A stretch of 64,000 bases of DNA from Monoplex corrugatus (Eukaryota; Mollusca; Gastropoda; Littorinimorpha; Ranellidae). Position numbers and translations under genes: made by a program. Below the pieces are notes generated by a model that had not been told where the DNA came from, did no database searches, and saw nothing but the letters and a program-made list of their open reading frames with translations. The stretch lies in the NCBI GenBank assembly GCA_030674185.1, contig JAPXFY010000022.1, forward strand, positions 38,922,130 through 38,986,129, in the 5' to 3' direction. The number at the start of each line of letters is the position of its first letter. The stretch's first letter is position 1. Positions 1 to 64,000 of this stretch are shown here, piece by piece.

Positions 1-1585
1 TGGAATCCCCCTTACTTCCTTCCAACCCGTTTCTGAGGACTTTGTTAAGAAAATCATCATGAAATCCGGCATTAAAACCTGTGAACTTGACCCATTGCCA
101 GTTTCTTTCCTCACCCATTGTCTTGATACTCTTCTTCCTCACATCACCAACATCATCAACCATTCCCTCTCAACTGGCTCCTTTCCTTCTTCTTTCAAGT
201 CAGCAATTGTTAGACCTCTTCTAAAAAAGACGACTCTTGACCCTGAGAATTTGAAAAACTATAGACCTGTGTCAAATCTTCCATTTCTTTCCAAGGTCTT
301 AGAGAAAGTTGTTCTCAACCAGCTGTTAAACCACCTTCATTCCAATAACCTTGTCTATCCCCTTCAGTCTGCTTACCGTTCTGCACATAGCACCGAGACT
401 GCTCTTCTCAAAATCTGCAACGACTTACTGACTACTCTTGACTCTAACAATGTATCACTTTTGACTCTCTTGGACCTATCTGCTGCCTTTGACACTATTG
501 ACCACTCTATCCTTCTCTCCCGTCTGCATCACTCTTTTGGGCTCCATGATACTGTCTTGAATTGGTTTCATTCTTACATCACCGATCGTCTGCAAGTAGT
601 TTCTGTCAATGGTCTTTCTTCTAATGCTTCCTGTCTGACCTATGGAGTGCCACAGGGATCTGTTCTGGGCCCCCTACTTTTCATTCTCTACACCTATCCT
701 GTCTCCTCTATTGTCCAAGAACACCTACTTCAGCATCATTCTCTCTCGGATGACAATCAGCTGTATGTCTCTGGGCCTCTCCCTGACCTTCCCCTCATGA
801 TCCAAAACACCCAATCTTGTGTAGCCGACCTGAAGGATTGGATGACTGAAAACAAACTGAAATTGAATGAAGAGAAATCCGAATTGATCTTGATCACCCC
901 ACCCAAACTCCAAAATCACCCCTCTCTTCCAACCTCCATCACACTTGTTGACTCGTCTATCACTCTCTCCTATTCTGCCCGTAACCTTGGTGTAACTCTT
1001 GACCAAACCCTGTCCTTCCATCTGCATGTTAGCAACGTTTGTCGGACTTGTTTTCTTGAACTCCGCCGAATTGCTTCTATCCGCCATCTCCTCTCAGAAG
1101 ACACGACAAAGACTCTTGTCTGTGCACTTGTTCTATCTCGTCTTGATTACTGTAATGCTCTTTTGTCTGGTTCCCCCTCTCACCTCATTAACAAACTTCA
1201 GAAAGTTCAAAATCATGCTGCCCGTCTCATCTTCCGCTCTTCAAAATTTAACCATGTTACGCCATTGCTCTGTTCTCTTCACTGGCTCCCGGTTCAGCAA
1301 AGAATATCCTACAAGATTGCCTGTCTCTGCTTCAAATCTATTGAGTCTTCCTGTCCTGAGTATCTCGCCCATCTGTTACATCTCTACACGCCATCTCGAG
1401 CTTTGCGGTCCTCATCCGACACCCGTCTCTATAGTATCCCCATAGTCCGCACTAAAAGGTTTGGGCAGCGTTCTTTTTCCTATCAAGCTCCAACTATCTG
1501 GAATCAGCTACCTCGCTCACTCAGATACTCACCCTCTCTGTCCACATTCAAACGCTCCCTCAAAACTCATCTGTTTCCCAAATAA
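1..1585 (+). mobile_element. LINE-E: 3' part of ORF2 of a CR1/L2-like non-LTR retrotransposon
   Basis: The frame is open from base 2 to the stop at 1585, so the element continues left of the window. It contains RT blocks: NYRPVSNLPFLSKVLEK, LLDLSAAFDTIDH (motif A), GVPQGSVLGPLLFILY (motif B) and SDDNQLYVS where family members usually have F/Y-A-D-D. The C-terminal part has RLDYCNALLSG, LHWLPVQQRI and IWNQLPRSLR, typical of the CR1/L2/Rex group. The endonuclease and ORF1 are not in view. The altered catalytic box (S for A before DD) may mean a dead copy, although the frame is intact. It lies antisense to DNA2, presumably in a DNA2 intron. Confidence 0.85.
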
Positions 1586-1671
1586 CTGGTAATTTCTGCC
1601 CCCTCCCCCCATGTAATGTAATGTTGGCTTTATAATGTCTTAGTTTCAATGTGTCATTGCATTTGCATGTC

Positions 1672-1718
<47 letters not shown>

Positions 1719-1722
1719 GTGT

Positions 1723-1755
<33 letters not shown>

Positions 1756-1895
1756 GTGTGTGTGTGCGTGTGTGTGTTTGTGGGCGTGTGTGTGCGTGCT
1801 TGTGATTTCGGTTATATGTTTTGCCATTGTTAACGCCTAGGGCATTAATTTGATTAGGCGTACTAAATGTTCATAATAATAATAATAATAATAAT
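1586..1895 (+). repeat. LINE-E 3' UTR with (TG)n tract and ATA-rich tail
   Basis: A C-rich spacer is followed by a (TG)n microsatellite (about 1674-1800), then ATTTGATTAGGCGTACTAAA and an (ATA)n tail ending near 1895. A related tail in reverse orientation, with TATATAGCGC, occurs at 52172-52250. Confidence 0.6.
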
Positions 1896-3235
1896 ACACA
1901 TAATCAGACTTTGGACTCACCATGCAACACACACAATCAGACTTTGGACTCACCATGCAATACACATAATCAGACTTTGAACTCACCGTGCAATACACAT
2001 AATCAGACTTTGGACTCACCATGCAATAAACATAATCAGACTTTGGATTCACTGTGCAATAAACATAATCAGACTCTGGACTCACTGTGCAATACACATA
2101 ATCATATGTTGGACTCACCATGCATTACACATAATCAGACAACTCACCATGCAATACACATAATCAGACTTTGAACTCACCATGCAATACACATAATCAG
2201 ACTTTGAACTCACCATGGAATACACATAATCAGACTTTGAACTCACCATGGAATACACACAATCAGACTTTGGACTCACCGTGGAATACACATAATCAGA
2301 CTTTGAACTCACCATGGAATACACACATCAGACTTTGGACTCACCGTGGAATACACATAATCAGACTTTGAACTCACCATGGAATACACACAATCAGACT
2401 TTGAACTCACCATGCAATACACATAATCAGACTTTGAACTCACCATGGAATACACACAATCAGACTTTGGACTCACCGTGGAATACACATAATCAGACTT
2501 CGGACTCAATGTGCATTAGACATAATCAACTTAAGACTCACCGGGCAATACACATAATCAGACTTTGGACTCACCGCACAATAAACATAATCAGACTTTG
2601 GACTCACCATGCATTACACATAATCAGACTTCGGACTCACCATACATTACACATAATCAGACTGAACTCGCCATGTATTACACATAATCAGACTTTGGAC
2701 TCATCGTGCATTACACATAATCAGACTGAACTCACCATGCATTATACATAATCAGACTGAACTCGCCATGTATTACACATAATCAGACTGAACTCACCAT
2801 ACATTACACATAATCAGACTGAACTCGCCATGTATTACACATAATCAGACTTTGGACTCATCGTGCATTACACATAATCAGACTGAACTCACCATGCAAT
2901 ACACATCAGACTTTGGCCTCACCATGCATTACACATAATCACTTTGGACTCACTGTGCATTACACATAATCAGGCTCTGACCTCACCATGCAATACACAT
3001 AGTCAGACTTTGGACTCACCATGCAATACACATAATCAGACTTTGGACTCACCATGCAATACACATCAGACTTTGGCCTCACCGTGCATTACACATAATC
3101 AGACTGAACTCACCGTGCAATACACATAATCAGACTTTGGACTCACCATGTAATACACATAGTCAGACTTTGGACTCACCGTGCAATACACATAATCAGA
3201 CTTTGGACTCACCATGCAATACACACAATCAAACA
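1896..3235. repeat. 33-bp minisatellite, about 40 units
   Basis: The unit is about ACACATAATCAGACTTTGG plus ACTCACCATGCAAT (33 bp; some units 30 or 31). Because 33 is divisible by 3, short open frames appear on both strands; these are not genes. Variants alternate CATGCAAT, CATGGAAT and CATGCATT in blocks, showing local homogenisation. It probably lies in the DNA2 intron after exon 13. Confidence 0.9.
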
Positions 3236-3345
3236 TTTTTAGAGAGCAAGAAGATTTCAAGCTGTTAGGAAAGCTGACCACATTCCACTATGTTGTTGTA
3301 CAGTCGACATCTTCAATGAACGTGCATGCCATTACTGTTACTGTT

Positions 3346-3876
3346 ATTTTTGTTTAAAGCCCAGCCGACTGCGTAGAGCCATATCAGGCTATAACCATTT
3401 CAAAACATATACAATACTTCAACAGGATGAAAAAGGAAAAGAAAATTCAGTACATATATCAATACATTTGTGCGCATAATCTAGGGAGATGCCCCTGGCG
3501 CTGACCATTCCGTCCAATTTATCACACATGGGGTTTAAAAAACATACCTGAATACAAAACTCAGGACACTAAAACATATATAAGAACGGGCTTAAATTAT
3601 CTAAAATTGCTTCCACATATCTCACTTCCCTAGAGCCAAAAATGCACTAAGTACATGTACCCAATTATCAATCCTAAGAGAAAGTACATAAGACTTTATC
3701 GAACACATACAGGTGAATGGACCAGCAAGGCAGAAAATGATAGGAAGAGATGACAGAAAGCAAAGGAGGAAGACAGAAACAAAGACAGTAATAGAAGAAA
3801 GGAAATTTCTAGCACAGAATTTCCAGAAGGTGGGGTTATTATTTATACTGAAAGAACCCCCAGCATCCCCACAGGA
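3346..3876 (-). mobile_element. R1 element copy 1 (non-autonomous retroelement, ~530 bp)
   Basis: Read on the minus strand, R1 begins CCTGTGGGGATGC and ends GGCTCTACGCAGTCGGCTGG plus GCTTTAAACA, like a LINE or SINE 3' end. Shared internal landmarks are ATGCCCCTGG and GACCAGCAAGGCAGA (plus strand). No protein-coding frame is conserved between copies. Two other long copies and several partial ones lie in DNA2 introns, plus one upstream of exon 1. Confidence 0.75.
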
Positions 3877-3954
3877 GTGGATGTGCATATGGGGTATTTT
3901 CCTGTTTTCATAAGCCAGCCATTGACATGACTTAAAGGATCTTAAACAAACATG

Positions 3955-4113
3955 TTTGATATTTTGAGTGTATACACATGAAGGTTCAAGTCCTTGCAGT
4001 TCAACACACATGTTGAGCCGGGTGACCAGAAACATCTCCACCTTTAGCCACCAGGTGGAGTGTCTAGGTGGATTGAACCCAGGTCCTTGAATGTCTGATA
4101 TTTACTTATTTGA
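3955..4113 (-). mobile_element. SINE-2 fragment (tRNA-derived)
   Basis: On the minus strand it begins near GGACCTGGGTTCAATCC, a pol III B-box-like sequence, followed by CCACCTGGTGGCTAAAGGTG. A plus-strand copy is at 35245-35397. Confidence 0.55.
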
Positions 4114-4144
4114 CTCATTTGTCTCTGTCACCTCACTCCCCTAT

Positions 4145-4343
4145 GTCCCCAGGGTTATGGCACTGTCTAGGTAGGACCTGAGGACCTGGCCAGCTCGTGG
4201 GTTTATGTGCAGGCTTAAGGCTTGTGCAGTGATCATTCTGGATCTTCTCTGTCACATGGCGCCTGTGATGTTAGTGCATATGGAATTCATTCCGAGCGCA
4301 GAGACGTCATCTTGAGAAACTGAAACTGAGACTGAAACATTTG
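4145..4343 (-). repeat. R2 dispersed repeat
   Basis: Reverse complement of the family beginning (GTTTCA)n, then CATCTCCGCGCTCGGAATGA, CACAGGTGCCATGTG and CACATAAACCCATGAGCTGG. Other copies: 13193, 22896, 62281 and 63739. Confidence 0.7.
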
Positions 4344-4386
4344 ACTACCGCACCCAACTAGCATAACCCCTTGACTTCCTCAAAAA

Positions 4387-4912
4387 ATGGTCCAACTCAA
4401 CATCTGGAAAGACAGGGGCATACCAAATGGCCTGAAAATTAGACTTTTAAAATGTTTGATCTGGCTAGTCATGATTTATAGCTGCGAAGCCTGGACTCTG
4501 AGAAAAATTGATTGCAGAAGAATTGAGACAGCACAGATGTGGTTTTATCAGAGACTACTACGTGTCAAATGGACAGATAGAAAAACTAGTGAAAGTGTCC
4601 TGGAAGAACTTGATACCACAAGAAAACTATTAGCAGACATCAACAAGAGAAGACTAAAATACATTGGCCATGTGCCACGCAGCAAGAACACGGACCTCAT
4701 GGCAACCATCTTTCAATAAAAAAAATTAAAAACAGAGGCAAAAAGGAAGAAAGGCAGCCCCCAATCCCATACATCGAGAACATAACCAACATAAGTGGCC
4801 TAAATATTCAAGTTGTCCACAAAGTCAAGACAAATTGGCCTGGAGGGAGATGGTGATGTCAAAAAGTGCAGCGGCCAACACTGAGCCCTGTGACACCGAC
4901 AGGTGAGATCCG
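4387..4912 (+). pseudogene. LINE-A 3' fragment
   Basis: Encodes LKCLIWLVMIYSCEAW, FYQRLLRVKWTDRKTSES and RRLKYIGHV, about 35-60% similar to the C-terminus of the intact LINE-A at 39985-43110, then frameshifts into its 3' end (GCGGCCAACACTG, CGACAGGTGAG). Severely 5' truncated. Confidence 0.85.
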
Positions 4913-5060
4913 ACATCTGGTGAGATGACTGTTCCCAGATATGTGGGATTTTCAACTTGTCTCAATGTTGTGCTATTTGCTGTAATTTTTCATGAGAGGA
5001 TTTCTTGTTATTTAGAAATTACAATTTCCTCAGTCTTTTTTTTGAGTACCACACTGATGA
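4913..5060 (-). pseudogene. LINE-B internal fragment
   Basis: Matches the region at about 53150-53290 in the LINE-B reverse transcriptase 3' part (for example GACTGTTCCCAGATATGTG against GACCGTTCCCAGGTATTTG). It abuts the LINE-A fragment. Confidence 0.7.
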
Positions 5061-5079
5061 TGCAAGGTTCATGGGCCAC

Positions 5080-5121
5080 AGTTTGTTTGTTTGTTTGTTT
5101 GTTTGTTTGTTTGTTTGTTTG
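5080..5121. repeat. (GTTT)n microsatellite
   Basis: About ten tandem GTTT units. Confidence 0.95.
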
Positions 5122-5134
5122 TACTGCCCATCAT

Positions 5135-5330
5135 AATGTTCCAATCATTCCGGTGCTGTCTGCCTAATGTTCTATAGTCCTCCTCCCTGTTCCATTTCAA
5201 GATCTGGTCAGCACATAGTTTTGCCATGGGCCAAGGAGTCTGCCAAATAATGGCTGACGGAAATGGGTGGAGCGCATATGGAACTGCCAAAGTGCAATGA
5301 ATCCCTCTTGAACAAACCCCTATCATGTAC
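5135..5330 (-). repeat. R4 dispersed repeat
   Basis: Contains GGTGGAGCGCATATGGAACT and ATGAATCCCTCTTGA. Related pieces are at 11205-11275, 15064-15128 and (reverse) about 51885-52000. No coding capacity seen. Confidence 0.5.
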
Positions 5331-5388
5331 TGTCAATCATGCACTGTGAAGACATCGTACAATCGCTGTGTAAGTGTCGACCCCTCAC

Positions 5389-5478
5389 CTGTCCTTTGTG
5401 CTCTGCGGAGTAAGATGCCCTGCCTGTCTTCAGTTCCAGGGGTACCACCTTCCTCCTTACGCTGCCCTGCTTCACCAT
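5389..5478 (-). CDS. DNA2: DNA2 exon 13: catalytic Glu/Lys
   Basis: 90 nt, 30 codons, phase 0 on both sides, acceptor GTTACAG at the edge of the 31-bp minisatellite, donor GTGAGG. It encodes VVPLELKTGRASYSAEHKGQ, matching human [20 protein letters not shown]. E993 and K995 are the nuclease E-x-K pair. No later DNA2 exon is visible to the left. Confidence 0.95.
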
Positions 5479-8400
5479 CTGTAACATGTACACCATGTTG
5501 ATTTTGTATCTGTAATATGTACACCATGTTGATTTTGTGTCTGTAACATGTACATCATGTTGATTTTGTATCTGTAACATGTACACCATGTTGATTTTGT
5601 GTCTGTAACATGTACATCATGTTGATTTTGTATCTGTAACATGTACACCATGTTGATTTTGTGTCTGTAACATGTACATCATGTTGATTTTGTGTCTGTA
5701 ACATGTACATCATGTTGATGTTGTATCTGTAACATGTACATCATGTTGATTTTGTGTCTGCACATGTACATCATGTTGATTTTGTATCTGTAACATGTAC
5801 ATCATGTTGATTTTGTATCTGTAACATGTACATCATGTTGATTTTGTGTCTGTAACATATACACCATGTTGATTTTGTGTCTCTATCGAGTATACCATGT
5901 TGATTTTGTGTCTGTAATATGTACACCATGTTGATTTTGTGTCTGTAATATGTACACCATGTTGATTTTGTGTCTGTAATATGTACACCATGTTGATTTT
6001 GTGTCTGTAATATGTACACCATGTTGATTATGTGTCTGTAATATGTACAACATGTTGATTTTGTGTCTGTAACATGTACACCATGTTGATTTTGTGTCTG
6101 TAACATGTACACCATGTTGATTTTGTGTCTGTAATATGTACAACATGTTGATTTTGTGTCTGTAACATGTACACCATGTTGATTTTGTGTCTATAACATG
6201 TACACCATGTTGATTTTGTGTCTGTAACATGTACATCCATGTTGATTTTGTGTCTGTAATATGTACAACATGTTGATTTTGTGTCTGTAACATGTACACC
6301 ATGTTGATTTTGTGTCTGTAAATGTACACCATGTTGATTTTGTGTCTGTAATATGTACACCATGTTGATTTTGTGTCTGTAACATGTACACCATGTTGAT
6401 TTTGTGTCTGTAACATGTACACCATGTTGATTTTGTGTCTGTAAATGTACAACATGTTGATTTTGTGTCTGTAACATGTACACCATGTTGATTTTGTGTC
6501 TATAACATGTACACCATGTTGATTTTGTGTCTGTAACATGTACACCATGTTGATTTTGTGTCTATAACATGTACACCATGTTGATTTTGTGTCTGTAACA
6601 TGTACACCATGTTGATTTTGTGTCTGTAACATGTACACCATGTTGATTTTGTGTCTGTAACATGTACACCATGTTGATTTTGTGTCTGTAACTGTACACC
6701 ATGTTGATTTTGTGTCTGTAACATGTACACCACGTCACTTTTGTGTCGTAACATGTACACACATCACTTTTGTATCTGTAACATGTACACCACGTCACTT
6801 TTGTATCTGTAACATGTACACCATGTCACTTTTGTATCTGTAACATATACACCATGTCACTTTTGTATCTGTAACATTAACACCATGTCACTTTTGTATC
6901 TGTAACATGTACACTATGTACTTTTGTATCTGTAACATGTACACCAGTCACTTTTGTATCTGTAACATGTACACCATGTACTTTTGTATCTGTAACATGT
7001 ACACCATGTCACTTTTGTATTGTACATGTACACATGTTTACTTTTGTATCTGTAACATATACACCACATCACTTTTGTATCTGTAACATATACACCACAT
7101 CACTTTTGTATTTGTAACATATACACCCATCACTTTTGTATCTGTAACATATACACCAATCACTTTTGTATCTGTAACATATACACCACATCACTTTTGT
7201 ATTTGTAACATATACACATCACTTTTGTACATGTATACGTCACTTTTGTATCTGTAACATATACACCACATCACTTTTGTATCTGTAACATATACACCAC
7301 ATCACTTTTGTATCTGTAACATATACACCACATCACTTTTGTATTTGTAACATATACACCACGTCACTTTTGTATCTGTAACATATACACCATGTCACTT
7401 TTGTATCTGTAACATATACACCACATCACTTTTGTATCTGTAACATATACACCACGTCACTTTTGTATCTGTAGCATATACACCATGTCACTTTTGTATC
7501 TGTAATATGTACACCATGTCACTTTTGTATCTGTAACATGTACACCATGTCACTTTTGTATCTGTAACATGTACACCATGTCACTTTTGTATCTGTAACA
7601 TGTACACCATGTCACTTTTGTATCTGTAACATGTACACCATGTCACTTTTGTATCTGTAATATGTACACCATGTCACTTTTGTATCTGTAACATGTACAC
7701 CATGTCACTTTTGTATCTGTAACATGTACACCATGTCACTTTTGTATCTGTAACATGTACACCACGTTACTTTTGTATCTGTAACATGTACACCATGTCA
7801 CTTTTGTATATGTAACATGTACACCACATCACTTTTGTATATGCAACATGTGCACATCATTACTTTTGTATCTGTAACATGTACACCATGTTAGTTTTGT
7901 AACATGTACACCGTGTCACTTTTGTATCTGTAACATGTACACGTCACTTTTGTATCTGTAACATGTACACCATGTTACTTTTGTATCTGTAACATGTACA
8001 CCACATCACTTTTGTATCTGTAACATGTACACCATGTTACTTTTGTATCTGTAACATGTACACCATGTTACTTTTGTATCTGTAACATGTCATTTTGTAT
8101 CTGTAACATGTATACTACATCGTTTTGGTATCTGTGAGGTGCTGTATCTATAATGAGACAAAAAATGAATGATGACTAGGTCTGAATGATGGACCAGTCG
8201 GTCATGGTGTAGCGGTGAATGCAATGGAAAGTTGAGGGTTCAAATTCCCCCTCCCCATCAATCCCTTCAAAAATCATTGTGGGATTTGTCAGTGTTGTTC
8301 TTTTAAAAACGCAGAAGACATAACTACAAAGGTCATATCCAATTAACCCTTTCACTCCTGCACCCTATCCAACAGCTGCTAAAAACCTAACATTTTCACT

Positions 8401-11400
8401 CCCTCACCCTATCCACCAGCTTCCCACAAGAAGCTGGTAGATAGGGTGAGGGAATGAAAGGGTTAAGTTTTTACTAAGTTTCTGCTTTGCTGTACTGGCT
8501 GATAATACAGGCAGCTGGAGTATAGGGTGAGGAAGTCAAAGGGTTAATGTACTCACCTCAACTTCCACTGTCATATCGATTTTTCCTTTCACACCAATTC
8601 TGAAAAAAGGGAGAAAAGTTTTTTGAAAACTTCAACAAACATATACTTTTTTCTTTCATCCGGAATCTACAGAAACAGCATTATCACATCTCTCATTGAA
8701 ACAGACCTGCAGAATAGTTCAGACATAACAATCAAACAGGCAAATCAACAAACCAACAAAAACAAATAAATATGGGCAACCTTCAAAACATCATAAACAA
8801 ACAAGTAAATTATATAAACAGCCTTCAAAACACCCTAAACAAACAGGCAAATCAACAAACAAAAACAAATAAATATGGACAGCCTTCAAAACATCATAAA
8901 CAAACAGGCAAATCAACAAATAACAGAAACAAATAAATATAAATAGCCTTCAAAACATCTTAAACATACATGCAAATCAACAAACAAACAAAAACAAATG
9001 AATATGGACAACATTCAAAACATCATAAACATACAGGCAAATCAACAAAAACAAACGAATATGGACAGCCTTCAAAACAGCATAAACAAACAGGCAAATC
9101 AACAAAAACAAATAAATATGAAGAGCCTTCAAAACATCACAAACATGCAAATCAACAAATAACAGAAACAAATAAACATAAGAGCCTTTAAAACACCACA
9201 AACATGCAAATCAACAAACAACAGAAACAAACAAATATAAACAGCCTTCAAAACATAAACATACAGGCAAATCAACAAAAACAAATAAACATGGACAGCC
9301 TTCAAAACATCATAAACAAACAGGCAAATCAACAAAAACAAATAAATATGGACAGCCTTCAAAACAGCATAAACAAACAGGCAAATCAACAAACCAACAA
9401 AAACAAATGAATATGAACAGCCTTCAAAACATAAATACACAGGCAAATCAACAAAAACAAATAAATATGAACAGCCTTCAAAACATAAATACACAGGCAA
9501 ATCAACAAAAACAAATAAATATGGACAGCCTTCAAAACATTATAAACAAACAGGCAAATCAACAAAAACAAATAAATATGGACAGCCTTCAAAACATAAA
9601 TACACAGGCAAATCAACAAAAACAAATAAATATGGACAGCCTTCAAAACATTATAAACAAACAGGCAAATCAACAAAAACAAATAAATATGGACAGCCTT
9701 CAAAACATTATAAACAAACAGGCAAATCAACAAAAACAAATAAATATGAACAGCCTTCAAAACATAAATACACAGGCAAATCAACAAAAACAAATAAATA
9801 TGGACAGCCTTCAAAACATTATAAACAAACAGGCAAATCAACAAAAACAAATAAATATGGACAGCCTTCAAAACATTATAAACAAACAGGCAAATCAACA
9901 AAAACAAATAAATATGGACAGCCTTCAAAACATTATAAACAAACAGGCAAATCAACAAAAACAAATACACATAAAGGAAAACTAGAAAAAAAAAAAAAAG
10001 GGAATGTAAACAAACCTTGGGGACCAAATGGTTTCCTCAATATCATGGATCTGGACAACGTTGACATCACCAACACCATCACCACACCTGTATGTTGAAT
10101 AGATAAACACATAAATAGATTGATACTGTTAGTTTTGTTTAAAGCCCAGCTGACTGCACAGAGCCATATCACGGCTATAACCGTTTCAAAATACACACAA
10201 TACTTCAACAAGAAAAAAGAAAGGAAAAGAAAATTCAGTACACATATCACTGTCTTTGCACACATAATCTAAGGAGATGCCCCTGGGTTGAGCACTCTGT
10301 CCAATTTACCACATAGGGGATTTAAAAAACATACATGAATAAAAATTTAAACATTACAAAGGACACTAAAACATACATAAAAACAGGCCTAAATTACCTA
10401 AAATTGCTTCCGCATACCTCATTTCCCCGAGAACCAAAAACACACTTAATACATGCACCCAATTACCAATCCTAAGAGATAGTATCTAAGACTTTATCGA
10501 ACACATACAGGTGAAATAGACCAGCAAGGCAGAAAATCATAGGATGAAATGACAGAAAGCAAAGGAGGAAGAAAGAAACAAAAGAGAGTGAAAGAAAAAA
10601 AAGGAAATTTCGAGCACAGAATTTCCAGAAGGTGGGGATACTGTTTATACTGAAAGAGCCCCTGGCATCCCCACAGGGGGAACATTTAAGTAAAGAAAAG
10701 GTTTTCCCACAACAGTGATGCAGCAGAAGAGTGAAGAGGTACAGACTTAAGTTTTCTTAGGTTCTTATACTGAAAGAGCCCCCGGCATCCCCACAGGGGT
10801 AGAAAAAGATAGTAGTCCAGAAAGGAGAGTGTTGCAGTAATGAAGACAAGACAAAATGAAAGATGTCACAAGTTCATGGCAGGTGGAAGAAACAGGAAGA
10901 AAAAAACGGTCACATTCATAGACAGATGTGACCTGACCATGCAGAGGCAAACGAAAGAAGGAGAAAATGGCTGATGCTTGTTACCTGTTGCCAGTGCCGG
11001 AGACAGTGACGGAAGGTACATGTTTAAACAGCCAAGTCTGGAGTGGACCGATATACTGTTCCACCTCCTCCATCACTCTCTCCTCACTCACACACTGTCC
11101 GTACCTGTTGAAACACAACAACAATAATAAGAACAATTAACAACTAGACCTTGCTAGAGTATAGGGTATGTGAACTTGCGCAGGCTTAAGGAATAATGCC
11201 AAATAGTTGTCAGCAGATTTGGGTGGAGCGCATATGGAACTGTCCAAGTGCGATGAATCCCTCTTGACCACACTTTGAACCCCAATAACATCTACAAGGC
11301 AAAGCCAGAACAAGATTGAGGCAATTGAAATGTGGTTTCTGAGAAGAACATTAAGATTTCCATGGACAGCAAAGAAAACAAATGAGACAGTCTTGAAGGA

Positions 11401-14400
11401 GGCAGACAGAAGATCATTAATGAAGATTAGAAAAAGACAAGCAACAACATTTATAGGACATTTTATTAGGCGAGAGAGATTAGAGCACCTGGTCACAATA
11501 GGAAAGCTGGAGGGAAAGGGAACACAAGGTAGACCCAGGGAGAAAACATTGTATAGACTTGCAGAGTGGCTGAGGACAGAGAGGGTGGGGAGATGAACTT
11601 GCAGCGACAAGGGATAGATTAGTACGGAGGGCCATGATCGCCAATGCCAGACGGCAGGGCGCATGATGATGACTATACCTTGCTGTTCACTAAAAGTCAT
11701 TCACAATGACACAAACAACACAAGGGTATATGAAACATGCACATATCGGGAAAGAGAGTACAGGAGAGGAACAGGATGGAGGGGTGTGATGGCATCACTG
11801 CCTACCCCAAAATGCTGTTTTCAGGAATCGCACCCCTCAACTCTCTCCCTCACCGGGATCGGCTGAAGGAGCCACTCTCAACCTCAAAAGTCTTCTCCAG
11901 GTCAGACATCTGAGACATCTGTGAGCGACCTCCTGGATCCCCAGACCACAGACTTAGCGATGTTGTTGAAATAAGAGGTGTGCGGTCGTCCCTTTCTTCT
12001 CCTCACCTCAACTTTCCCCTGCAGGACTGTTGACATCAGATCTGTTCTGGTGTTTCTGATCGCATGGCCTACGTATTTCAACTTTCTTTTGTTGATCGCT
12101 GTCAGCAGCTGAGGCCTGACATTCAGTACCATCATCATAGCAGTGTTTCACGGTCGCGGACACTCCCTCCCCAGTAGCTTTTGAAGCCTGTCCATCCCTG
12201 GGGGTCTTAGAAGGTCCAGTCCTATAACCTTTTGTTTCTTTGATCTCATCTCACATGGTTTTTGACAGAAACACAACCAGTGGTCTGTCATTGCCTTTTG
12301 GAATGGCAGTGCACATACTGTGCGGAGGCTCTGGCCATTGTTGTTTTCAGGAATAAGCACCTTTACAATCGGGAACATGGAACACATTAGCAAACACATC
12401 ATCATCATCATGTGCCCTGCCACATGGCGTTGGCGATCATGGCCCTCCATATGCATCTATCCCTTGTTGCCACAAGCACATCATCCACCCTCTCTGTCCT
12501 CAGCCACCCTGCAAGTCTGTTCAATATTTTCTCCCTGGGTCTGCCTGGTGTTCTCTTTCCCTCCAGCTTTCCTGTTCTGACCAGGTGCTCTAATTCCCTT
12601 TTCCTCATAAAATGGCCTATAATTTTTTCCAATCTAACCAGCAAAACTCGGTCTGACACAGCCCAGTATCCTTTAACGGCTTTTGACTTGTCCCTTTCTA
12701 TCATGACGCCTACTCCTCTTTCATGTGTGTTTCCACCAGAATATACTATTGTATGTGTGCCTGATGTTATCATGCCTGCCCCCTTCCATCTCACCTCAAA
12801 CACAAACACATCACAAACGTTATTTGACAGAATCAGTCACTACTTTAATGAAAGCAACCACAATTTCACACAGCAGCTATCAGCAATGCTTTCATTCAAT
12901 GCACATTGCATTCGGCCAGCATCTGAAAGTTGGCGCCATTCTCGCCAAATATCTTCTGCCACTGTCTGAAAACTTTGATCAGTTCAGCGAAAAGTGTGCT
13001 TGCTCTGTAAAATGACATACACAAAAAAATCGAGCACAGTGTTACAGAAATACAGTTATTTACCAACCCTTCTGGAAAAACAAAAATGGAATTGGACCTT
13101 TTTTGTTTTCCCAGAACGGTCGATAAATAACTTATCTCCTCATCACTGTGCTCGATTTGATGTGAATCCTGAATAGATACGAGCTCCCAGACTCTGTTTC
13201 AGTTTCAGTTTCTAAAGACGTCTCTGCACTCGGAACGAATTCCATATACACTAAGTCACAGGTGCCATGTGTATGGTGACTATGACATGTCTTAAGCCTG
13301 CACATAAACCCATGAGCTGGCTAGGTCCTGTTTACCTAGTCTATATTTCTTATACTAGTATTGTATCAGCCTATCATTGGTACAATCATGTATATCTGTG
13401 TATCTTATCTTCAAAAAATAGGAACATATATATAAATTAAGTAAAAAAAATAACTAAAGGTCTGAATCACAACCAACTCTGAAACAGCACAGAAATAGGA
13501 CAAAAAAACAAAACAAAAAAAGAAGTCTGTAACTCACATATCATGAAGGAATTTGTTGGACTGGACGATGGATTTGGCCACAGCGCGGATCTCCTCTGTC
13601 TTGCTCAGTCTGTCCTTCAGTACCTGAAAGACATAAAAAAAAAAGAACACGTCCCAACTGGGTTTTTTTTCTTTTAACTTTTCTCCCAAGTTTTCCTATT
13701 CAAATTTTTGTGTCCTTGGACGACATCAGATATTCAGAGTGCTTAAAAAGGCATTTTCTGCATTATTTTTCTTTTTACAACCACTTAACAAATGCAGAAA
13801 TTATACTCATTATACTTACTCCACTTTGAAAGAAAAAGGAGCTGGATATGGATTTTCTAAGGAAAGGATCCACATAATCTGAGGATCTCACCTGTCTCAC
13901 CTGTTGGCATCACCGGGTTCAGCGTTGGCCGCTGCACTCTGACACAACTACCCTCCTCCAAACGGCTGTCTTGACTTTTGTGGACAACTTCTCGAACATT
14001 TAGACCACTGATGTTGATTATGTTTCTTGATATATGAAATTGGAGGTTTGCCTTTTGTCCTTTTTGCCTATGTTTTTCCTTGAAAAATGGTTGTTGTGAG
14101 GTCTGTGTTCTCACTACATGACACATGTGCATGCATACATGTGTGTAGGTGATTAGCCATAAGCTGTTTATATATTTACTTGTTTGTATAGTTGTTATGG
14201 ACACCAAGAACTTAAACCAAGGCACACCATAAATCCTGTTATCATTATCATCCCAAAAAACATAATAACCCAGTCTCGAAGCACAACACACTGACTAACC
14301 TGCTGGAAGAGGCTGTGGATAATACTGCCATACAGCATATGGGCATTCTTGCTCTCTATGCCCTGCACACACAAGTTAACATCGTTTAGCTTAAACTATT

Positions 14401-17400
14401 TGAATATTATGGCTGTCATACACATACACATAGGACATTCTTGCTGTCTATTCCCTGCACACAAGTTAATATCATTTCGCTTACTTTATGTGGATATTAT
14501 GGCTGTCGTACACATACACATAGCACATTCATGCTGTCTATTCCCTGCACACAAGTTAACATCCTTCCGCTTACATTATGTGGACATTACAGCTGTCGTA
14601 CACATACACATAGCACATTCATGCTGTCTATTTCCTGCACACAAGTTAACATCGCTCTGCTTACATTATGTGGATATTACAGCTGTCGTACACATACACA
14701 TAGCACATTCTGGCCGTCTATTCCCTGCACACAAGTTAACATCGCTCTGCTTACATTATGTGGATATTACAGCTGTCGTACACATACACATAGCACATTC
14801 TGGCTGTCTATTTCCTGCACACAAGTTAACATTCTTCCGCTTACATTATGTGGATATTACAGCTGTCGTACACATACACATAGCACATTCTGGCTGTCTA
14901 TTTCCTGCACACAAGTTAACATTCTTCCGCTTACATTATGTGGATATTACAGCTGTCGTACACATACACATAGCGCACTCTTACAGTCTATTTCCTGCAC
15001 ACAAGTTAACATCGTTCTGCTTACATTATGTGGATATTATGGCTGTCATACACAGACACATAGGGCCTTTAAGTGGAGCACAATTGGAATTGTCTGAGCA
15101 TGATGAATCTCTCTTGAAAAACTCCAGACTCTGAATTCCACTTATCATCATGATTAAGCCTTTGACTCCAGCCGCCTTTCCACCAACTGCAAAAACCTGA
15201 CCCTTTCACTCTCTCACCTTATCCACCGGCTTCCTGCTGGAAGCTGGTGGAAAGGGTAAGGGTATCAAAGGGTTAAGTTTTTGCTTTGCTAGCATAGTTG
15301 GTAATTTTGCTTTGCTAACATAGTTGGTAATGCAGGATGCTGGTGGACAGGATGTGGGAATCAAAGGGTTAAAATTCAATACAGAAGAAGTAACAGCAAT
15401 TTCATCAGTAAAAAGAAAAAACATATATAATATATATATTTATGATAACAAAACATTAATAATTATTTTTGTTTAAAGCCAGCCGACTGCGTAGAGCCAT
15501 ATCAGGGCTATAACTGTATATACACAATAATCCAACAGGGGAAAATGAAGAAGAAAAAAAAATGAGAAGAAGGAAAAGAAAATTAAGTACACATATCAAT
15601 GCATTTGTGCACATAATCCAAGGAGATGCCCCTGGCGTTGACCACCCCATCCAATTTATCACACAGGGAATTTAGAAAACATATCTGACTACAAATTTAA
15701 ACATAGCTAAGGACACTAAAACAAATATAAAGATATGCCTAAATTACCTAGAATATTGCTTCTGTTTTGTTTTGTTTTTAGAGTAAAACGGTTGGAAAAA
15801 CAAAAAAGTTTTTACTCACCTTGAACTTTTCATTCAAAACAGACCTGAAACATAAAGCTGACATTATAAGAAAAAAATTGACATTATCATGGATTGCATG
15901 GAGTAAAATATGTGACACAGAATGGGGAAAACCTTGATAGTGACGCTGCCAGCCAGCCATAGCTATGCTAAAAACAGAGTAAGTCTTTTGGCCATAAGTT
16001 TAAACCAGGATAACACCTACGTAAAACCTAGAGAGCAGAAGTCAGAGGTACCAGGCCTGCAGACATCTTGTAACAAACCATGGTACCCTGCAATAGAACA
16101 GGGCTGAAGTCAGAAGTACCAGGCCTGCAGGCGTCTTCTAACAAACCATGGTACCATGCAATATAACAGGGCTGAAGTCAGAGGTACCAGGCCTGCAGGC
16201 GTCTTCTAACAAACCATGGTACCATGCAATATAAAGCAAATGTTAATGCAGCCATCTTCATCAGACGAGAATGATTCTCATCCGCTGAGGTCCCCCTAAA
16301 GCACGAGTGTTATTGCTGTTTAACGCCCAGCCGACTGTGTAGAGCCATATCAGGGCTATGTGTATAACCGCCTCAAAATATACACAATACTTCAACAGGA
16401 AAAAAAAAAAGAAAATTAAGTACACATATCAATGCATTCATGCACATAATCTAAGGACATGACCCTGGCGCTTACCACTCCATCCAATTTATTACACAGG
16501 GTATTTAAAAAACACACCTGAATACAAATTTAAGCATACCTAAGGACACAAAACATATATAAAAATGGGCATAAATTACTCAAAATTGCTTCCGCATATA
16601 TCTCACCTCCCTAGAGCCAAAAATACACTTAATACATATACCCAATTATCAATCCTAAGAAAAAGTACATCAGACTTTATGGAGCACACACAGGTGATGG
16701 ACCAGCAAGGCAAAAAATGATAGGAAGAAATGACAGAAAGCAAAGGAACAAGGCAGAAACAAAGAGAGTGAAAGAAAAGATGAAACTTCTGGCTCAGAAG
16801 GTGGGGTACTATCTATACTAAAAGAGCCCCCGGGGGGCCTTAAGCATGAAGGGTCATGCGGATAAACATGACAGCCAGCAAGAACTGAAGTAGAGGTCAC
16901 ATTCATTGATAGGTATGGTGATCGTGGAGATGGTGAACAATTATCATCACCATTAACATTTAAAGCCAAGCCAACTGAGCAGAGAGCTATAACCACTTCA
17001 AACACACATAACTCCTCGCTGACCTTGAAAGAAAAATCAACACCTGGAAAAGAAAATAATCATATCAATGCATTCACACACATAATCTAAGCATATGGCC
17101 CTGGCGCTGACCATTCCGCCCCACTCATTACCCAGGACTTCAAAGAAACAAACCTGAATACAAATGTACAAACATAACTGAAGATGCTAAAACATATATT
17201 AAAAACTAACCTAAATTACCTGAAATTGCTTCTATATATGACATTTCCCTAGAGCCAAAAATGCAGTAAATACATGTACCCAATTATCATTCCTAACAGA
17301 AAGTATGTAAGGTTTTACATAATACATACACATCACACTTCCCTTAGAGCCAAAAATGCACTCCATACATGTACACAATTATTAGTCCTGATAGAAAGTA

Positions 17401-18686
17401 TGTAAGGCTTTATAGAATACATACATGTACATCAGTGTCATCACATTTCCTTACAAAATGCAGTTAATACATGGACCCAATTATTAACCCAAACAGTGTC
17501 TAAAGCTTTAACCCTTTGACTCCCACACCCTACCCACCAATTGCAAAAACTTAACACTTTGACTTTCTCACCCTATCCACCAGCTTCCTGGGTGAGGGAA
17601 TCAAAGGCTTAAGTGTTTGCTTTGCTAGCATGGTTGACAATACAGGATGCTGGTAGACAGGGTATGGGAGTCAAAGGGTTGAAGAACACATACAGGTGAA
17701 AGGACCAGCAAGGCAGAAAATGGAAGGAAGAAATGACAGAAAGCAAAAGAGCAAGGAAAAAACACAGACATTGACAGAAAAGACGAAATCTGTAGCACAG
17801 AATTTCCAGAAGGTGGGCATATTATCTCTACTGAATGAGCCCCCGGCATCCCCACAGGACAGCAAAGAAAGAAAGAAAGAAAAAAGTTGTCAAAGAGTGA
17901 ATAGTCCACAAAAACACGCAGTGACCTATGACACTCACCTCCTGAGACAATAGACACCTGACACAATCGTCGTCCCTGAAAGCAGCAGGTCAGGGTTTAC
18001 GACAATCTGACCCTGGCTGTCATCAATGATGACTGAACGGTCGTCCTTTCCATGTCTACCGCCACGACCAGAGGCCAGTTGCTCATCGTCCAGTAGCAAA
18101 TGTACAACGTCGCCTGGGTCTACATGTGTGTCTGACCTGTGAGACAAAGCAGGCTGGGACTGAACTCAAAATATACATCTTGAGTCCACAGTTCTATCAA
18201 AAGAACCAACCAGCTTACAGGATTTGTCCGGAAGTGTGTGTATTCAACATACTGTGTCACCTCACTGTATGTATGAACTCTCTCTCTATATATATATATA
18301 TATAAGAGGCATTCAGGATTTTGGTTTGGAAATAGCTTGTTTTTGCAGATGCAATGAGGGTGGATATATCTTTCTTTCTTTCTATCTCTCTCTTTCTCTC
18401 TCTCTTATACATGCACACACATATATATATATACTAACATGCAAACACACACACACAGACTACACAGAAACACACACATTCAAAATGAGACAAAAGTACA
18501 AACAAAAACTCTCATAATGAGACATATGCACATGTAGACATTCACAGATACTCAAACACACATACACATGTATACACACACATACACATCCCCCAAACAT
18601 ACACACACATACCCACACACACTCACACATACCCACACACACGCGTGCACACACACACACACACACACAACAACACATACATACAC

Positions 18687-18729
<43 letters not shown>

Positions 18730-18899
18730 TACACACATACATACACACACACATACATACACACATACATACACACACACACACACACATCCCCCAAACA
18801 TACACACACACACACACGTGCACACACACACGCGTGCGCACGCACGCACGCGCTGCGCACGCACGCACGCACGCGTGCGCACAGCACACCGCACACACA

Positions 18900-18961
<62 letters not shown>

Positions 18962-21746
18962 TCTATAAAAACGTAACAGCATAAAAGCCTGTACATGTAT
19001 GTAGTGTGGTTCTAACGTGAGATGTTCTGATAGTTTGTCACAATGGGTCCTCACCAGAATCCTTGCAGTCTGGCATTTCTGATCACCTCACTGCTCCCTT
19101 TCTCAGACAGCCCCAGAACTTTATTGTGAGACTCCCTGAAACAACACATCATCAACAGTCATTAGAAGTAACCAGACAAAACACACAAAAAAAGAATCGT
19201 TATTGTTATTGTCATTGCTACTGTTGTTTAAAGCCAAGCCGACTGGGTACAGCCATATCAGGGCAATAACCGGTTCAAAACATACACAACACTTCAACAA
19301 GAGAAAAGGAAAAGAAAATTAAGTACATCTATCAATGCATTCGTGCACATAATCTAAGGACATGCCCCTGGCACTGACCATTCTGCCTAATTTACTGGGC
19401 ATAGGGATTAAAAAACATACCTGAATACCAATTAAAACATAAACAAGGATACTAATAATACATAAAAATGGGCCTAAATTACCTAAAATTGCTTCTGCAT
19501 ATCTCATTTCCCTAGAGCCAAAAATGCACTTAACACATGTACCCAATTATCAATTCTGAAAGAAAGTAAGACTTTATTGAACACATGCAGGTGAATGGAC
19601 CAACAAGGCAGAACATGATAGGAAGAAATGACAGAAAGCAAAGGAGGAAGAAAGAAACAAAAAGTGACAGAAAAGAGGAAATTTCTAGCACAGAACTTCC
19701 CGAAGGTGGGGATACTTTTTTTACTGAAAGAGCCTCCGACATCCCCATGGGGGGACAAAAAAGAAAACAAAAAAGAATCATAAAGTGTATTTAAGACAAC
19801 CAGATAAGACAGGCACAAATTTTCGGCCAACTTGCTTTTGCCAAATGTTGATGTAAGATCACAAAAAACAGACACCAAATACAAACATAAGGAGAAAAAG
19901 ACTGAAACTTCCCTGCTGCTTCTTACATCTACGCTTGACAAAGACCAGTTGGCCAAAAATTTGTGCCTGTCTTATCTGGTTGAATTAAATACACATTCTG
20001 ATTCTGTTTTCGTGTTTTTTTCTGGTTCCTGTTTTTGCTTGAACGCGGGCAGTCACACTTATTTTGGACTAACGATACAAGCTCTTTCCAAAATATCAAA
20101 AGAGGAGTCAGGCAAGGTTGTGTTTTGTCACCAGATCTGTTTTCACTTTACAGCGAAAACATCATCATAACCTAGAATACCCTGAATTAAAGGTGGAGGA
20201 AAAATGATAAACAACATTCGATACGCAGATGACACCGTGCTAATTGCAGAAAATGAAAGGGGCCTACAAAAACTTGTGAATATAATAGAAATAGAAAGCA
20301 AAAGTTAAGGATTGGAGCTAAATAGCAAGAAGACTGAAGTCATGATAATCAGTAAAAAACATGAAATCCCCTCATACAAAAAAAATAGCAAACAGCACAA
20401 CCTTGAGACAGGTTGATAAGTTTAAATATCTGGGAACGATCATCTCACCTGACGGCAGACGCACATCAGAAATAGCCAGCAGAATCGGCCAAGCCAAAAC
20501 ACCATTCAAGAAGATGAAAAGCATTCTTACCAACAAATGCCTATTAATTAAAATCAGGAAGAAATTGATAATGATAATATTAATGATATGGGGAGGCGGT
20601 GGAGACGGAGAACAAGAAAAGAGAGGAAGAGGAGAATGACTGCGGCTTAGACAAAAAAACTGCTGTGAAAAAAAGAAATGTACATGCCTTATGATTTGGG
20701 TTACTGTTCACATGAACACAGATGTAAACAAAATATCCAACAGTTCCAACCGCTGAGTCTCCAAGCCTTCAATGATGAAGAAAAAGAAGACGACAACAAA
20801 GAAGAAGTAGAAGAAGAAAAAGAAGAAGAACAAGAACAAGAACAAGAAGAACAAGACCAAGATGAAAAAGAAGACGATGAAAAAGTACAAGAAGAAGAAA
20901 AGAAGAAAAGTCGAAGACGAAAATGAAGACGAAGACGATAAAGAAGAAGGATCATGTTATACAGTACATCCAATCCATATTATTAAGCACATTTGCAACA
21001 CTTTACACACAAAAAACTTTTTTTTAAACAAATTAACACAAAAAATTCGGGGGTGGGGATACCATTTATACTGAAAGAGCCCCCATCATCCCCACAGGGG
21101 GGAAACACTCACCTGTCTATGGTCACACTGCGAACTACATATCTGTTCCACTTGTCAGTAAACTTGACGCCTGGCTCAGTTTGTTGGGAGATCTTGTTCG
21201 TCTTACTACAGGGGGAAACTGCCAGCCTTTCTCTTTAGAAGATACGAACAAAGCATTGTTTGCTCAAATGTATGTATATAGGTTAGATAACATCTTACCA
21301 ATCATTTCTGCTCTAAACAAAAAGAGCTGAAATACAGACAGAAAATTGAAGAACACAACACAAAAAAATCAAGAGTAACTGTATTACATTTCTAGCAGAC
21401 TGGTTGTTTTATTCTTTGATTATTGATTCCCTCTTTGCAAATCAATCAATGACTTTTCATTCTTATAATGTCGATTTTGTTGGTGGCAATGACGATGTAA
21501 AGGTTTCTGTATTTGTGTTGTATGCCTTACTCTAACAGCTTGGGCCTATTATTGTTGTCGACTTTGGAAGTGTTGCAGCTAACTGGTTGATATCTGTTTG
21601 GCCTCTTTGTATAAATTTCATTTCACAGCTCTTTTTGCATGTTTTCATATTTCTCTTAGATTGAAACATGTTTGATGTTTGACTGTAAATGACATTGTGT
21701 ATTGTAAAAAAAAAATGATAAAGGAAGTTTGTGTAACTGTGTATGT

Positions 21747-21832
<86 letters not shown>

Positions 21833-21952
21833 TGTGTGTGTTGTGAGTATGGTGTGTGTGTGTGTGTGTGTATGCGTGTGTGTATGCATGTATGTATGTG
21901 TGTATGTGTGTATGTGCATGTGTTGTGTGTGTGTGTGTGTGCATGCGTGCGC

Positions 21953-22042
<90 letters not shown>

Positions 22043-22223
22043 GTGAGTATGGTGTGTGTGTGTGTATCTCTCTCTCTCTGTTGTGAGTATGGTGTATGTG
22101 TTGTGAGTGTGTGTGTGTGTGTCTGTGTGTGTTGTGAGTATGGTGTGCATGTGTGTGTGTATGTGTGTGTATGTGTGTGTGTGTGTTGTGATGTGTGTGG
22201 TGTGTGTTGTGTGTGTTGTGTGT

Positions 22224-22266
<43 letters not shown>

Positions 22267-22351
22267 TTGGGATGTGTGTTGTGTGGTGTGTGTTGTGAGT
22301 TAGTGTGGTGTGTGTGTGTGTGTGTTGGTGTTGTGGTGTGTGTGGTGTGTG

Positions 22352-22390
<39 letters not shown>

Positions 22391-22486
22391 GTGTGTGTGT
22401 GTGGTGTGTGTGTCTGTTGTGGTAGTGTGTGTATGTATGTGTGATGTGTAGTTGTGTTGTGTGTGTGTGTGTGTGTTGGTGTGTGT

Positions 22487-22525
<39 letters not shown>

Positions 22526-22623
22526 TGTGTGTGTGGTTGTGAGTATGGTGTGTGTATGTATGTGTGTATGTATGTATGACTATGGCTTGTGTGTGTTTGT
22601 GTGTGTTGTGAGTATGGTGTGTG

Positions 22624-22669
<46 letters not shown>

Positions 22670-22726
22670 TGTGTTGTGTGTTGTGTGCATGTGTGATGTG
22701 TGTGTGAGCTGGTGTGTGTGTGTGTG

Positions 22727-22779
<53 letters not shown>

Positions 22780-25700
22780 TGGTGTGTGTGTGTGGTGTGT
22801 TGTGTGTGAGTGGTTGTGTGGTGTGCAGCGTGCGTGCGTGCGTGCGTGCGTGCGTGGTGTGTGTGTGTGTGTGTGTGCGTGTGTGCATCAGGTGACAGGT
22901 GATGGAAAAGATCCACAATGATTATGGCACAAGCCTTAAGCCAGCACATAAACCCATGAGCTGGTCAGGTCCTGAGGTCTTACCTAGCCTATGTTTTACC
23001 TAGGCTACATAAATCAGTGACTTAGGGAAACATGAAAACACCAAGCATGCACACCCACTGAAGATGGAGTATGCAGACTATGCAGCAACATATCGCCTGC
23101 ATAGTGTGGGCAAAACAATGAGCATACAAGTATTCAAGAAAAACTGGATTGCTTTGATTTTTTTTTAAAAAGTAATATGGTAAAGAGTTAAGAAATATGA
23201 AAAGTTTAAATTCATGTTTGAAAAAAATTCAAGAATGATACTTTCCAAAACTGTCAGTGTGAAAGTCTAAAAAAAGCATTTTATTTGTACACACACACAC
23301 AATACATACACAAGCACAAACATAAACACATGATAAACATAACACACACACAAACACACTTGCACAAACACACACACACACAAAAACACACACACACACA
23401 CATACACACACGCACGCGCACACACACACACAACACACACATACCACTCACTCACACACCAACTTTTAGTCCTAAAAAAACACCCACCTTGCTGAAACTC
23501 GACTTTTAAATGGGGACAGTTGTTGAAAGCTTCCAGCAAGGTCCTTGTCTATAGGGTCCTCCGCCTCGACAGTCAGACACTCTCTCCTGTTAGGACTAGG
23601 AGTCCTAGGGCTCTCCATCTCTATCACCATATGTTCTCCCTTTGTCTCGGCTGGCACAGATTCACAGTACGCCCCATCATTATCAGTAACGTCTTTAAAC
23701 TCTGTGGAAATGTTTTTGCCTGAGTAAACACGAAGTTCACGACTTTTCACATCTGTGGAGACATGTTCTAAATGAGTTATTGGTTCATGATCTTTGCAAT
23801 CTGTGGAATTATGTCCTCCTGAGTGACTATTATGCCTATGGCATTTCAAATCTGTGGAGATGTGTTTTTCTGAGTGAGGTTGAGGTCCAGTCTTCGTCTC
23901 AAGCATATTTTTGGACTTGGCGTTCTGGCAGCAAATTTCTCCTCTTGCTGATGTACCATCACCATTTTTGGAATGAGAAATGTATGCTTTTTTGCTTCTT
24001 TCGCCAACTGAAATATTGTCACCGTTCGTTACCAGAGGAATGCCCAATTTCTGGCTTTCTTGTCCACTCTTGTTTGTTGCTCTGTCAATACCGTGAATGT
24101 TGGAGTTTGGTTTGTGTGGTTGTCTGTGTGTGTTGCTGTCTGGGCACAAAGTGTTGCCTAGTTCACCTAGAATCTCTGCCAAGACGTCATCTTCTGTAGT
24201 GTCGATAGGAGATTCTATGTCCATGGGCTGTTCTTTAAAAGGGTTCTCAGTCACGACGGGGTTGCTGTGTTTCTGTGTGTGGGCGTTGTGGTTTTTGTTC
24301 CCTGACGATGTGGACAAGGCGGTGGTGTTCATCTGTCCCAGAATGTCTGCCAGGACGAGATCCTGGGTGCAGGAGACGTCCATGTCTGTCGTGCTGCTCT
24401 TCCTCCCTCCCAGCTGGTACTTGTTGACCTGCTGGTTCATCTCTCTCACGTCCTTGAACCCTGCCATGGAGGCCAGCTGTCGTTTGGCCTTCACCTTGCG
24501 CTGTGAGGTCGTCATTTCCAAGCTTTCGCCGTCGTCAGTTACTGTGGTTTCTGTTCCTTGCAACCGTTTGGGGTCGGGTGACAAACCCGATACTGCCATC
24601 CGCTTGACAGAGTTGCGGTCAACGGAGGTTTTGGTCGGGGTCAGGGACTGTGTGGGGACATCTTTCGCCGCGTGGGTCCCTGTCTGATTATTGGGTGGTT
24701 TTGCTGATTCCACACTTGATGTTAAAGTCTGATTATTGGGTGGTTTTGTTGATTCCATGGTTAACAGTAAAGTCTGATCGTTTTGTGGCTTTGTTGATTC
24801 CACAGTTGATGATAAAGTCTCTGAATTTGTTGATCTTGTGAAGGATGGTGATATATCAGATTCCATGTCAAAATCAGTGAAATCCACATCTTCCTCAACA
24901 CTCACCTCACCTGCCCTGGAATCTGTGTCAGGACAAGACGTCAATAACACACTTACTGCTGCTGGGGGTTCTGGCGTTGCCTCACTCACAACCATAGAAT
25001 TTTCCTCCATCTTTGTTTCTGTGTGATCTGACGTAGCGTCATCCATCATCACAGACTTTTCCCTCGTCTTTAATTCCATCTTTCCCTCGTCAGTTAACCC
25101 TTTCTGACCAAACTCCACACTCACAAGGCCTAAAGATTTTTTCACCACTTTTCTCGGCTTTGTTTTCGGAGGGGAGGGTTTTTTACCGGGCATGGTGGAC
25201 AGCTGGGAAACGGGGCAGAGAAAGCTTCGACTGACGAATCTGGAGTGAGGTTTCTGTCGTTTGTCTTCAGGGGTATCGGGTATGATCACAACATCCTGCT
25301 CTGAGGATTCCACAGACCCTGATTTTTGCGTTCTTTCATGTTGGGACGTAATGTTGTTGAAATTCTTCAAAACTGTCATGGAATTCTTGCCGCCATCCAA
25401 GTGTACTTTCTGTGCTGATTTGGTGTTGGAAGCATTGGTGGCATTGGTGGTGTTAGTGGTGGGGTCTGGTTTGGATACAGCGGTCTGTCGTTTTAAGGAC
25501 AGGGGTGGCCTGGATTTTGACACATTGCTGAACAGCTTGCTCTGTGCTTGCTCTGTGCCTGGCTGTGATATGAAACAGACAGAGAAACAAGATGAACAGA
25601 CATCACTGTGATATGAAACAGGCAGAAACAAGATGAACAGACAGCTCTGTGATATGAAACAGACAGAAAAACAAGATGAACAGACATCACTGTGATATGA

Positions 25701-27912
25701 AACAGACAGAAACAAGATGGACAGCACTGTGATATGAAACAGACAAAGAAACAAGATGAACAGACAGCTCTGTGATATGAAACAGACAGAAACAATATGA
25801 ACACAGTTCTGTGATATGAAACAGGCAGAAACAAGATGAACAGACATCACTGTGATATGAAACAGGCAGAAACAAGATGAACAGACAGCACTGTGATATG
25901 AAACAAAGAAACAAGATGAACAGACAGCACTGTAATATGAAACAGGCAGAAACAAGATGAACAGACAGCACTGTGATATGAAACAAAGAAACAAGATGAA
26001 CAGACATCACTGATATGAAACAGGCAGAAACAAGATGAACAGACAGCACTGTGATATGAAACAAAGAAACAAGATGAACAGACAGCACTGTAATATGAAA
26101 CAGGCAGAAACAAGATGAACAGACAGCACTGTGATATGAAACAGGCAGAAACAAGATGAACAGACAGCACTGTAATATGAAACAGGCAGAAACAAGATGA
26201 CCAGACAGCACTGTGATATGAAACAGGCAGAAACAAGATGAACAGACAGACAGCACTGTGATATGAAACAAAGAAACAAGATGAACAGACAGCACTGTAA
26301 TATGAAACAGACAGAAACAAGATGAACAGACAGCTCTGTGATATGAAACAGACAGAGAAACAAGATGACCAGACAGTTCTGTGATATGAAACAGACAGAA
26401 ACAAGATGAACAGACAGCTCTGTGATATGAAACAGAGAAACAAGATGAACAGACAGCACTGTGATATGAAACAGACAGAAACAAGATGAACAGACAGCTC
26501 TGTGATATGAAACAGAGAAACAAGATGACCAGACAGCTCTGTGATATGAAACAGACAGAAACAAGATGAACAGACAGCTCTGTGATATGAAACAGAGAAA
26601 CAAGATGAACAGACAGCTCTGTAATATGAAACGGAAACAAGATGAACAGACAGCTCTGTAATATGAAACAGACAGAGAAACAAGATGAACAGACAGCTCT
26701 GTGATATGAAACGGAAACAAGATGAACAGACAGCTCTGTGATATGAAATAAGATGAACAGACAGCTCTGTAATATGAAACAAACAGAGAAACAAGACGAA
26801 CAGACAGCTCTGTAATATGAAACAGACAGAGAAACAAGATGAACAGACAGCTCTGTAATATGAAACAGACAGAGAAACAAGATGAACAGACAGCTCTGTG
26901 ATATGAAACAAACAGAGAAACAAGATGAACAGACAGCTCTGTAATATGAAACAGACAGAGAAACAAGATGAACAGACAGCTCTGTAATATGAAACAGACA
27001 GAGAAACAAGATGAACAGACAGCTCTGTAATATGAAACAGACAGAGAAACAAGATGAACAGACAGCTCTGTAATATGAAACGGAAACAAGATGAACAGAC
27101 AGCTCTGTGAGTGTGATATGAATTAGAGAAACAAGATGAACAGACAGCTCTGTAATATGAAACAGAGAAACAAGATGAGCAGACAGCACTGTGATATGAA
27201 ACAGACAGAGAAACAAGATGAGCAGACAGCTCTATTATATGAAACAGACAGAAACAAGATGAACAGACATCTCTGTGATTTGAAACAGAAACAAGATGAA
27301 CAGACATCTCTGTGATACGAAACAGGGAAACAAGACAAACAGACAGCTCTGTGCCTGGCTGTGATGTGAAACAGAGAAACAAGATGAACAGACCAATAAT
27401 AACAATAACAATAATAAAAATAACAACAAAATTAATAAAATCAATCATCGGTGTATACTTTCACTAACCAATGAAGAAAGTATGCAGACTATGCAGCAGC
27501 ATTAAACCTGCATATTCTACACCCGATATCCACAATAAGAAGCATCACACATACAAACACCACACATACAAACACCACACACACACACACACACACACAC
27601 ACAACACACACACACACACACACAAGCATACACAGCATACACACACACACATGCTCACTCACACACACACACAGCATACACACACACAAATGTACATTGC
27701 ATACACACACAAACATATACAGTATATACACACATACCACTCACAAATACACACACACACACACAAAGTACACAGTACTACACCCACACAAACACACACA
27801 CAGCATACACACACAAATGTACATACACATACATACACAAACACACACAAACACACAGTACACACACACACATACATATGCTCACACAGACACAAACACA
27901 CACACATGCTCT

Positions 27913-27959
<47 letters not shown>

Positions 27960-30900
27960 CACACACACACACACACACACACATACACACACACACACAT
28001 GCTCTCACATATGCACACACAAAACACAAAAACACACACACGCACACATACCACACACAAACACACACACACAAACTTTGTGACAAAGTGCACACACACT
28101 CACAAACACACACACACATACATCTAATATCACTTATAGTGAAAAGACGTTAAAGAACAAACGAACTCACACACATGCTCACATATACACACAGACACAC
28201 ACAACTCACACACATGCTCACATATACACACAGACAACACACACACACACAGACCACACACACACACAACACACACACACACACACACACACAGTGACAC
28301 ACACACAGTGACACACACACACACGGGAGACTGAGATTCAAGATGGCGGAGATTGCTACTTGGTAAAATTCCGGCAGTCAGAGACATCGTGGATCAGTCC
28401 AAAATGACCAGGACAAGAAGAAGCCGCCTTGCTCAGCAGAAGCAAGATGATACGTCAGTGAGAATGGCCGATCAGGAGATCCAAACGACTAGCGACGATG
28501 GAGAGATGAGAGATGAGATCGAAAAGGCTGAGACTGTCCGTACAAATGGCGCCTCGACCGCGGTTCTCACTGGTACGCAGAGTGGGATAACACACCCACG
28601 CCTGTACTCAGCTCTGCGGAACTGGTGAGTACGATTGACAAACTCAAAAATATCGTACTGGATCTGCGCAAGCAAGTAAACTCTCTAGAAAGGACTGTGC
28701 TTGCGCAGATCTCGGAGCGGTCAACAGCAACCACCACCACCAAGATCACCAGTAACAGTCAGACACAGACAGATCCCCAGGACACAAATCCAACTGTACG
28801 CAGACGTTCTCAAACAGAAACCAACACGCAGGCAGGACGACCAACAGCCCTCAAAATCAGACAAAACAAAAAGTAGCAGCAATAAATCAAAGCGAGCAAA
28901 AATAGCGACCGAGAAGAAAACCAAAGACGGGAAAGAACAACATGACATCAAAAAAACTAAAGACGTCACTTCACAGCCAAAACATTCAACGTCACACACT
29001 AAGAAGATACCAGAACAATGTAAGAAGAATCACGACCTTCCCTACGTTTTGACTGTCCACGACTCGGTGTTGACAGGTGTCAACTCAAGACGACTGGGAC
29101 GATCTTACGGTTTTGAAGGAGACTCGTGTGCTGTGAATAACATTCCTGACATAAAAGGCTCTTTAGACAAGGCACTATCTAAATTTGACAATCCTGCTGA
29201 CTGTATCGTTTTTCATTGTGGTGTCCACGAACTAAATAACAAAGACATCGCAGCAACTACTCAACATCTCGCTTCTTGCATAAAACATGCAGCACAAACA
29301 TACCCAACATCAAAGATAGTTATCAGCAAGATCGCCCCTGTCCGACATGCACATACGGAGGTTCAGCGGAATTTGTTCAACGCTTTCTTGTCCGCTGAGC
29401 TTGTTGACATAAAAAACATTTCTTTTGTTTCACATGAAAACCTCCGTAATAACCAGCACTTTCTATACGACAATATACACCCCACTGCCAGAGGAAGCAG
29501 CGTGATAGCGGGAACCTTGGACGACACGTTCGAGATTTGTTTTGGGAGACCCCTAAGAGAACAACACGATCACGTTCTTCACGACTACACTCCTCCAGAT
29601 TCCCCCTAGGACGGTTCCACCATTTTGATAACTGCGAACCGTGGTGGCTGCCATATGATATGTTTTAGTAGATCTACAGTTATCAACGATTCCTGTCACA
29701 GGACTTTTTCCACATCATCTCTGACAATTCGTCAGACTATAAGGACTCAGTCAGACTATAATCTCCGTACATTTGACGGCGTGTATACCATTGTTTCATT
29801 TATTTGTAATTTGTTTCTGTTCTTAATCACCTCTTATCTCTATTAGAAGGACTTTTCCCCATAGTTTTACTTACATTTTTGTTCTACCTTTCAATAGTAG
29901 CCTAAGTAATTAATGGTTTCTTTCTGGCCATTTTTATCGTACATAGAAAACCAAAGTCTTCGTGATTATCAAACAAATAACCAATAATTTAACATAAGAG
30001 ACTAGCCAACAATGAAATTGCGCCAACAATCACAAATCAAAATTTTGCAGTGGAATTGTAGATCTATTTCCACCAATTCCGCATACCTGGAACATTTTCT
30101 CTCATCAAATCAGTGTGAAGTTTTAATTTTGCAGTCGCTTAATGTTATCCCAACCAAACTTCCCAATTTCCAAAATTATTATTATCCTCCGATATATGAC
30201 TTGGGAAATCCTGGGAAGAAGGTAGCCACTGCGATATATATACTTAAAGAGTTGCAGTATCACATATTTAATTTCCCAGTTTTTACATCAACTGAAGACT
30301 TACACGCTTGTGCCGCCACAGTACAATTCAGTAATTCTTTCATCCTGAACGTTTTGTCAGTTTACCTGCCAGCAGGTCCAAATGACCACAACACAGAATG
30401 GCTGCATACGATTCCGGATCTGCAGCACGGTAGATGGCTAATAGGTGGAGACTTTAATTCCCACTCCCCGTTTTGGGAAAAAGATTGTTGTACTGTTACA
30501 AGCAATCGTTTAGTAGAAAATATAGTTGACAGTGCGCTTTACCTTTTGAATGATGGGAGTGTCACTAGAATTCCTGATGTTTCCAAACACCGGGCAACAG
30601 CCATCGATCTGTCACTAATATCACCAGAATTAGTACCATGCTGTACCTGGGACACTCACAAAGATACTTTGGGAAGTGATCACTTACCTATCATCATAAC
30701 AATAACTTATGACAACATCAGGATGAAAGACAGCACTCCTGACATCATACCAAAATATAATTACGTGCGCGCTGATTGGTCCTTGTTTCGGACTGCTCTT
30801 GCTAATCAAGAATATAAGCATTATGAAAGTGAAAATGTAGACGTTATGTTTTCAAAGTTCCAGGAGTCAGTTCTAGCTGCTGCAGACCTCTCCATCCCGA

Positions 30901-33900
30901 AACTCAAAACTTATAAGTCCAATAATCGTATGGGTAATGTTTGGTGGACAGAGGAATGTGAGAAAGCAGTTCAGTATAAAAAAGATAAATTCAAAATCTA
31001 CATCAAAAGCAGAAAATCCGACGATCACATGGAAATGAAAAAAGCTAACATCCAGTGTAATAAAATCATTGCTGAAGCAAAGAAAGATTATTGGGCATCA
31101 TACTGCACCAAAGAAATTTCTGATTTTAAGGATTTCCATAAAATCTGGACAAAAATGAATCAAATGAAAAATGGGGCCAATTTACCCACGTGTCCAATAA
31201 TGATTGATACATGTCACAAATTTCCTTCTGACATGGACAAAGCTGAAACTTTTGTAGAACTCTTTGCTGAAAATAGTAAAGTAGACGGTTGTCTCCTAAC
31301 AGCAAACACTACAGAGAAATGGCAGCTAACAACCCTATCTTCACTGATCCAATACCTCAGAATGATCGATGGTTTAATTCTCCGATCACCTTAGAAGAGC
31401 TAAAAAACACTCTCTTGTCTCTACACAACAAAAGGAGTTCGGTAGGTGTCGATGCAGTTTCAAATGAAATGATTAAGCGTCTTCCAGAAAATTATATTAT
31501 TTTCTTACATAAAATTTTTCAGAAGTGCTGGGGGAGTGGAACTGTACCACAGGTATGGCAAAAGTCTGTTGTTATACCCATATTAAAAGCAGGAAAGCCT
31601 AAAAACAATAAAAACAGTTACAGACCTATTGCTTTGACGTCCCATACAAGCAAACTAATGGAAAGATTGATCCTAAACAGACTTATACATTACTGTGATA
31701 GAAATAACGTTATTCCGGTAAACCAGGCAGGTTTCAGAAAAAGGAGATCCACAGTTGAGCACCTGGTTAAACTTACAACTCAGATAAAACAACAATTTGC
31801 CCGTAGAAAAAGTCTTTTAGCAACATTTTTCGATGTGAAAAAAGCTTATGATCAAGTTTGGCATAAACGTTTATTGTACAAGCTGAAATCTATTGGTCTA
31901 TCTGGCAATATGTATAATTATATTAAGTCCTATCTAACCAATAGAACAATTCAAGCAAGAGTGGGAACAAGTTATTCTTCTTCACGATCTCTTGACATGG
32001 GAATTCCTCAAGGTTCAGTGATAGCACCTATTTTATTTAATATCCTTATATATGATCTTCCTAGAGTACTCTCAAATCGTGTTGTTTTGGTACAGTACGC
32101 TGATGATATATGCATCTGGATGAATATTACTTTAAAAAAGACAACTCCCCAGAGAGCGCAGAATTACATCAGGAAGTTGTATCAATCTGATCTAGATAGT
32201 CTTGGAAACTACATGTTAGAAAATGGTCTGTCGTTGTCAGCAGAAAAAACTAACATGATGCTCTTTAATCCTGGTGGTACTTTAAATAACTTGCCTACTT
32301 TCAGGCTGCATGGTGAAGCGATCCATTACAAACAGGTTGTAAAATTTCTGGGAGTCTTTATAACATCGAAATTAAACTGGAATGTCCATTTTGATTATAT
32401 TTTAACAAAAGCAAGAAAAGCCTTAAATTTTTTAAAGATAATAAGTAGATTACCCTGGGGAATGGATACAAACATACTTCTCCATCTATCAACAGCACTT
32501 GTAAGATCTAAATTATCTTATGCACAAGAAGTGTTCTTCAGTGCACCCAAATATTTACTAAAGAAGATTCAAAGTTTAGACTGCAAAAGTCTTAAAATTG
32601 CACTAGGTGTACCAGCCCATGCTTCAAATCTGGAAACGTACAAAGTTGCTGGAATTCTGTCTCTGAACAGCTATCGTGAGCTAGCGACAGCAAAGTTTGC
32701 AATCAGAACTACTTCACAAACGGACAATTTTGTGAGCAAGGAAATTAAACTAAGGTCTGATGTTGACTTTCCAAAACGAGCAAGCAACATTTCATCACAA
32801 ATGACTGTTGCAACTTACGTATCTGACTTAGTCAAACAGTCTAACATAAGTTTGGATGAAATAGCTGAGACACCATCCACAATGCCTATCCCTACATGGG
32901 AAATGCTTAAAGCCACTTTTGATCTTGATTATACAGATGCTAAGAAATATGAAAACATTAACATTTCGATATGCACAGCAAGAGAACACATCGATGAAAA
33001 ATACCGTACCCACCTCCATATTTTTACCGATGGGTCAGTCTTAGAAAATAAATCTGCTGGAGCAGCGTATTATGTTCCAAAATCTAAAATACAAAAGTCA
33101 TTTTTCCTTGGGCCAAATATATCTATATTTACAGCGGAATTAGTCGCTATTACACAAGCGTTGCATTATTTAGTAGATCTTAAACCTGTCTTTTTTAAAG
33201 TGGTTCTCCTTGTTGATTCAAAATCTGTATTATATGCCTTACAGTCATTTAATACAGACACAAGGCCTGACTTAATTACTGAGGCAAATCATCTTATACA
33301 TCGTTTAAGGACAAAAGGTATAGATATCAGTTTATGCTGGGTGCCTTCTCACGTTGGTCTTCATGGCAACGAAGTAGTAGACAGAGCAGCTAAACAAGGT
33401 GCACACAACACTGATAATACTATAGAATTACGTATTAAAACTTCCGTAAAAGAAGCTTGCAACTTGCTAGAATCAGCCTCATGGATTCGATTTCATGAAC
33501 ATTTCAATGAAAAGTTTGTGACACAACAAATGATAAAACTTTCATTACAAAATGTATGTAAAAAATTGCAGTATTCTTCCATATATCATTCAAGATCGAT
33601 TGTTGCTGTTCATTTTCGTATTCAACTAAACGCGTTGAAAACAAAATATTGTAAAAATATCAAGTGTATTTGCGGAGAACAATTCACACTGTTTCACAGT
33701 TTATTTTACTGCAAAATGCTACGTTCTTTTTTACCAAAAATATTTACACAAGAAAACTATTCAGAAACTCATTTTAAAGAAGTAACTTCTGATCAGTCTT
33801 TATCAGTTAAAATTTCAGAATCATTGGTTCACAGTCCTGTTAATGTATTGCTTTAAGTTTATGAAGTTAGTATTCTAGCGTTAAATTTTTCCTTCACATT

Positions 33901-34081
33901 GTTAATGTTAATTGTTAGTGTTAAGATCTTGTTCCATTTTTCTATTTACCCATTTATTTATGTCTTTTACTTTGTCTCCCCTCTCCCCACAATGCAACTC
34001 GCCCACCTCTTATCTTCCATTCCCCCCCCCCCCCCCCTGTCTAATATCACTCATAGTGAACAGACGTTAAATTAAAGAACG

Positions 34082-34144
<63 letters not shown>

Positions 34145-37100
34145 CCCCACACACACACAACACACACACAGTGACATACCTGGAAAAAGGAAGAGATTTT
34201 CTGCTGAGAACCATCCTGTAAGTGAAACACATAAAACAAATATCAGCAACTGGTGGAAAAATACTGTCCTTGTATGAATGCTTTACAAAACATTTCATCA
34301 AGGACAAAAAGAAAAACGATTTTTTCCCAAAGTACCATTGTACCCAGGCAGCCCTGTCTGTGTTCACTTCTCCCCTCTTAGCCCCCCCCCCCCCCCCCCA
34401 TTTTCTATACCACGATGAAGATGATAAGTATGATGCTCCGGAGTTCTGCCTAGGATAGAGACTATGTGACAATGTGACATGGCTCCATGCTTACAACCAT
34501 AACAATATATCCTGGTGTCACCAGGCCCAAGACATACAAACACCTGCAGCATTGGTCAAGAGATTTCAACACCATCCCCAATGACACATCCCTGAAGTGG
34601 ATCAGACTCAACTGTGTGGTCCCAATCTTCCCAGTGAGCCCACGGCACGCTCAGCTCTGTGGGTAGCAGCCACATAGGGTTGAAAAATTCCACAGTGATT
34701 TTTGAAGGGATTGATGAGGATTTGAACCCACAACCTTCCAATCGGAAGTTTGTTGTGCTATCCACTACACCATGGTGACTGGTACTAAAAACAATCGCTG
34801 GACGGGCATGGCATACGGGACGATTTGGTTCTTTGTCTTTTTAACCCTTTCACTCTTGCACCCTATCCATCAACAGCAAAAAACTTAACCTTTTGATACC
34901 CTCATCCTATCCACCAGCTTCCTGCAGTTTAGCTCAACTACTTCTATAAATACTGCCATGTGTGTGTGTGTGTGTCTGTGTGTGTGTGTGTGTGCGCGCT
35001 TTATCTGCGAGTGTGTGTGAGTGAGTGAGTGAGTGAGTGAATGAGAGTGAATGTGTGTGTGTGTGCGTGCGTGTGCGTGCGTGCGTGCGTGTGTGTGTGT
35101 AAGTGTCTGAGTATGAATGAGTGTATCTGTTGTGTGTGACTCTTTCACTAGTTTCAGCACAATGAATTGTTTACAAAAATACACACACCACGAAAATACT
35201 GTTTGTCTTTTCTTTCAATGGTTAAAGTAGTGAAAATGAGTATATCATAGATCCTGGATTCTAATCCACCCTGACACCTCCACCTGGTTGGTAAAGGATG
35301 GAGATTTTTCCTATCTCCCAGGTCAACATGTGTGTAGACCTGCCAGTGCCTAAACTCCCTTCAAGGATATACATGCAGAATATCATATATGCCTGTTTAA
35401 CCCTTTGACTCCCGCACCCTATCCACCAGCATCCTGCACTGTCTAGCACACAAAAACGTAACCCTCTGACTCCCTCAACCTATCCACCAGCTTTCTGCAG
35501 GGAGCTAGTGGATAGGGTAAGAAAGTCGAAGGGTTAAGTTTTTGCAGTTGGTGGATAGGGTGCGGGAGTCAATGGGTTAACCCTTTGACTCTTGCACCTG
35601 TCCACCAGCATCCTGCAATTGTCAACCATGCTAGCCAAGCAAAAACTTAACCATCTGACTCCTTCACCCTGTCCACCAGCCTCCTGCTTTTGTCAACCAC
35701 GCTAGCAAGCATAAACTTATTCCTTTGACTCCCGCACCTGTCCAACAGCATCCTGCATTGTCAACCATGCTAGCAAAGCAAAACCTTAACCCTTTGACTC
35801 CCTCACCCTACAGGAAGTTGGTGGAGGGGATGAGGAGCCAGAGGGTTAAGTTTTTGCAGTTGTTGGATAGGGTACGGGAATCAAAGGGTTAAGATCCTGC
35901 AAATCATGTCAGCAGATGGCTTATGGAAACATGAAAACATCCAAAACACACACCCGATGATGAGTATGCACGTGTGGCAACATATCGTCTGTTCAGTGTT
36001 GGCAAGACCCAGGAGATATGGCCAACTACAACTCCTTACTTTCAACAAATAACCACAAACAAATTGTGATAATGAGGAAACAAAGATAGCCTTAAAGTGG
36101 AGTTCCCTTGTATATTTTAGGAAGTGTCACCCATAATAATGACGTCATCGCTGATAGTCGTCATTTCCGCTTCGTTGATCTGGTAACCACCAAATAATTT
36201 AGCGAAAAGAAGCGACTTTAAATCGTATCCTTTTTGGAGGCAACATTTCAGGTAAATGTATAGTATTTTATCGATAAATAAATGGAATTTATAAATAGTT
36301 AAGATTTGGAATCATTGCAATGATCGTTGTTATGAAAACATCTCCAAGGCAGCGATCACCACAATCTAAATTTCTAACATCTAGATCTAAATACATTTTG
36401 TCGTAGATCACAAAATATCGAGTTTCACATAAATCAGATGAATGATTTAGAATTATTTCATAAAATTTAGAATTATTTCATCAATATTTTGAAGTAGTGA
36501 CGACCACTGCCATGGCTGTTGCCCTGGAATAAGCCATTCTGTTGATTTGCCGCCATGGCAGTGTGTACATTGTTGTCAAAGAAATTGCTGGGTGCCTCAA
36601 ATATAAGCAGATCCTCTTAGGTTCTCGGGAGATGAGATGACGATGAATGATTAAATCGTTGAGACGTCCGATCCACTGGTTGCCTGCTTTGAGTCTGGAA
36701 TGTGTGATGCATTGAGTCTGTCAGCTTCTCCGAACTCATAGGGTTCACAAAACCCACCTCATCTGCGCCCCACAACATTTTGGTGTCAGAAATGGGATTC
36801 ATTGATTCAATTGAAGTTTCGTGGGATTCGAATGAAGTTTCGTGGGATTCGATTGAAGTTTCTACAGAGAAAAAGACAGACTCTGCATTACATATTTTGG
36901 GTTTGAAGCGGGCGATTGGAGGTGAAGATGGAACAACGTCCATGCCTCGGTGGCAAGAACCAACCTCTTTTCAGCGACGGAGAAGCTACACCCCAACAAT
37001 ATTTTAAAGCCTACAAACTCAGAAAATTTCATAGAAGAATTTACAAGAGAAGCACGCCTGATTCTACAATTTCAACCGCTGTCAGACAGGGCCGCCGCCA

Positions 37101-40100
37101 GTTGGTTGCTGAACGCACTAGAAGGGAGGGCTCGACAAGAAATCCTCTCCAGAGATGCCAGAGAGATCAACTCAGCAGAAAAGATCCTCGAAATCCTCGA
37201 ACAACTGTGGGGAGAAAAAAAGAACTTATCTACACTGACAACTAACTTCTTCAGGCGCCAGCTAGGGAAGAATGAATCCATCGGAGAATATGCAACTGCT
37301 CTACGACTTCTATGGAAGATTATCGAGTCAGCAACGCCGGAAGAACCGTTTCCTCAGTCACTTTTACGAGATACTTTCGTGAACGGGATACATCCAGTTT
37401 CTCTCCGCAGAGACTTAAAGAAGTATACCAGGGAACATCCAGAGGCAGACTTCTTTAAAGCAGTCGAAGAGGCTCAACGATGGATGCGAGAGGACTACGC
37501 CGTGGAAAATGCTGTGGAGCAAGCCACTCTAGATGACAGCACACTTCGATGCCTGGAAGAGAAAATAGAAGCCCTGACGCTACGCATAGAAGCAGGAAGA
37601 AACGAGAAACGACTGCAAGAAGTAGTCACCTATCAAAGTGAAGAGCAACAAATACAGTCTTCAACCAAACGTCAAGCAGCAAGTCCACAACCTTCGACGA
37701 GGAGTCTGACATGTTGGTGGTGTCAACGCAAAGGCCACAAAGAGTCTGAATGCACAGCCAAACGGCAATATAGATGTCGGCAACATCAACATGGTCATCT
37801 GGGCAAGACGCAGGAAAACTAGAAACCCCCGTTGTTCTGGAGAGCCAAGCAACGGGGGGAAGGAGGAATCAGTCAGCAAGGACAAGCAAGAAGACAACGA
37901 ACAGCAGTAAATCAGTTACTACAGTTGAGGTGGAGAGCCATGCGGATGGACAGCGAAGATCAGACAGGGAAACAGCAAGTCGAGAAGGAAAAATCAGTCT
38001 TTCAGGGGAATGCCCAACGACTACTGTCAACCTGAACGGCAAGACAACTCGAGCACTAGTAGACATGGGTAGTGAAGTAACTACCGTCACAGAATCCTGG
38101 GCTTCAAGAAACCTGAAGAATCTGCAACAAGAAGAAAGCCTCGTCAAAATACGAGCTGTGAATGGGGCAGAAGTGCCCTATTCCGCTATCTGCCTAGCAG
38201 ATCTCCAGGTCTTTGGGATAACATGTCCAAATACTCCAGTCTTTGTGGTCAAAACGCCTACAGAACCGACGATGAAAGCCAGGAAAGAGAAAGTCCCAGT
38301 ATTATTGGGGATGAACGTCTTGGAGACTTGCCTGAACAATGAAGATCTTCCTCCATCATTCAGAACTTTGGCAAGAGAGATTAAAAAGAAGAAAACTCCA
38401 ACTCAAGGCATTGCTCACGCTGCATACCAGCAATTTATATCGGCTTTCTCCATTTCGACCATCAAGATCTCTGGTACGAAGACAGAATCGCCGCATCTTC
38501 TAGCTTATCCAACGAGCCAGTCACTTCCTCGAGGCCTGATGATGATTCCCACCCTGCTTAGTGATGACCGGAACGCTCGCTATGTTAGAATAGCCAACCT
38601 GACAGATGAAGACAGAATCCTGCCTGCGAAGACACCAGTAGCAGTTTTAGAAATGGTCGACATGCTTGAAAAAGGTCCGCAAGTCCAGCTCAACACCGAG
38701 TTAGTCATCTCAGCCACATCGACTGGAGAAGAAGACCAAACAAAATCAAGCCGCAAGTTGGGGAAACCAACCATTCCCGACTTTGACGGGACAAACAGCC
38801 AAAAGAAGAAGCTGCAGGAACTCTTCGAAAAATACTCTGACGCTTTCATGGCAAACTCAGAAGACGTAGGTTTCACTGATGCTGTGACACACCGCCTGAA
38901 AACTACAGATGAAACACCAGTAGTTCAACCTTATCGGCGAATTTCACCTTCTCAGTTTGAAGAAGTCAGAAATCATCTGAAAGAACTTGTGAAGAAAGGC
39001 ATCATCACAGAAAGCTACAGCCCTTATGCAGCACCAGTTGTCATCGTCAGGAAGAAAGATGGTTCCATCAGACTGTGTCAGTGTGTGTCGACTATCGCAA
39101 GTTGAACTCCAAGACCATCAGAGATGCTTATCTATTGCCGAGAATTCAAGAATCTTTCGACGCGCTGGTGGGCTCGCAATACTTCTCGACCTTTGATCTA
39201 GGCTCCGGATTCCATCAGATAGCCATGCATCCAGAAGATCAGTAAAAGACAGCCTTCACAACTCCAATGGGACTCTACGAATACACCAGAATGCCTATGG
39301 GTCTCTGCACAGCGCCAGCCACCTTTCAGAGACTAATGCAAAGAACAATGGCCGACTTCACTTTCGAGTTCCTCCTGGTCTACATTGACGACCTCCTAGT
39401 CTACTCTAAGACGTTTGAAGAGCATCTAGAACACTTAGAGCGTCTCTTGCGAAGAATCACAGAAATGGGCCTCAAACTTCGAGCTGACAAATGTCAAATT
39501 TTGCGTCGACAAGTCGTCTATTTGGGCCACACCATTTCTGCTGAGGGCGTCTCCTGCGAAGATAAGAAAGTCGAGGCAGTCAGAGAATGGCCAGTACCCA
39601 ACACAACTTCAGAACTCCGCAGCTTCTTAGGCTTCGCAAGTTACTATCGATGGTTCATCAAGAAATTTGCCAAAATAGCTGGCCCTCTACACAATTTAGT
39701 CTCCAGAGACAAAAGCAAGAAAAAGAACGCCAACATCTCAGAAACGTGGAACCACTGTCATCAGAAAGCTTTCGAAGAACTCAAGAGCACGCTAACCAGA
39801 GCACCTGTCTTAGGCTACGCAGATTTCACTAAGCCTTTCATTTTAGAAACAGATGCAAGCCACAAGGGACTGGGAGCCATCTTGTCTCAAGAACAAGATG
39901 GACAGCGACGTGTCTTAGCGTACGCGAGTAGAAGACTGAGACCAACTGAGAAGAATCAAGCCAATTGCTCCAGTCTCACCTGTCTCACCTGTCGGCGTCA
40001 CCGGGAACAGTGTTGGCCGCTGCACATGATGTCCTCACAAGTTGCCTCCAGCACTCTCGATCTTGGCTAAGTCTGACCACCTCCTGGAGTTTCTTGCCAC

Positions 40101-43100
40101 TGATGTTTGTGATGTTTCTAGCAAGTGATGCAGGTGGCCGTCCTCTGTTTCTCTTTCCTTCCACTTTACCTTGGAGGACAGTGGACATCAAGTCTGTTCT
40201 CTCATTACGGATTGCGTGTCCAACATATTTCAGTTTCCTCCGTTGTATGAGTACTAGAAGCTTGCGTGTAGTACCCAACTCATTCAGTATGCTTTCATTT
40301 GAGCGCCTATCCGTCCATTTGACCCTCAGCAGTCTTCGGTAAAACCACAGCTCTGCTGCTTCCACTCGTCTTTCATCCTCTTTCTTCATTGTCCATGCCT
40401 CGCAGCCGTATAACATCACTGGCCAGACAAGACATTTTAAGAGTTTTATCTTAAGGTCTGCTGTTATGCTGTGGTCTTTCCAAATATTGTTCAATTGAAC
40501 CATACTGTTCTTGGCCATTCCAATTCTCATCTTTATGTCTTTTGAGCATGTTCCATCGTGTGTCTTGACTGAACCTAAATATCTAAAGTCCTTGACATTT
40601 TCTAGAGGGACTTGGTTTAGCATGATCTGGTCCTGTCTAGTGTTATATTTGCCTGCAACATGCATAACCTTTGTCTTCTTTGAATTTAAGTCCAGCCCAG
40701 CTGCCTTTCCAACCCGGTCTACCCTGTACAGGATCCTCCTAGAGCCTGTAATGTTGTCTGCCAGTAATCCTGTGTCATCTGCGTAGCGTAAATTTGACAG
40801 GTTTCTACCACCAATATTTACTCCCATGTCTTCTATGTCTGCTTCTCTCATGATATGTTCAGTGTATATGCTGAAGAGATGTGGAGACAGGATGCAACCT
40901 TGCCTTACCCCTTTAGTGATGTTAAAAAATTTGCAGTTTTGATTATTCCATCTGATTGTTGCTTTTTGATCATTATATAATGAAGCTATGAGGGAAACCA
41001 GATGTCTTGGAAAACCCATTTTGATCATGAAGTGGAAAAGACTTTGGTGAATCACGCTATCAAATGCTTTGCTGTAGTCAATGAAAACGATGAACATCTC
41101 TCGGTCTGTGTTTCTAATCTTTTCTATCAATATCTGGAGTACAAACAGCATATCTATTGTTCCCCTGTTTTTCCTATAGCCTGCCTGACAGTCGGATAGC
41201 TCTTCCTCTACTTTTGGCTTTAACCTGTTTAAAATTATTATCAGCAGTATTTTACTGGCATGACTGATCAGTGCAATTGTTCTATAATTGTTGCAGTCTT
41301 TGACATTTCCACTCTTATGTAACATGACAAATTCTTGGAGCTTCCAGTCTGTAGGCCACTGACAAGTCTTCCATATCTTGCAGCATAAGTGATGCATTAC
41401 TTTGAGTCCACCATCACCTGAGTGTTTCAACAACTCTCCAGGAATATTGTCAAGACCAGGAGACTTTCTGCATTTTAGATCTTTAATGGCAGATTCAACT
41501 TCGCTGAGCAGAGGTTCAGGTTCCGTATCTCCAGGGATCAATTCCAAATTTGGCTCTAAATTATTTTCATGGCTGTCAGGCTTGCCAAAAAGTGATGTGC
41601 CATATTCGTTCCACCTATCCAAGACATCATCTGGTTCAGTCAGAGTGTGACCATCCTTGTTGTTGATGCATTGGTTTGTTGCTTTGAAATTTGTTTTTTT
41701 CACTTTTTTTATTTGTTTGAAGAGCTCCCTCGACTTCCTGTTTTCGTTGTGTTCATTGATTTTACTGCATTCTTGTGCCAGCCAATTTGCTTTGTCTCTT
41801 CTGACTTTACTTTTTATTTCCCTTTTCAGTGCTGAGTATTTTTCCCGCTCTCCCTGCTTTCGAGCTTGACTTTTCTTTTCTGCCAGATCTATCACTTCCT
41901 GACTTATGTAGGGCTTAGCTTTTTTCCTTTTTTCTTCTTTTCCTAGTTTTTCTTCAGAGATTTTGGTCAGTGTGTTTTTTATGTCTGTCCAGATTTCATC
42001 AGGATATGAGTCATTTTCATCCCAAACTTCAAGTAACTTTAAGAAACGATTACTTGTTTCTATACTGAATTCTAACGCCAGCTCAGGGTTTTCTAATTTT
42101 GATATGTCGAACTTTGGCGTAGTTTTGGTTTTAGGCTTCTTCAATATTTTCATTCTTAATTTGGTTGTCACAAGAATGTGATCCGTGTCGCAGTCTGTTC
42201 CAGGCTTTGTTTTTGCATTGAGGACAGTTGATTTCCAGGATCTGTCAATGATAATATAATCAATCTGATTACGACACCTGTCTCCTGGAGAGATCCATGT
42301 GTATCTTCTGCGCAGTGGTTGTTGGAAAAAAGTATTTGTGATGTTCATCTCATTTGCCTGACAAAACAGAGCCAGCATGTCACCTCTCTCATTTCGTTCT
42401 CCTAAACCATATGGTCCTATTCCACATTCTGTGTCAGCCCCCTCTCCAACTTTAGCGTTGAAGTCACCCATCACAATGCATATTTCCTTTTTGGGAATTT
42501 TGTCTCTGATAGTTTGGAGGTCATTGTAAAAATTTTCTATTTCTTCTTCTGAGCTAGTGGATGTTGGAGCATAAGCTTGAACTATGTTCAAAACAGCATA
42601 TTTGGTATTTATTTTGACAGTGAGAAATCTGTCATTAATTGGATTATAGCTTTTCAGAGCTCCAGCATGCTTTTTGTCCAGCACAATTGCTACTCCTCTT
42701 GAGCCACCTTTTTCATTTCCACTATATACAACTGTATGCTCTCCTACAGTAAAAAGTCCCTGCCCACTCCATCTAACCTCACAGAGCCCTGTTATGTTCA
42801 TCTTGCTCCTTTCTAATTCTTTGACTAGTAGGTAGAGCTTTCCTAATTCTAACATAGTCTGTACATTCCATGTCCCTATATTCAAATCCTTTTTTTGCAT
42901 TTTTTTCTTTTTGTGATTTTGCATTTTTGAGGAGTTTCTACATGTCCGCTTCCAATAACCTCCGTCGGGTAATCCATTACCGTCATCACAGCTACCTTTC
43001 ACAGACACGGACTCTCCCTCCCCAGTAGCCATTGAGTTCAGGTCCCCCCTGGGGGACTCAGAGGACACAGAACTATAACGTTTTCCATTTTGTAAGTTCA

Positions 43101-46100
43101 TCATATGCAATGATTAGCAAAAGTACAAGCAAGTAGTTTGCGGGTGCCTTCTTGCCGCGCAGTGCACTTACAGTGCTGAGATCCTGACCATTGTTCCTTC
43201 GAAGAAATCATCTGCTCACGACATTGAAAAAGAAGCCATATATGAAAAGTGTATCTTCTTTACCCTCTTTTTCACCCATCCCCTGCTGCCAGGACTTGTT
43301 TGTATGCACCCCTTAGTCTGGCCCCTCCCCCAGCGACCTGTCCGGCTTGCTTGAAGCTGCCAGGGCCCACGAAGTCCCCGCCGGCATAGCTCCTGGGATC
43401 GTAAGGACACACAAGCTCCCCCGCCACAACAAGGCTGATGCAATTGGAGGGAAACTAGAATTCCTGGCCATGAAATGGGCGATTTCCGAGAAGTTCAGAG
43501 ACTATCTACTTGGCTCGAAATTCGTCGTCTACACAGACAATAATCCTCTGGTACATTTCAAGACTGCTTCACTGGGCGCGGTAGAACAACGCTGGGCTGC
43601 TCAACTGGCACAATCCGACTTTGAAATCAAATTCCGTCCTAGGAAGACAAATCCTGCTGACGCTTTGTCCAGACTATCTTCACCCGCAACATCAATACCA
43701 CCTGAATTTGCTGTCATGCAAGAACCAAAAGAAGATGTCTTCACGTCAGAGCAACATTCTCTGCCATTGAAGAAGATAGCAACTGAAATCCAGTCAGCAC
43801 AAGCGCGAGATGAAATCATTGGTCCTGTCTTGAAGTTATGGCCGGAGAAACCACACACGCGGGGAAACCAAGAACTAAACACCTTGTGCCAGCAATACCC
43901 ACGACTGCGCCTAGAAGATGGAGTCCTCTACCGAAGGATGGAAGATCCGCTTCTGGGGCCTTGTCAACAACTTGTCCTCCCGGCTTCCATGAAGGCAGAA
44001 GTCTTGAAGTCTCTACACGACGATATGGGTCATCAAGGGAACAACAGGGTCATAGGTCTACTACGAGCAAGAGCATACTGGCCAGGCATGCATCGAGAAG
44101 TCTCACGTTACATTGCCAACTGCCAAAGATGTACTATGGGGCGGCATCCTACCAGCATTTCAACATCTGGTCACCTCCTAGCATCGCGACCGTTACAAGT
44201 CTTAACCATAGACTTCACGAAGTTGGACACAGCCAGCAACGGCCGAGAAAATGTCTTAGTAATGACTGACGTCTTCTCCAAATTCACGCAAGCTGTAACC
44301 ACCCCCAACCAAGAAGCTTCCACAGTTGCCAAGGTCCTGATCAAAGATTGGTTCCAGAAGTATGGTGTGCCAGAACAGATACACAGCGACCAGGGAGAAA
44401 CTTTGAATCAAACTTAATTGCTGAACTATGCAAGTACTATGGCATCAAGAAGATGCACACTACACCCTACCACCCGCAGGGCAACGGCCAATGCGAAAGG
44501 TTCATCTGTTCCATGTGTCAACTCCTACGATCTCTTGACAATGAAGAAAAGAAACATTGGCCTTTACATCTGCCAGAACTGGTCTTGGCCTACAACAACA
44601 CCCCTCATGCCGCTACGGGTTTCACACCTCATTTTCTGCTCTTCGGACAACATCCCAGACTTCCAGTAGACAACATATTGGGAGAAGTGAACAAGCCAGC
44701 AGAAAATGAAAACTGGTTCCATCTGCACCAGTCCCGTCTAAAGGACGCTCAGAAGAGAGCTTTCGAACAGCTGCAAAAGGCCGGTCTCCGATCTACATGT
44801 AGGAGACTTTGTCTTTCTCCGAAACTGTCAGAAAGGCAAACTACAAGACGTCTGGAGACCAGACCCACATCGGGTCTTGGCTAGACCCTACGACAACGAT
44901 GCCTATGTTGTTCCACCTGTGAGAGGAGGAAATGACCTCACAGTCAACCGAAAAGACCTAATGCAGATGGCCAGTCCGGAGAAGAATGGGAAGAAGGAGG
45001 GCCGTTATCATCACCATCAGCATCCCGAAGAAGAGATGAAACCAGCAGCGACTCCGAGTCTGAAGAAGAATGGTTCCTAGCGCAAGAACCTACTATTCTT
45101 GTGCCAGCGCCAAGATGGTCTTTGAGACTGGCAGCAAAACCGAGGAAGGTATATGCAGAGAAATCGGTCATCTTCGAATGAGAAAAATTCACAGAAAAGT
45201 GAAAGACTTGAAAGACTTACATTGACAGATAATAGGGAAATTGTTGTAAATCTTTAAAGCTAATCTTTAAAGTTTAATGGCTGTTGTAGATCCTTACATT
45301 TAACCATCGTTATTTAAAGACTGTTTAAATTGGAAATAATTGTAAATTTTAAAGTTAGTCTTTAAAGCTTTAAAAGAGGATAGAAAAGAGGACCCAGCAA
45401 TTTTTTTGAAATCAATTTTATTCGGAAATCTTTACAAAAGTCTTAGATCGAAGTCTGTTTATGGGAGACACTTCTATAATTGAAAAAAAAATATCTATCG
45501 CGTGTCGGGAACTTCTTTGTGAGAATTGGACGTCGTAAATTAGATTCCTGTTTGTATTGATTCAATCTGCCTTATTTAAATAATAACGCAATTGAATCAA
45601 ATTCGGTGCCCATAAATATCTTTGTAGTTCAATTTGCCTTATTTACACAATAACGCAATTGAACAAAGATTTTTTCATCTATCTTTATTGATTCAATCTG
45701 CCTTATTCAAATAATAATGCAGATGAATCTAGTTTCCTTTTAAGTTTGTCCCCATCCTTTCTTGATTCGAAATTGCCTTATCATATATAACGCAAATCGT
45801 ATCAAGTCTTTAATGTTTTTTGGAAAAAAAAAATCGGTTCCAAGGAGGGCCTTGGACATATTTGAGGGGGGATAATTGTGATAATGAGGAAACGAAGATA
45901 GCCTTAAAGTGGAGTTCCCTTGTTTATTTTAGGAAGTGTCACCCATAATAATGATGTCATCGCTGATAGTCGTCATTTCCGCTTCGTTGATCTGGTAACC
46001 ACCAAATAATTTAGCGAAAAGGAGCGACTTTAAATCGTATCCTTTTTGGAGGCAACATTTCAGGTAAATGTATAGTATTTTATCGATAAATAAATGGAAT

Positions 46101-47342
46101 TTATAAATAGTTAAGATTAAGAATCATTGCGATGATCGTTGTTATGAAAATATCAACATCTCCAAGGCAGCGATCACCACAATCTAAATTTCTAACATCT
46201 AGATCTAAATACATTTTGTCGTAGATCACAAAATATCGAGTTTCACATAAATCAGATGAATGATTTAGAATTATTTCATAAAATTTAGAATTATTTCATC
46301 AATATTTTGAAGAAGTGACAACCACTGCCATGGCTGTTGCCCTGGAATAAGCCATTCTGTTGATTTGCCGCCATGGCAGTGTGTACATTGTTGTCAAAGA
46401 AATTGCTGGGTGCCTCAAATATAAGCAGATCCTCTTAGGTTCTCGGGAGATGAGATGACGATGAATGATTAAATCGTTGAGACGTCCGATCCACTGGTTG
46501 CCTGCTTTGAGTCTGGAATGTGTGATGCATTGAGTCTGTCAGCTTCTCCGAACTCATAGGGTTCACAAAACCCACCTCATCTGCGCCCCACAACAAAATA
46601 AAACAGGAAGAAAAAAGACATCATGACAGTTAAGCCATTCTGACAATCTGCTTTTTCATACAAGAACCAGGAGACATGATTGCCTACAACTCTCTTAGTC
46701 TCTACTATTAACAAATAACTACAAACATATAAAACAGGAGAAAAAAGACATCATGACAGTTGAGTTAAGCCATTCTGACAATCTGCCTTTTTATACAAGA
46801 ACCAGGAGACATGATCAACTACAACTCTCTATTAACATATAACTACATACAAATAAAACAGGGGGGAAAAAACATCATGACGGTTAAGTCATTCTGATTC
46901 TGACAATCTGCCTTTTCATACAAGAACCAGAAGACATGGCCGACTACAACTCCCTACTTTCAACAAATAACTACAAATAAATAGAAAGAAAAACATCATG
47001 ACAGTTAAGTCATTCTGAAAATCTGTTGTTTTATACAAGAACCAAGAGACATGGCCAAATACAACTCCACTGACCACAAGGTCCATGACAGACAACAGAA
47101 ACTGAAAAAAAATAGTCCAAATTCATCACTAACTGTGGCCTGACTATGTCGATGGTGAACATAAGGACCAGAAGACGACGAAAACAAAAACTACAAGAGA
47201 AAATCCAGATTTTGTACTTTTCCAGGTAACCGTGACCATGGACACAAACCTTTAGCGTGCGTTTATGAACAAACAGAGAGTAAGTGTCATTAAGACCTAC
47301 CTCTGGTTTGGGCAGCTTGTTCTTCTTAGTTGAGCGCTTCAT
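5389..47342 (-). CDS. DNA2: DNA2 nuclease-helicase, 5' half of gene (13 coding exons, runs off left edge)
   Basis: DNA2 is the nuclear and mitochondrial 5' flap nuclease and helicase that trims long Okazaki flaps and resects broken ends. Exons, 5' to 3' on the minus strand: 47301-47342, 34180-34215, 23488-25562, 21113-21205, 19055-19135, 17939-18136, 15820-15844, 14300-14362, 13538-13623, 10985-11104, 10016-10087, 8557-8599, 5389-5478. They total 3024 nt (1008 codons), with GT-AG sites and matching phases at all 12 joins. Family signatures in order: PIP box (residues 18-25), low-complexity extension (27-717), OB-like region (about 735-835), VYCLRR with the first Fe-S cysteine (C839), GSIIHSLF (H866), GKIDMTV (D972) and PLELKTG (E993, K995). 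D972 corresponds to human Asp277. The other Fe-S cysteines and the helicase lie outside the window. Introns are unusually large because of mobile elements and minisatellites. The identification rests on remembered family motifs plus the phase-perfect assembly. Confidence 0.95.
5479..8135. repeat. 31-bp minisatellite, about 85 units, two subfamilies
   Basis: The unit is about CTGTAACATGTACACCATG plus TTGATTTTGTGT up to about 6725, then the last part changes to TCACTTTTGTAT until 8135. Both are 31 bp. Read on the DNA2 strand each unit carries CATGTTACAG, the same as the exon 13 acceptor that the array abuts. Frames on the minus strand stay open for hundreds of codons only because the unit lacks stops. 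Confidence 0.95.
8195..8300 (+). mobile_element. SINE-1 head fragment (tRNA-derived)
   Basis: A-box-like TGGTGTAGCGG at 8205-8215 and B-box-like GGTTCAAATTCC at 8237-8248, then CATCAATCCCTTCAAAAATC shared with the longer copy at 34430-34785. Confidence 0.65.
8343..8547. mobile_element. TTAA foldback MITE, copy 1
   Basis: Begins TTAACCCTTTCACTCC and ends GAAGTCAAAGGGTTAA, with an inner palindrome around CCAGCTTCCCACAAGAAGCT. Its last TTAA lies at positions +8 to +11 of intron 12, next to the exon 12 donor. Confidence 0.85.
8557..8599 (-). CDS. DNA2: DNA2 exon 12: catalytic aspartate
   Basis: 43 nt, acceptor TTTTCAG, donor GTGAGT, 1 nt in, phase 0 out. It encodes IGVKGKIDMTVEVE, matching human FGLKGKIDVTV. 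D972 is the metal-binding aspartate of the RecB-like nuclease. A foldback MITE starts a few bases after the donor. Confidence 0.95.
8726..9985. repeat. 57/54-bp minisatellite, about 22 units
   Basis: The unit is about AACAGGCAAATCAACAAAAA plus CAAATAAATATGGACAGCCT plus TCAAAACATTATAAAC; a shorter version has ATAAATACAC (54 bp). Both are multiples of 3, giving artefactual open frames on both strands. It occupies the start of DNA2 intron 11, about 30 nt from the exon 11 donor. Confidence 0.95.
10016..10087 (-). CDS. DNA2: DNA2 exon 11
   Basis: 72 nt, acceptor CATACAG, donor GTTTGT, 1 nt in and 2 nt out. It encodes VNVVQIHDIEETIWSP, matching human VVKPMDIEESIWSP. The 57-bp minisatellite begins about 30 nt inside the following intron. 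Confidence 0.95.
10133..10679 (-). mobile_element. R1 element copy 2
   Basis: Full-length copy from GTTTAAAGCCCAGCTGACTG to GGCATCCCCACAGGGG. A second copy of only the R1 terminus (AGAGCCCCCGGCATCCCCAC) follows at 10765-10799. Confidence 0.8.
10985..11104 (-). CDS. DNA2: DNA2 exon 10
   Basis: 120 nt, acceptor TCAACAG, donor GTAACA, 1 nt in and 2 nt out. It encodes YGQCVSEERVMEEVEQYIG and LQTWLFKHV, matching the human helix containing EVEDYLPSFCKWAGDF. Confidence 0.9.
11292..11680 (+). pseudogene. LINE-B 3' fragment
   Basis: Encodes MWFLRRTLRFPWTAKKTNET, KRQATTFIGHF and LEHLVTIGKLEGKGTQGRPR, matching the C-terminus of LINE-B at 52602. The fragment ends GGAGGGCCATGATCGCC and an ATGATGATG tail. 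It has at least one frameshift near the end. Confidence 0.85.
11885..12400 (-). mobile_element. LINE-A internal-deletion derivative
   Basis: The right part (12141-12400) matches the 5' leader of the intact LINE-A (GACACTCCCTCCCCAGTAGC; GTGCACTGCCATTCC region). The left part (11902-12138) matches its C-terminus (KRKLKYVGHAIRNTRTDLMS). Endonuclease and RT are missing, so 5' and 3' ends are fused. Confidence 0.75.
12405..12822 (-). mobile_element. LINE-B internal-deletion derivative, open frame fused in register
   Basis: A 133-codon open frame joins an endonuclease-domain piece (VRWKGAGMITSGTHTIVYSG, RGVGVMIERDKSKAVKGYW) directly to the LINE-B C-terminus (IGHFMRKRELEHLV, KLEGKRTPGRPREKIL). The whole RT is absent. 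It keeps the 3' end and ATG-type tail (CATCATCATCATG on plus), so it could be a trans-mobilised derivative. It abuts the LINE-A derivative head to tail. Confidence 0.75.
13028..13165. mobile_element. Palindromic MITE, ~135 bp
   Basis: Arms AATCGAGCACAGTG and CACTGTGCTCGATT, with homology continuing inward (ACAGTTATTTACC against GATAAATAACTTA reversed). No target duplication is obvious. Confidence 0.65.
13193..13423 (+). repeat. R2 dispersed repeat
   Basis: Starts GTTTCAGTTTCAGTTTC, then the family body (CACATAAACCCATGAGCTGG). Nearly full length. Confidence 0.75.
13538..13623 (-). CDS. DNA2: DNA2 exon 9
   Basis: 86 nt, acceptor CTTTCAG, donor GTGAGT, phase 0 in, 2 nt out. It encodes VLKDRLSKTEEIRAVAKS and SNKFLHD, the helical stretch that follows the motif I histidine in DNA2. 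Confidence 0.9.
13884..14083 (-). pseudogene. LINE-A 3' fragment
   Basis: Minus strand encodes NIINISGLNVREVVHKSQD and ends in the LINE-A terminus with two ACAGGTGAG units. Frameshifted and 5' truncated. Confidence 0.75.
14300..14362 (-). CDS. DNA2: DNA2 exon 8: nuclease histidine
   Basis: 63 nt, 21 codons, phase 0 on both sides, acceptor GTGTGCAG, donor GTTAGT. It encodes GIESKNAHMLYGSIIHSLFQ plus Q. GSIIHSLF matches human GTVLHEVF, RecB-family nuclease motif I (H866). Its 3' splice site and first ~20 nt are repeated in the adjacent 90-bp array. Confidence 0.95.
14355..15066. repeat. 90-bp minisatellite, about 8 units
   Basis: The unit runs TGGATATTACAGCTGTCGTA, CACATACACATAGCACATTC, then GGCTGTCTATTCCCTGCACAC and AAGTTAACATC..., exactly 90 bp in most copies. 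On the DNA2 strand each unit contains TTGTGTGCAG|GGAATAGACAGC, matching the exon 8 acceptor and exon start. The plus-strand frame is open because 90 is divisible by 3; it is not a gene. Confidence 0.95.
15154..15372. mobile_element. TTAA foldback MITE, copy 2
   Basis: TTAAGCCTTTGACTCC at the left, GGAATCAAAGGGTTAA at the right, and inner palindrome CACCGGCTTCCTGCTGGAAG. Confidence 0.8.
15467..15765 (-). mobile_element. R1 element copy 3 (truncated)
   Basis: Contains the GTTTAAAGCC end and ATGCCCCTGGCG block, stopping before the GACCAGCAAGG part. It ends close to DNA2 exon 7. Confidence 0.75.
15820..15844 (-). CDS. DNA2: DNA2 exon 7: 25-nt micro-exon
   Basis: 25 nt, acceptor GTTTCAG, donor GTGAGT, entering with 1 nt and ending in phase 0. 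It encodes SVLNEKFK, matching human AVLSETFR right after the cysteine motif. The exon was accepted because both neighbours require exactly this phase. Confidence 0.9.
16032..16245. repeat. 68-bp tandem repeat, ~3 units
   Basis: Unit contains GTACCAGGCCTGCAGGCGTC and AACAAACCATGGTACC. In DNA2 intron 6. Confidence 0.9.
16311..16832 (-). mobile_element. R1 element copy 4
   Basis: From GTTTAACGCCCAGCCGACTG to AAAGAGCCCCCGGGGGG; nearly full length. Confidence 0.75.
16966..17865 (-). mobile_element. R1 element copy 5, interrupted by a foldback MITE
   Basis: The left part is diverged and holds a partial internal duplication (TGTAAGGTTTT and TGTAAGGCTTT blocks). The right part resumes at GAACACATACAGGTGAAAGG (17683). 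The insert is foldback copy 3. Confidence 0.75.
17508..17682. mobile_element. TTAA foldback MITE, copy 3, nested in R1
   Basis: Left TTAACCCTTTGACTCCC, right GGAGTCAAAGGGTTGA. The R1 sequence on both sides (AAAGCTT... and ...GAACACATACAGG) is continuous in other R1 copies, so the TTAA/TTGA pair reads as a duplicated target. Confidence 0.85.
17939..18136 (-). CDS. DNA2: DNA2 exon 6: OB-like region and first Fe-S cysteine
   Basis: 198 nt, acceptor CTCACAG, donor GTGAGT. It contains DPGDVVHLLLDD, VVNPDLLLSGTTIVSG and VYCLR. These match human EPGDIIHL, YPDMLISGTSIASS and IRCMRR. C839 is the equivalent of human Cys136, one of four ligands of the 4Fe-4S cluster; the other three are C-terminal to the window's coverage. 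Confidence 0.95.
18278..18960. repeat. Microsatellite block: (TA)n, (CT)n, (CA)n, CG-rich alternation
   Basis: (TA)n at about 18284-18302, (CT)n at 18380-18405, (CA)n from 18540 to 18957 with an alternating CACGCACGCGTGCGCAC segment at about 18826-18890. In DNA2 intron 5. Confidence 0.9.
19055..19135 (-). CDS. DNA2: DNA2 exon 5
   Basis: 81 nt, acceptor GTTTCAG, donor GTGAGG, entering with 1 nt and leaving 2. It encodes KVLGLSEKGSSEVIRNARLQ followed by GFW, which aligns with the human block ending in LRNDW. Confidence 0.9.
19212..19755 (-). mobile_element. R1 element copy 6
   Basis: Full length, from GTTTAAAGCCAAGCCGACTG to CCGACATCCCCATGGGG, with GACCAACAAGGCAGAACATG inside. Confidence 0.8.
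19797..19984. repeat. Inverted repeat, arms ~60 bp
   Basis: CAACCAGATAAGACAGGCAC on the left is mirrored by GTGCCTGTCTTATCTGGTTG on the right, and homology continues through GGCCAAC/GTTGGCC. The spacer is about 65 bp. Probably another MITE. Confidence 0.75.
20066..20572 (+). pseudogene. LINE-B RT fragment
   Basis: Encodes GVRQGCVLSPDLFS-like and IRYADDTVLIAENE blocks and FKYLGTIISPDGRRTSEI. Both ends are truncated; at least one stop (AAAAGTTAAGGATTGG) and frameshifts are present. Confidence 0.85.
20775..20950. repeat. Purine-rich (GAA)n-like tract
   Basis: Nearly uninterrupted A/G on plus (GAAGAAGAAGTAGAAGAAG and so on). The Lys/Glu-rich frame is a composition artefact. Confidence 0.85.
21050..21103 (-). 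repeat. R1 terminal fragment
   Basis: Contains CTGAAAGAGCCCCCATCATC and CCCACAGGGG. It sits 10 nt from the DNA2 exon 4 donor. Confidence 0.7.
21113..21205 (-). CDS. DNA2: DNA2 exon 4: start of conserved region
   Basis: 93 nt, acceptor CCCTGTAG, donor GTGAGT. It enters with 1 nt completing AG|T and leaves 2 nt. It encodes KFTDKWNRYVVRSVTID, which matches the first conserved DNA2 strand block (human NRYLVLAV). A nearer-looking AG (GGCAG, about 13 nt upstream) gives the wrong phase. Confidence 0.9.
21206..21714. other. DNA2 intron 3, no recognised feature
   Basis: A/T-rich sequence with no coding signal, repeat match or structure that I can support. Confidence 0.6.
21715..22885. repeat. (TG)n-rich satellite, 1.2 kb
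   Basis: (TG)n interrupted by repeated TTGTGAGTATGGTGTG modules (at about 21840, 22041, 22080, 22132 and 22600), pointing to higher-order duplication. It ends with (GTGC)n at 22826-22855. Confidence 0.95.
22896..23010 (+). repeat. R2 fragment, followed by R3
   Basis: CACATAAACCCATGAGCTGG at 22945 marks R2. The following 23030-23125 has GGAAACATGAAAACACC and CAACATATCGCCTGCAT, related to 35920-36020 (R3). Confidence 0.65.
23290..23462. repeat. (CA)n microsatellite
   Basis: Imperfect CA repeats just downstream (DNA2 sense) of the exon 3 donor. Confidence 0.9.
23488..25562 (-). CDS. DNA2: DNA2 exon 3: long N-terminal extension
   Basis: 2075 nt, residues 27-717, open throughout. The acceptor ATATCACAG lies at the edge of the 43-bp minisatellite; the donor is GTGGGT. 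The sequence is Ser/Thr/Lys/Asp-rich with no recognised fold. Visible elements are three imperfect repeats around KPPNNQT, two related motifs DLVLADILGQM and DDVLAEILGEL, an acidic stretch EEDVDFTDFDMESD, and several STDxK-type repeats near the end. Human DNA2 has only a few dozen residues before the conserved domain, whereas yeast Dna2 has a long disordered N-terminus. The role is unknown; partner docking such as RPA or PCNA binding is a reasonable guess. Base composition differs from the satellites and looks like ordinary coding DNA. Confidence 0.9.
25563..27390. repeat. 43-bp minisatellite, about 43 units
   Basis: The unit is about GAAACAAGATGAACAGACAG plus CTCTGTAATATGAAACAGAC plus AGA (43 bp; 36-43 in variants). 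On the DNA2 strand each unit contains CTGTTTCATATCACAG, identical to the exon 3 acceptor. The distal end (about 27350-27370) also keeps CCAGGCACAGAG, the first bases of exon 3. Because the unit lacks stops, Cys/Leu/Ser-rich frames of 360-530 codons appear; they are not genes. Confidence 0.95.
27541..28324. repeat. (CA)n-rich block containing a LINE-D tail remnant
   Basis: Long imperfect (CA)n. At 28119-28158 a short insert (CTAATATCACTTATAGTG, AAGACGTTAAAGAAC) matches the last bases of LINE-D, with (CA)n on both sides. Confidence 0.85.
28404..29609 (+). pseudogene. LINE-D ORF1: coiled coil plus SGNH-hydrolase-like domain, frameshifted
   Basis: The basic N-terminus (MTRTRRSRLAQQKQ) is in one frame and a leucine-patterned stretch (DKLKNIVLDLRKQVNSLERT) in a second. 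The long C-terminal part (28701-29609) returns to the first frame, so at least two frameshifts lie between 28560 and 28880. The C-terminal part looks like the esterase ORF1 of some LINEs: VHDSVLTG (block I Ser), FHCGVHEL (block III) and YDNIHPTARG (Asp/His block). Confidence 0.65.
30012..31394 (+). pseudogene. LINE-D ORF2 part 1: APE-type endonuclease
   Basis: LQWNCRSIS at the start, IGGDFNSHSPFW and GSDHLPIIITI are the Asn, Asp-Asn and His blocks of the APE fold. The usual catalytic Glu position reads LILQSLN, so Q replaces E, probably inactivating. A frameshift at about 31300-31390 separates it from the RT frame. Confidence 0.8.
31289..33856 (+). pseudogene. LINE-D ORF2 part 2: reverse transcriptase and RNase H
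   Basis: RT: NSYRPIALTSHTSKLMER, FFDVKKAYDQVWH (motif A), MGIPQGSVIAPILFNI (motif B) and VQYADDICIW (YADD). RNase H: HIFTDGSVLENKSAG, IFTAELVAI, LLVDSKSVLYAL and WVPSHVGLHGNEVVD supply the D-E-D-D pattern. The C-terminus has CICGEQFTLFHSLFYC, a CCHC-like knuckle. 855 codons uninterrupted. Confidence 0.9.
34084..34170. repeat. (CA)n tract at LINE-D 3' end
   Basis: Follows the LINE-D tail and runs up to the DNA2 exon 2 donor. Confidence 0.9.
34180..34215 (-). CDS. DNA2: DNA2 exon 2: PIP-box micro-exon
   Basis: 36-nt micro-exon, acceptor TTACAG and donor GTATGT, phase 0 on both sides, encoding DGSQQKISSFFQ. QQKISSFF fits the PCNA-interacting consensus Q-x-x-[ILM]-x-x-[FY]-[FY] exactly. The donor runs directly into a (TG)n tract left by LINE-D, and the acceptor faces the gypsy-bearing intron. 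Known of the motif: it docks proteins on the front of PCNA. Use in this protein is inferred. Confidence 0.8.
34430..34785 (-). mobile_element. SINE-1, tRNA-derived, long copy
   Basis: Minus strand: CACCATGGTGTAGTGGATAG (A box) then GTGGGTTCAAATCC (B box, plus 34716-34731), followed by a ~280-bp unrelated body ending near TATCCTAGGCAG. The head is also at 8195-8300; a piece of the body is at about 49500-49560. Confidence 0.75.
34841..34930. mobile_element. TTAA foldback MITE, half copy
   Basis: TTAACCCTTTCACTCTTGC to CCACCAGCTTCCTGCAG; the right arm is missing. Confidence 0.75.
34958..35120. repeat. (TG)n / (GTGA)n microsatellite
   Basis: TG repeats with GAGTGAGTGAGTGAGTGA at about 35020-35040. 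Confidence 0.9.
35245..35397 (+). mobile_element. SINE-2 fragment
   Basis: CCTCCACCTGGTTGGTAAAG and CAACATGTGTGTAGACCTGC match the reverse of 3955-4113. Confidence 0.55.
35397..35892. mobile_element. Two TTAA foldback MITEs in tandem (copies 5 and 6)
   Basis: First 35397-35580, second 35577-35892, sharing one TTAA at 35577-35580. Each has CCCTTTGACTC-type ends. The second contains extra internal copies of the terminal motif (about 35645, 35715 and 35787). Confidence 0.8.
36065..36777 (+). repeat. Gypsy 5' LTR
   Basis: Starts TGTGATAATGAGGAAAC, ends GCGCCCCACAACA. Contains TATAAGCAGATCCTCTTAGG (about 36602), a possible TATA/start region. Confidence 0.95.
36780..37822 (+). pseudogene. Gypsy gag with CCHC knuckle
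   Basis: The main frame is 36950-37822; a short leading frame from 36780 in another register (MGFIDSIEVSWDS, repeated twice) may be the true N-terminus separated by a frameshift. It contains retrotransposon gag features (FRRQLGKNESIGEYA, LRDTFVNGI) and CWWCQRKGHKESEC, a CX2CX4HX4C knuckle near residue 265. The frame ends just after the knuckle, overlapping the start of the next frame. Confidence 0.8.
37774..39105 (+). pseudogene. Gypsy protease and start of RT, broken
   Basis: Protease block TRALVDMGSEVTTV has Met where the catalytic D-T/S-G normally has Thr or Ser. RT begins at PYRRISPSQFEEVRNHL and PYAAPVVIVRKKDGSIRLC. A short tandem duplication (GTGTCAGTGTGTGTC, about 39077-39091) shifts the frame, and the frame stops at 39105. 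Confidence 0.85.
39106..39965 (+). pseudogene. Gypsy RT core and start of RNase H, broken
   Basis: RT continues in the other frame (FSTFDLGSGFHQIAMHPEDQ) to an in-frame TAA near 39243, then is open: MGLYEYTRMPMGLCTAPATF, LLVYIDDLLVYS (catalytic IDD), FLGFASYYRWFIKKFA. RNase H begins ILETDASHKGLGAILSQ and is cut by LINE-A near 39965. Confidence 0.9.
39966..43420 (-). mobile_element. LINE-A: full-length, intact non-LTR retrotransposon nested in the gypsy RNase H
   Basis: The 3' end (left) finishes with two ACAGGTGAG units. The 5' leader (about 43111-43420) contains GGACTCTCCCTCCCCAGTAG-type sequence shared with the deletion derivative at 12141-12400. A short CAATTG occurs at both borders; a longer target duplication is not clear. 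Confidence 0.85.
39985..43110 (-). CDS. LINE-A ORF2-type protein, endonuclease plus reverse transcriptase, 1041 aa, uninterrupted
   Basis: APE endonuclease: LNIGTWNVQTM (about residue 77), GLCEVRWSG (Glu), VMGDFNAKVG, NQIDYIIIDR and TDHILVTTKL. RT: KSPGLDNIPGELLKH, FIDYSKAFDSVIH (motif A), GVRQGCILSPHLFSIY (motif B) and LRYADDTGLLAD (YADD). The C-terminal thumb region has YGCEAWTMKKEDERRVEAAE and RRKLKYVGHAIRNERTDLMS. The arrangement resembles RTE-like elements. No stop or frameshift, so it may be young or recently active. Other copies in the window are all fragments. ORF1 is not evident. Confidence 0.9.
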   Translation of the reverse strand: MHMMNLQNGKRYSSVSSESPRGDLNSMATGEGESVSVKGSCDDGNGLPDGGYWKRTCRNSSKMQNHKKKKMQKKDLNIGTWNVQTMLELGKLYLLVKELERSKMNITGLCEVRWSGQGLFTVGEHTVVYSGNEKGGSRGVAIVLDKKHAGALKSYNPINDRFLTVKINTKYAVLNIVQAYAPTSTSSEEEIENFYNDLQTIRDKIPKKEICIVMGDFNAKVGEGADTECGIGPYGLGERNERGDMLALFCQANEMNITNTFFQQPLRRRYTWISPGDRCRNQIDYIIIDRSWKSTVLNAKTKPGTDCDTDHILVTTKLRMKILKKPKTKTTPKFDISKLENPELALEFSIETSNRFLKLLEVWDENDSYPDEIWTDIKNTLTKISEEKLGKEEKRKKAKPYISQEVIDLAEKKSQARKQGEREKYSALKREIKSKVRRDKANWLAQECSKINEHNENRKSRELFKQIKKVKKTNFKATNQCINNKDGHTLTEPDDVLDRWNEYGTSLFGKPDSHENNLEPNLELIPGDTEPEPLLSEVESAIKDLKCRKSPGLDNIPGELLKHSGDGGLKVMHHLCCKIWKTCQWPTDWKLQEFVMLHKSGNVKDCNNYRTIALISHASKILLIIILNRLKPKVEEELSDCQAGYRKNRGTIDMLFVLQILIEKIRNTDREMFIVFIDYSKAFDSVIHQSLFHFMIKMGFPRHLVSLIASLYNDQKATIRWNNQNCKFFNITKGVRQGCILSPHLFSIYTEHIMREADIEDMGVNIGGRNLSNLRYADDTGLLADNITGSRRILYRVDRVGKAAGLDLNSKKTKVMHVAGKYNTRQDQIMLNQVPLENVKDFRYLGSVKTHDGTCSKDIKMRIGMAKNSMVQLNNIWKDHSITADLKIKLLKCLVWPVMLYGCEAWTMKKEDERRVEAAELWFYRRLLRVKWTDRRSNESILNELGTTRKLLVLIQRRKLKYVGHAIRNERTDLMSTVLQGKVEGKRNRGRPPASLARNITNISGKKLQEVVRLSQDRECWRQLVRTSCAAANTVPGDADR
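43416..44417 (+). pseudogene. Gypsy RNase H end and integrase N-half
   Basis: Resumes with KLEFLAMKWAISEKFRDYL and VVYTDNNPLVH (RNase H), then the H2C2 zinc-binding region (GHQGNNRVIGLLRARAYWPG, CQRC) and integrase core with TIDFTKLD (first Asp) and IHSDQG (second Asp), before a frameshift at about 44395. Confidence 0.9.
44348..45080 (+). pseudogene. Gypsy integrase C-half and tail, frameshifted
   Basis: NLIAELCKYYGIKKMHTTPY, HPQGNGQCERF (catalytic Glu) and LVLAYNNTPHAATGFTPHFL. A further frameshift near 44790 moves the remainder into another register ending at 45080 in an acidic/serine tail. Confidence 0.85.
45081..45876 (+). other. Gypsy 3' untranslated region
   Basis: A/T-rich. Contains at least four copies of a TGATTCAATCTGCCTTAT-like motif (about 45559, 45629, 45689 and 45763). 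Ends in the polypurine tract before the 3' LTR. No env-like frame. Confidence 0.75.
45877..46595 (+). repeat. Gypsy 3' LTR
   Basis: Same as the 5' LTR except for a few substitutions and small indels (ATATCAACATCTCC against ACATCTCC at about 46150). Confidence 0.95.
46600..47062. repeat. 115-135-bp tandem repeat, ~4 units (split by the gypsy insertion)
   Basis: Units share CATCATGACAGTTAAG, CATTCTGACAATCTGC, ACAAGAACCAGGAGACATG and CAACAAATAACTACAAA; spacings 135, 125 and 115. A matching part unit lies left of the gypsy element at about 36010-36064, so the element inserted into this array. Confidence 0.85.
47301..47342 (-). CDS. DNA2: DNA2 exon 1 (start codon)
   Basis: 42 nt encoding MKRSTKKNKLPKPE, a basic, NLS-like start, followed by donor GTAGGT. 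The ATG has A at -3. The exon ends in phase 0, as exon 2 requires. Only about 100 bp separate the ATG from an R1 repeat upstream, so the promoter is either compact or lies inside or beyond that repeat. The 13-kb intron that follows holds the gypsy element. Confidence 0.8.
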
Positions 47343-47442
47343 TGTCACGTTCGGTTACGTATGTTTCGTTCACAATTGGCAAGTCCTGTCTGGTGACCAG
47401 CATCTGGGAAAACTAATCACATGACTTCTGTCATTAGAGACT

Positions 47443-47906
47443 AGCTGACTACGTACAGCCATACGCAATACTTCAACAGGAAAAAAAAAAGGAAAAGAAA
47501 ATTAAGTACAAATATCAATGCATTCACGCACATAATCTACGGGCATGCCCCTGGAATTGACCACTCCATCCAATTTATCGCAGAGGGGATTTAAAAAAAA
47601 AACATACCTAAAACATAAAAACAAGCCTAAGTTACCTAAAATCGCTTCTACATATCTCATTTCTCCAGAACCAAAAATGCACTTAATACATGTTCCCAAC
47701 TATAATCCTGGGAGAAAATACTAAGACTTTATCAAACACATACAGGTGAATGGACCAGCAAGGCAGACAATCATAGGAAGAAATGACAGAAGCAAAGGAG
47801 GAAGAAAGTTACAAAAAGTGACAGAAAAGAGGAAATTTTAGCACAGAATTTCCAGAAGGTGGGGATACTATTTATACTGAGAGTCCCCAGCATCCCCACA
47901 GGGGAC
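47443..47906 (-). mobile_element. R1 element copy 7
   Basis: From ACTAGCTGACTACGTACAGC to CCCAGCATCCCCACAGGGG. It starts about 100 bp upstream of the DNA2 ATG. Confidence 0.75.
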
Positions 47907-48080
47907 CATGATCAACATGCATATAACAAAAGCAGAAATCAGTGAACAATTCTTATGATTTAAATAAATGAGAATTATTTTCAAAATAGACAGTACACAA
48001 ATAACACCAACACTGACCTCTACTGGCTTAGTGAAAAGCAATGACATTATAGTAACAGTGAAAGTGAAAGCAAAAATTTA

Positions 48081-48420
48081 ACTCTTTCACTCCCACACCC
48101 TATGCACTGCAGTGTTTCACATTTCCCTCGGACTCCGGACATTGACCGATTGAAATTTGAAATGACCGATTGTTTTGCTTCTGAGCGGACCCACTGTCCG
48201 ATTGATATGCTATCCGAGCGGACCCGTGTCCGATTATTACATGGAAGTCGCGGACACGCCAAGTGTGTTTTATCGAGCGCGTTGAACGGCAGCGCTGGCT
48301 GTGCGAGGCCCTTGTAGCTGACACAGTGACAGTGGACAGCCTATCACAGTGTCAACCATCGCCCAGCGCTCCGCGAGTGTGCTATTTTTAGCTTCGCACG
48401 TTATCGGGGACGTTGTTTTG
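48081..48420. other. CpG-rich stretch with short internal repeats
   Basis: Begins with a remnant foldback end (AACTCTTTCACTCCCACACC), then repeats of GACCGATTG, GAGCGGACCC and TGTCCGATT and CpG-rich sequence to about 48420. It could be a promoter-associated island or an old repeat. No gene seen. Confidence 0.4.
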
Positions 48421-48425
48421 TTTTT

Positions 48426-48960
48426 GTTTTTACTGATTTTGAAGCAAGGTGCGACTTCAGTATTAACTTACAATAACTGCTTGAATATTCCATTTTTTTG
48501 TGTTGTTTAAGACTTAACAGATATTATTCAAAATTGCCAGAATGTGCCAAGTTTTCTCAGTCAGATCTTATTTTATAGCAAGATGCTACTTAGTTTTCGT
48601 TATTAAAATTCATTCACTATTCAGTATCACTATGTTCAAATGTGATTGCCAGATTGTGCCAAGTGTTGTTTTGGGTTGGGTTTTTTTTTACTGATTTTGA
48701 AGGAAGGTGCGACTTCAGTATTAACTTACAATAACTGTTTGTTGATTATTTCATTTGTGTGTTGTTTAAGATGTAATTACTAAAAATTAGTAATTTTTGT
48801 TGCAAATGCTTTATAGTATATCAGAGTTCTGCATTACTGGACTTATTTTAAATAAACACTTGTTTTTTTGCGAAAAAATGGTGTCCTATTGTTTTTTCAT
48901 AGCCAGGACACTGTGTCCTATTACTTTTCTATGTCCAGGATACTGTGTCCTATTGGGGGT
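48426..48960. repeat. Local direct duplication and short tandem repeat
   Basis: GGTGCGACTTCAGTATTAAC with flanks occurs at about 48447 and 48706. At 48880-48955 GTGTCCTATT recurs three times at ~37-bp spacing. Confidence 0.75.
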
Positions 48961-49273
48961 TCAGAAAATGTGAATCACTGGCACTGATGTCATGTGATGG
49001 AGAAGATCCAAAAGTTCAACCAATCAATGGTAAAGGGAAATGTCATCACACATGGAAGCTTGTGTTATTTTATCTGCTTTATTTTGAACTGGTCAAGACT
49101 AGATTCTTTCTTTCTCTTTAATTGTTTGCTTGTTTGGTTTGGTTTGGTTTTCTTTTCTGTCCTGATTTCTATGCCAATTTCATGACCACAGAATCAGGGG
49201 CAAGTTTCCGCAATGATACGATGATGATGCGGAACTGGATGACAATCATGATGATGTGGACTTCCACTCTAGA

Positions 49274-49465
49274 TTAACTCTTTGACTCCCTCAGCCTGCC
49301 CACTATTATTCTGCTTTGTCAACCATGACAGCAAAGCAAAAATTTAACCCTTTGACCCCTCACCCTGTCCACCAGCTTCCTGCAGGAAGCTGGTGGACAG
49401 GGTGAGGGGGTCAAAGGGTTAAATTTTTGCTTGTGGTGGAAAGGGTGTGGGAGTCAAAGGGATAA
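49274..49465. mobile_element. TTAA foldback MITE, copy 7
   Basis: TTAACTCTTTGACTCCC to GGAGTCAAAGGGATAA; inner perfect palindrome CCAGCTTCCTGCAGGAAGCT. Confidence 0.85.
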
Positions 49466-50687
49466 GACTGCCTTACAAAGCTGTACATTACAATTATTCT
49501 TATAACATACCCTGGCATCAATCAGGGCCTAGAGATACAGACACTTGTAAATTCTGGCAGTGAACATGACAAAAACATCCTTTTAAAATCATTGATATTA
49601 AAAAGTTTATAATCCAGTTTTGGTGGGAAACAATCCATTTATAAACAATTAAAATGCTGTCAATTGTTTGCTAAAAGTAAAACTGAACATACTCTTCATT
49701 TTTCTTGAAAAATATATATACAAAAATTATGCACCACACACAAATAGGACAAAACCACTCACTTTAAAACACACAACGTTTCGGCCACACCGGCCCTTGT
49801 CAAGGGGAACATGTAACTGTTTTTTCTTTTGTTGCTCTTGCCCACAACCAACAAAAATTACCCCCTCCTACACACACACACATACACACACACAGAGTAC
49901 ACACACACGCAGAGTACACACACACACAGAGTACACACACACACACACACAAACACACAGTACACACACACTCGCTCAGAAACACACACACACATGCACG
50001 CACACACACACAGAGTCAATACACATGTATGAGTATGACTTATAGTTGCACACTGAAATAAAAGTGGAGTCTTCATAAAACCACCTTAATTTAAATGGGA
50101 CCTTTTTCTCTCTTTTTCTTTGAGGAGAGACTGGCAGACATATCGACTGGTTTACTGTTGGAGTGGTAGATTGATTGGCTGATTCACGATAAGACCATAT
50201 GATACATAGGCCTAAACAGATCAGTTATGCTGATGATCAAGGGCAGAATTTAGTCGAACACTGGAATTCTAAGACCTGGCTAAAGTACTTGCCAACAACT
50301 AATGATCCCTGACTATGTAAGACTAAAGGCTTATTATAGTTATACTTCAATACATTTGGCTGATAATACTGTCATAATGACAGTGACATACTAAGAGTTT
50401 GGTCCAATTGTATACACTGCTTGCCAGTGTCTCAGCCATTATGCACATAAATAGATCTAGTAATCAATAACATTTCACATGCTAATGGTTGTGTGTTCAA
50501 ATCCCTGGGTTTGCTACATTAAAACTAACTTTCTCACCATCCAATTTTAACGTTATTGTTATTCTGGTGGTGTCAGTATAGGATTACGTAAGTCCCCCTT
50601 CCTTCCCCCATTTCCCTGGGATGGTTATCCCCATTGGCCATATCACCTGAGGTGGGCGCTGACGTAAACACTGAACCAAATCAATAA
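49466..50687. other. Intergenic: SINE-1 piece, (CA)n block, unknown sequence
   Basis: SINE-1 body fragment at about 49500-49560; ACGTTTCGGCCACACCGGCC at about 49777; (CA)n with CAGAGTACACACA modules at 49870-50015; B-box-like TGTGTTCAAATCCC at about 50492. Nothing recognised in 50040-50450 or 50520-50687. Confidence 0.5.
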
Positions 50688-51200
50688 CACTTGGAAAGAC
50701 AGAAGGATACCAACAGGCCTTAGGATTAACATTACAAAATGTGTGATCTGGCTAGTAATGCTATCCTGGACATACAAAAAAAAAAAAAAAAACGGAAGGC
50801 AGATGAAAATAATATGATCGAAGCAGCAGCAATGTGGTTCTACTGGCTCCTTCTTTGAGTCTCATGGACTGATAAAACTTTAAAAGAAGAAATTAACACA
50901 TTTTGAACGAATCTATTGTCCAACGCTAATGCTGGCAGAAATCAACAAAAGAAAAATGAGATAACATCGGCCATGCTACCCGCAACACGAACGTCGTACA
51001 GTCCTAATCAATGACAACAAACTGAACTGTTTCCGAGGAAAAGTTGAGGTCAAAAGAAATCCGGGCTGATCACCCACCTCCTACTCGAACAACATCATCA
51101 CTATCAGTGATTTGAAAGTCTACAAAGTAGCACAGAAAAGTCCAGATCGAGAGTTGTTGCGGCTACCATAACCATCGAACTCGATGATACTGACAGGTGA
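50688..51200 (+). pseudogene. LINE-A 3' fragment, decayed
   Basis: WKDRRIPTGLRI, TKCVIWLVML and the terminal TGACAGGTGACAGGTGA identify it. Many stops, plus a poly-A insertion at about 50777. Confidence 0.75.
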
Positions 51201-52115
51201 CAGGTGACGAGGGGTGAGGGGAGGGAGAGGGGCGAAAAACAAGCCAGGTCTTCGCAGTCTTCTTCTTCTTCTTTTTCTTCCGTTGAGCGACCACAATCAA
51301 CACACTGATTCTCCTGCCGCGCAGTTCCACATAAAAAAAAAGTAACGTAATGATATGGTCTGGATCTGCACTAAGTTATTCCCGATTCAACCCCAATCCA
51401 TTGCCTGATTACTAAACTACTACCTCCTTTTGATCACTTGATCTGATGGAAGATAGAGCGGCATTCACTTTCGGTCATACATCTCCGTTCATTTTCACCG
51501 CGGAAAACACTCTTCCGGTGACTTACACACAAGATACCTACATTACAAAATTTGCCAGGATATTTCGGGCTCGGCGTATAACTATTTTAACTTAATCTCT
51601 TTAGAAAATTGTCGATGAAATTTAGTAATTCAATCAGAGTCAGTTTGTTGTTGTGTGTTGTTTTTTTATGTGTAGTAAGTGCAAACTACGCACAAAGACT
51701 TTGATTTATCGTATCATTCTTCCCCCACATGATCCTGCCGCTTCCCCCCACCCACAAACATATCGACAACAAATTACCCAGCTTGAAGTGCGGAATTTGT
51801 TCACAATCAGTCAATTCCATATGTGCTCCATCCAAACCTGCTGCCAGTTGTTTCTCAGACCCCTTGAACCTGCACAAAACCCTGGGCTATGCACTGACAA
51901 GATCTTAAAATGGGGGCCGAGGGAAACGTATAGGACTTACATGGTCGAAACGGTGGCACCACCAGTATGGTTGGAGCACAAAGACGGGCAGTGAAGAGGC
52001 CAAATCCTATGTCGAAGAGAGGGACTGAACCCAAGATGTGAGACCATAAGTTCACAGCCTTATGAAAAAAGCCAGTCAGTGCACAACAAACGCACAGAAA
52101 ACTAACACATATGGC
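51201..52115. other. Intergenic, partly R4-like
   Basis: Short (CTT)n at about 51258; R4-related sequence around CACTGACAAGATCTTAAAAT (51893) to about 52040. The rest is not recognised; open frames here are short and without family features. Confidence 0.45.
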
Positions 52116-52171
52116 CAATCTGGCTTTCTTTTTTTTTTTTTAATTTTATTTATCACATGCTATATACATTT

Positions 52172-52302
52172 TATGTTTTTATAATAATAATAATAATTAC
52201 AATATTTATATAGCGCAAAATCTTGATAAAATCAAATCTAAGCGCTGAAGCAGACACACACGCAGGCACGCACGCTCGCACACACACGCACGCACACATA
52301 CA

Positions 52303-52375
<73 letters not shown>

Positions 52376-52385
52376 ACACACACGC
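52172..52385 (-). repeat. LINE 3' tail remnant and (CA)n
   Basis: (ATA)n then AATATTTATATAGCGC and AAATCTAAGCGCT: the 3' end of a LINE-E-like element on minus. (CA)n at 52300-52380 with CGCACGCACG at its left. Confidence 0.7.
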
Positions 52386-52584
52386 ATGGCTATAAATGGG
52401 GAGAAAGAATAAAAGCAATAAAAGCAAGAATAAAAGCAATGGAAAATTATAGAGAGCTAGTGGTACTGTTGCCTATCTGATTTCATGTTATCATCTGTTG
52501 TTATTCTTGAAGAAGTATATTTATGATGCATTAATATCTTAACTGCGATGTCTTTCACGGCAGGTCTTGGGGCCTTTTTTATGC

Positions 52585-54998
52585 CCTTGTCATCATCATC
52601 ATCAGGTGCCCTGCCGCATGGCGTTGGCGACCATGGACTTCCAACCATCTCTATCTCTCGTTGCCCCCAGCATCTCCCCCACCCTCTTAATCCTCAGCCA
52701 CCCTGCAAGTCCGTCCAGCATTCTCTCTCTGGGTCTATCCGGTGCTCTCTTTCCCTCCAGCTTTCCCGTTGTGACCAGGTGCTCCAAATCCCCCTTCCTC
52801 ATAAAATGGCCTATAAATGTTGCTTGTCTTTTCCTAATCTTCCTTATCAGTGATCGACTTGTGTCTGCCTCCATCAAGACTGTCTCGTTTGTTTTCTTTG
52901 CTGTCCATGGTACTCTCAACATTCTTCTGAGAAACCACATCTCGGCTGCCTCAATCTTGCTCTGGCTTTGCTTGCTGACTGTCCACGCCTCGCATCCGTA
53001 CAACAGTATTGGTTCTATATAACATTCAAGAACTCTCTTCCTGATGTTAATTGATAGGCATTTGCTGGTAAAAATGCTTGTCATCTTCTTGAATGCTGTT
53101 TTGGCTTGGCCGATTCTGCCAGCTATTTCTGATGTGCATCTGCCGTCTGATGAAATGACCGTTCCCAGGTATTTGAACTTATTAACCTGTGTCAAGGTTG
53201 TGCCATTTGCTGTTATTTTGCATGAGGGGATTTCATGTTTTTTACTGATCACCATGACTTCAGTCTTCCTGCTGTTTAGTTCCAACCCCTTACCTTTGCT
53301 TTCTGTTTCTAGTATATTCACAAGGTTTTGTAGGTCCCTTTCATTTTCTGCAATTAGCACGGTGTCATCTGCGTACCGAATGTTGTTTATCATTTTCCCT
53401 CCAACCTTTAATCCAGGGTCTTCTTCTAGGTTTCTCATGATGTTTTCGCTATATAGTGAAAACAGATCTGGTGACAAAACACAACCCTGTCTGACTCCTC
53501 TTTTGATGTTTTGAAAAGAGCTTATATTGTTTTCTATTCTCATTGCAGCTGTTTGTTCCCAGTACATATTCCTGATTATTCGTAGATCTTTTCCATCAAT
53601 ATTGAGTCTCTCCAGTTGGTTGATAAATTCTTCATGTCGTACCCGATCGAAAGCCTTGGTATAGTCAACAAAGCATAAATACAAATCCTTATTCATCTCA
53701 ACTGACCTCTCTATGATAGTTCTTAGGATGTATATGGCATTAATAGTTCCTTTCCCCTCCACAAATCCACACTGTTCTTCTGCTATTTCTCTTTTGATTC
53801 TATTCCTTGTCCTCATCATGATTATTCTTAACAGGATTTTTGTTACATGACTCATCAAACTGATTGTGCGATGGAGTTCGCATTCTATAGCCCCTGTCTT
53901 CTTTGGAAGTGCAATGAAAATTGATTTTGACATATCTTTGGGGATTTTTCCTGTGTCATAAATTTCATTTAGGAGGACTGTTATTTTTTTCTATGCCAAA
54001 TTCCTCCAGGGCTTCAATCATCTCTGTAGTAATGTTGTCTGGTCCTGGGGCTTTTCCTGGTTTCATCTTTTTCAGTGCTGCTCTGACTTCATCTTTCATT
54101 ATGGGTGGTCCTTCAAAGTTCTTTTTTATAATGTGTTCTTCGTTTCTATTATCATCAAAAAGGTCTTTAATATACTCTCCCCATCTGTCTAATATTTTGT
54201 CTTTTTCCATGATAAGCGTGCCATCTTTTGATTTTAAGCAACCAGTTGATGTGCATGTATTTTTCCTGTGAACAATTTCTTCAATTCGTCTGTACATACA
54301 CTGAGGATCCATTTTGTGTCGTTCTTCTATCTCTTTGCATTTTGTGTTCAGCCAAGCTTCCTTAGCTTCATTGCACCTATACCTGATTTCTTTGTTTATC
54401 TTCCTTTATATCTCCTCGTTTCTCTTTGCCTTCCTCCTTTTCTCCATCAGGCCCAAAATTTCATTAGTCATCCAGCTCTTTTTTGCTTTTCTATTTGCCT
54501 TAGGAATTTCCTCACAAGCTTCATTTATAGAACTTCTCAACTTTGTCCATTTTCCTCACTGTCACCAACGTCTTCCAGAGCACTGAATTTGTTTTGAACA
54601 TTTACATTAAATTTTTGACGTATCATTTCATCTGTCTTCAAGAGTCCAAGGTTTAGTTTGATGTTGCTTTTGGTCTGTTTCCTTTTCCTCAATTTCAGCC
54701 TAAACCTTCCCACTACCGGATTGTGGTCACTGTTGCAGTCTGCACCTGGTAGTGTTTTTGCTGACAGTAAAGAATTTCTAAATCTTTTGTTGATCAGGAT
54801 GTAGTCAATTTGATTTTTGGTATTATCTCCTGGACTCATCCAAGTCCATTTTCTTCTGTTAGGCTGCTCAAACCAGGTGTTTCCTACTATGAACTCATTC
54901 ATCTGTGCCCATTCTACAAGCTTCCCCCCTCTTTCGTTTTGTGTACCAAGGCCATGAGGTCCAGCTATATCCTCCACCCTATCCTGTCCCACTTTAGC
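52585..54998 (-). mobile_element. LINE-B: 5'-truncated non-LTR retrotransposon, frameshifted
   Basis: Coding blocks on minus: 52602-53933 (RT and C-terminus, 443 codons open), 53965-54312 (N-terminal RT linker), 54537-54998 (C-terminal half of the APE endonuclease, GLGTQNERGGKLVEW, NQIDYILINKRF, SDHNPVVGRF). RT catalytic blocks are CFVDYTKAFDRV, GVRQGCVLSPDLFSLY and IRYADDTVLIAE. It ends with the (GATG)-type tail. Upstream of 54998 the homology stops, so the endonuclease start and any ORF1 are lost. Confidence 0.9.
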
Positions 54999-55893
54999 CC
55001 TTGTACATGCCACAAATGTTGCCAGACGCTGCACTGTGCTGTATTCCTTCGCACAGTTGCGCACAGGAACAGTAGCAGTATAGTATAATGCTATGGTAGT
55101 TTCATGGACGACACAGCATTTTCACATCTGTTAATTTGTTGTAATAGTGATCAGCTTAAAATGACATCAAGAGTTTATTGACAACAAAGAATACTGAAGA
55201 CATTCCACTTCCAGTGATTGATTGAACTGGCTATTGTTGCATTACCATTTCAAAAACTTCTCAGTTGATACTGTTCTTATATCAATGAAATAAATATATA
55301 CTTACAGTTATCAGTAGCAAACATAATTTAATTTTGATCCTTTGTATGGGTAATACTAAAATCCATTTTCATTCTAAATTTGAGAGGGATGTAGTGTTGT
55401 TGCATAGATGTGAAGATGTGTAACAGATATGTGCAGAAATCATGAACAATAACGTTGCTGTGTGTGTAGCGAAATGGAGCCAGCAGATAAGTTTGTTTTC
55501 GCTAGTATTTAAATCGCTTATTAAAGAGATAAAACACACGGACCATGTTTTGAATGTATATGTCCATTTACTGTTGCAAGTCAACAAGATAATATTAGAT
55601 TCAACAACCCAGACCACCAGTGAAGCCTGGTGGAGAAGGAGCAAAGGCCTTCATTGCGAATCAATCCTGGAACCTTGATTCACCTTCCCTGCGGGTGACT
55701 GTCCATAAAATGTGATGCATGAAATGTGAAATAGGGTTAAGAAATTAACAAAGAACTGTTTTTCGTCTTTATTGATATCTTAACAAAAGAAATTCCCGAG
55801 GTAAATCTATTAGGGGTTGATTTTTGTCGTGTGGCCGCTGAGAAGGGAGATGATGCACAGAGCATTAGAAGGGACATCACTCATAGAGGCAAC
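54999..55893. other. Intergenic, upstream of candidate gene 2
   Basis: No repeat family or coding signal recognised, apart from GGTGGAGAAGGAGCAAAGG near 55630 in a tRNA/SINE-like context. It would hold the gene 2 promoter and 5' UTR. Confidence 0.4.
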
Positions 55894-58800
55894 ATGGACG
55901 ACCACAAAGCGAAACACAAACACCTGGCTCCGAGTGTCCAAAATATTCGTATCAAGCAAAGAGAAACGCAGATCGGTATGTCTCTATTTAGATTTTTTTA
56001 AAATGCACTAGTTAATTTTGAGGGGTTCATAATTTGTTGGGATTATTTGCTGTTCGTCATAGTGTCTTTATTTTGTTGTAACTTATGTAAGTCTTGCGCG
56101 CGTAAGACCAGAACTGTAGAAATTTTAAAATCACAATGAGTTTAGAGCGGGGGTTTATTTAAGAGGGATTCATCACTCTCGGACAGATTTCTGTTATCTG
56201 TAAACTCTTTGAGCCCTCACTATATCCTACGCGCTGGCAGGGTCTTGAAGTGATTTGGATGGATGGGGTGGGGACATTCAAGCTACTGAAGATGACACGT
56301 GTCTCCGCGCTCGGAAGAAATTGAGTTGGGGACAGGAGCTACGAAACACAAAGCCGTCGCCACCAGAATGATTAGAGCGTTCAGATGGACAGCAAACAGG
56401 CAGACGTTTGTATTGCAGGCTGAACTCAAGATACTAGGTTTTAAGTCCACAGCTCTGTTGCAAGTCTACAAGCCCACCAGCTAAAAAAGTTCCTAGCAGG
56501 AAGTAAAGAACTTCTAAAAATAGTAAAATGCTGTGGGTAATCTTGATCTTCATCTTTATGCTTGTGTAGCAGAATCCACAACTGGCATAAATACAGTGAG
56601 GAAGGGTATGGTGTTGCCAGCTCGACAGCTGAAAAAGTTCCCAGTAGGAAGTGAAGAAGTTATCATATGCAGTGGGTAATCTTGATCTTTGTCTTTATAG
56701 CCTACTTCTAGCAGAATCCACAACTAGCATAAAAGGCAACTTGTTGATAACCAAGTACTGTACTTAATGAGAACGAGTACGGTGCTTGGTGTATTAACAA
56801 GTTGCCTTATTGATCCATATATATGCAGAACTTGCGCAGGTAGCAGTCAGTGGATGATGTTTTGACTGTCTCTTCTTCTTGATGGTTGTAGTCTTTTATT
56901 TTTGTTATGAAAAAATGAAGTTATATATGTTGGTCTATGTATTTGACTGTTACAAACATACATCATCATCATCATCATTAATGTTATTCTTTTATCAATT
57001 TTATTATCTTATCTATTATCGTTAGGCCTATATATGTTTGTTATTCTTGATAAACTGACTATGGTCACTGCAATAATTTTCCCATTACAAATTATACCAT
57101 TTGAAATATAATAATATAATCTGTAATGTAAGGTCAGCGAGCATGTTTTTGATATAGACGTTATAAATGCTTTTCAATGGAAATCATCATTATCTTTATC
57201 ATTGCAATTATCATTAATATTATTATTGTTGTTATTATTACTATTACTACTACAGGGTTCGCACAGTCCTTAAAAGTCCTTAATTTTGAGGGCATGCTTT
57301 TTAAGGCCTTAAAAGTCCTTAAAAATCAGGCTTTTGCTGAAAGGTCTTTAAAAAGTCCTTAAGTTTTGTCACTGCCTATGATTTTTAATAAAGTCTGTGT
57401 AAAATCTTGAGTTTGTAAAAAAAAAAAAAGAAAAGAAAAGGTTGAAATTGAATTGAAAAAAAAAAAGAGAGAGAAAGTCTGAATTGGAGTTAAGATCGAC
57501 GATCTCACCGATACGTTGTCTGCTATAGGTCAAAACACCAGAGTTATGGGCCTTCATGGCGCATGCACATACATGAAAGAATGTTCCACCATTTTGAAAT
57601 TGAGAAGTCATAATGCTGGGAAGTGTTTGTTTAACGTGGTTTGGCTGTAAAAAGACGAATACAAAGAATGGCTGCAGGCAGACCCAAGTGGAGACAGATG
57701 CAAGGCCTTTTGCCGCATTTGTAAAAAGACCGTAGACATTCGTTCAATGGGAGAATCGGCTGTAAATACCTGTGGAAAAGGGAAAAAACACTGCGATCTG
57801 ATGAAGGCTTCAAATCCTGCAGTTCATCTTTCGAATTTTTTTACAAAAAATTCTACAACGAGCGATCCCATCACTTCTAGCAGTTCGTCATCCTGCAGTT
57901 CATCAACCAACTGTTCTGCTCAAACTCAGATGTCAGTGAACAGCCTGAGCCATACTAAAACAGGCAATGAAAGCTGAACTACTGTGGACTTTAAAAGTAG
58001 TAGGCCTCCTTCGGTCATGACTGACCATGGACAAAGTACATCCGTTCTAATGTCTAGATGGGCTGTCTGCTTGGTCCAAGCAGCGTCGCCTGTGACTGTA
58101 CAGACCAATGCGAGAGAGGCAGTCTCTGTCGCAGCAGTCGCATGTGTATGCTGATGCTGGTCTGTTGGCTGTCATCCCTTTTCTGCGAACTCGCTTTTCT
58201 GCTGCAGCAGCTGACAGTTTGTCCTCACCAATCCGCAGCTGTTTCTTGAGAGTAGTTCTCCAGCTGTTGCGGTCGTCTGCGAGGTCCTCCCAGGACTCAG
58301 TGTTGATCTCAAGCGCCTTCATGTCACGCTTGCAAACGTCTTTGTATCTCAGCTGTGGGTGGCCAATGTTTCTCTGCCCTGTGGCAAGCTCACCATAAAG
58401 GATGTCTTTTGGGATGCGACCATCTTCCATGCGGCGAACGTGGCCCAACCAGCGCAGCCGATGCTGTCTCAGCATGGTATGCATGGTTGGGAGGTCAGCG
58501 CAGGTTAGGACTTCGGTGTTGGTCACCTTGTCTTGCCAGGAAATGCCAAGTATGCGCCGTAGGCTTCTCAGGTGGAAGGTATTGAGCCTTTTCTCCTGAT
58601 GAGCATGCGTGGTCCACGCCTCGCTGCCATACAGCAAGGTGCTGAGGACACAGGCGTTGTATACAGCCATCTTTGTCTTTGTGGTCAGCTTGGGATTTGT
58701 CCACACCCTTTGTGTGAGGCGGGCTAGTGTTGTGGCTGCCTTCCCGATCCTCTTGTCGACCTCTGTGTCAAGGGAAAGGTTATCGGTGATGGTGGACCCA

Positions 58801-61800
58801 AGATATGTGAATTGATGGATGGCTTCAAGCTCGTAGTCATCAATGGTGATGGCTGGTGGAGATGGCGTGTCTTGGCCCAGGACGTTTGTCTTCTTAAGAC
58901 TGATGGTCAGACCAAAATCTTTGCAGGCCTGGGAGAAGCGGTCCATTAGTGACTGCAAGTCCCGCTGAGTATGGGTCACAACTGCGGCATCGTCGGCAAA
59001 TAGCATGTCTCTGATGAGGGCTTCATGGACCTTTGTCCTTGCTCTGAGGCGGGCGAGATTGAAGAGCCTGCCATCTGATCTGGTCTGCAGGTGGATCCCT
59101 TCTTGCGCTGTGCTGAACGCATGCCTCAGGAGGAGAGCGAAGAAGATTCCAAAGAGGGTTGGGGCCAGGACACAGCCTTGTTTCACACCGCTGCGTACGT
59201 CGAAGGGCTTGGAGAGGTTTCCGTTGAACTGCACCATCCCTTTCATGTTTGAGTGGAGAGCCCTGAAAAGGCCATCTCTGCTGACTAGGTCAAAGGCCTT
59301 GGTGAGGTCAATGAATGCCACATACAGGGGCATCCGCTGCTCTCTGCACTTCTCCTGGATTTGGCGAAGGGAGAAGACCATGTCTACCGTGGATCTCTCT
59401 GCTCGAAAACCACACTGTGATTCCGGGTAGACGCGTTCAGCCAGTTTCTGCAGGCGGATTAGGAGGACCCGAGCATAGACTTTGCCAACAATGCTGAGGA
59501 GCGAGATACCTCTGTAGTTGTTGCAGTCGCTCCTTTCGCCCTTGTTTTTGTACAGGGTGACGATCTTGACGTCCCTCATGTCCTGTGGTACAGCTCCCTC
59601 ATTCCAACACTGACAGAGAACTGCATGCAAAGGGTGCAGAAGAGAAGTCTTGCAGTGCTTGATGAGGTCTGGGGGAATTCCGTCGTTGCCAGGTGCCTTC
59701 CCTGATGCCAGGCTATCAATGGCCTTGCTGAGTTCGTCCGCAGTTGGCTCTGCGTCAAGTTCTTCAATTACCGGCATGCACTTGATGGCATCGAGGGCTA
59801 AGGGGGACACCATGTTCTGTGTGGAGTAGAGGTCGGAGTAGTGTTCCGCCCATCTTTCCATCTGTTGGCTAGGATTGCTGATTACTTCCCCAGTGGAGGA
59901 TTTGAGGGGGGCGATCTTGCTCTGTGTTGGTCCCAGTGCCTTCTTGATGCCATCATACATTCCTCGGATGTTGCCTCTTTCAGCAGCACTCTGTATCTCT
60001 TCGCTGAGCTCTGTCCAGTACTCGTTTGCGCAGCGCCTGGCGTTAAGCTGAACCTTACTTCTGGCAGCCCTGAGGATTTGCAGGTTCTTCTCACTGAGTG
60101 ACCGCTTATACTTGGTGAGTGCGGCACGCTTGGCCTCAACAGTGGGAGTCATCTCTGATGATTTGGCCTCAAACCAGTCGTGGGACTTCACAGTTTTCTT
60201 CCCAAAGGTGGCCATAGCAATGCGGTGCATGGTGTCTCGTAGCGTTTCTCATCTCTCAGTGGCAGAGTCTCTGGGCTGCAATGCGTTGTATTCTCTCTGA
60301 AAGGCCTCTGCGAACTGTTCTACAAGATCTGGCTGAGACATCTTGCTGACGTCAATGCGAGGGTTCCCTTGTTTCTTTGAGCAGTGGAACTTCTTTGGTT
60401 GTAGCCTGATCTTGCAACATACCAGAGAGTGGTCTGTGTCGCAGTCTGCGCTGTGATAAGAGCGAGTGTGGAGAACGTTTTTGATAGCGGCACGTCTTAC
60501 TAGGATCAAATCCAGTTGGTGCCAATGTTTTGAGCGGGGATGCTTCCAGGAGACTTTGTGCTGAGGCTTCGTCTTGAAGAAGGAGTTGGCGATGCACAGT
60601 TCATGGCAGGCGCAAAACTCAAGCAGTCGCTGTCCATTCTCATTCATTTTCCCCACTCCAAAGGAACCGAGGCAGAAGGGCCATGAGTCATTGTCTGCAC
60701 CCACTCTGGCGTTGAAGTCGCCCAGGAGAACAAGTTGTTCTGTCCTGGGGATGTTCCTTATGGTTGATGCAAGATTTTCGTAGAACTCATCCTTGGTGTC
60801 TGGAGAGGCGGACAGAGTTGGGGCATAAACGCTGATGAGAGTGACATAGCCTTCGGTGGTGTTGAGGCGGAGAGTCAAGAGTCGTTCTGAACCGCCGCTG
60901 CCTGGTTCAATCATGTTCAGCAGGCTGTTCCTTACTGCAAAGCCTACTCTGTGCTCTCTTGGGGCATCAGAACTCTTTCCTTGCCAGAAGAAGGTGTAGT
61001 CCCTTTCCTTTAGTGTTCCTAAGTCAGCTAGCCGTGTTTCCTGCAGAGTGGCAATGTCCACATTGAGCCTCTTTAGTTCGCTGTTTATGACGGCGTTTTT
61101 TCTGGCGTCGCTGATGTCTTGCAGATCTTGGGAGAGCCCAGGCATCATTGTTCAGACATTCCAACAGCCCAGTTTCACTGCTGATCCTTTTCCTGATCCG
61201 TTTCTTGAATTTGAATTTTTCTTTTTGTTTGGTGCGGTAATTAACGACCTGCTTGTCAGATTTTCTCCTAATCTTCATGCACCCAATGAAGAAGGCAGGT
61301 CGTGGCGGGACAGCACCTAACTGGCTGGGGGCTGCCCAGCTTAGGTGGGCGGTAGCTGTCCAGTAAGACACGAAGGTCTCTCCCACCGTCAAAAGCAACC
61401 CCTGGCGTCAGCTCTACGCCAGTTGAGCAATGACTTATCACCGGTATCTGTTGCTTCCCGTGTTGTGCCGACACTAGTGTTAGTAGCGAGGCTGGAGTGT
61501 CCTCTCCAGGTCGTAGGTGCAGAGTTTTTGTAGATGAATGGACGGATGTAAGCCTGGGCAGTGTAATATGGAAGACAGGCTGTTGCCCATGCAACTTGTC
61601 CCCCCTCTCCACCTCGCTGACAGATCCAAAGGAACAGCAGGGCTGTTACGTTTTGGTGCCAACGCGGCCGCAGGAGCTGCCGGAAAGTGACAAAGTTTGC
61701 CATCCAACCGCCTTAGGGGCCCTACACCGGATTTACTGTCAGGGTTTACTCCCTTAGCTATATGGCCGCGGATAGCTCTCCAGAACTGGCGCCCTTTGAT

Positions 61801-63478
61801 GGATCTAATTTATTTCCACCAGGGTTTCTAGCCACCCTCCTCACCATCCTCCTGAGAGGACTGGTGGGGTTGCTGGTTTAGTCGCCAGCAATTCGACCCT
61901 GTGACAGGTAGTACTGGGTTCCAGGTTACCAGTAGCAGATACATCTATCCGACCTGACATTAAAAGTAGTGACAAGTCATTACAGCTTTTGTTCGTGTGA
62001 AGGCATTTAAAAAAAAAAAGTGCTTGAAAAGTCCTTAAATTTTTTGTCTGGAAATCTGTATGAACCCTGTACTACTACTACTACTATCATACATCATTTG
62101 TCATTATTGTTATTAATATCTTGGCATACAAAGTTTAAATGACCTCAACTGGAACTTCTATAGACTGTACAAATTTAGCATAAATTTGCTATAAAGTATA
62201 AGGCCACCAAAGCAGTACGTAATATTCATGTTGTTTTTTTTAATGCTGAGAACAGAGAGGGTGGGTGATATATATACTAGCAGTTTCAGTTTCAGTTTCA
62301 GTTTCAGTTTCTCAAGAAGACATCTCCGCGCTCGGAATGAATTCCATATGCACTAACATCACAGGTGCCATGTGTATCGTGATCATGGCACAAGCCTTAA
62401 CTAAGCCTGCACATAAACCCATGAGCTGGACAGGTCCTGAGGCCCTACCTAGACTATGTTTTACCTAGTCTATATTTTATACTGGTATTTTATCAGCCTA
62501 CCACTGGAATAATCTTGGTTACAATTACTTATAAATGACGTGTATCTTATTCGTATGGAGGGCCGTGATCGCCGACACTACGTGGCAGAGCGCAAGATGA
62601 TGATAATGATGAACCATCAACGTTGTCCACAGGGACCCAAAAGAACAAAAGGACAGCATGTATGTGGCAGAATCCTTGATTGGTGTAGATTTCTATGGAA
62701 AGTGTGATGGATTTAGTGCATGTTAAATTGGTCCTTGGGTTTTCACACAGGCTGATTGGTTGTTTTGATAAAGCCATGGACTCAGCAGCAGCATAACCAA
62801 ATTTCTCTGAGGTCTCCGAATACCTGAATTACAAGATCAAAGAGTCCATATACACATGATTTTTATGTATAAGATGTTTGAGGGGTTGGTGCTGGCTGTT
62901 CTTGTCACACTTTTTTCACACCAGTGGACAGAAACCAACAGGTGAGCATAGCCAATAATATTTCACATTTGCCAACAATATGACGGAAAACTTCATTACC
63001 AAATTGTCTGGTCATAATGACAGAGCATTTAACCCTTTGACTCCCACACCCTATCCACCAACTGCAAAAACTTAATCCTTTGATTCCCTCACCCTGTAAG
63101 AAGCTGGTGGATAGGGTGAGGGAATCAGAGAGTTAAGTTTTTGCTTTGCTAACATGATTGGCAATACAGGATGCTGGTAGACAGGGTGCGGGAGTCAAAG
63201 GGTTAAGATCCATGGCTTGGCTTGAAGCTAACCTCTATATATCTGAAGGCCATTCGTCACCCATCACCTGCGACCTACGTGTGTGGGGATGGTCGCTCCA
63301 TACCAGGTTAGAGGTGGCCTTTTCTAGAGGAATAGAACTGATGATGTTGGTTGATTTTGTAAATTGTTTCTTTTTTTCCCCAGAAATTCGGAAAGGGAAA
63401 CGGCATCGCAATTTCAATGCAAAGAGAGTTCATCTGGAAGAATCTGAGAAAGAAGAATCACCTGTGTCATTAGAAGAG
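55894..63478 (+). CDS. Candidate IBB-domain protein, exons 1-2 (importin-alpha/TMCO6-like), runs off right edge
   Basis: Exon 1 (55894-55975) starts MDDHKAKHKHLAPSVQ and ends at donor GTATGT with 1 nt left. Exon 2 (63384-63478) has a good polypyrimidine tract, acceptor CCCCAG and donor GTATGT; it takes 2 nt and ends in phase 0. Joined in phase they encode RETQIEIRKGKRHRNFNAKR followed by an acidic LEESEKEE. The pattern R-x3-(I/V)-E-(I/L)-R-K-x-K-(R/K)...K-R resembles the importin-beta-binding region at the N-terminus of importin-alpha and TMCO6; armadillo repeats would be expected downstream. An in-frame TAA at 55738-55740 lies upstream of the ATG. The 7.4-kb intron holds a hAT element and LINE-C. 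The gene is divergent from DNA2. Two short exons alone are thin evidence, and a basic coiled-coil protein of another family is possible. Confidence 0.55.
55976..57252. other. Intron of candidate gene 2: local duplication and hairpin
   Basis: A ~110-bp block (AGTGGGTAATCTTGATCTT, AGCAGAATCCACAACT) is tandemly duplicated at about 56478-56590 and 56630-56735. It is followed by a hairpin, 56732-56806, with arms AAGGCAACTTGTT and AACAAGTTGCCTT. Confidence 0.75.
57648..57977 (+). pseudogene. hAT transposase N-terminal zinc-finger fragment
   Basis: Encodes DEYKEWLQADPSGDRCKAFC, RICKKTVDIRSMGESAV and GKGKKHCDLM, typical of the BED-like finger at the start of hAT transposases, then a Ser-rich stretch and a stop. 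The catalytic region is absent. Confidence 0.7.
58047..60248 (-). pseudogene. LINE-C reverse transcriptase with C-terminal zinc finger
   Basis: 727 codons open from the first Met. Blocks: SGKAPGNDGIPPDLIKHCK, CNNYRGISLLSIVGKVYARV, FIDLTKAFDLVSRDGL (A), GVKQGCVLAPTLFGIFF (B) and MLFADDAAVVTHT (FADD). Then YGSEAWTTHAHQEKRL, RWLGHVRRM and a C-terminal C-x-C-C...H...C element (TCDCCDRDC, YSHRRRC). Confidence 0.9.
60249..61148 (-). pseudogene. LINE-C APE endonuclease
   Basis: CWNV lies just upstream (61158-61169) and is cut off by an in-frame TGA at 61152-61154. Then VDIATLQETRLADLG (catalytic Glu), VLLGDFNARVGADND, HQLDLILVRR and CDTDHSLVCCKI. It ends at a second TGA, 60249-60251, in the same frame as the RT. 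Confidence 0.9.
62281..62545 (+). repeat. R2 dispersed repeat, full copy
   Basis: Five GTTTCA units, then the family body. It ends where the LINE-B end begins. Confidence 0.75.
62546..62612 (+). repeat. LINE-B 3' end fragment
   Basis: GGAGGGCCGTGATCGCC and GATGATGATAATGATG tail. Confidence 0.75.
62613..63028. other. Intron of candidate gene 2, nothing firm
   Basis: One hydrophobic open stretch ends at a GTGAGC (see rejected items). No repeat family recognised. Confidence 0.4.
63029..63206. mobile_element. TTAA foldback MITE, copy 8
   Basis: TTAACCCTTTGACTCCC to GGAGTCAAAGGGTTAA. Confidence 0.85.
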
Positions 63479-63510
63479 GTATGTTTTAACATTTTAAATA
63501 TGTTTATAAT

Positions 63511-63740
63511 GCTGAGTTTTCATTGGGAGAGTTTTGTTTTAACTTAAGCATGTTTGAGGATACATATGTCTGATTTTAAGCAGACATCATATCATAACCT
63601 GGTTACGCCTAGTTTTCATTTGGACAGTAGTGTTTTAACTTAAGCATGTTTGAGGATATTTATGTCTGATTTTGAGTGGATCCCATATCATAATCTGGTT
63701 ATGCTGAGTTTTCATTCGGAGAGTTATATTTTGACTTAAG
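63511..63740. repeat. 96-bp tandem repeat, ~2.4 units
   Basis: AGTTTTCATT recurs at 63515, 63611 and 63707, with ACTTAAGCATGTTTGAGGAT between. It starts just inside the intron after exon 2 of gene 2. Confidence 0.85.
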
Positions 63741-63872
63741 TTTCAGTTTGTTTCTCAATATGATGTCTCTGCGCTTGGAATGAATTCCATGTGATGATAA
63801 TCATGGCACAAGCCTTAAGCCTGCACATAAACTTATGAGCTGGTCAGGTCCTGAGGTCCTATCTAGCCTATA
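63739..63872 (+). repeat. R2 fragment
   Basis: AAGTTTCAGTTTGTTTCTC then the R2 body up to GAGGTCCTATCTAGCCTAT. Confidence 0.7.
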
Positions 63873-63892
63873 AAAAATAAACTGTGACCCAC

Positions 63893-64000
63893 CTGAGGGT
63901 GTCTCATTTGTTTTCTTTGCTGCCCATGGGACTCTCAATATTCTTCTTAGAAACAACATTCCAGTTGCCTGAGTCTTGTTTTGACTTTGCATTTTAATTG
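63893..64000 (-). pseudogene. LINE-B fragment at right edge
   Basis: Minus strand encodes MLFLRRILRVPWAAKKTNET, identical in pattern to LINE-B. It continues beyond the window. Confidence 0.8.

Follow-up and report, generated by a model that had tools for sequence, protein, structure and literature searches.

Minisatellites at three 3′ splice sites of a snail DNA2 gene: probable origin by tandem duplication across intron–exon borders

As an earlier note on this DNA had claimed, three minisatellites with unrelated units (43, 31 and 90 bp) adjoin the 3′ splice sites of exons; the gene is real, that of DNA2 in a caenogastropod snail, and the array edges lie at 0, −2 and −19 nt from the acceptor, respectively, negative values being inside the exon. 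We consider it likely that these exon-bordering arrays are minisatellites of the type named mirages in amphioxus, and that they arose from tandem duplication across 3′ splice sites and were later amplified. The evidence for this origin comes from one gene in one haplotype, read as genomic sequence.

The minus strand of the window (the whole 64-kb stretch of DNA that was analyzed) carries the 5′ part of the gene for DNA2, a replication helicase/nuclease, and was mapped from the start codon to exon 13; exons are numbered as in the earlier note, exon 11 being the same in both. Exons 3–13 form a single open frame of 991 amino acids in which every border is GT/AG, and the nuclease part of the model matches mouse DNA2 (5ean) with an E value of 7e-39. 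Babylonia DNA2 is the top match among 69 homologs, with 68% identity over the searched region, and is followed by those of Littorina, Batillaria and Nucella; we take all four genera to be caenogastropods. When the Babylonia protein was used as tblastn query, 11 of the 13 exons were matched, exons 3, 8 and 13 included. Exon 7 (25 nt) gave a weak tblastn match with Nucella only (E 8.7), and exon 1 gave none with any of the snail query proteins. Located by pattern, the coding part of exon 1, from start codon to donor, is probably the minus-strand segment 47301–47342 (ATG...CCAGAG/gtaggt); joined in frame to exon 2 it yields MKRSTKKNKLPKPE-DGSQQKISSFFQ, which resembles the Babylonia start MKRSTSKKDGQQKPEDGTQQKISSFFQ. 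Exon 2 (34180–34215, minus strand; acag/GATG...CCAG/gtatgt) was matched by tblastn as QDGSQQKISSFFQ with three of the four snail proteins (E 0.09–0.21). Exon 3 (23488–25562, minus strand), the acceptor of which adjoins the 43-bp array, is an open frame with GT/AG borders, and the same segment is present in snail homologs (FFQPGQAQSKLF in Babylonia). Exon 8 (14300–14362, minus strand) was identified from its open frame and by tblastn, and its peptide matches Pfam Dna2 with an E value of 0.0023, under the family cut-off. For exon 13 (5389–5478, minus strand) an open frame, the 5ean match and tblastn coincide; as the tblastn matches overrun its border by 27 nt into the array, the border is based on joining to exon 12 in frame.

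Array extents were taken from TRF edges and wrap-around alignment, and identity to the unit is 89–93% across the four long arrays, all of them given on the minus strand. The edge of the 43-bp array (25563–27393, 42.6 copies) coincides exactly with the exon 3 acceptor. The 90-bp array (8.2 copies; 14344–15063 by TRF edges, the alignment reaching 14329) extends 19 nt inside exon 8, and the 31-bp array (5477–8090, 84.3 copies) overlaps exon 13 by 2 nt. Intron 11 holds the fourth long array, which has a 57-bp unit (8749–9967, 21.4 copies) and is separated from the exon 11 donor by 48 nt and from the exon 12 acceptor by 149 nt. With five shorter arrays, the nearest splice site of which is at least 193 nt away, nine arrays were counted, and the three arrays of intron 1 and exon 1 were included in the null. 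The count excludes repeats totalling less than 130 bp, dinucleotide tracts and the minisatellite rows within them, a GAA repeat, a 45-bp repeat within the exon 3 coding sequence and a 33-bp array beyond exon 13.

That three of the intronic minisatellites abut acceptors, out of four long ones or nine in the full count, is unlikely by chance. Under uniform placement over the 12 introns, the probability of at least three arrays lying within 5 nt of an acceptor is 2.3e-8 when the long arrays alone are considered, and 5.9e-7 when all nine are. As arrays grow by insertion, a fairer null is one in which introns are collapsed to their pre-array length and seeds may span the border. When seeds could fall in any intron, this null gave P values of 1.5e-6 (13-nt seed span) and 9.6e-6 (30-nt span) for four arrays, and of 3.0e-5 and 1.9e-4, respectively, for nine; when each array was kept in its own intron, the values were 9.7e-5 and 5.2e-4 for four arrays and 3.0e-4 and 1.6e-3 for nine. 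The harshest null is thus that of the own intron with the 30-nt span, the sole span wide enough for the 19 exonic nt of the 90-bp array. All these P values are conditional on the pattern having been picked in the earlier note.

It had also been claimed that each unit repeats the acceptor of its exon. This is true but trivial, since no array can reach the edge of an exon without including the acceptor; because that property follows from abutment, only exon-derived bases within the units are independent evidence, and such bases were found in two of the three abutting arrays, those of exons 3 and 8. An ungapped search for copies of the junctions within 2.5 kb gave best scores of 28/30 for exon 3, 20/30 for exon 8 and 24/30 for exon 13, while among the other nine acceptors and the 12 donors (exons 2–13) no junction copy above 18/30 was found within that distance. 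The value for exon 8 barely exceeds this background, its low score resulting from a 2-nt length difference beside the AG.

In the 90-bp array, all seven units contain, together with the acceptor, a copy of the 19 nt with which exon 8 opens, identical at 13–17 of these positions; its units, spanning the border and carrying exon sequence, have the makeup that defines the mirage class. The likeness declines outward from the exon (17, 16, 15, 15, 15, 15 and 13), and as the best match to the 19-mer elsewhere in the 64 kb, on both strands, is 14/19, the outermost unit taken by itself is not above chance. Where exon 8 has GAG (Glu), all seven units have GAC (Asp). At this site, the 30 pattern-matching homologs of the 69 have Asp in 24 cases, Glu in four and Gly in two, and Asp is present in nine of ten aligned proteins, including all four caenogastropods holding the segment; Glu is present in Biomphalaria. 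Asp being usual in the relatives and its codon being present in every unit, the array probably retains an older exon codon and, as far as can be read from the codons, probably preserves older exon 8 sequence, although the Glu found in some homologs is a counterpoint to this reading.

The evidence from exon 3 is located at the far end of the array. The outermost 43-bp copy, 1.8 kb from the exon, includes the 18-mer CACAG+CCAGGCACAGAGC (27346–27363, minus strand), in which CACAG is followed by 13 nt identical to the exon 3 start. Two occurrences of this 18-mer were counted in the window; no other site matches it better than 13/18. Of the copies in this array, the outermost alone holds the exon sequence. 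In the typical unit, CACAG-AGC stands where the exon start reads CACAG-CCAGGCACAG-AGC; the 10 bp flanked by the two CACAG direct repeats of the exon 3 start are missing from it. As the PG residues at the exon 3 start are common to the Babylonia and Nucella proteins, copying probably went from exon to array, and sequence was probably passed from exon 3 into the 43-bp array. Two further repeats are present in this exon. At its start, adjoining the array, an 11-nt tandem repeat, GCACAGAGCAA x2, occupies positions 25537–25558; the DNA2 protein is there two residues longer than that of Babylonia and not longer than those of Nucella and Littorina, and an insertion in exon 3 was rejected, the latter two proteins being equally long there. 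A 45-bp tandem repeat of 3.1 copies lies within the coding sequence (24682–24820), and the Babylonia and Littorina proteins are gapped around it.

The 31-bp array shares 2 nt (AT) in register with exon 13. The first six bases of the exon (ATGGTG) recur within the unit, a 6-mer coincidence expected at 1.5% of positions, and when exon-13-derived bases were sought in this array, none were found beyond these 2 nt and the chance-level 6-mer. Its position makes it a probable mirage. The 27 nt before exon 13, in the last array unit (5479–5505), match the end of exon 12 (8557–8583) at 13 of 27 positions in register, which is equalled at 1.3% of window positions; their first 12 nt match at 10 positions (0.07%), the 12-nt cut having been picked post hoc. 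This likeness is possibly a trace of the origin of the 31-bp unit, or chance.

Of the shared origin at splice sites that the earlier note had put forward, then, duplication is supported for the arrays of exons 3 and 8 and suggested by position for that of exon 13, and the donor case does not stand. The 57-bp array, which had been presented as resembling the exon 11 donor, begins 48 nt past it, and its likeness to that donor is indistinguishable from chance. The best ungapped likeness of the unit to the donor is 12/16, a value that 16% of random GT sites (n = 1500) and 57% of T-rich ones (n = 705) also reach. A 9-mer shared by array and donor is equalled by 4% of random and 17% of T-rich GT sites, and the exon 3 donor likewise shares a 9-mer with the array. 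As it did not exceed that of these controls, the likeness was rejected as a sign that the 57-bp array is a splice-site array.

Would a simpler account suffice for the three abutments? Chance combined with ascertainment, whereby the introns are rich in minisatellites and the earlier note picked a gene in which several of them touch exons, is in our opinion unlikely; six of the nine counted arrays touch no splice site, and the harshest null gives P values of 5e-4 to 2e-3, which are attainable if many windows are scanned, but chance would not place exon-like sequence in all seven 90-bp units or in the 43-bp copy farthest from exon 3. Quite improbable, too, is that arrays were seeded anywhere and spread until selection halted them at the exon, with no junction-spanning duplication. 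The 31-bp array suits this account, having 2 nt in common with exon 13 and occupying about 2612 of the 3078 nt of intron 12; however, tandem arrays grow via insertion and not by overwriting their flanks, the 90-bp array reaches 19 nt into coding sequence, and exon 3 bases are found 1.8 kb upstream of the exon.

The mechanism suggested in the earlier note, slippage in polypyrimidine tracts, finds no support, and we regard it as extremely improbable. Such tracts are available, nine of the 12 acceptors having at least 60% pyrimidine at positions −20 to −4, but the three array-bearing acceptors are poorer in pyrimidine than the other nine (mean 0.57 vs 0.73), a difference that is not significant (Mann–Whitney P 0.13), and the units are of 31–90 bp and of mixed sequence. 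Very doubtful, in turn, is a functional reading, in which minisatellites would often be born by junction duplication in animals well beyond amphioxus, and the acceptor arrays would offset weak pyrimidine tracts, so that alleles with arrays of different length would differ in DNA2 splicing.

Tandem duplication across 3′ splice sites, the origin we prefer, could have proceeded as follows. A short duplication would copy the intron end, the acceptor AG and the first exon nucleotides, a step for which exon-derived bases argue in exons 8 and 3, and position in exon 13. It would be tolerated by leaving one intact acceptor–exon border downstream. Being intronic from then on, the copies would multiply through the usual turnover of tandem repeats, for instance by slippage or unequal exchange. 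In the 43-bp unit, the 10 bp that are absent between the CACAG direct repeats may have been lost by deletion. Selection against splice-breaking arrays, also invoked in the earlier note, could explain the survival of only tolerable junction duplications, which we offer as a proposal.

The arrays hold many decoy acceptors. The AG is kept at 125 of 133 register positions (42/43 in the 43-bp, 7/7 in the 90-bp and 76/83 in the 31-bp array), and its conservation exceeds the unit average in all three acceptor arrays; hence there is no sign that decoys are purged, although homogenisation could mask purging. When the effect on the frame was computed, only five of the 125 decoys would lengthen the exon with the frame kept and no stop introduced (4/42 for exon 3, 0/7 for exon 8 and 1/76 for exon 13), and use of the remaining 120 would introduce a stop or a frame shift. 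Correct expression thus needs the exon-proximal site, and splicing, we infer from the frame effect, must mostly use that acceptor. With a weight matrix from the nine other acceptors, decoys score at least as high as the genuine site in 38 of 42 cases for exon 3 and 33 of 76 for exon 13, and in none of the seven for exon 8, the decoys of which score well under the genuine site.

Other repeats and elements were observed in the window. Intron 3 contains, on the sense strand, a GT-rich tract soon after its donor (23289–23459) and then an AC-rich repeat of about 1.1 kb (21738–22885), and it ends in an AAG acceptor, the sole one among the 12; judging from their composition, the two tracts could pair in RNA. 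Introns with AC–GT pairing have reportedly been described in fish, and no literature on them was found among the matches listed. Sense-strand GT-rich tracts also occur about 10 nt after the exon 2 donor (34083–34170) and about 97 nt after the exon 5 donor (18556–18958). Downstream of exon 13, the 33-bp array (1893–3231, 41 copies), in which the donor-like hexamer GTGAGT occurs 31 times on the strand of the gene, is located directly after an (AAT)n tract that follows a reverse-transcriptase-like frame. Between 28 and 64 kb, several long frames appear, by eye, retroelement-like. A stretch with gag-pol-like frames is flanked, at 36445–36493 and 46263–46311, by copies of one 20-bp repeat and by frames that are nearly identical to each other; by eye, these flanks look like the terminal repeats of a retroelement.

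Structures of this kind have been described in amphioxus. According to the available parts of two papers (PMC3087553, PMC3902484), the mirages of Adh3, the globins BflGb6 and BflGb9, TnC and PGBD5 are minisatellite-like tandem duplications across intron–exon borders, with variable unit length and with splice signals retained in many, not all, units; the end units of the BflGb6 mirage escape homogenisation, mRNA splicing is undisturbed, being regular by RT-PCR, and haplotype variation is reported. The Adh mirage goes back to Canestro et al. (2002), as quoted by the citing papers. The snail arrays resemble the mirages, as far as these sources describe them, in the kept AG and, at exons 3 and 8, in their border-spanning units. 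For the divergence of edge units, a mirage trait, the picture is mixed: the outermost units of the 43-bp array score 0.79 and 0.79, and the edge units of the 90-bp array 0.86 (inner) and 0.91 (outer), vs up to 0.97, but the trait is absent from the 31-bp array, with outer units of 0.9–1.0. They differ from those described in their mollusc host, in the presence of three acceptor-bordering arrays in one gene, and in copy number, which reaches about 84 in the snail whereas the BflGb6 haplotypes have 6 and 3. From the genomic sequence of one haplotype, we class the arrays of exons 3 and 8 as mirages, and that of exon 13 as a probable one.

More distant parallels are found in the parts available of other reports. 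In human, internal tandem repeats at exon–intron boundaries are relatives of these arrays, and minisatellite expansion there changes gene structure (PMC2812944); those repeats came from a search of segmental duplications, have about four units of 30 bp on average and formed novel introns, whereas in the snail the intron is already required by the model. The IFI6 (6-16) minisatellite supplies multiple splice donors (Turri et al., 1995, cited in PMC4526556). Its units carry splice sites, as in the snail, but these are used donors, in contrast to acceptor copies upstream of the exon. In the potato RdRp gene, an intron was gained through tandem genomic duplication (PMC4974935); both cases tie a within-gene tandem duplication to intron structure, but the snail duplication lengthens an intron already in the model. 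Among the matches listed, the name mirage was used only for amphioxus, and no mirage-like structure in molluscs appeared in their titles or abstract openings, a set in which subscription journals are thinly covered.

With two supported cases and a probable one in a single gene, the mirage structure is now seen in a mollusc. Fossil exon codons inside repeat units provide a sequence test for how such arrays begin, and exon-derived bases in the units, rather than mere abutment, are a clean criterion for a genome-wide search. If common, such duplications would be one mutational route to longer introns, to decoy splice sites and, possibly, to new introns.
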